From positions 1-23,242 of the IMG/VR virus record IMGVR_UViG_3300047552_000527: a stretch of DNA of 23,242 nucleotides. One strand, given 5' to 3'. The notes beneath the pieces are model-generated. The model saw only the letters and a program-made list of their open reading frames with translations. It ran no database searches and was not told the DNA's origin. Within the stretch, counting starts at the first letter, position 1; the number at the start of each line of letters is the position of its first letter. Made by a program: the position numbers and the translations under genes. The stretch is from a virus. Positions 1-23,242 of this stretch are shown here, one piece after another.

Positions 1-552
1 ATTCTCAACATTCCAACAAGTGCTACCACTTCACAGCAGTTTGCTATGCAAACCATTACTGGTGCGTGGTGCAAGTTTACAGGATGGAATGCTTACTGCT
101 GGGAAACGCTAGGCAATTCCCTTTACTTTGGTACGTCTGGTGCTGTGTGTCACGCATGGGATACAACGGCAGACGATGGCAACAACATCAATGCTGAAGC
201 CCTGCAAGCGTTTAACCAATTTGGCAGTAACAACCAGAAGTGGTTTAAAGAAGCCCGCCCTATCATATATACCGACTCGCAGTCACTCGGCATTTTGCTA
301 GGGATTAACGTCGATTACGACCAGACCGCGCCTACTGGCAGTCCTACATTTACGGTGACTTCTAGCGGCGCATGGGATTCGTCAACGTGGGATGGCGCTG
401 TATGGGGTGGGGATTTATCCATCATCAAGTCATGGCAGACCGTGGGGGCAGTAGGTTACTCGGCAGGGATGCACATTATGCTTGCTGCTAGAAACTCAAA
501 TATGCGCTGGCAGGCTACGACTTATCTATATGAAAGCGGGATAGGACTTTAA
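1..552 (+). CDS. Phage structural protein, C-terminal part (5' end outside window)
   Basis: The reading frame is open from base 1 with no stop before the first ATG at 46, so this is the C-terminal end of a longer gene and not a complete 168-residue protein. The visible part is rich in Trp, Gly, Ser and Thr and ends in the aromatic stretch YLYESGIGL. That composition is common in head-completion, DNA-stabilisation or tail-hub proteins of podoviruses, whose genes often lie just before the ejection proteins. No catalytic motif is visible. The stop overlaps the next start by one base (TAATG), so the two are translationally coupled. Virion role is inferred from position and composition; the exact family is not recognised. 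Confidence 0.6.
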   Translation: MLNIPTSATTSQQFAMQTITGAWCKFTGWNAYCWETLGNSLYFGTSGAVCHAWDTTADDGNNINAEALQAFNQFGSNNQKWFKEARPIIYTDSQSLGILLGINVDYDQTAPTGSPTFTVTSSGAWDSSTWDGAVWGGDLSIIKSWQTVGAVGYSAGMHIMLAARNSNMRWQATTYLYESGIGL

Positions 553-971
553 TGCTAGTTGCTGGCCCTGAAGTAGCGGCGTGGGTGTTTGAGGAAGTTG
601 AGGGGTGCGTTTCACCTACGACAAACGGTTTAGGTTGGATGAATTCTGAAGGCAACATTGTTGGCGGGTTTGCGATGGAAGGCTTCAACGGTGTTAATGC
701 CTACGTCCACCAAAGACACGACAAACCTGCAACGAAAACTTTATGGTGGGCAATGGCTGATTGGTGCTTTAACCAAGTGGGTTGTGACCGTATTACCGCA
801 ACGGTAAATGCATCGAATAATGCAGCGATTTCTTTAAATTACAAAATAGGTTTTAAACACGAATGCACCATGAAACGTGCCGCTGAAGATGGTTCGGATA
901 TGTTGATTATGGTGCTATGGAAAGAGGATTGCAGAATGCTTAAATGGGGGCGCAATGGGGAAAGTATTTAA
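552..971 (+). CDS. GNAT-family N-acetyltransferase (phage type)
   Basis: A 139-residue protein with the layout of a small GNAT acetyltransferase, which would transfer an acetyl group from acetyl-CoA to an amine. The clearest signal is the C-terminal half: a predicted helix WWAMADWCFNQVGCDRI followed by ITATVNASNNAAISLNYKIGF, the Asn-rich motif B region in which substrate-binding residues and an aromatic closing motif usually lie. The start overlaps the preceding stop by one base and the last 17 bases overlap the next gene, so it belongs to the late structural operon. Such acetyltransferases are common between head and ejection genes of podoviruses. The substrate is unknown; a virion or host protein is possible but unproved. 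Confidence 0.72.
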   Translation: MLVAGPEVAAWVFEEVEGCVSPTTNGLGWMNSEGNIVGGFAMEGFNGVNAYVHQRHDKPATKTLWWAMADWCFNQVGCDRITATVNASNNAAISLNYKIGFKHECTMKRAAEDGSDMLIMVLWKEDCRMLKWGRNGESI

Positions 972-1581
972 GTCAGTAGCCAAGTTTGCTGTTGGCAGGG
1001 GGATTAGCGCCGCTTTAGGTGGCGGCATTCCTGGACTAATCGGCAGCACCGCATTTGGCCTTGCAACATCTGGTGGCGGCAGTAAAAAGTCCAACGTGGT
1101 TAATGGTCGCATTCAAAACTACGTCCCGCCCCCTTCTCTAAGCCCTACAACGTACAACGATGGCAGGGGTAATTCCTTTGACTTATCAAAATACACCATA
1201 CGCGGGGACAAAGGGGATTACAACCTATTGCCTTATATGTCACGCATATCTGCTGATGGGAAAATCGGCGGCGATTCGCGCAAATTGGCTAACACTATGT
1301 TGTCGCAAATGAATGGCGACCAGACTGCTATACAAAAGTTTAACGAACTGTATGGGGTTAAGTCTGGTAACGGGATTGTTAAGGGGTATCAGTTTGTTGA
1401 CCCATCGCTAACTAATGCTGACTTGGCTACATTAAAAGCCGCTTCAGGATTGGCGAACAATGAAGGTATGTATTCTTTTATTGGTAAGGACGGTGCTGTG
1501 CAGTCTCCACAGGCTATAGCTTCAGCATTGAGTGGCTATCAGCGCCCTATGGGTGCGTATCAAAAACCGGGAAATAAATAA
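955..1581 (+). CDS. Putative virion/DNA-ejection protein
   Basis: A 208-residue protein I cannot assign to a named family. Its N-terminus (about residues 1-45) is a Gly/Ala-rich amphipathic or weakly hydrophobic segment (KSVAKFAVGRGISAALGGG), followed by a low-complexity GGGSKK linker, a proline patch (VPPPSLSP) and a more polar C-terminal half. It begins inside the end of the acetyltransferase gene and ends with TAATG, overlapping the next start by one base. It is the first of four consecutive genes with similar biased composition, the arrangement seen for ejected internal proteins in P22-like and related podoviruses. That role is inferred from context alone. Confidence 0.55.
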   Translation: MGKVFKSVAKFAVGRGISAALGGGIPGLIGSTAFGLATSGGGSKKSNVVNGRIQNYVPPPSLSPTTYNDGRGNSFDLSKYTIRGDKGDYNLLPYMSRISADGKIGGDSRKLANTMLSQMNGDQTAIQKFNELYGVKSGNGIVKGYQFVDPSLTNADLATLKAASGLANNEGMYSFIGKDGAVQSPQAIASALSGYQRPMGAYQKPGNK

Positions 1582-2396
1582 TGGGCAAATCTAAAGCACC
1601 AGCACCACCAGACTACGCAGGAGCCGCCGCAGCAACAGCCGCAGGAAACCTTGACGCTGCACGAGCCACGGCAACTGCCAATAGAATTGACCAATACACG
1701 CCTTACGGTAATTTGCTTTATACCAATGGCGTAGACGGTAATGTAGACCATTGGCGGTCTGACACGATTCTTAGCCCAACCGAACAGGCCAAGCTGGACA
1801 AGAATAATACGCTTGACCTCGGACTGCTGGACACGGCTAACAAGGGATTGGGGCAGGTTAATGACCTTCTCTCTAATACCGCGCTAAATGAATCCAAACT
1901 TGCACAACCTTCGATTCAAGGCCAAGCGGTACAAGATGCCGTTATGTCGCGCCTTGCTCCGCAGTTTGCCAAAGAGGAAGATGCACTCCGCACTAGGTTA
2001 GCTAACCAAGGGATTATGCAAAACTCCGAAGCCTTCAACGGTGAAATGGGCGGCTTTAACAACCGCAGGAATGATGCATACGTCCAAGCTGCATTGCAAG
2101 GCATTAACACTGGTCAACAAGCCCGCGCCCAAGGTATTCAGGAGCAATATTCTTCGCAGGATAGGCCGCTTAACGTCATTAACGCGCTTCGGACTGGCGC
2201 ACAAATGAACCTGCCACAGTTTAACGCTCCTGGTTCGCAAGCAAATGTCGGTGGCCCTGACCTACTTGGTGCGGCTAATGCTCAATACAACGCACAGCTT
2301 GGTGCTACTAACGCTAAAAACGCGGCTAAAGGCAATTTCATGGGCGGCTTGTTCGGTCTTGGAAGCTCCGCTATTTCTGGTGGCCTGTTAGGTTAA
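1581..2396 (+). CDS. Putative phage internal virion protein
   Basis: A 271-residue protein starting MGKSKAPAPPDYAGAAAA, an Ala-rich N-terminus that recurs in proteins placed after the head genes of many podovirus-like phages and prophages. Residues 10-60 are Ala-rich and probably helical. Residues around 90-190 are Gln/Asn-rich with a helical pattern, and the C-terminus is a Gly-rich hydrophobic tail (FMGGLFGLGSSAISGGLLG) that could insert into a membrane. There is no enzyme motif. It overlaps the previous stop by one base and lies 9 bp before the next gene. Known homologues are generally annotated as hypothetical or DNA-transfer proteins; an ejection role is inference. Confidence 0.6.
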   Translation: MGKSKAPAPPDYAGAAAATAAGNLDAARATATANRIDQYTPYGNLLYTNGVDGNVDHWRSDTILSPTEQAKLDKNNTLDLGLLDTANKGLGQVNDLLSNTALNESKLAQPSIQGQAVQDAVMSRLAPQFAKEEDALRTRLANQGIMQNSEAFNGEMGGFNNRRNDAYVQAALQGINTGQQARAQGIQEQYSSQDRPLNVINALRTGAQMNLPQFNAPGSQANVGGPDLLGAANAQYNAQLGATNAKNAAKGNFMGGLFGLGSSAISGGLLG

Positions 2397-2405
2397 GGGT
2401 AAATA

Positions 2406-3746
2406 ATGGCTAAAAATGTAAACTTCTTTAAGGGCGCAAGCGGCATCCTTCCCGGCGAATGGGAACTGCAAAACGCACAGATTGAACGTCAACGCCAAAT
2501 GGCCGAAGCACTCAAGCAACAGTCTGCCGATATGCCGGAAGGCCAAATGGTAAGTGGTCATTATGTTGCCCCTTCGATTACTCAATACTTGGCCCAAGGG
2601 TTGAAGGGTTATCAGGCTAACAAGCAACTGGCTGATGCAGACCAGAAGCAACTGGACATTATCAACGGTGAAAAAACCAAGCAACAGGAATTAGCCACGC
2701 AACTGCTTGGTGGCCTGAAGCCTCAACAGTCTGAGCAAGATTTAAGCTATGAAGATGCTGGCGGTATGCCGGGGGCTACTCAGACGGTAACTACTCAGCC
2801 TGACTACGCACAGTCTATTGCTCAATACTTGGCTAACGGTGGAAGTAATGAAGCACTGGTAAACCTCGCGCAGAATGAAGCTAATTACTCGCGTGGGCGT
2901 GCTGACAAACTGGACGATAGAAGCTATCAAGCAGGGCGTGAGGATTTTGTTTACGGGCGCAACCGTGGCGACCATTTGCAAGACATGAATACTCAACGCC
3001 AGTGGCAAGTCACCGACAAGGGCGCAGATAGAGAATTTCAGCGCATCATGCAGGACGATTCGCAAGGTTTCCAGCTTAGTCAGCAAGATAAGCTGTTTGC
3101 ACAACAATGGAAACAACTGCAAGCGCAGCAAGGTTTCCAAGCGGGTGAAAATGCCAAAACACGCGCAGAAGCTAGACGCACCGCCGCTTCTGGTGGGGAT
3201 TGGAAATATGACTCTGGCTCTGACACATGGGTTAAACCTCCTACCCCTGAGAATCCTAATGGGCAGCGTATTCTGTCACCAGACAAACAAAATGCGGCAT
3301 CTTCTCTTAACTATGTTATTCAGCAGTTTGAAGGCAATAGGGATGATGCAGGCAACGTAATACCCGGAACTGGTCAACTTGGCAAAACAAGTCAAGGCGG
3401 TTTCTTGGGTATGTCTGGCAAGGTTGGCAAATTGACCAACTATCAAGAGGCAAAACGCTTTGATAACTTGCGCGAACAGTTGTCTACTGAGTTGCGGACA
3501 TTGTTCAGGATTCCGGGCGAAGGTGCTTTGTCTGACCAAGAGCAAAAACAGTACGGTATGCAACTTCCTAGCACTGATTACGATTCAGACACTAATCAGA
3601 AAATCCTTAACGACATTAAAAACCGTGTTTCTTTGCGTCAAGGTGGAACGTCTGACAGGGTTCAGGTACTTCCTAGAGACGAGAAAATGCCAGCAAAGCC
3701 TAATGTACTAAATGAGGCTGACGCTATTCTTAAAAGGGGCAGGTAA
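2406..3746 (+). CDS. Gln-rich internal virion / DNA transfer protein
   Basis: A 446-residue, very Gln-, Asp- and Arg-rich, mostly hydrophilic protein with long predicted helices (roughly residues 20-260), for example YLAQGLKGYQANKQLADADQ and a second YLANGG segment near residue 140. The repeated SITQYLAQG and SIAQYLANG segments (about residues 56 and 138) suggest an internal duplication. The second half is more mixed and ends in a basic tail (EADAILKRGR). No transmembrane segment or enzyme motif is seen. Its stop overlaps the next start by one base. Such elongated Gln-rich proteins in this position are typical of inner-core or ejection proteins; the function is inferred from context. Confidence 0.6.
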   Translation: MAKNVNFFKGASGILPGEWELQNAQIERQRQMAEALKQQSADMPEGQMVSGHYVAPSITQYLAQGLKGYQANKQLADADQKQLDIINGEKTKQQELATQLLGGLKPQQSEQDLSYEDAGGMPGATQTVTTQPDYAQSIAQYLANGGSNEALVNLAQNEANYSRGRADKLDDRSYQAGREDFVYGRNRGDHLQDMNTQRQWQVTDKGADREFQRIMQDDSQGFQLSQQDKLFAQQWKQLQAQQGFQAGENAKTRAEARRTAASGGDWKYDSGSDTWVKPPTPENPNGQRILSPDKQNAASSLNYVIQQFEGNRDDAGNVIPGTGQLGKTSQGGFLGMSGKVGKLTNYQEAKRFDNLREQLSTELRTLFRIPGEGALSDQEQKQYGMQLPSTDYDSDTNQKILNDIKNRVSLRQGGTSDRVQVLPRDEKMPAKPNVLNEADAILKRGR

Positions 3747-5560
3747 TGGCAAGTGCTGAAGAATACGCATCATGGATTGTTGCCAATAAGGACAAGGTTG
3801 GCACGCCAGAATTTGAAACCGTTGCACAAGCCTATCAACTAGCAAGACAACAAAAGCCACAGGCTCAAGAAAAGCCCATTGATGTTACTGCGGATATGTC
3901 TAATTCAGAGAAGTTTTTTGCTGGAACTGGCAAAGCCATTTATGACATGGGCCGTGGCATTGGGCAGATTGCTGGCGTTGTAGACCGTAAAGACATAGAC
4001 GAAGCAAACGCCCGCGACAAGGCACTTATGGACACGGGCGCTGGAACTGCGGGTAACATTTTTGGCAACCTCATACCTGCTGCTGCTACTGCTGCCATTC
4101 CGGGCGCCAACACAATAGGCGGCGGCGCTTTGATTGGCTCTGTAATGGGCGCACTTCAACCTGTTGGCGAGAATGACAGCAGGGTTGGCAATATGGTTGT
4201 CGGTGGTGGATTTGGTGGCGCATTACCGGCTATTGGTCGCGTTGCGTCTACAGCTAAAGCGGCAGTAGTTGACCCGTTTACTCAATCTGGCCTTGACCGT
4301 ATTGCAGGCGGCGTACTTCGCAGGGGTGCTTCTGATGCTGATTCGGCTTATGCTAGTTTGCTTAAAAACACAGGCAAGACAAAAGGCTTTGCGCCTACGG
4401 TTGGACAGGCTTCAGCCGATTCTGGTTTAGCTTCAATGGAACGTGCCGCAAGGGCTATTGACCCGCAAGGTTTTGGAAGTGTTGCAGAGCAACAGCGCGG
4501 CGCATTGGCTAATGCTGTAAGAGGAATAGGTGGAGAAACAGCAGACTTGTCTGCGGCCCGAACTGAGGCCGTAGATACAATGTACGATATGGCTAAAAAG
4601 TCAGTTATTACATCGGACAAGGAGTTGGATTCAATTCTTCAAACTCCGGCAGGCAAGGCGGCTGTTGACGCCGCAAATCAGAAGTTTGCAAACATACGCA
4701 AGCCATTTGAAATAAATGGTGAGCCTGCTAAATCTGGTCTTATTGTTGGTCCTGATGGCAAACCGTTAATGAATTTTGACGAAATACCACAACAATATAA
4801 AGGCGAGTGGCTTCACGAAGTAAAGATTGCTTTGGACAAGCTGACAAACATAGACCCAAGAAGCACAGCAGAAGTTAGTCAACTTTCCGGTGTGGGCGAT
4901 GTTAAAAGGGCGTTTAACGGATGGCTAGAAGGCAACTTGCCTATTTATGGCGCTGCCAAGCAAACATTTGCCAAAATGAGCAAGCCAATTAACAGCAATG
5001 AAGTTGGCAACGAATTGGGCAGAAAGTTTATCCCTGCAACCTATCGTGATATGGACAACCCTTTGTCACTTAATTATGACAGTTTGGCAAGGGCAGTGAG
5101 GGACAATGGCGACACTATTGCACAAAACGTAACTGGCTTTAAAGGTGCAAACCTTGCTGACACATTGGGCGCAAGCAAAATGCAAACGCTTAACAATGTT
5201 TTGTCTGATTCTGAACTTATAAAAATGGGCGAACTGCTAGGGAAGGGCGGCGGTTCCGACACAATCCAAAAGGCGGCAATGTCGCACATTATGTCTGCTT
5301 CTGGCGTCCCTAACTGGTTGCAGTCTGTAGGTTCGGTTCCGGGTGGATGGGTTAAGCGTGCAGGGGATTTGCTTTATGGGAATGCTGACGAAGCGGTTAG
5401 ATTGAAACTTGCTGAAGCACTTAAAGACCCAAGGCAAGCCGCTACGTTAATGAAATCTGCTGGCATTGCGCCTAACAAAATAGCAAAAGCACTGAAAGCA
5501 TTAGGACAGGCCGCACAAGCACCTATGTTTGCATTACCAGCGGTCGTGAATGCGGAATAA
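3746..5560 (+). CDS. Large DNA ejection / internal core protein
   Basis: A 604-residue protein, the last of the ejection-like set. Residues 1-50 contain a short helical motif (EEYASWIVANKDKVGTPEF) that is common at the N-terminus of such phage proteins. Residues about 95-175 are extremely Gly/Ala-rich and hydrophobic (NLIPAAATAAIPGANTIGGG), a possible membrane-interacting region. The rest is helical and polar, followed by a closing Ala-rich tail. No lysozyme or transglycosylase motif was found, so it does not look like the peptidoglycan-cutting type of ejection protein. It ends 27 bases inside a convergent small gene on the other strand. The role as an ejected protein is inferred from position, size and composition. 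Confidence 0.62.
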   Translation: MASAEEYASWIVANKDKVGTPEFETVAQAYQLARQQKPQAQEKPIDVTADMSNSEKFFAGTGKAIYDMGRGIGQIAGVVDRKDIDEANARDKALMDTGAGTAGNIFGNLIPAAATAAIPGANTIGGGALIGSVMGALQPVGENDSRVGNMVVGGGFGGALPAIGRVASTAKAAVVDPFTQSGLDRIAGGVLRRGASDADSAYASLLKNTGKTKGFAPTVGQASADSGLASMERAARAIDPQGFGSVAEQQRGALANAVRGIGGETADLSAARTEAVDTMYDMAKKSVITSDKELDSILQTPAGKAAVDAANQKFANIRKPFEINGEPAKSGLIVGPDGKPLMNFDEIPQQYKGEWLHEVKIALDKLTNIDPRSTAEVSQLSGVGDVKRAFNGWLEGNLPIYGAAKQTFAKMSKPINSNEVGNELGRKFIPATYRDMDNPLSLNYDSLARAVRDNGDTIAQNVTGFKGANLADTLGASKMQTLNNVLSDSELIKMGELLGKGGGSDTIQKAAMSHIMSASGVPNWLQSVGSVPGGWVKRAGDLLYGNADEAVRLKLAEALKDPRQAATLMKSAGIAPNKIAKALKALGQAAQAPMFALPAVVNAE

Positions 5561-5689
5561 GAAAACACGCTTTAACTTTCCGTCATTCATATACTTTTGC
5601 ACTAAAAACCTAAAAGGCATGGCAATTACACCGAATAGTATTAAAACTGCTATTGGTTTGAGAAATAACGCAATTTGCCAAGGCTCCAT
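5534..5689 (-). CDS. Small antisense membrane protein
   Basis: A 51-residue protein read leftwards in the gap between the ejection protein and tail fibre genes. It begins MEPWQIALFLKPIAVLILFG, giving one long hydrophobic segment (about residues 6-30), then a positively charged region (RFLVQKYMNDGKLKRV). This single-helix, basic-tail pattern resembles small phage membrane proteins found singly on the opposite strand in related late regions, although I cannot name the family. ATG at 5689 is chosen because the longer frame would need a TTG at 5725 inside a promoter-like region. A possible promoter, TTGGTA (5725-5720) with an 18-base spacer and TATAGT (5701-5696), would make the transcript start at or beside the ATG. 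Confidence 0.55.
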   Translation of the reverse strand: MEPWQIALFLKPIAVLILFGVIAMPFRFLVQKYMNDGKLKRVFLFRIHDRW

Positions 5690-5695
5690 TAGATA

Positions 5696-5725
5696 ACTAT
5701 ACCCCTTTAGTTTAAAATTTACCAA
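5696..5725 (-). promoter_or_regulatory. Possible promoter for the antisense membrane gene
   Basis: Read leftwards, TTGGTA at 5725-5720 and TATAGT at 5701-5696 are separated by 18 bases. The -10 matches the sigma-70 consensus at five of six positions; the -35 is weaker. A start about seven bases further would fall on the ATG at 5689, giving a nearly leaderless mRNA. A purine run (AAAGGGG) lies inside the spacer, 12 bases before the ATG, and could instead be a distant ribosome site on a longer transcript. The case rests on sequence match only. Confidence 0.3.
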
Positions 5726-5739
5726 TCGCCGTGAGGCGA
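5726..5739 (+). other. Hairpin before the tail fibre ribosome-binding site
   Basis: TCGCC-GTGA-GGCGA forms a perfect five-pair stem with a GTGA (GNRA) tetraloop. It sits just upstream of the AGAAGGAAG ribosome-binding region of the tail fibre gene at 5757. No U-run follows, so it is not a terminator. It may stabilise the mRNA 5' end or be a processing site; this is inference. Confidence 0.4.
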
Positions 5740-5756
5740 CATAGAAGGAAGCGACG

Positions 5757-6659
5757 ATGGCCCGAAACGGTAGCGGTACATACTCATTGCCAGCAGGTCA
5801 ACCAGTAGTCACTGGCACGACCATATCCAGCACCACATTTAACACTCTAACCAGCGACCTTGCTACCGCTATTACGCAGTCTATCGCGTATGACGGTCAG
5901 ACTGTCCCCGTTGCTAACTTGCCTATGGGTGGCTATAAGCACACAGGGGTAGCTAACGGCTCTGCACTGACTGATTATGCTGCTTTGGGTCAAGTACAGG
6001 CTGGCGCATTCTCCTGGCTATCGTCCGTAACAGGTGCTGACACTATCACCGCAGGGGTTAGTCCTACGCCTTCAGCTTATGCTGCTGGTCAGACATTCCG
6101 CTTTGTGTCCGTTGGTGCTAATACGGGTGCGGTAACGCTGAATATATCATCACTCGGCGCTAAGTCGATTACCAAGAATGGTGCTACCGCATTGGTAGCG
6201 GGTGACATTCCTAGTGGCGCAGTAGTTACCGTAGTTTATGACGGCACACAGTTTCAACTGCAAAACGTAAGCGTTACAAACTCGCTCACTGGTTACGCCA
6301 AACTTGCCGTTGCACAGTCTTGGACAGCTACCCAAACTCCCTTCCGCGCAACAGCAACCGCTACCGCTGGCGCCGCATACACATGGACGCTAACCGCAGG
6401 TCAGGTACTAGAACTTACCTTCGGCGCAGGTAACATCACCACTCTGTCCGTATCTGGTGGCGTTGCAGGTACTTTCTACACGCTGAAGCTGACACAGGAC
6501 GGCACTGGTAGCAGACTTATTTCTGCTTATACAGGGTTCAAGTTTCCCTCTGGAACTACTCCTACGTTGTCCACTGGAGCGAGTGCTATAGACGTATTCA
6601 CCTTCTATTACGATGGCACCTCTATGTTGCTCATCGGTAGCGCGATAGGTCTTGCGTAA
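5757..6659 (+). CDS. Tail fibre / appendage protein
   Basis: A 300-residue protein whose N-terminus (MARNGSGTYSLPAGQPVVTG, then TTFNTLTSDLATAITQSI) matches the N-terminal region common to phage tail fibre or appendage proteins that attach to the tail. It contains the familiar LPMGGYKHTGVANG patch near residue 55. From about residue 85 onward it is rich in Thr, Ser, Gly and Ala with alternating beta-strand character (TFRFVSVGANTGAVTLNISS), as expected for a trimeric beta-rich fibre shaft and tip. It has a good ribosome site (GAAGGAAG) eight bases upstream. It is followed by a second adhesin-like gene overlapping by one base. Function in host recognition is inferred from family resemblance. Confidence 0.78.
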   Translation: MARNGSGTYSLPAGQPVVTGTTISSTTFNTLTSDLATAITQSIAYDGQTVPVANLPMGGYKHTGVANGSALTDYAALGQVQAGAFSWLSSVTGADTITAGVSPTPSAYAAGQTFRFVSVGANTGAVTLNISSLGAKSITKNGATALVAGDIPSGAVVTVVYDGTQFQLQNVSVTNSLTGYAKLAVAQSWTATQTPFRATATATAGAAYTWTLTAGQVLELTFGAGNITTLSVSGGVAGTFYTLKLTQDGTGSRLISAYTGFKFPSGTTPTLSTGASAIDVFTFYYDGTSMLLIGSAIGLA

Positions 6660-9001
6660 TGTTTACGTTTCCAGCAAGTAACTCTAGCAGCTACTCAATC
6701 CCCAACTCCATCCGCTTCAACGGTTCTAGTAGCTACATGAGCAGGACGGTAGGCACTAACGGAAATAGGAGAACCTGTACGTGGAGTGGGTGGGTAAAGC
6801 GTGGCAAGTTGACCTCCATCCAGATGTTGTTTGCCGCATCCATAGATGCTAATAACTACTTTTTATTTTACCTGTCTAGTGATGCGTTGGTTTTTGCATC
6901 GGCTGTTGCGGCGGCAGATGGGGGAAGTAGAACGTCTGTAAACTTGTTGCGCGACCCATCAGCGTGGTATCACATTATCCTACAGTTTGATGCGACAGCA
7001 ACAACAGCAAAAATATATGTTAATGGCGTTGAAATAACCTACACGGGTTCTACAGCCGTATCCAATCAGGATTACTGCATAAACTTAACGACAGCGGGCA
7101 ATTATTTAGGTCGTGATTCTAGGTCTGCGGCGAACTACCACGATGGCTACCTATCCGAAATCAACTTCATTGACGGTCAAGCCTTAACCCCATCCTCCTT
7201 CGGCGCAACCGACCCCACCACAGGACAATGGAAGCCAAAGAAGTACACAGGCACATACGGCACTAACGGGTTCTACCTACCGTTCAACGATGGCTCTAGC
7301 ACGACCACACTAGGCTATGACCGTCAGCTTGGATTAACCGACAGCAGTAAGAACAACTGGACGCTGACTAGCTTCACCCGTAGCGCAGGGGTATCTGATT
7401 GCTGGATGACGGACACGCCTACGAATAACTATGCCACAGGAAATCCTCTGTTACCTAGCGGGGCAACATGGTCTAACGGAGCACTTGGGTTTTCCATACC
7501 AAACGGCACAGGCAACTTCCAAACATCTGTAGCCGTAACATCTGGTAAATGGTATTGGGAAGCGCTATACACGGCGCAAGCAAATGATACTGGCATCCAA
7601 GAGGTTGGGTTGTTAGCTAGAAATACGTCAGCAATAACTTACGCATCAACTGGGGTTAAATTAGTAAACGGGGCGTCATCGGCGTATGGGGCATCGTACA
7701 CGACAGGGGATGTTATTGGCGTTGCGCTAGACATGACCGGCGGAACAGTAGAGTTCTACAAGAATAACGCATCGCAAGGTTCTATATCCATAAGTGGGTT
7801 GGTTGTTAATGCAGTAGCCACTGCGTCGGGTGGAGGTGGGGCGGCATCTACTGGAAATATCAACTTCGGACAACGCAGTTTCACCTACACACCGCCCACA
7901 GGCTACAAAGCACTCTGCACCGCAAACCTCCCCACGCCAGCCATCGCTAACCCGAAGCTGCATTTTGACATACCAACATGGACAGGGAACAACGCAAATA
8001 ATAGGTCTATAGCTACAAACTGTCAGGCTGACTTGGTGTGGATTAAAGACCGCTCTACCAGCATGAGCCACATTATTTGCGACTCGGTTCGCGGCTCAAA
8101 CAAGTACATATCGTCAAACACAACTGGCGCTGAAATAACGCCATCTGACTACGGTGCGGTAGGTAGCTTCTCATCCACTGGATTCACGCTGGTAGATGGC
8201 ACAGTGCCGTTTGAAACAACGTACCAGTTCGCGGTAAACATGAACACGGCAAGCTACCCAAATAGAAGCTATGTCGGTTTCGTATGGAAAGCAGGCGGCG
8301 CAGCAGTATCCAACACCGCAGGCTCTATCACCTCACAGGTATCCGCTAACACCACGGCTGGGTTTTCGATTGTTACTTATACGGGAACGGGTGCTAACGC
8401 TACGGTAGGACATGGGTTGGGTGTAGCGCCGAAGATGGTGATTTGTAAGGCGCGGGCAGGAACTGGATATTCTTGGAACGTATGGCACACAGGACTTGCG
8501 AACACTGAATTCCTATTGCTGGAATCAACTAACGCAAAGGCCACAGACGCTACCAAGTGGAACAGCACTTCGCCCACTTCAACCGTGTTCAGTCTTGGTT
8601 CTGCTGGTGGCGTAAATGAGAACACAAGGACATACGTTAGCTACGTTTTCGCCGAAGTAGCAGGGTTCAGCAAGGCGTTCAGCTTTACGGGCAATGCAAA
8701 CGCTGACGGCCCTATGGTCTGGCTAGGCTTCCGCCCCAAGTACGTCCTGCTGAAAAATGCCAGTGCCGCCGCTACCGATTGGGTTGTATTGGATACCCTG
8801 CGAAACCTTTACAACAAAGAGGAAAGCGCACTATTCCCGAATAGCAGTTCAGTCGAAACAACAAACGGTTTCTATGACAGCGACTTTGTAAGCAACGGAT
8901 TCAAGCTACGGTCTGCAAACTCAAACGTAAACGGTTCGGGCAATACGATTATTGGTATGGCTTTTGCCGAGTACCCATTCAACTACGCTAACGCGAGGTA
9001 A
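6659..9001 (+). CDS. Large receptor-binding fibre with LamG-like and SPRY-like domains
   Basis: A 780-residue modular protein that probably forms the distal tail fibre or tailspike. Residues about 18-180 look like a concanavalin A/LamG jelly roll (SIRFNGSSSYMSRT at the start; WYHIILQFDATATTAKIYVNG; FIDGQALTPSSFG at the end). Residues about 285-405 look like a SPRY domain (GKWYWEALY, then GDVIGVALDMTGGTVEFYKN and NINFGQRSF). The rest holds two related beta-rich blocks of the type found in phage fibres (VGHGLGVAPKMVICKAR near residue 580; GPMVWLGFRPKYVLLKN near 685), which recall DUF7483. All parts suggest carbohydrate or surface binding. The start overlaps the preceding stop (TAATG). No hydrolase motif is visible. 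Confidence 0.75.
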   Translation: MFTFPASNSSSYSIPNSIRFNGSSSYMSRTVGTNGNRRTCTWSGWVKRGKLTSIQMLFAASIDANNYFLFYLSSDALVFASAVAAADGGSRTSVNLLRDPSAWYHIILQFDATATTAKIYVNGVEITYTGSTAVSNQDYCINLTTAGNYLGRDSRSAANYHDGYLSEINFIDGQALTPSSFGATDPTTGQWKPKKYTGTYGTNGFYLPFNDGSSTTTLGYDRQLGLTDSSKNNWTLTSFTRSAGVSDCWMTDTPTNNYATGNPLLPSGATWSNGALGFSIPNGTGNFQTSVAVTSGKWYWEALYTAQANDTGIQEVGLLARNTSAITYASTGVKLVNGASSAYGASYTTGDVIGVALDMTGGTVEFYKNNASQGSISISGLVVNAVATASGGGGAASTGNINFGQRSFTYTPPTGYKALCTANLPTPAIANPKLHFDIPTWTGNNANNRSIATNCQADLVWIKDRSTSMSHIICDSVRGSNKYISSNTTGAEITPSDYGAVGSFSSTGFTLVDGTVPFETTYQFAVNMNTASYPNRSYVGFVWKAGGAAVSNTAGSITSQVSANTTAGFSIVTYTGTGANATVGHGLGVAPKMVICKARAGTGYSWNVWHTGLANTEFLLLESTNAKATDATKWNSTSPTSTVFSLGSAGGVNENTRTYVSYVFAEVAGFSKAFSFTGNANADGPMVWLGFRPKYVLLKNASAAATDWVVLDTLRNLYNKEESALFPNSSSVETTNGFYDSDFVSNGFKLRSANSNVNGSGNTIIGMAFAEYPFNYANAR

Positions 9002-9003
9002 TT

Positions 9004-9366
9004 ATGTTTCTACTTAACAACCGCAAAATTAACATAGACGCGCAACTGACCGTCAACGACACAACCTACCCCAACCTCCGCGACCCTGCGTTGCGTGAAG
9101 CCTTGGGCGTAACCGAAGTGCCTGACCCTGTTTACCCTGACCCTGAACTGTTCTACTGGACAGAAAACGAAGATGGCACTCTGACAGTTACCCCCAAGTC
9201 TGACGAGCAGATAGCACAGCAGAATCAATCCAAGCTGAACACCGCCTCGCTTGCCTACCTCGCAGATACAGATTGGTACGTGACCCGCTTTGCTGAAACT
9301 GGCGTTGCTATCCCTGACGATGTTAAGTTTGCACGTTCAGCGGCTAGGGCGGCGATAGTTAAATGA
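9004..9366 (+). CDS. Tail fibre assembly-like protein
   Basis: A 120-residue protein directly after the fibre genes. The N-terminal half is a small beta-rich region (FLLNNRKINIDAQLTVNDTTYPNL), the middle is acidic and Pro-rich (VPDPVYPDPELFYWTENEDG), and the C-terminal third is helical and ends with YLADTDWYVTRFAETGVAIP followed by an Ala-rich helix. That TDWYV...ETG...IP ending is typical of phage tail-fibre assembly chaperones and of small proteins encoded after fibre genes. It is expected to help fold or attach the fibres, acting in the cytoplasm. The next start overlaps this stop (ATGA). Confidence 0.6.
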   Translation: MFLLNNRKINIDAQLTVNDTTYPNLRDPALREALGVTEVPDPVYPDPELFYWTENEDGTLTVTPKSDEQIAQQNQSKLNTASLAYLADTDWYVTRFAETGVAIPDDVKFARSAARAAIVK

Positions 9367-9740
9367 AGTGGCTACACTTTATCGCGTCATTCCTGATATG
9401 GGTGACAGCGTACCTGCCTGTTGTCCTGTTGTCGTTTATCGCTGTGCCTTTCCTAATCCTCTGCACTAACTGGTCAGGCGCTACAACGATATTCGGCAAC
9501 ACAAAGTACCCAATGCCGATTAAGCATGGCTCTGTATCCGACCCTGAAGACTTCCTCCAGACGTTTACCTTTTACTGCTTGCGTAACCCTGTAAGCAACT
9601 GGGGAAGACTGTACCTATCGAACCATCAGACTTGGGCTTGGGAGTACCGTGGTGTCACTATTGGCCCCATAACGGTGGACTACGGATGGGCGTTAGGTGA
9701 TGAGCCGAAGTTCAAATTTAGACCAAGAATTAAACAATAA
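9363..9740 (+). CDS. Conserved phage membrane protein (DUF7338-like)
   Basis: A 125-residue protein with a strongly hydrophobic N-terminus (residues about 4-35, WLHFIASFLIWVTAYLPVVL then LLSFIAVPFLILC), enough for one long or two short membrane helices. A polar domain follows, containing CLRNPVSNWGRLYLS and an aromatic-rich C-terminal half (WAWEYRGVTIGPITVDYGWA). The membrane anchor followed by an RNPVSN motif is what I recall for the DUF7338 family of phage proteins of unknown function. It is coupled to the previous gene by an ATGA overlap. Its place just before the lysis-side genes suggests the inner membrane, but no role can be assigned. Confidence 0.6.
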   Translation: MKWLHFIASFLIWVTAYLPVVLLSFIAVPFLILCTNWSGATTIFGNTKYPMPIKHGSVSDPEDFLQTFTFYCLRNPVSNWGRLYLSNHQTWAWEYRGVTIGPITVDYGWALGDEPKFKFRPRIKQ

Positions 9741-9754
9741 AAATGGAAATGCTT

Positions 9755-10021
9755 ATGCCCCACCCCGACCCAGAAGTATGCGCCGAACTAACGGAGATGA
9801 AACACGCTATAGAAGCACTAGGCAGGAAGCTAGACGCACTCACTGGCGCTATGTCTAAGCACTTGGCAGAGGAAGAAAGAAACGGCCCATTGCTAGAGGA
9901 AATAATCCTTGCATGGCAACAAGGCGTAGGCGTTTTAAAGTTTGTAAAAGCACTGGCGGCTATTTCTGTATTCCTCGGCGGCTTTTTTGTATTTCTTCAC
10001 GATAAGGTAACTTGGAAATGA
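9755..10021 (+). CDS. Small coiled-coil protein with C-terminal membrane helix
   Basis: An 88-residue protein: a helical N-terminal region (AELTEMKHAIEALGRKLDAL) with heptad-like spacing, a polar middle and one C-terminal membrane helix (about residues 60-82, VGVLKFVKALAAISVFLGGF). The topology resembles XhlA-type haemolysin/holin accessory proteins and other tail-anchored phage lysis-region proteins, but there is no firm family match. Three in-frame ATGs occur (9743, 9749, 9755). I choose 9755 because GGAA lies six bases upstream, whereas nothing like a ribosome site precedes 9743. The next start overlaps the stop (ATGA). Confidence 0.55.
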   Translation: MPHPDPEVCAELTEMKHAIEALGRKLDALTGAMSKHLAEEERNGPLLEEIILAWQQGVGVLKFVKALAAISVFLGGFFVFLHDKVTWK

Positions 10022-10203
10022 CTCAATCCGATTCGATAGATGAAGTCATTGACGAATACCTTGGCGCTGAAATTGTGGGCATATCAATAGACCCTGAAGA
10101 AGAAGTCATCATCTTTGAGTTAGAGGATGGCAGGGGAATTCTGATTGGTGGCAAGGAAACTTACATTCAACTGCTAGACCGTGAACAGGTGCTACTTAAT
10201 TGA
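10018..10203 (+). CDS. Small acidic phage protein
   Basis: A 61-residue acidic protein (MTQSDSIDEVIDEYLGAEIV; later DPEEEVIIFELEDGRGILIG). The pattern suggests a short helix followed by a small beta sheet and no membrane segment. ATG at 10018 is preferred over the in-frame ATG at 10012 because it overlaps the preceding stop as ATGA, the rule in this operon. The stop overlaps the next gene's TTG start. Function is not recognised; small acidic proteins of this shape accompany phosphoesterase genes in some phages, but that is only context. Confidence 0.55.
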   Translation: MTQSDSIDEVIDEYLGAEIVGISIDPEEEVIIFELEDGRGILIGGKETYIQLLDREQVLLN

Positions 10204-10958
10204 AACGTCATTTAGTAATAACGGACGTACAGGCGAAGCCTGATAAAGACTTCTCATTCTTAACAGCAATTGGTAATTACATAGTTAAGCAGAAACCGGA
10301 CGTAATTATTTGTATTGGCGACTTTGCGGATATGCCTTCTCTATCGTCCTATGACGTAGGCAAAAAAGCGTTTGAAGGCAGACGGTACGTTAATGACATT
10401 AAAGCCGCTAAAGAGGCAATGGATGCCCTTCTTGACCCATTGCGTGAGTACAACATTAGGGCAAGACGCAACAAAGAGAAAACATACTCCCCAAGAATGG
10501 TGCTAACTCTTGGCAACCACGAACAACGAATATTACGCGCTATTAACGATGACCCAAAGTTAGACGGTTTAGTGTCTCTTAACGATTTACCTTACCAAGA
10601 GTGGGAAGTTATACCGTTTCTGGAAGTTATAGCAATTGACGGAATTTGTTACTCGCACTATTTCACCTCCGGTGTAATGGGCAAGCCAATAACGTCATCT
10701 GCTGCGCTACTTACTAAGAAGCACATGAGTTGCGTAGCTGGACACCAGCAAGGTCGGCAAATAAGTTACGGCAAACGTGCTGACGGTAAGGAAATGACCG
10801 CAATTATCGCGGGTTCGTGTTACCCGTGGGATGAGGACTACTTAGACCATCAATCGAACATTCACTGGCGTGGCATTTACGTCCTGCATGAAGTTGTTGA
10901 TGGCTCATTTGATGAAATGGCTGTTTCTACCCGCTACCTGTTGGAAAACCACCTATGA
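10200..10958 (+). CDS. Calcineurin-like metallophosphoesterase
   Basis: A 252-residue enzyme of the calcineurin-like phosphoesterase superfamily, which uses two metal ions to hydrolyse phosphomono- or diesters. Motifs appear in the right order: TDVQ at residues 8-11 (with Gln where His is usual), GDFAD at 40-44, GNHE at 105-108, SH at 152-153 and GHQ at 181-183. The first motif as D-x-Q and the last as GHQQ are variants also seen in phage members. The start is TTG at 10200, overlapping the upstream stop (TTGA). The end overlaps a tiny cysteine-rich gene by ATGA. Late-operon position suggests a role during DNA packaging, host takeover or nucleotide metabolism, but the substrate cannot be read from sequence. 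Confidence 0.82.
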   Translation: MKRHLVITDVQAKPDKDFSFLTAIGNYIVKQKPDVIICIGDFADMPSLSSYDVGKKAFEGRRYVNDIKAAKEAMDALLDPLREYNIRARRNKEKTYSPRMVLTLGNHEQRILRAINDDPKLDGLVSLNDLPYQEWEVIPFLEVIAIDGICYSHYFTSGVMGKPITSSAALLTKKHMSCVAGHQQGRQISYGKRADGKEMTAIIAGSCYPWDEDYLDHQSNIHWRGIYVLHEVVDGSFDEMAVSTRYLLENHL

Positions 10959-11119
10959 AAGTTTCAATTCTTAACTTATTGGAAACCTGCCCCGTGTGCA
11001 ATAAAACCTACTTACCCCAAAACGATGTTTGCGACTGCCCAGAAGAACCAGTGGTCAGTGATTGGGAGGATATACAGCAATTAAACGGCTTATGGGGTGA
11101 TGGGGAAGTTGCATTATGA
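10955..11119 (+). CDS. 54-residue zinc-ribbon-like microprotein
   Basis: A short gene that exactly fills the space between the phosphoesterase and DUF5675 genes, overlapping each by ATGA. The product has four cysteines in a plausible metal-binding arrangement, CPVC at residues 12-15 and CDC at 26-28, within MKVSILNLLETCPVCNKTYL and the following PQNDVCDC. An acidic, Trp-containing C-terminal half follows (VVSDWEDIQQLNGLWGDGEV). The double ATGA overlap and codon-like composition support a real gene despite its length. Function unknown; zinc-binding adaptor is an inference. Confidence 0.62.
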   Translation: MKVSILNLLETCPVCNKTYLPQNDVCDCPEEPVVSDWEDIQQLNGLWGDGEVAL

Positions 11120-11523
11120 AAATGAAGCTAATTAGAAACAGAGAATGCGGCGCGACCAAATGCACGTTTGGCACTCTCTACATTGATGACCTTCCAGCTT
11201 GCTACACACTAGAGGACATTGAACGTGAAATTAAGATACCCCACGAAACCGCCATTCCTACTGGTGTGTACAAAGTCACAGTTACTTACAGTCAGAGGTT
11301 TAAGCGAAATTTGCCTCTCTTGCTTGATGTTCCTAACTTTAGTGGTGTTCGTATTCACAGCGGTAATACCTCTGCTGATACTGAAGGATGTATTTTGTTG
11401 GGCGATGTCCCGCAATTTTCGGAAAACTTCCTCGGCAATTCCAGGCAAGCGTTCAACAGGGTATTTCAGAAAATAAACACCGCATATATCAACAAAGACG
11501 AAATTACATTGGAAATTGTATGA
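11116..11523 (+). CDS. DUF5675 family protein, candidate lysis enzyme
   Basis: A 135-residue protein of the DUF5675 type. The diagnostic segment is VRIHSGNTSADTEGCILLG (residues about 75-93), which places a His and a Cys 13 residues apart in a pattern like the SHG..GC active site of L,D-transpeptidases. The N-terminal half (CTFGTLYIDDLPACYTLED, then IPTGVYKV) also resembles this fold. Members are common in phage lysis regions. No conventional endolysin, lysozyme or amidase is visible in the window, and a holin follows directly, so this is the best candidate for a cell-wall-acting enzyme. Catalysis is unproved. Both ends overlap neighbours by ATGA. Confidence 0.72.
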   Translation: MKMKLIRNRECGATKCTFGTLYIDDLPACYTLEDIEREIKIPHETAIPTGVYKVTVTYSQRFKRNLPLLLDVPNFSGVRIHSGNTSADTEGCILLGDVPQFSENFLGNSRQAFNRVFQKINTAYINKDEITLEIV

Positions 11524-11615
11524 GTGATGAACAATTTGACCCGCCCCTATGGGCATGGATTATCTCTGCCATGCTTATATTCGTATCTCTTTTTGCTTTG
11601 ATAGCGATTGCTTAG
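11520..11615 (+). CDS. 31-residue single-helix membrane peptide
   Basis: A very short gene, ATG at 11520 overlapping the DUF5675 stop (ATGA). The product has an acidic N-terminus (MSDEQFDPP) and then one uninterrupted hydrophobic helix to the end (LWAWIISAMLIFVSLFALIA). The acidic-out, single-helix layout suits a small lysis accessory such as a holin-like or antiholin-like peptide. Its position between the DUF5675 gene and the three-helix holin supports a lysis role, which remains inference. It lies 9 bp before the holin start. Confidence 0.6.
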   Translation: MSDEQFDPPLWAWIISAMLIFVSLFALIAIA

Positions 11616-11624
11616 GGGATAATT

Positions 11625-12140
11625 ATGGACTTTCTTAAAACTGTACTTCCTTGGGTTGGCGCTGCGGCTACTGGTGGGGTTCCAGCGTTAATTGGAATGG
11701 CGGCTAAAAAAGTAGGTGAAGTAATTGGCTCTACTGTAGGCGAAACTTCAGAAGAAATAGCCGCTGCTGTAGCTGGCGCAACTCCTGAACAAATGCTTGC
11801 TCTGAAGAAAGCAGACCAAGACTTTCAGGTACAAATGCAATCTATGGGCTTTAAGCAAATTACAGACTTAGAGAAGATAGCCGCCGATGACAGGGCTAAC
11901 GCTAGAAGCCGCGAAATGGCTTTGCGTGACGCTACCCCTTCAATACTTGCATTCGGCGTTTCTGTTGGCTTCTTTGGCGTTTTAGGATGGATGCTTGCTT
12001 ATGGCGCTCCTGAACGTGGCGGGGATGCTCTGCTGGTAATGCTTGGCTCATTGGGTACGGCTTGGGCAAGTATATGTGCTTATTACTTCGGAAGTTCTGC
12101 TGGTAGCGCCAGAAAGACCGAGATAATGGGGGGCAAGTAA
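11625..12140 (+). CDS. Three-helix phage holin (GTA_holin_3TM-like)
   Basis: A 171-residue holin-like protein expected to permeabilise the inner membrane at the end of infection. It has an N-terminal hydrophobic segment (about residues 8-27), a helical Ala/Gln-rich cytoplasmic middle containing DDRANARSREMALRD (residues 88-102), and two C-terminal membrane helices (about 107-128 and 134-155). It ends in YYFGSSAGSARKTEIM. The ANARSREMA block and YYFGSS.GS..KT ending are characteristic of the GTA_holin_3TM/3TM-type holin family. AGGGGATAATT before the ATG is a good ribosome site. The stop overlaps the next start by one base (TAATG). Confidence 0.82.
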   Translation: MDFLKTVLPWVGAAATGGVPALIGMAAKKVGEVIGSTVGETSEEIAAAVAGATPEQMLALKKADQDFQVQMQSMGFKQITDLEKIAADDRANARSREMALRDATPSILAFGVSVGFFGVLGWMLAYGAPERGGDALLVMLGSLGTAWASICAYYFGSSAGSARKTEIMGGK

Positions 12141-12808
12141 TGGCTGATTACATTGACGGCCTGTTAAGTACGGCTAAGAGAAAGCTAGGTAAGTCTCAGA
12201 TACTTGGATTGCTTGCTGACGCATTTAACGCTCCTGCTGATTCTTACACAGGCAAAAACATGGGTGGCGTGCTGGTTGATGATTCTATGCGGTATGTTGA
12301 AAGCAACAAGCCACTAGAACGTGCGCTTAATCTTGCCGGCAATGTTACTTCTGGGGGCATAATTGCTTCACCAGAAACAGCGCATGGTCTTCTTGGAATG
12401 AGCGTTAATGATGTCCAATTTAATAAGTTTAAAAATGGCCTTGTCTCATTAAGAAAAGGGGAAAAGTTAGAGCCAATAGATAGCGTTGCATCATTGTCAA
12501 ATCAACAAATGAAGGACACAAGGGCGGCTGGTGGAGTTATTTCAGACAACAATGTTATGCTAAAGCCTCACGATGGTGGACACGTTTTAGATGAAAGAAC
12601 TATTGATGGCACGCCTATAAAGCAAGTTGCAAATACATTTAGACGGGCGTTTGGTGACACAGCAGTTGTTGACATGAGCCTGTCTAACGGCGTTCCAAAT
12701 AGATATGTATTGAGAAGCCCAAACGGAGACTTGGGAATTTACAAAATAGAAAATGGACGTCCAGTTTTTGTTACAACATACGAAAAAGATTCACTAAAGA
12801 AAAAATAA
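12140..12808 (+). CDS. Terminal late-operon protein, possible BECR-type nuclease cargo
   Basis: A 222-residue protein of unrecognised family, the last gene of the late operon. The N-terminal third is helical (GLLSTAKRKLGKSQILGLLA); the middle contains NLAGNVTSGGIIASPETAHG, a segment resembling those in large phage virion proteins. The C-terminal 85 residues form a separate region: MLKPHDGGHVLDERTIDG, a helix, then beta strands GIYKIENGRPVFVTTYEKD. A Lys/His pair followed much later by V-T-T-Y is reminiscent of phage barnase/EndoU/colicin/RelE-like (PBECR) nucleases. I offer that as a hypothesis only. It is coupled to the holin by TAATG and ends 17 bp before a structured RNA candidate. Confidence 0.5.
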   Translation: MADYIDGLLSTAKRKLGKSQILGLLADAFNAPADSYTGKNMGGVLVDDSMRYVESNKPLERALNLAGNVTSGGIIASPETAHGLLGMSVNDVQFNKFKNGLVSLRKGEKLEPIDSVASLSNQQMKDTRAAGGVISDNNVMLKPHDGGHVLDERTIDGTPIKQVANTFRRAFGDTAVVDMSLSNGVPNRYVLRSPNGDLGIYKIENGRPVFVTTYEKDSLKKK

Positions 12809-12818
12809 GTGGTATATT
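12790..12818 (+). promoter_or_regulatory. Putative sigma-70 promoter of small RNA
   Basis: TTCACT at 12790-12795 (four of six matches to the -35 consensus) and TATATT at 12813-12818 (five of six to the -10) are separated by exactly 17 bases. The predicted start is A12825 or G12826, the very first base of the closing helix of the RNA that follows. It lies across the end of the preceding coding gene. Confidence 0.5.
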
Positions 12819-12825
12819 GTTTTTA

Positions 12826-13004
12826 GGTGTTATCAATGCCTGTTGTCATCACATTAGTACCCTTCCGCGTTGGGCCAGCGGATTGAAAGTAAATGGCGGT
12901 CAGATAAAAATGACTTGGTGGTGATGAAGGCAGGGGCGCAAGCAGAGGCCGTGCGGAGATAACGCCTAAACCTAACCCGTCCTAGTGGCGGGTTTTGTTT
13001 TTTT
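12826..13004 (+). ncRNA. Candidate structured small RNA, about 170-180 nt
   Basis: No protein gene fits here, but the sequence folds into nested helices. P1: GGTGTTATC (12826-12834) with GATAACGCC (12958-12966), nine pairs with one G-U. P2: TGCCT (12837-12841) and TCATCAC (12846-12852) with AGGCA (12928-12932) and GTGATGA (12921-12927), twelve pairs with a four-base bulge. P3: TCCGC (12864-12868) with GCGGA (12878-12882). P4: GTCA (12899-12902) with TGAC (12911-12914). A weaker P5 pairs GCGC (12936-12939) with GTGC (12951-12954). GGCC in the P3 loop (12873-12876) could kiss GGCC at 12947-12950. A promoter precedes and a terminator follows. I recognise no Rfam family; function unknown. Confidence 0.55.
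12974..13004 (+). terminator. Intrinsic terminator after late operon and small RNA
   Basis: AACCCG (12974-12979) pairs with CGGGTT (12989-12994). Two more C-G pairs follow inside after a bulged T, with a TAGT loop, and the T-rich tail TTTTGTTTTTTT runs through 13004. This is a classical rho-independent terminator for rightward transcription and would define the small RNA 3' end as well as stop the late mRNA. Confidence 0.8.
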
Positions 13005-13015
13005 ACTGTTCACGT

Positions 13016-13248
13016 TCTGTGCAAATCTGTTCTCATATTAATTTTTACCATCACGCAGTTATGCAGTTTATAGACCGTTAAATCTGCCCAATATGAGAAA
13101 TGCTATACTCACCAAACGCTATATGTAGTATAGCTTTTCAGCCATTTTCACTACCTTACTGGTGATAAGCACTGCATTGTCCTAACGTATTGTTTTAGTT
13201 GTTTAAAATATGATGTGTTCTCATATTATTCTCTTTGTATTCTCATAT
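13016..13248. other. Likely attP region with integrase arm-type repeats
   Basis: This AT-rich stretch directly 3' of the integrase gene has no protein gene. It holds the 13-mer TGTTCTCATATTA twice (13028-13040 and 13216-13228), a third partial copy ATTCTCATAT (13239-13248, entering the integrase stop region), and an inverted copy AATATGAGAA (13090-13099). Near the middle lies an inverted repeat GCTATACT (13102-13109) / AGTATAGC (13127-13134), with another GCTATA at 13118. A near-tandem GCAGTTAT/GCAGTTTAT lies at 13055-13071. Outer repeats around a central palindrome is the layout of a tyrosine-recombinase attP: arm sites around core sites. No tRNA 3' end is recognisable, so the host attB target cannot be named. 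Confidence 0.6.
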
Positions 13249-14217
13249 CTTCCTCTGTAGCGGCTGCACCTTCTGCGTCTTAAACCGCTTAACGTACTTG
13301 TCAGACATGGCCTTCGATGTGTGTCCAAGGATGGCCTGATAGTCCTGTCCTTCATTCTCTGCATCCGTAGCAGACTTGGCCCGAATGTCTCTAAACTGTG
13401 CCTCTTTTATCCCTGCTTTGGCGCAAGCCTCTTTCCACCACTTCCATAAAGTAGTTTCGCTGACCGCTACACCTCTAACGGTCACAAACAGCATCTTGCT
13501 TAACCGTATACCTTTAACCTCTTTCGCCTTCCTGATTGCTTCTCTCAAGTCATCCGTCCACATGAACAACTGCTTTGCACCTGTTTTCTGCTGATGTATA
13601 TACAGTCCGTCATCACGGATATCTGACATTTCTATCTTGCGTATGTCTATCGGTCTTTGGCCTGATAAATAAGCCAGCGTCATGATGCTTTTAAGCGTGT
13701 CAGAGGCGTTTTTATAGATGGCTTGATACTCTGTATCCTCTAGGTATCGTTTACGGCCTTGTAGCGTGTGTTTTTCTATATCGTTAGCAGGGTTTACCTG
13801 TATCCATCCGTAGCGTCTAGCCTTCTCCAGTGATTGCTTGATAACGACCAGACCGATATTGGCAACTGCTTTTGATGGGTGCTGGTCTAAATACTGGTAG
13901 ATATGTGCTGACGTTATGTTCTTGCAGGATACTCTGCCGAACACATCCCGCAGTTTCTTTGCCGCGCCTTGGTATGAGCGTTGAGTATTAGGTGCTAGTT
14001 TTGTAAAGTCTGTGCTGATTAAGTATTTGTCTAGAGCAGAGTTGAACGTCTGGTTATTTGCTACGCCTTCCAATTCTGCCCACTTCATTTTAGCTATGGA
14101 CAGGTCTTTGCCTAACGGAATCCACTTACCATGCGCCACATAATAATAGCAATCTCGCTTCATCCGTAGATGCTGCGGTAGGTTTCTATTGTGGATTTTA
14201 GGACGGCCCATTGCCAT
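13243..14217 (-). CDS. int: Tyrosine site-specific recombinase (phage integrase)
   Basis: A 324-residue integrase that would catalyse recombination between attP and the host attB. The N-terminal region (about 1-50) is an arm-binding-type domain, residues about 55-145 the SAM-like core-binding domain, and 155-324 the catalytic domain. Catalytic residues: Arg188 (SGQRPIDIR), Lys211 (QQKTGAKQ), Arg279 in FRDIRAKSATD (where the usual His of HxxR is Arg276), His299 (LGHTS) and nucleophile Tyr308 (SDKYVKRF). The RDIRAK variant is known in lambdoid-type integrases. It is the last gene of the leftward operon, nine bases after the TGT-like gene, and borders the repeats proposed as attP. Confidence 0.93.
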   Translation of the reverse strand: MAMGRPKIHNRNLPQHLRMKRDCYYYVAHGKWIPLGKDLSIAKMKWAELEGVANNQTFNSALDKYLISTDFTKLAPNTQRSYQGAAKKLRDVFGRVSCKNITSAHIYQYLDQHPSKAVANIGLVVIKQSLEKARRYGWIQVNPANDIEKHTLQGRKRYLEDTEYQAIYKNASDTLKSIMTLAYLSGQRPIDIRKIEMSDIRDDGLYIHQQKTGAKQLFMWTDDLREAIRKAKEVKGIRLSKMLFVTVRGVAVSETTLWKWWKEACAKAGIKEAQFRDIRAKSATDAENEGQDYQAILGHTSKAMSDKYVKRFKTQKVQPLQRKI

Positions 14218-14226
14218 ATTATGCCC

Positions 14227-14982
14227 CTACGCTGCCATCCCAAACAAATCAATTTCCACTTGTACCATTGTGTTTGCCCTATCGAAAAACATAGGAGACT
14301 GATACTGCTCAATGCGCTCTCTTAATACCGTTGCGCGAACTTCCTTGCTTGCTGGCGCATATCCACCTGTCCATGCCTTGTCTATCCCTACATTTCTGGC
14401 AAGGTTTGTACTGTCGCAAGATGAAAAGCAGTATTGCGTGTATATCTTTGGGTCAAGCATACGCAGACCGTGGACTTTGCATATCGGACGGCCTTGCTTG
14501 TCAGTAATGGCAGAAAATATTTCCCGCATCCTGGAGTGCCATTTAACCGTTCCAATCTTGGAGTATTCAGCTGAACTTCCAAGGGCGATTCTTGGGTACT
14601 CATGCGCCAACCTAACTACACGGTCTATCGGCTCATGCAGGTGAAAAACTGGAACTGAGTAATGTTTTGGATATGGGTTATCCAGAAGCAGGGCATCGTT
14701 ATCCTCTGCTGTGCCGTCAATAACATCAGGGCATAGAAACCAGTCAAAGTGCGGAACCCTTATCAAGTCACCAACAATGCTATAAAACTCGTTCCAATTT
14801 GTCGGTGTTCCAGACTTCCAGAAAGAAAATGCGCCGTTATCGAACATGAAAGACGAGCAATGTTCCATCACCGTAGGGAATGCGTCCATGCAAGCATAAC
14901 TAACGCAAGCGTGTGCATTCTTCAGTGCGGCATAGCCAACTGTTGATGCGCCACTGATAGGAGTGCCGTGGTAGTGAATCAT
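14227..14982 (-). CDS. TGT/DpdA-like phage protein (7-deazaguanine transferase superfamily)
   Basis: A 251-residue protein of a family common in proteobacterial prophages and usually left unnamed. Its motif order resembles the TIM barrel of tRNA-guanine transglycosylases and the phage DNA enzyme DpdA: FMFDNGAFSFW with Asp48, then WFLCPDVIDG with Asp86/Asp89, a PVFHLHEP strand with His116, RIALGSS, KVHGLRMLD with His171 and a final SSCDSTNLARN with Asp190. DpdA exchanges guanine in DNA for 7-deazaguanine precursors, protecting phage DNA from restriction. No preQ0 synthesis genes are in the window, so a base supply would have to come from the host. The overlap with the preceding gene is ATGA. 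The superfamily call is fairly secure; the DNA-modification role is inference. Confidence 0.6.
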   Translation of the reverse strand: MIHYHGTPISGASTVGYAALKNAHACVSYACMDAFPTVMEHCSSFMFDNGAFSFWKSGTPTNWNEFYSIVGDLIRVPHFDWFLCPDVIDGTAEDNDALLLDNPYPKHYSVPVFHLHEPIDRVVRLAHEYPRIALGSSAEYSKIGTVKWHSRMREIFSAITDKQGRPICKVHGLRMLDPKIYTQYCFSSCDSTNLARNVGIDKAWTGGYAPASKEVRATVLRERIEQYQSPMFFDRANTMVQVEIDLFGMAA

Positions 14983-15314
14983 GGAACTAGGTTTCCTAAT
15001 GCTTGCTTGGTCTTATCCTTAAGCGGTGTAGTCATTCCAGTGCCATCTCCGTACCACCACCATCCACGCAATAACTCTTTCAGGTCGGCTATTTCCTGAT
15101 TAGCCCCTGCCATTTGTTGCCACACGTTTTTTACATTCTGGTTAAGGCAATGCATCTCTCTATGTGCATCAGTCAACTTTTTGATTAAGTCATCTCGTCT
15201 CAAGTTGTCGTAAATGCCAAGACGCTTGATGTTGCAACGTGTGCAAATCATCTTGTGTTCAGCGTTGTAGTTGCTTAACGAGGTGCATTCAGAGTTGCAT
15301 TCTTGGCAAATCAT
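14979..15314 (-). CDS. Zinc-finger plus coiled-coil small protein
   Basis: A 111-residue protein beginning MICQECNSECTSLSNYN. Two CxxC pairs (Cys3/Cys6 and Cys24/Cys27) form an apparent zinc finger. Residues about 38-85 are helical with heptad character (RRDDLIKKLTDAHREMHCLN) and a Trp-rich patch follows (RGWWWYGDG). It looks like a DNA- or protein-binding adaptor, but no family is recognised. Its stop overlaps the TGT-like gene start by ATGA, so the two are translated together, nine bases downstream of the DUF4224 gene. Confidence 0.62.
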   Translation of the reverse strand: MICQECNSECTSLSNYNAEHKMICTRCNIKRLGIYDNLRRDDLIKKLTDAHREMHCLNQNVKNVWQQMAGANQEIADLKELLRGWWWYGDGTGMTTPLKDKTKQALGNLVP

Positions 15315-15323
15315 TTTTTATCC

Positions 15324-15509
15324 TTATGCCGCCAGTGATGAAAAGTCTGGTAATACTTCCTGCCTTGCCTCAAGCTGATGACTATAAACAACCAGCGTAC
15401 CGTTCAGCCGCCGACTAAACTTAATGCCAAGGTTGTCCAGTTCCTTCATCTGTGCGGAAGGTCTGTGCTTGCCAGTAAGAGTTCTTATTTCATCTTCTGT
15501 AAGTATCAT
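15324..15509 (-). CDS. DUF4224 family protein
   Basis: A 61-residue protein matching the DUF4224 pattern: ILTEDEIRTLTGKHRPSAQM (acidic E-[ILV]-xx-LTGK-x-R-x-SAQ), then LDNLGIKFSRRLNGTLVVY. These short proteins are found near integrases and excision functions in many proteobacterial prophages; a DNA-binding role in excision or integration control is suspected but not established. GGGAG eight bases before the ATG is the ribosome site. It is a few genes upstream of the integrase in the same leftward operon and may start a sub-operon, since a possible promoter lies just upstream. Confidence 0.8.
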   Translation of the reverse strand: MILTEDEIRTLTGKHRPSAQMKELDNLGIKFSRRLNGTLVVYSHQLEARQEVLPDFSSLAA

Positions 15510-15553
15510 TTAATAACTCCCTACCTTATTTAACCTTAATGGGTGGGGCGCAC

Positions 15554-15584
15554 AATCTATTTCGGCATCGGCTCACTGCGTCAA
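15554..15584 (-). promoter_or_regulatory. Weak candidate promoter for DUF4224-to-int segment
   Basis: Read leftwards, TTGACG at 15584-15579 matches five of six -35 positions, and TAGATT at 15559-15554 lies 19 bases on. The spacing is long and the -10 imperfect. It falls in the only sizeable intergenic space (15510-15635) of the lower operon, which otherwise shows no gene. Confidence 0.25.
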
Positions 15585-15635
15585 AGCCTTCGCAAACAGC
15601 ATTAGCTGATATGCCTTATTCTCTGCCCCGTAAAC

Positions 15636-15881
15636 TTATTGCAACATCCCCCGCGCTTTATCCATCATCTTCTCTGCTTCCGGTGCATCGAAGTCAGAGC
15701 AGAAGTCATACGCCTCCACAATCTCGCGGAGCATGGCGCGGCAGGTTTTTGCATCTCTTACTATTGCTCTCGCCCCTTTAAAATCAGCAAGTGTTAGTCC
15801 GTGGTCTTTCCAATCGTCGTTAGATAAGTCTGCAAAGTTATCAAGGCAGAACTGCAACGCTTCCATGTGGCTCTGTTTCAT
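15636..15881 (-). CDS. Small helical early protein
   Basis: An 81-residue predicted helical protein (MKQSHMEALQFCLDNFADLS; then GARAIVRDAKTCRAMLREIV). A perfect AGGAGG lies ten bases or fewer before the ATG at 15881, so I choose that start over the in-frame one 15 codons upstream. There is no motif of known function and no membrane segment. The gene lies 34 bp after the HNH gene and before the 126-bp gap preceding DUF4224. Function unknown. Confidence 0.65.
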   Translation of the reverse strand: MKQSHMEALQFCLDNFADLSNDDWKDHGLTLADFKGARAIVRDAKTCRAMLREIVEAYDFCSDFDAPEAEKMMDKARGMLQ

Positions 15882-15915
15882 TTTTGATTCCTCCTGACTG
15901 ATATACGTTTGATAG

Positions 15916-16404
15916 TTACTTTTCACAACCTATTCCAGTAACCTTGCTCCATGTTTTGCCTAGATAAATGTCACCTATTGAAACGATGGTCACGCCGTAT
16001 TTTTCTGCCAGTTCCTTTATAGTGAATTTGTCTTTTAGAGCAACTATGTCTAAAACGTCTGACGGAGAAAGTTTTGCTGTATGAGTTAGATGCGGATTCT
16101 CTTGAATAAAGTACCTTCCTTTATCAGCGCAGTCCTTCATGTTTTCACTTCTTGTTCCTATGAACAAATGATTAGGATTTACACATAAAGGGTTGTCACA
16201 GGTATGGCACACGTCCATGCCATCTGGAACTTCACCAACAAACAGAAGATGCGATGCCCTACTGGCAACTATTGTTTTACCGTTATAGTAAAACTGACCG
16301 TATGCCCTTGGGTGTTCTCGCGGTCGAGTTGTAGCTCCTTTCCAAATCCAGCACGATTCAGTCTTTTCAACTTTCTTCATAAACCGTTCTAGTTCATTAG
16401 CCAT
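15916..16404 (-). CDS. HNH endonuclease with C-terminal helix-turn-helix (homing type)
   Basis: A 162-residue free-standing HNH endonuclease. The nuclease core is CHTCDNPLCVNPNHLFIGT (residues 66-84), with His67 and His79 catalytic and Cys66/69/74 likely structural. It is preceded by the CWIWKG and YGQF strands typical of this class. A C-terminal helix-turn-helix (ELAEKYGVTIVSIGDIYLGK, about 131-150) would give DNA specificity, like the repeats in I-HmuI/IENR1-type homing enzymes. It overlaps the end of the preceding gene by eight bases. Such enzymes nick DNA and spread their own gene into related phages. It has probably been inserted into this operon of small genes. Confidence 0.88.
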   Translation of the reverse strand: MANELERFMKKVEKTESCWIWKGATTRPREHPRAYGQFYYNGKTIVASRASHLLFVGEVPDGMDVCHTCDNPLCVNPNHLFIGTRSENMKDCADKGRYFIQENPHLTHTAKLSPSDVLDIVALKDKFTIKELAEKYGVTIVSIGDIYLGKTWSKVTGIGCEK

Positions 16405-16591
16405 TTTTGCTTTCCTTCAAAACTTTTATTTCTTCCTCAAGAGCCGACACCTTGGCTTGTAGTGCTTCGACTGTTGCTTGGTCGTATAGTCCAACCTTGC
16501 ACCCCCATTCTTCAGCGTCTTCTATTGTTCTAGCAAACTGCATATATGGAAATCCTTTGCTCCATGCAACTGGCTTTATATCGTCACTCAT
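16397..16591 (-). CDS. Small early phage protein with C-terminal coiled coil
   Basis: A 64-residue protein starting MSDDIKPVAWSKGFPYMQFA and containing VGLYDQATVEALQAKVSAL followed by a short Glu/Lys coiled coil. The PVAW...LYDQATVEAL pattern is common in small early-region proteins of proteobacterial prophages; function is unknown. Both ends overlap neighbours: its ATG shares ATGA with the preceding gene and its stop lies eight bases inside the HNH gene start. Confidence 0.65.
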   Translation of the reverse strand: MSDDIKPVAWSKGFPYMQFARTIEDAEEWGCKVGLYDQATVEALQAKVSALEEEIKVLKESKNG

Positions 16592-16758
16592 TTCTTATCT
16601 CCCTTGCAAGCTATACGCAAAGCCTCTGTCCACGTACACCGAAGCTGATGTTGAATACGTTTTGCTTCAACTATCTCGCTCTGCGCTTTTGCAGACATAG
16701 ACTTTTTCTCAATCGTAAAGTCAGTTGACCCATACGTTGCGTGTGCTAATAGACTCAT
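16588..16758 (-). CDS. 56-residue basic early protein
   Basis: A gene too short to stand out by length, but fixed by ATGA overlaps at both ends and a good ribosome site (AAGGGAGATGAG). The product starts MSLLAHATYGSTDFTIEKKS and ends with QLRCTWTEALRIACKGDKK, a helical, basic tail like that of several unnamed prophage early proteins. No enzymatic motif or membrane segment is seen. It is presumably co-expressed with its neighbours; function unknown. Confidence 0.65.
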   Translation of the reverse strand: MSLLAHATYGSTDFTIEKKSMSAKAQSEIVEAKRIQHQLRCTWTEALRIACKGDKK

Positions 16759-16985
16759 TTCTCATCTCCCTTTAGTGCGCGGATGTTGTGGGCATACCCA
16801 GCGTCATTGCTTTCCATGTAGTCCGCAGCCTCATCCAACGTCCTGTTCCGTATCTCGGTGGCGAAGGCGATGAGTTCTTGGTGGAGAAATCTAAACTGAA
16901 ATACATTGTCGTCAGGATGCCCCGTATAAAACTCGTACATGAAGCCGTGCTTGCGGGCTAGTTCTATGATTTCTTCCGGTTTCAT
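16755..16985 (-). CDS. Small early phage protein
   Basis: A 76-residue, mostly helical protein (MKPEEIIELARKHGFMYEFY; LIAFATEIRNRTLDEAADYM; ending IRALKGDEK). The ELARKHG and FA..IRNRTLDEAA segments recur in small, unnamed prophage proteins. There is no catalytic motif. It is linked by ATGA overlaps to the methyltransferase C-terminal piece before it and to the 56-residue gene after it. Function unknown. Confidence 0.65.
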   Translation of the reverse strand: MKPEEIIELARKHGFMYEFYTGHPDDNVFQFRFLHQELIAFATEIRNRTLDEAADYMESNDAGYAHNIRALKGDEK

Positions 16986-17284
16986 TTAATCTCACTCACT
17001 TGTTGTATCCGTATCCCTATCCACTCCATGACGTTTGTCGCCATCGAATTCCCAAGCGCCTTGTATCGTGGGCCGTCTGGTGTAGGTTTGCCGTTTGGCA
17101 TAATGTCGGTGTATCCGTCAGGGAAGCCCTGTAGTCTTTCGCACTCTGTTGGCGTTAATCGACGAACGGACATTCCCGTCTTAACTGCTGGCGTTTTACT
17201 TTTATCAAGCGTAGGAGTTACATCCTCACTAACGCTTGCTCCTTGCTGGCTACTGTTCTGCCATCCAAAAGCTATATCGTTCAT
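16982..17284 (-). CDS. Cytosine-C5 DNA methyltransferase, C-terminal part (motifs IX-X)
   Basis: A 100-residue reading frame carrying the end of a C5-cytosine methyltransferase: motif IX RRLTPTECERLQGFPDGYT (residues about 41-59) and motif X LGNSMATNVMEWIG (about 77-90). The first 35 residues, with NSSQQGASVSEDVTPTLDKS, look like the end of the target-recognition region. It cannot act alone because the SAM pocket and catalytic Cys are in the upstream frame. Its ATG shares ATGA with the end of the bridging frame, so it could be made as a separate subunit by coupled translation, as in the naturally split M.AquI. Alternatively it is the relic of a frameshift. Confidence 0.78.
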   Translation of the reverse strand: MNDIAFGWQNSSQQGASVSEDVTPTLDKSKTPAVKTGMSVRRLTPTECERLQGFPDGYTDIMPNGKPTPDGPRYKALGNSMATNVMEWIGIRIQQVSEIK

Positions 17285-17360
17285 TTGCTCACCACAAAGT
17301 TTTCAGTTTCAAAGTCCATGCGATTCTTGGTTATCAGGCATCTTGCAACTGACAAACAAT
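17281..17360 (-). pseudogene. Out-of-frame bridging segment of the methyltransferase
   Basis: In the third leftward frame the segment immediately after the G tract reads DCLSVARCLITKNRM then DFETENFVVSK before a stop. That is the usual recognition-domain sequence of phage cytosine methyltransferases (V-A-R-x-L-T-x-K...D-E-T-E-x-F-V). It is therefore the true continuation of the N-terminal part, displaced by one base. A tract of 10 or 13 G, instead of 12, would join them. Its stop overlaps the next ATG. Confidence 0.6.
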
Positions 17361-18158
17361 CCCCCCCCCCCCGTTGATATGCTGGTTATCCTGACCAAGT
17401 TTTGTTGCGTAGCTTGTGTCTAGGGTAGGGGCAACGTCAGCACAAACAACTGGCGTTTCAACATCTAAATCAAATCCACCATCTCTTGCCAACAATGTTT
17501 GCGCTACGCATTCTTCATGGTTGTTGCGACTGATTTCAAAGCGTGCTGCAATTGTTGCGGAAGGTTCTTCCCCCTTTTTTCTGCTCGGCGCAGGATGCCC
17601 CGACAAGCTGTGGCGCTCAAAAAGAACCGCTGCGGCACGTTGCCAACTTCCAAGATGTCCGACAACGAACACACGCCTTCTTCGTTGTGGAACGGCGCGA
17701 GGGAAAGTGGGTGTTCTGGTAAATTGAGCGTCAAGGACTCGGTAAGAGTACCCATACCCGCACTCTGCCAACCCGCGAAGGAAGGTGGCAAAATCTCTTC
17801 CTCCGTTGGATGACAGCACTCCAGGAACGTTCTCCCAAAGAACCCAAGTGGGGCGATACTTTGCAGCAATGGCAAGATAGGTAAGCATGAGGTTGCCACG
17901 CGGGTCATCCAGTCCTTTTCTAAGTCCAGCAACACTGAATGATTGGCAGGGGGTTCCTCCAACGAGAACATCGATAGTTGCATCAGGCCACTCCTTAAAT
18001 TTAGTCATATCGCCCCAATTTGGAACGTCTGGGTAATGGTGCGCTAACACCTTGCAAGGGAACGGCTCAACCTCGCTAAAAGCAACTGGCTCCCAACCTA
18101 GCTTGTGCCACGCTACGGATGCCGCTTCAATGCCAGAGCAAACTGACAGGTATTTCAC
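17334..18158 (-). CDS. Cytosine-C5 DNA methyltransferase, N-terminal catalytic part
   Basis: A 274-residue frame with the catalytic half of a C5-cytosine methyltransferase: motif I (SVCSGIEAASVAWHKLG, SAM binding, residues 5-21), motif IV with catalytic Cys71 (GGTPCQSFS), motif VI Glu-Asn-Val at 109-111 (WENVPGV) and motif VIII QRRRR (158-162). The recognition region then runs to HINGGGG and, with 12 G bases, leaves the proper frame and stops after ten residues. As written it lacks motifs IX and X and should be inactive alone. Intact, it would methylate cytosine in phage DNA, probably as anti-restriction protection. Its start overlaps the preceding gene by ATGA. Confidence 0.85.
   Translation of the reverse strand: MKYLSVCSGIEAASVAWHKLGWEPVAFSEVEPFPCKVLAHHYPDVPNWGDMTKFKEWPDATIDVLVGGTPCQSFSVAGLRKGLDDPRGNLMLTYLAIAAKYRPTWVLWENVPGVLSSNGGRDFATFLRGLAECGYGYSYRVLDAQFTRTPTFPRAVPQRRRRVFVVGHLGSWQRAAAVLFERHSLSGHPAPSRKKGEEPSATIAARFEISRNNHEECVAQTLLARDGGFDLDVETPVVCADVAPTLDTSYATKLGQDNQHINGGGGIVCQLQDA
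17361..17372 (-). repeat. 12-base homopolymer (G12 on coding strand), possible phase-variation tract
   Basis: Twelve consecutive C on the + strand, read as G12 in the methyltransferase gene. It follows the codons for HIN and precedes the point where coding sense moves to another frame. Tracts of this length slip during replication, so the gene would be on at 10 or 13 G and off at 12. A homopolymer length error in sequencing or assembly is an equally simple explanation. Confidence 0.9.
17504..17983 (-). CDS. Overlapping alternative-frame gene within the methyltransferase
   Basis: A 159-residue open frame entirely inside the methyltransferase gene on the same strand in a different frame. Its C-terminal half reads VCSLSDILEVGNVPQRFFLS then ATACRGILRRAEKRGKNLP, which I recognise from stand-alone phage proteins of unknown function (C-S-L-S-D-I-L...FLS..AC.GILRRAEKRGK.LP). 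Its first part (MQLSMFSLEEPPANHSV) also resembles database proteins derived from this same frame. The two frames share DNA over methyltransferase motifs IV to VIII and the start of the recognition region. It is either an overprinted gene or an annotation ghost carried by methyltransferase conservation; no clear ribosome site decides. Confidence 0.4.
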   Translation of the reverse strand: MQLSMFSLEEPPANHSVLLDLEKDWMTRVATSCLPILPLLQSIAPLGFFGRTFLECCHPTEEEILPPSFAGWQSAGMGTLTESLTLNLPEHPLSLAPFHNEEGVCSLSDILEVGNVPQRFFLSATACRGILRRAEKRGKNLPQQLQHALKSVATTMKNA

Positions 18159-18418
18159 TCACGCTCTCCTGTAAACACTTCAAAATCTGCAACTGGCTTC
18201 AGGCTATCAACGTACTCATCGTCGTATGGCTTATTGCATCCAGCGCACCGCTTATCGCTTGCCTTCGCGTCATACCTGCACTTTGTACTCATTGCCATAG
18301 GCCAGTTCACCGTGTAGGTCTGCGAATGACTAACCACTGTAGGCATCTGTTTAGGCTTTGTCTGATGGCAACCGTATGGATGCATTGGCATCAAGACGTT
18401 GTTTACTTTTATGGTCAT
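18155..18418 (-). CDS. Cys-rich small early protein
   Basis: An 87-residue protein starting MTIKVNNVLMPMHPYGCHQT. It contains PYGCHQTKPK and, later, KCRYDAKASDKRCAGCNKPY, so Cys and His residues could form a zinc-binding knuckle. The start at 18418 is chosen for its AAGGA seven bases upstream; the frame extends further without a ribosome site. The stop overlaps the methyltransferase start by ATGA, so the two are coupled. It lies 72 bp after the SSB gene. Function unknown. Confidence 0.6.
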   Translation of the reverse strand: MTIKVNNVLMPMHPYGCHQTKPKQMPTVVSHSQTYTVNWPMAMSTKCRYDAKASDKRCAGCNKPYDDEYVDSLKPVADFEVFTGERE

Positions 18419-18490
18419 AAATATGTCCTTAAACGGATTTATGCGGGGACACAGGACATAACCGTTATTTAGCAAAGGAGCCAAATGTCT

Positions 18491-18892
18491 TTAAAAAGGT
18501 AAATCATTGTCCAATTCAGCTATGCCGCCAGTTTCATCCGGTATAACGTCCTGCGTCATACCCTTACCGCCAAGCATTACCATTTTTTCCGCGACTACTT
18601 CTGTGGTGTACTGGTCAACGCCTTCTTTGTTTTTCCACTTCCGAGTTTGCAAGCGGCCTTCTAGGTAAACGCTTGAGCCTTTCTTCAAATACTCACCAGC
18701 AATTTCAGCTTGCCGACCAAACATCACAATGCGTACCCACTCGGTATGCTCTACCTTGTTACCGTCTTTACCTTTGCGGGATTCAGTGACGGCAATTGAA
18801 AAGTTGCACATTCCATCCCCGCTAGGCAGGAAACGCACTTCTGGAGACTTCCCTAGATTGCCAATAAAAATGCATTTATTAACTGCGGCCAT
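18491..18892 (-). CDS. ssb: Single-stranded DNA-binding protein
   Basis: A 133-residue SSB of the bacterial/phage OB-fold type. It opens with [20 protein letters not shown], continues with FSIAVTE and [20 protein letters not shown], then [16 protein letters not shown] and ends in the acidic tip DNDLPF, which recruits partner proteins. It should coat ssDNA during recombination and replication, acting with the exonuclease and annealase encoded just upstream. At 133 residues it is shorter than host SSB (about 170-180), with a short linker. Its first 14 bases overlap the end of the HNH gene, an unusual arrangement that suggests the HNH gene was inserted directly before it. Confidence 0.95.
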
Positions 18893-19271
18893 TTGCTGCC
18901 CTTTCTAAGTTATGTAAGCGAGTATGCTCACCGTGCTTCATTAAAATTAAATTTTCTAATCTGTTATCTGTTTTTATGTGGTTAATATGATGAACGGCCT
19001 CATCATCTTTAACTTCTCGGCCTATATGTTCTTCAATAATTAATCTGTGCTGCTGTTTCCATCCTGTTTTTGTTTTCTCTAGCACATATCCCTTTTGTTT
19101 ATGTATGCGTTTTGCACCTATTGGTCTTGAGTTGTTTTTATTCCTAGCTTGAAGAACGCAAGTTTTACAAGTCCAGCGCCCTGAACGCTTAACAACTACG
19201 TTAATCTGTTTTTTTGTTCTTTCGTATTTCCTTCCGCAGCACGGGCAAGCAATCGTTACAATTGCGGCCAT
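18879..19271 (-). CDS. HNH endonuclease with N-terminal zinc finger
   Basis: A 130-residue HNH endonuclease. The N-terminus has paired cysteines (CPCC at 9-12 and CKTC at 35-38), likely a zinc-finger DNA-binding module. The core is [18 protein letters not shown] (residues 94-111), with His94/95, Asn103 and Asn107, followed by [10 protein letters not shown] (112-121). It is a free-standing homing-type nuclease, probably inserted between the exonuclease and SSB genes. The stop of the exonuclease and this start share one base region (19271), and its last codons overlap the SSB start. It and SSB both begin ATGGCCGCA, perhaps preserving the ribosome-start context. Confidence 0.88.
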
Positions 19272-19873
19272 TAGAGTTTCTCCAATTTGTTAATAATTTC
19301 GTTTACTTCATCCAAAAACTTTGTCACCTCTGCTTCCAATTCAGCGATGTATTCATCCTCTCTTTGGTAGCGGACAATGAGTAACTTGTGCTTGTCTGGT
19401 AGCCTGCTATCAAAGCTAACAAAGTCGCACCACTCCGAACCTGTGCAAGCCATTTGCCAACTCATCTGAGGCTTGTACTTTTCAGGCACTTTTCCTGCTA
19501 ACAGGTAGTCAATATGCGTTGCGGTATTCGGGCATTTAATTTCGATAAGGTTGCCACCTACAAAACCATCTGGACTAGCCCCTGCCCACTCAATACGGGG
19601 ATGGTGTACAAACCCTACCTCTGTTACCAAGTCACCCGTTTTAGCCTCATACGCTGCCCTTGCAAGAGGTTCAGTTTCTGTTCCCCACTGCATAGCGGCG
19701 TTGCTGAAACTCTCGGCTGGTTGACCAGTAAGTCTTTCAGCTACCAACTGAGCAATGTAATTCGCCCGTGAAGCTGAGTAACCTGTCTTAGTCTTGGCTA
19801 CTACGTCCGCAACTCTGGACGCAGTAACCTTGCCAGCGCGGGTTTTAAACCATTCTTCTGTGCGTTGCTCCAT
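19271..19873 (-). CDS. YqaJ/lambda-type exonuclease
   Basis: A 200-residue nuclease of the YqaJ viral recombinase (lambda Exo-like, PD-(D/E)XK) family that resects one strand of duplex DNA. Motifs: QRTEEWFKTRAGKVTASR at the N-terminus, WGTETEP (residues 63-69), SPDG with Asp102, EIK with Glu111 and Lys113, and Gln136/Gln140 of QMSWQMACTG. All metal-binding residues are present. Length is typical (about 200-220). It follows the ERF annealase by two bases, so the pair forms a two-component recombination system like lambda Exo/Beta, working with the SSB encoded downstream. Confidence 0.93.
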   Translation of the reverse strand: MEQRTEEWFKTRAGKVTASRVADVVAKTKTGYSASRANYIAQLVAERLTGQPAESFSNAAMQWGTETEPLARAAYEAKTGDLVTEVGFVHHPRIEWAGASPDGFVGGNLIEIKCPNTATHIDYLLAGKVPEKYKPQMSWQMACTGSEWCDFVSFDSRLPDKHKLLIVRYQREDEYIAELEAEVTKFLDEVNEIINKLEKL

Positions 19874-19875
19874 GA

Positions 19876-20442
19876 TTAAGCCTGTGTCGCAATCATGGAA
19901 TCCGCAGAATCCGCAATTGCCTTCAGTTCGTTAATAATTTCATGGTCAGTAGGGCGCATATTCTCTTTGGTTGACTTCCATGCCTCTCTGAATGCGGCAG
20001 TACCCTTTGCTGCGGCTTTCTTCAGGTTTTCATACCCAATGTTAGCCACTGGCTTTGAAGTCTTTACATAGGGCTTTGCGGCGTTTCCATCGTCATCCTC
20101 TGGCGCAATTCCACAGGCTGCCATCAAGCTATAACGTCTTGCGTAAGTCAGCGCCGAACCGTACCCCTGCGGGTCATTCTTAGCGGCTGGAACGTGCAAT
20201 TTCCCTGCGGACAACTGTTCGCCAGATTCGTGGATAAACACGGTTTCAATAATTACCCCGTCATCACATTCGTGAGTGCCTTGCAGAAGGAAAATGCCGT
20301 TGTCGTTGAGTGCGTCAATAACAGCCTCTACGCAACCATCCAGCCCGACATACTTGCTTTTAAAGTGCGGGTTAGTATTTGTCTTGAGTGCAGGGGCAAA
20401 TGACTTCTGCGCTTTAACCAGTGCTTGTGCTATTGCTTTCAT
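19876..20442 (-). CDS. erf: ERF-family single-strand annealing recombinase
   Basis: A 188-residue protein of the ERF (essential recombination function) family, first known from phage P22, which anneals complementary single strands. Typical features: ALVKAQKSFAPALKTNTNPH with FKSKYVGLDG at residues 8-36, an alternating beta section (IFLLQGTHE...VIIETVFIHESGE) and the signature YGSALTYARRYSLMAACGIA (94-113), ending in DDDGN. A Lys-rich tail (residues about 125-188) follows. The gene is linked by ATGA to the 58-residue gene before it and followed two bases later by its exonuclease partner. Confidence 0.93.
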   Translation of the reverse strand: MKAIAQALVKAQKSFAPALKTNTNPHFKSKYVGLDGCVEAVIDALNDNGIFLLQGTHECDDGVIIETVFIHESGEQLSAGKLHVPAAKNDPQGYGSALTYARRYSLMAACGIAPEDDDGNAAKPYVKTSKPVANIGYENLKKAAAKGTAAFREAWKSTKENMRPTDHEIINELKAIADSADSMIATQA

Positions 20443-20615
20443 TTCTCTACTCCTAAAAATTCGGTCTTAGTCTTGAGCCACGTTTCAACTTCTGCCCATG
20501 CCGCTTCTTCTTCTAACTCTTTCCTCTGAGCGTAAAGTGCTTGGGTGATTGATTCGTTGTGCATGGCTTCTTCCTCTAACTCTTGCTGTTGCCGCCAATC
20601 CGCGCCGTTATCCAT
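20439..20615 (-). CDS. 58-residue acidic helical protein
   Basis: A short gene linked by overlap to both neighbours: eight bases with the preceding gene and ATGA with ERF. The product is highly acidic and helical: MDNGADWRQQQELEEEAMHN, then RKELEEEAAWAEVETWLKTK. Two copies of a QELEEEA/KELEEEA motif (residues 11-17 and 32-38) indicate a small internal repeat. No membrane segment or catalytic motif. Function unknown; co-translation with ERF may hint at a recombination accessory role. Confidence 0.62.
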   Translation of the reverse strand: MDNGADWRQQQELEEEAMHNESITQALYAQRKELEEEAAWAEVETWLKTKTEFLGVEK

Positions 20616-20838
20616 TGCAAGCCCCCTTTACAGGACAAATAAGTTGAACAGTCTTAATTTCCTCAACGCCTTTGCATACCAGCCACGCCTCGCTGTTTTT
20701 TCCAATCATTTCCCCATTGATGCAGGAATTAAACTGGCGATTAACTTCTGCTAATTCATCATTGGCACTAACAAGTGCTTGGGCCAAGCAGAAGGTGATG
20801 AACATAAAAAACCCTAGCGCCCACTCAATTGCTTTCAT
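20608..20838 (-). CDS. Small exported or membrane-anchored protein
   Basis: A 76-residue protein with a basic start and a hydrophobic helix (MKAIEWALGFFMFITFCLAQ, residues about 5-22) ending near ALVSAND, which reads like a signal peptide or anchor. The mature part has four cysteines apart from the one in the helix (Cys39, Cys55, Cys68, Cys74), suitable for disulphides in the periplasm. It overlaps the previous gene by ATGA and the next by eight bases. Possible roles such as superinfection exclusion are speculation; no family recognised. Confidence 0.6.
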   Translation of the reverse strand: MKAIEWALGFFMFITFCLAQALVSANDELAEVNRQFNSCINGEMIGKNSEAWLVCKGVEEIKTVQLICPVKGACNG

Positions 20839-21026
20839 GCCGCCACCAGTTCATTAACCTTGTTGGCTAATACCGTGCCAACTTGGACAAACCCTTTTAA
20901 TTCTTCACAGTCGCAAACAATGGCCTGTGTTTTTTCTTGGTTGATAAACAAGTGCGCGTTGTGGTCTCTGGCATCCCGCAAAACCTCGCTTACAAGTTCG
21001 TGACCAAATACAAGTCGTGTGTACAT
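20835..21026 (-). CDS. Small early protein
   Basis: A 63-residue protein starting MYTRLVFGHELVSEVLRDAR. It looks like an alpha/beta mini-domain: a helix (LVSEVLRDARDHNAHLF), a strand (TQAIVCDCEEL) and a helix (TVLANKVNELVAA). GGGGAG eight bases before ATG 21026 supports this start; the frame extends 35 codons upstream, but there it overlaps the previous gene without a ribosome site. The stop overlaps the next gene by ATGA. Function unknown. Confidence 0.6.
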   Translation of the reverse strand: MYTRLVFGHELVSEVLRDARDHNAHLFINQEKTQAIVCDCEELKGFVQVGTVLANKVNELVAA

Positions 21027-21030
21027 TTGA

Positions 21031-21273
21031 TTACTCCCCGTAAAAGGCTTCGTTTTGAATGGCGATTTCAACTTGACGCGCCACGTATGTAGTGAACTTG
21101 GCTTCTTCAGCCAGCCAATCTTTGAATTCAAGGTCAGACAAGTTGCCGTGATTCATCTGGGCAATCTTGCAGAAAAATGTTTCGGGGTCGGAATCGTAAA
21201 TTGATTCGATTACTTCGGTTTGCAGAATGGCTTGCTGCGCCATATCTTCGGTAAGGTCGTTTATGTTTAGCAC
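21031..21273 (-). CDS. First gene of the leftward early operon
   Basis: An 80-residue acidic protein (MLNINDLTEDMAQQAILQTE; then NLSDLEFKDWLAEEAKFTTY). The GTG at 21273 is selected because a perfect AGGAGG lies seven bases upstream. The longer frame back to 21372 would run through both left operators and the promoter, so it is not a coding start. It is the first gene behind the left promoter, with a leader hairpin between. Position recalls early regulators or host-takeover proteins, but no family is recognised. Confidence 0.7.
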   Translation of the reverse strand: MLNINDLTEDMAQQAILQTEVIESIYDSDPETFFCKIAQMNHGNLSDLEFKDWLAEEAKFTTYVARQVEIAIQNEAFYGE

Positions 21274-21292
21274 TTGGTTGCCTCCTTTTCGT

Positions 21293-21311
21293 CCGCTTCG
21301 AAATGAAACGG
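21293..21311 (-). other. Leader hairpin of the leftward early transcript
   Basis: In the leftward RNA, CCGTTTC, loop ATTTC, GAAGCGG forms seven pairs with one G-U. It lies between the predicted leftward transcription start (about 21315) and the AGGAGG ribosome site of the first gene. It is complementary only in that orientation. It may tune translation or bind an antitermination factor. Confidence 0.4.
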
Positions 21312-21321
21312 TATGGGAAGC

Positions 21322-21373
21322 ATTTTGCGCCCACGCAAAAAGAAAAGCAACAATTATTTTGCGTACGTGCAAA
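21322..21373 (-). promoter_or_regulatory. Left operator pair and early promoter (OL/PL-like)
   Basis: Two near-palindromic sites, TTTGCGTACGTGCAAA (21358-21373) and TTTGCGCCCACGCAAA (21324-21339), have centres 34 bp apart. Read leftwards, TTGCTT (21350-21345), a 17-base spacer and CAAAAT (21327-21322) form a possible promoter. The -10 overlaps the lower operator, so a bound repressor would block it. The arrangement mirrors the pair on the other side of the repressor gene. Confidence 0.7.
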
Positions 21374-21379
21374 CTTTTT

Positions 21380-21763
21380 TTAATTTGCTATTTTTTTGGC
21401 TTTAGGAAATGGGTTTGTTGCTGATGGCTCTGACGGTTCTGCATTAAGTAATGCTCTGGCTGTTGCCATTAATGCACACCTGTTTTGATAGGAAAGGTAT
21501 TTGTATATAGATACAAGTTCAGTTTCTTCTAGCGATTCAGCATGACTTGGCGCGGCTGGCAATCCTTTACCTATGTTTAACCATTCTGGCGAGCAATCAA
21601 GCGCCTTTGCCAGTGCTAAAACCGTGTCAGCTTTTAAGGCTTTTGTTTCGCCGTTCTCAATTCTTGAAACAGTAGACGCGCTCACCCCAATGGCATTAGC
21701 CAAGTGATAGGGCTTTAACCCTTTAGCAATTCTCATTGCCTTAACTCTGCTACCGATTGTCAT
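21380..21763 (-). CDS. Prophage repressor, XRE/C1-type helix-turn-helix
   Basis: A 127-residue repressor. Residues 1-65 form an XRE-type helix-turn-helix: MTIGSRVKAMRIAKGLKPYH, then LANAIGVSASTVSRIENGET with the recognition helix in SASTVSRIENG. The motif ALDCSPEWLNIGKG follows, typical of C1-like repressors. The C-terminal part is a short helical tail (TELVSIYKYLSYQNRCALMA) and not a LexA-type protease domain, so SOS self-cleavage is not expected. ATG 21763 is preferred because MTIGSRVKAMRIA begins the domain; the frame upstream runs into operators. It lies between two operator pairs of matching sequence, which it should bind to keep both early promoters off. Confidence 0.9.
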   Translation of the reverse strand: MTIGSRVKAMRIAKGLKPYHLANAIGVSASTVSRIENGETKALKADTVLALAKALDCSPEWLNIGKGLPAAPSHAESLEETELVSIYKYLSYQNRCALMATARALLNAEPSEPSATNPFPKAKKIAN

Positions 21764-21786
21764 AAATCCACATTGCCAGAAGAAAG

Positions 21787-21838
21787 TTTGCGCGTGTGCA
21801 AAAAAAGTTTTGACATTAGTTTTGCATGGGCGCAAAAT
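21787..21838 (+). promoter_or_regulatory. Right operator pair and early promoter (OR/PR-like)
   Basis: Operators TTTGCGCGTGTGCAAA (21787-21802) and TTTGCATGGGCGCAAA (21821-21836) have centres 34 bp apart. Between them is a perfect -35 TTGACA (21810-21815); 17 bases later CAAAAT (21833-21838) serves as the -10 and overlaps the second operator. This drives the rightward regulator and replication genes; repressor binding would occlude it. Confidence 0.78.
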
Positions 21839-21851
21839 ACTCATAACAAAT

Positions 21852-21897
21852 TCGCTACTCCATGAGCGACCTCCACCCCAGACCACCGGGGCTTTTT
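21852..21897 (+). terminator. Rightward leader with two small hairpins and possible attenuator
   Basis: In the roughly 70-base leader between the right promoter and the first gene, TCGCT (21852-21856) pairs with AGCGA (21865-21869). Then CCCC (21876-21879) pairs with GGGG (21888-21891), followed directly by CTTTTT (21892-21897). The second hairpin resembles a short intrinsic terminator placed before the first gene, suggesting control by readthrough or antitermination. The stem has only four pairs, so strength is uncertain. Confidence 0.42.
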
Positions 21898-21913
21898 ACA
21901 AGAAAGGCACTTG

Positions 21914-22192
21914 ATGACACGTGAACCTAAAGTCTGCGTTAGCTTTGAAGCTACCTCAGAGTTTGAGGGCCGCATTCTACGGATGGCTGATGCCAAAGGG
22001 TGCTGCAAGTCTGTCCTCATTCGTCAAGTCCTACTAGAAGCGTTGACAAGTTTCGAAGCTTCATTGTCTGTCAATGACCGTTACGAAAATAGTGCGGAAA
22101 CTAATAAAACGCTAATAAATTCTGTTGACGACCAAGCACGGTTTATTGCTATGGCGCTCAACTTCTACAAGCAGTCAGGGATGCTCAAGTGA
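21914..22192 (+). CDS. Ribbon-helix-helix (Arc/CopG-like) regulator in the Cro position
   Basis: A 92-residue protein. Residues about 5-45 fit a ribbon-helix-helix DNA-binding domain: strand PKVCVSFEA, helix EFEGRILRMADAKG and helix SVLIRQVLLEALTSFEA. A polar C-terminal half follows. ATG 21914 is preferred to the TTG at 21911 because AGAAAGG lies six bases upstream. It is the first gene under the right early promoter, the place held by cro in lambdoid phages, so it may repress the prophage repressor or early promoters. RHH in place of HTH is a distinct solution. Ending overlaps the next gene's GTG (GTGA). Confidence 0.62.
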   Translation: MTREPKVCVSFEATSEFEGRILRMADAKGCCKSVLIRQVLLEALTSFEASLSVNDRYENSAETNKTLINSVDDQARFIAMALNFYKQSGMLK

Positions 22193-22551
22193 TACGCAAC
22201 ATGGAGCAACTCAAGCAAGTTGTGGACTTCTCTGGCCTTGTATGGGGAAACCTGTCCTTTACGGACATTGATGGTTTTTTTGACTACAAGGGCAAGTTAC
22301 TTGTTTATGTAGAAACCAAGTTTAAGGGTGCGCCACTTACTACAGGCCAGAAAATAGGATTTGAGCGTATCGAATCAGGCAACCGCATACCAACAGTAAT
22401 TCTGTTTTCTCATCACGAATCATCGGACGTAATCCCCCTAGCGACTACAAAAGTAGTCAGCTACCTATGGAAATCAAAGTGGCGCACAGCTTCAGGCAAG
22501 ACCGTAAAGGAGTGCTGCGACTTTCTTATTAACGAAATGGAGCAAGCATGA
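22189..22551 (+). CDS. PD-(D/E)XK nuclease-like phage protein
   Basis: A 120-residue protein with a PD-(D/E)XK-like pattern: FTDIDGFFDYKG (Asp26 or Asp28), then VYVETKFKGA with Glu42 and Lys44, then TTGQ with Gln54 on the following helix. The D-x(n)-E-x-K...Q order matches the fold's catalytic core. Such small proteins lie beside replication genes in several phage groups and may act on recombination or replication intermediates. The start is GTG 22189 (overlap GTGA) or ATG 22201. The end overlaps the replication gene by ATGA. Catalysis is inferred. Confidence 0.6.
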   Translation: MIRNMEQLKQVVDFSGLVWGNLSFTDIDGFFDYKGKLLVYVETKFKGAPLTTGQKIGFERIESGNRIPTVILFSHHESSDVIPLATTKVVSYLWKSKWRTASGKTVKECCDFLINEMEQA

Positions 22552-23242
22552 GTAACCCGTGGTTTCGTATGTATTCAGAAGTTATAGACGATGAAAAGGT
22601 GCGTATGTTGGCCTTTGAGGACAGGTGGCATTACGTTGCCCTGCTGTGTCTCAAGTGCTCTGGTCTGCTTGATAGCGATGATGACGCATCATTTTTAAAT
22701 CGCAGAATTGGGGTTAAGTTGGGTCTGCAACAAATCGAACTGGAAAACCTTGAGAAGCGTTTAAAGGAAGTTCGACTTATCGGTGACAACTGGCAACCAA
22801 CTGGTTGGGACAAGCGCCAATTCAAGTCTGACAAAGACAATACAACCGCTGAAAGACAGCGCCGTTACCGTGAAAACCACTCCAATAAATCAAATGTAAC
22901 GGACAGTAACGCGTTACTAACGCGGCTAGATACAGATACAGAATCAGATACAGATATATCTACTTCACTTTGTTCAGTGGATAAGCCGAAAGCAAAACGG
23001 GCTACTGCATACCCAGAAGATTTCATTCCGTGCCAGACAGCTATGGCAACTCTACGTGCAGCAAACATTCCTGTAAGCGCAGAACACCTCAAGTTTAAAG
23101 ACTATTGCCTTGCTAATGGCAAGACATACAAGGATTGGTCTGCTGCTTTTCGCAACTGGGCTAACAACGCTGTTGAATGGAAAAAACCAGCAAAGCAATC
23201 AACCAACGTGCAGGACGCACGGTTAGATGTAGCAAATCAAAT
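22548..23242 (+). CDS. Replication initiator-like protein (O/DnaT type), 3' end outside window
   Basis: A frame open to the right edge, 231 codons visible. It starts MSNPWFRMYSEVIDDEKVRM followed by LAFEDRWHYVALLCLKCSGL, the N-terminal winged-helix-type domain common in phage replication proteins. A charged linker (about residues 95-150, including RLDTDTESDTDIST) follows. The visible C-terminal part has YCLANGKTYKDWSAAFRNWA, resembling the DnaT-like DNA-binding tail. It likely melts the origin or loads the host helicase. The linker-coding DNA carries a palindrome and repeats that resemble an intragenic origin. Start overlaps the previous stop by ATGA. Confidence 0.75.
   Translation, partial: MSNPWFRMYSEVIDDEKVRMLAFEDRWHYVALLCLKCSGLLDSDDDASFLNRRIGVKLGLQQIELENLEKRLKEVRLIGDNWQPTGWDKRQFKSDKDNTTAERQRRYRENHSNKSNVTDSNALLTRLDTDTESDTDISTSLCSVDKPKAKRATAYPEDFIPCQTAMATLRAANIPVSAEHLKFKDYCLANGKTYKDWSAAFRNWANNAVEWKKPAKQSTNVQDARLDVANQ
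22863..22956 (+). repeat. Palindrome and direct repeats inside the replication gene, candidate origin
   Basis: GTAACG/CGTTAC occurs as CGTTAC (22863-22868), GTAACG (22896-22901) and a perfect 12-bp palindrome GTAACGCGTTAC (22906-22917). CAGATACAGA is repeated at 22933-22942 and 22945-22954, a 12-bp period, next to an AT-rich GATATATC. In lambda, iterons lie within the O gene; the same plan fits here. The direct repeats also encode a low-complexity Asp/Thr/Ser linker, so repeat expansion is an alternative. Confidence 0.45.

Follow-up and report, generated by a model that had tools for sequence, protein, structure and literature searches.

The locus raises the question of whether the short segment between the late operon of this virus and its likely attP carries an RNA gene of its own, as had been suggested from the DNA letters. 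The window, that is, the whole stretch of DNA analyzed here, is a linear virus record of 23,242 bases (IMGVR_UViG_3300047552_000527, positions 1 to 23,242) and covers part of the genome of a temperate P22-like podovirus. Its rightward genes, which run up to position 12808, include genes of amidase, DNA-transfer and tail type as well as one for a small membrane protein, while the leftward genes encode a tyrosine integrase (13243-14217) and queuine tRNA-ribosyltransferase-like, ERF, YqaJ and SSB-like proteins. The top relatives of the DNA-transfer protein are from Rhodoferax phage P26218 and freshwater podoviruses, at 27-30% identity. The last late-operon gene (12140..12808, + strand), located directly upstream of the candidate RNA, encodes a 222-aa orphan protein with zero matches in Pfam, PHROGs, viral contigs, phages, plasmids and 369 genomes; as it has no relative in any collection searched, the phage lineage is an isolated one.

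The segment begins with a sigma-70-type promoter, recognized by its consensus elements, TTCACT-17-TATATT with a TG extended -10 (12790..12818, +), which lies partly within the end of the last late gene (stop codon 12806-12808). Both hexamers and the 17-nt spacer agree with the original prediction, and the site proved stronger than had been evident there. When scored with a weight matrix for sigma-70 that used approximate textbook frequencies, a spacing term and a bonus for an extended -10, the promoter (site 12813) ranks second of the 1,362 scored sites in the 23-kb window, and shuffled sequences give an expectation of 1.15 sites per 23 kb with at least its score. The sole higher-scoring site, at 21833 (+), points out of the repressor region, about where an immunity promoter belongs. 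In addition, promoter-like sites are rarer in this phage than expected by chance (16 found vs. 27 expected), which makes one kept at the end of an operon more telling. Transcription is predicted to start at A12825 or G12826 (12825..12826, +), 7-8 nt past the -10 element, and the start purine is near-ideal for the predicted transcript.

An intrinsic terminator, composed of AACCCGTCCTAGTGGCGGGTT followed by TTGTTTTTTT (12974..13004, +; hairpin 12974-12994 plus T tail), begins ~165 nt past the late stop codon at 12808. It was expected to be strong, and among 25 candidates in positions 3500-23242 (19.7 kb scanned) it has the most G+C-rich stem and the longest T tail. The segment thus ends in a terminator with a U-rich tail, like a phage or prophage sRNA gene; because the late operon requires a terminator anyway, this element is not independent evidence for such a gene, and it could also serve the late operon. 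The segment itself is G+C-rich, at 51%, compared with 40% upstream and 34% downstream.

This arrangement could also be that of a structured 3′ UTR, in which case the late mRNA would continue through the segment to the terminator, the promoter-like site would be accidental or secondary, and the helices P1 and P2 (see below) would protect the 3′ end or be processed into a 3′-UTR-derived sRNA. The segment does directly follow the last late gene and precede the only strong terminator. P22-like late operons are normally transcribed from one promoter, and sRNAs derived from 3′ UTRs are common. However, a promoter score that is second in the window argues against an accidental site, and so does the organization of two related late operons, which end 20-30 nt before their terminators and have no such segment. 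In the lytic phages L108 (Rhodoferax phage P26218) and L109, both distant relatives at 29-50% protein identity, the terminator lies ~22 and ~30 nt, respectively, past the last late gene, as read by hand from the sequences. Here, 165 nt separate the last late stop codon from the terminator, and the extra segment is absent from both relatives. We regard a 3′ UTR as unlikely, albeit with an appreciable chance of being correct. At the level of sequence, the segment has a promoter of its own, as would a phage or prophage sRNA gene, and it is an extra unit with its own promoter and terminator that is missing in these two relatives, as would be a moron or accessory gene.

The likely attP region (13025..13250) follows the terminator and contains arm-type repeats and an inverted core (13097-13139). 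Four copies of the repeat TTCTCATAT, at 13030, 13090 (inverted), 13218 and 13240, flank the inverted pair GAAATGCTATACT / AGTATAGCTTTTC, and no tRNA was detected in this attP-like array. Because these arms and core lie downstream of the terminator, outside the RNA, attachment-site function does not explain the candidate RNA and was rejected as its role.

RNAfold returns a multihelix structure for the segment. The closing helix, P1, pairs GGUGUUAUC (12826..12834, +) with GAUAACGCC (12958..12966, +) in exactly the 9 bp that had been claimed. The inner helix P2 was also recovered, with 13 pairs rather than the 12 originally counted: its strands (12839..12852 and 12921..12934, +), also listed as inverted repeat I2, form 6+7 pairs (12839-12844/12929-12934 and 12846-12852/12921-12927) around a single 1x1 mismatch. 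P1 and P2 are present in both the MFE and centroid structures. The two further inner hairpins that had been proposed correspond to P3 (12864..12882, +; stem 12864-12868/12878-12882, loop GUUGGGCCA) and P3b (12898..12915, +; stem 12898-12902/12911-12915), the latter with the A-rich loop AGAUAAAA. A side hairpin, P4 (12936..12954, +), with 4+2 pairs, is weakly defined in the ensemble. The structure is unchanged whether the terminator is included or left out, and the terminator folds as a separate hairpin. This detailed shape is only a prediction of the folding model. The RNA could conceivably belong to a new class of compact, end-closed, multihelix molecules, with a three-way junction and a 9-bp helix closing at the first transcribed base, that act by shape, for example by binding a host or phage protein, and not by base pairing; we consider this very improbable.

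Statistical comparison shows why the fold should not carry the argument. It had been held that long nested helices and G-U pairing would be unlikely by chance, and neither contention withstood comparison with shuffled sequences. The MFE z-score is -1.88 without the terminator and -2.19 with it (7 of 200 shuffles in each case), 8% of 3000 shuffles fold as stably as the candidate RNA, and among 478 stretches of 145 nt sampled from this phage its z-score ranks at the 7.5th percentile. The energy gap between the + and - strands is average (-9.8 vs. -10.2 +/- 3.6 in shuffles), so the G-U content is explained by composition. A suggested GGCC/GGCC kissing contact is likewise unsupported, as the pairing amounts to 4 bp between copies of a word that is its own complement, and the inner stem of P4 overlaps the second copy. 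What is rare is a helix that closes the ends: one of at least 9 bp occurs in 0.4% of the 3000 shuffles and one of at least 8 bp in 0.9%, a statistic chosen post hoc. With the parts tested separately, the promoter thus provides the strongest evidence, followed by the end-closing helix, and the stability of the fold as a whole contributes little. The strongest outliers in fold stability within the phage are found elsewhere, at 19692-19933 (-; z -5.1) and 13775-13919 (+; z -4.5), and sit within or antisense to protein genes.

Our homology searches returned no relative of the candidate RNA. No Rfam 15 family reached the gathering threshold; the best subthreshold match, Pseudomonas P9 (19.3 bits, threshold 43), covers the terminator part only. 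ARAGORN detected neither a tRNA nor a tmRNA. Blastn against the phage collection found no homologue, and neither did searches of plasmids (which gave only 27- to 35-nt chance matches), targeted pattern scans of viral contigs, a covariance model built from the one sequence and run on ~130 loci (related or pattern-matched), or searches of ~1,160 genomes from one class and two orders, where a single match was judged to be chance. The covariance model, R1, recovers its own sequence. The reach of these searches extends to close relatives of the RNA; a diverged homologue could be missed, given the limited power of a model built from a single sequence.

Several apparent matches were examined and rejected. 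A gapped pattern requiring exact P1 gave 14 matches in viral contigs, a count within chance, and their flanks and inner folds are unlike those of the RNA. A 17-mer scan returned four chance-level contigs, none matching the model, and a 20-mer scan returned none. The top R1 matches among the loci read as parts of protein genes, one repeat-rich (L004), one helicase-like (L118) and one aminotransferase-like (L111). The one genome match, L134 (E 3.6e-5, 1 of 391 genomes), was called chance because it lacks most of P2 and lies antisense within a metallo-beta-lactamase-fold-like gene. Neighboring genes also did not lead to the RNA: the 222-aa gene gave no relatives, the integrase gave relatives at 37% in viral contigs and ~33% in phages and none in genome contigs, and the gene preceding the last late gene gave relatives at 31-57%, none of these relatives being accompanied by the RNA.

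These results bear on a further explanation, that the segment is a nonfunctional spacer, either a decayed accessory gene or filler DNA, with a fold ordinary for its composition. The absence of conservation in any collection searched, the 7.5th-percentile fold and the compositional origin of the G-U pairs are all as such a spacer would have them. However, it would leave unaccounted for the strong promoter, the G+C island and the helix that closes at the start site, and we judge it improbable, though by no means negligible.

The segment was also considered as a tiny protein gene. A ribosome-site-like AGGTG (12825-12829) lies 6 nt ahead of an ATG at 12836 that opens a 16-aa frame (MPVVITLVPFRVGPAD). 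Moreover, an overlapping, +1-shifted frame (YPSALGQRIESKWRSDKNDLVVMKAGAQAEAVRR) is open for 34 codons (12858-12962), which makes a short frameshifted or decayed gene conceivable, and two of the best chance DNA matches elsewhere, L004 and L111, lie in protein genes, where the frame of the matching portion corresponds. The codon usage, however, falls between that of real genes and that of wrong frames (scores as low are seen in 7% of segments from real genes, and scores as high in 11% of open segments in wrong frames), and PHROG and tblastn searches of the frames of the segment gave no family and no meaningful match. The segment between promoter and terminator holds no convincing ORF, and a protein gene here seems decidedly improbable.

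Collectively, the data favor a separately transcribed, short and apparently noncoding unit as the best reading of the segment. The part of the original prediction that posited a separate unit rests on the promoter, the near-ideal start purine, the lack of a convincing ORF, the terminator and the 165 nt that the two lytic relatives lack. A structure maintained by selection is not demonstrated, as the stability of the fold is ordinary for this phage and the searches returned no homologue. Our leading, still tentative interpretation, to which we assign a little less than even confidence, is a moron-like or accessory prophage sRNA gene, probably of the Hfq-dependent, base-pairing type. From the 3′ edge of the late operon, its own sigma-70 promoter would produce a transcript of ~170-180 nt, extending from A12825/G12826 to the terminator at 12974-13004. 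Because no obvious phage repressor site is seen at the promoter (judged by eye), it should be active in the lysogen, when the late operon is off, as accessory prophage loci are. The RNA would then work in trans; its most likely role is that of a base-pairing regulator of the Hfq or ProQ type that targets messages of the host or the phage. By pairing probability, its most accessible segments are those around ACCCUUCCGC (12859-12868), the P3 loop and the A-rich stretch 12883-12911, and these unpaired segments could mediate pairing. The candidate RNA has a long U tail, which would suit Hfq. The terminator would, in addition, shield attP and the convergent integrase gene from transcription of the RNA and from late-operon readthrough. 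The sequence shows the anatomy of the unit, the rank of its promoter, a predicted fold and the lack of a convincing ORF; we infer transcription, lysogen expression, the chaperone, base pairing and targets alike.

A scan for interactions with 40 phage gene starts gave seven at or below -7.6 kcal/mol, compared with 0-6 in 12 shuffled sets, the best being with gene 955 (-11.0). This enrichment is only marginal and so supports no target. Pairing with the translation start of the neighboring gene, which had been put forward as one possible function, is not among the best predicted interactions. Another proposed function, in packaging, finds no support, and no terminase or head genes were seen in the fragment.

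ncRNA genes are common in prophages and well documented, including those of BTP1/Gifsy (PMC7067206), VpdS, PreS, sar and others (PMC12197685) and svsR (PMC12803456), and the candidate would be another, sited at the late-operon/attP junction and without a sequence relative. Nine candidate ncRNAs were mapped in BTP1, also a P22-like podovirus; the BTP1/Gifsy ncRNAs, such as STnc6030, IsrJ and IsrK, are, as the candidate would be, independently transcribed noncoding units of temperate phages, several are expressed in the lysogen, and most are of unknown function (PMC7067206). The candidate showed no sequence similarity in the phage collection, and while STnc6030, of 786 nt, is antisense to the tailspike gene (PMC7067206), the candidate is a unit at the end of the late operon. 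VpdS of phage VP882 and lambda PreS are phage-encoded, trans-acting Hfq sRNAs, the mode proposed here, for which Hfq binding and effects on host messages have been shown (PMC12197685); for the candidate, the Hfq mode is our proposal from sequence. The svsR sRNA of prophage NC-SV changes receptor expression in the host and restricts other phages, which is the kind of function the candidate could plausibly have, although svsR sits in the 3′ end of cI (PMC12803456) and the candidate, for which the searches returned no homologue, lies between the late operon and attP. The morons of P22-like phages, such as the ant moron with its sar antisense RNA and the gtrABC conversion operon, are, as proposed for the candidate, independently expressed cargo that can include RNA (PMC2629481). 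They are mainly protein cargo, with the ant moron located before the tailspike gene (PMC2629481), whereas the candidate has no convincing protein and follows the last late gene.

If transcribed, the candidate would be an unmatched RNA cargo gene at the late-operon/attP junction of temperate podoviruses, a position that is usually examined for proteins and not RNAs and that can readily be inspected in other prophages. The locus also cautions against relying on an attractive fold of a single sequence, which is weak evidence; here the case rests on the promoter and not on the fold.

Other genes in the window also merit comment. The gene adjoining the integrase (14227-14982, -) has no Pfam match and shows 43-49% identity to phage genes annotated as queuine tRNA-ribosyltransferase, including those of P22-like Salmonella phages such as BTP1; its product is a possible DNA or tRNA base-modification enzyme. 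A C-5 cytosine DNA methyltransferase (16982-18158, -) is present in two pieces, N-terminal (17334-18158) and C-terminal (16982-17284), each with a Pfam DNA_methylase match; their frames differ, with stop codons between them, and the gene appears split or broken. An overlapping open frame of 159 codons (17504-17983) lies in the same region. Finally, the calcineurin-like phosphoesterase at 10200-10958 (+) has 56-68% identity to genes of many metagenomic viral contigs, which have almost none of the other tested genes, and it looks like a mobile single gene.
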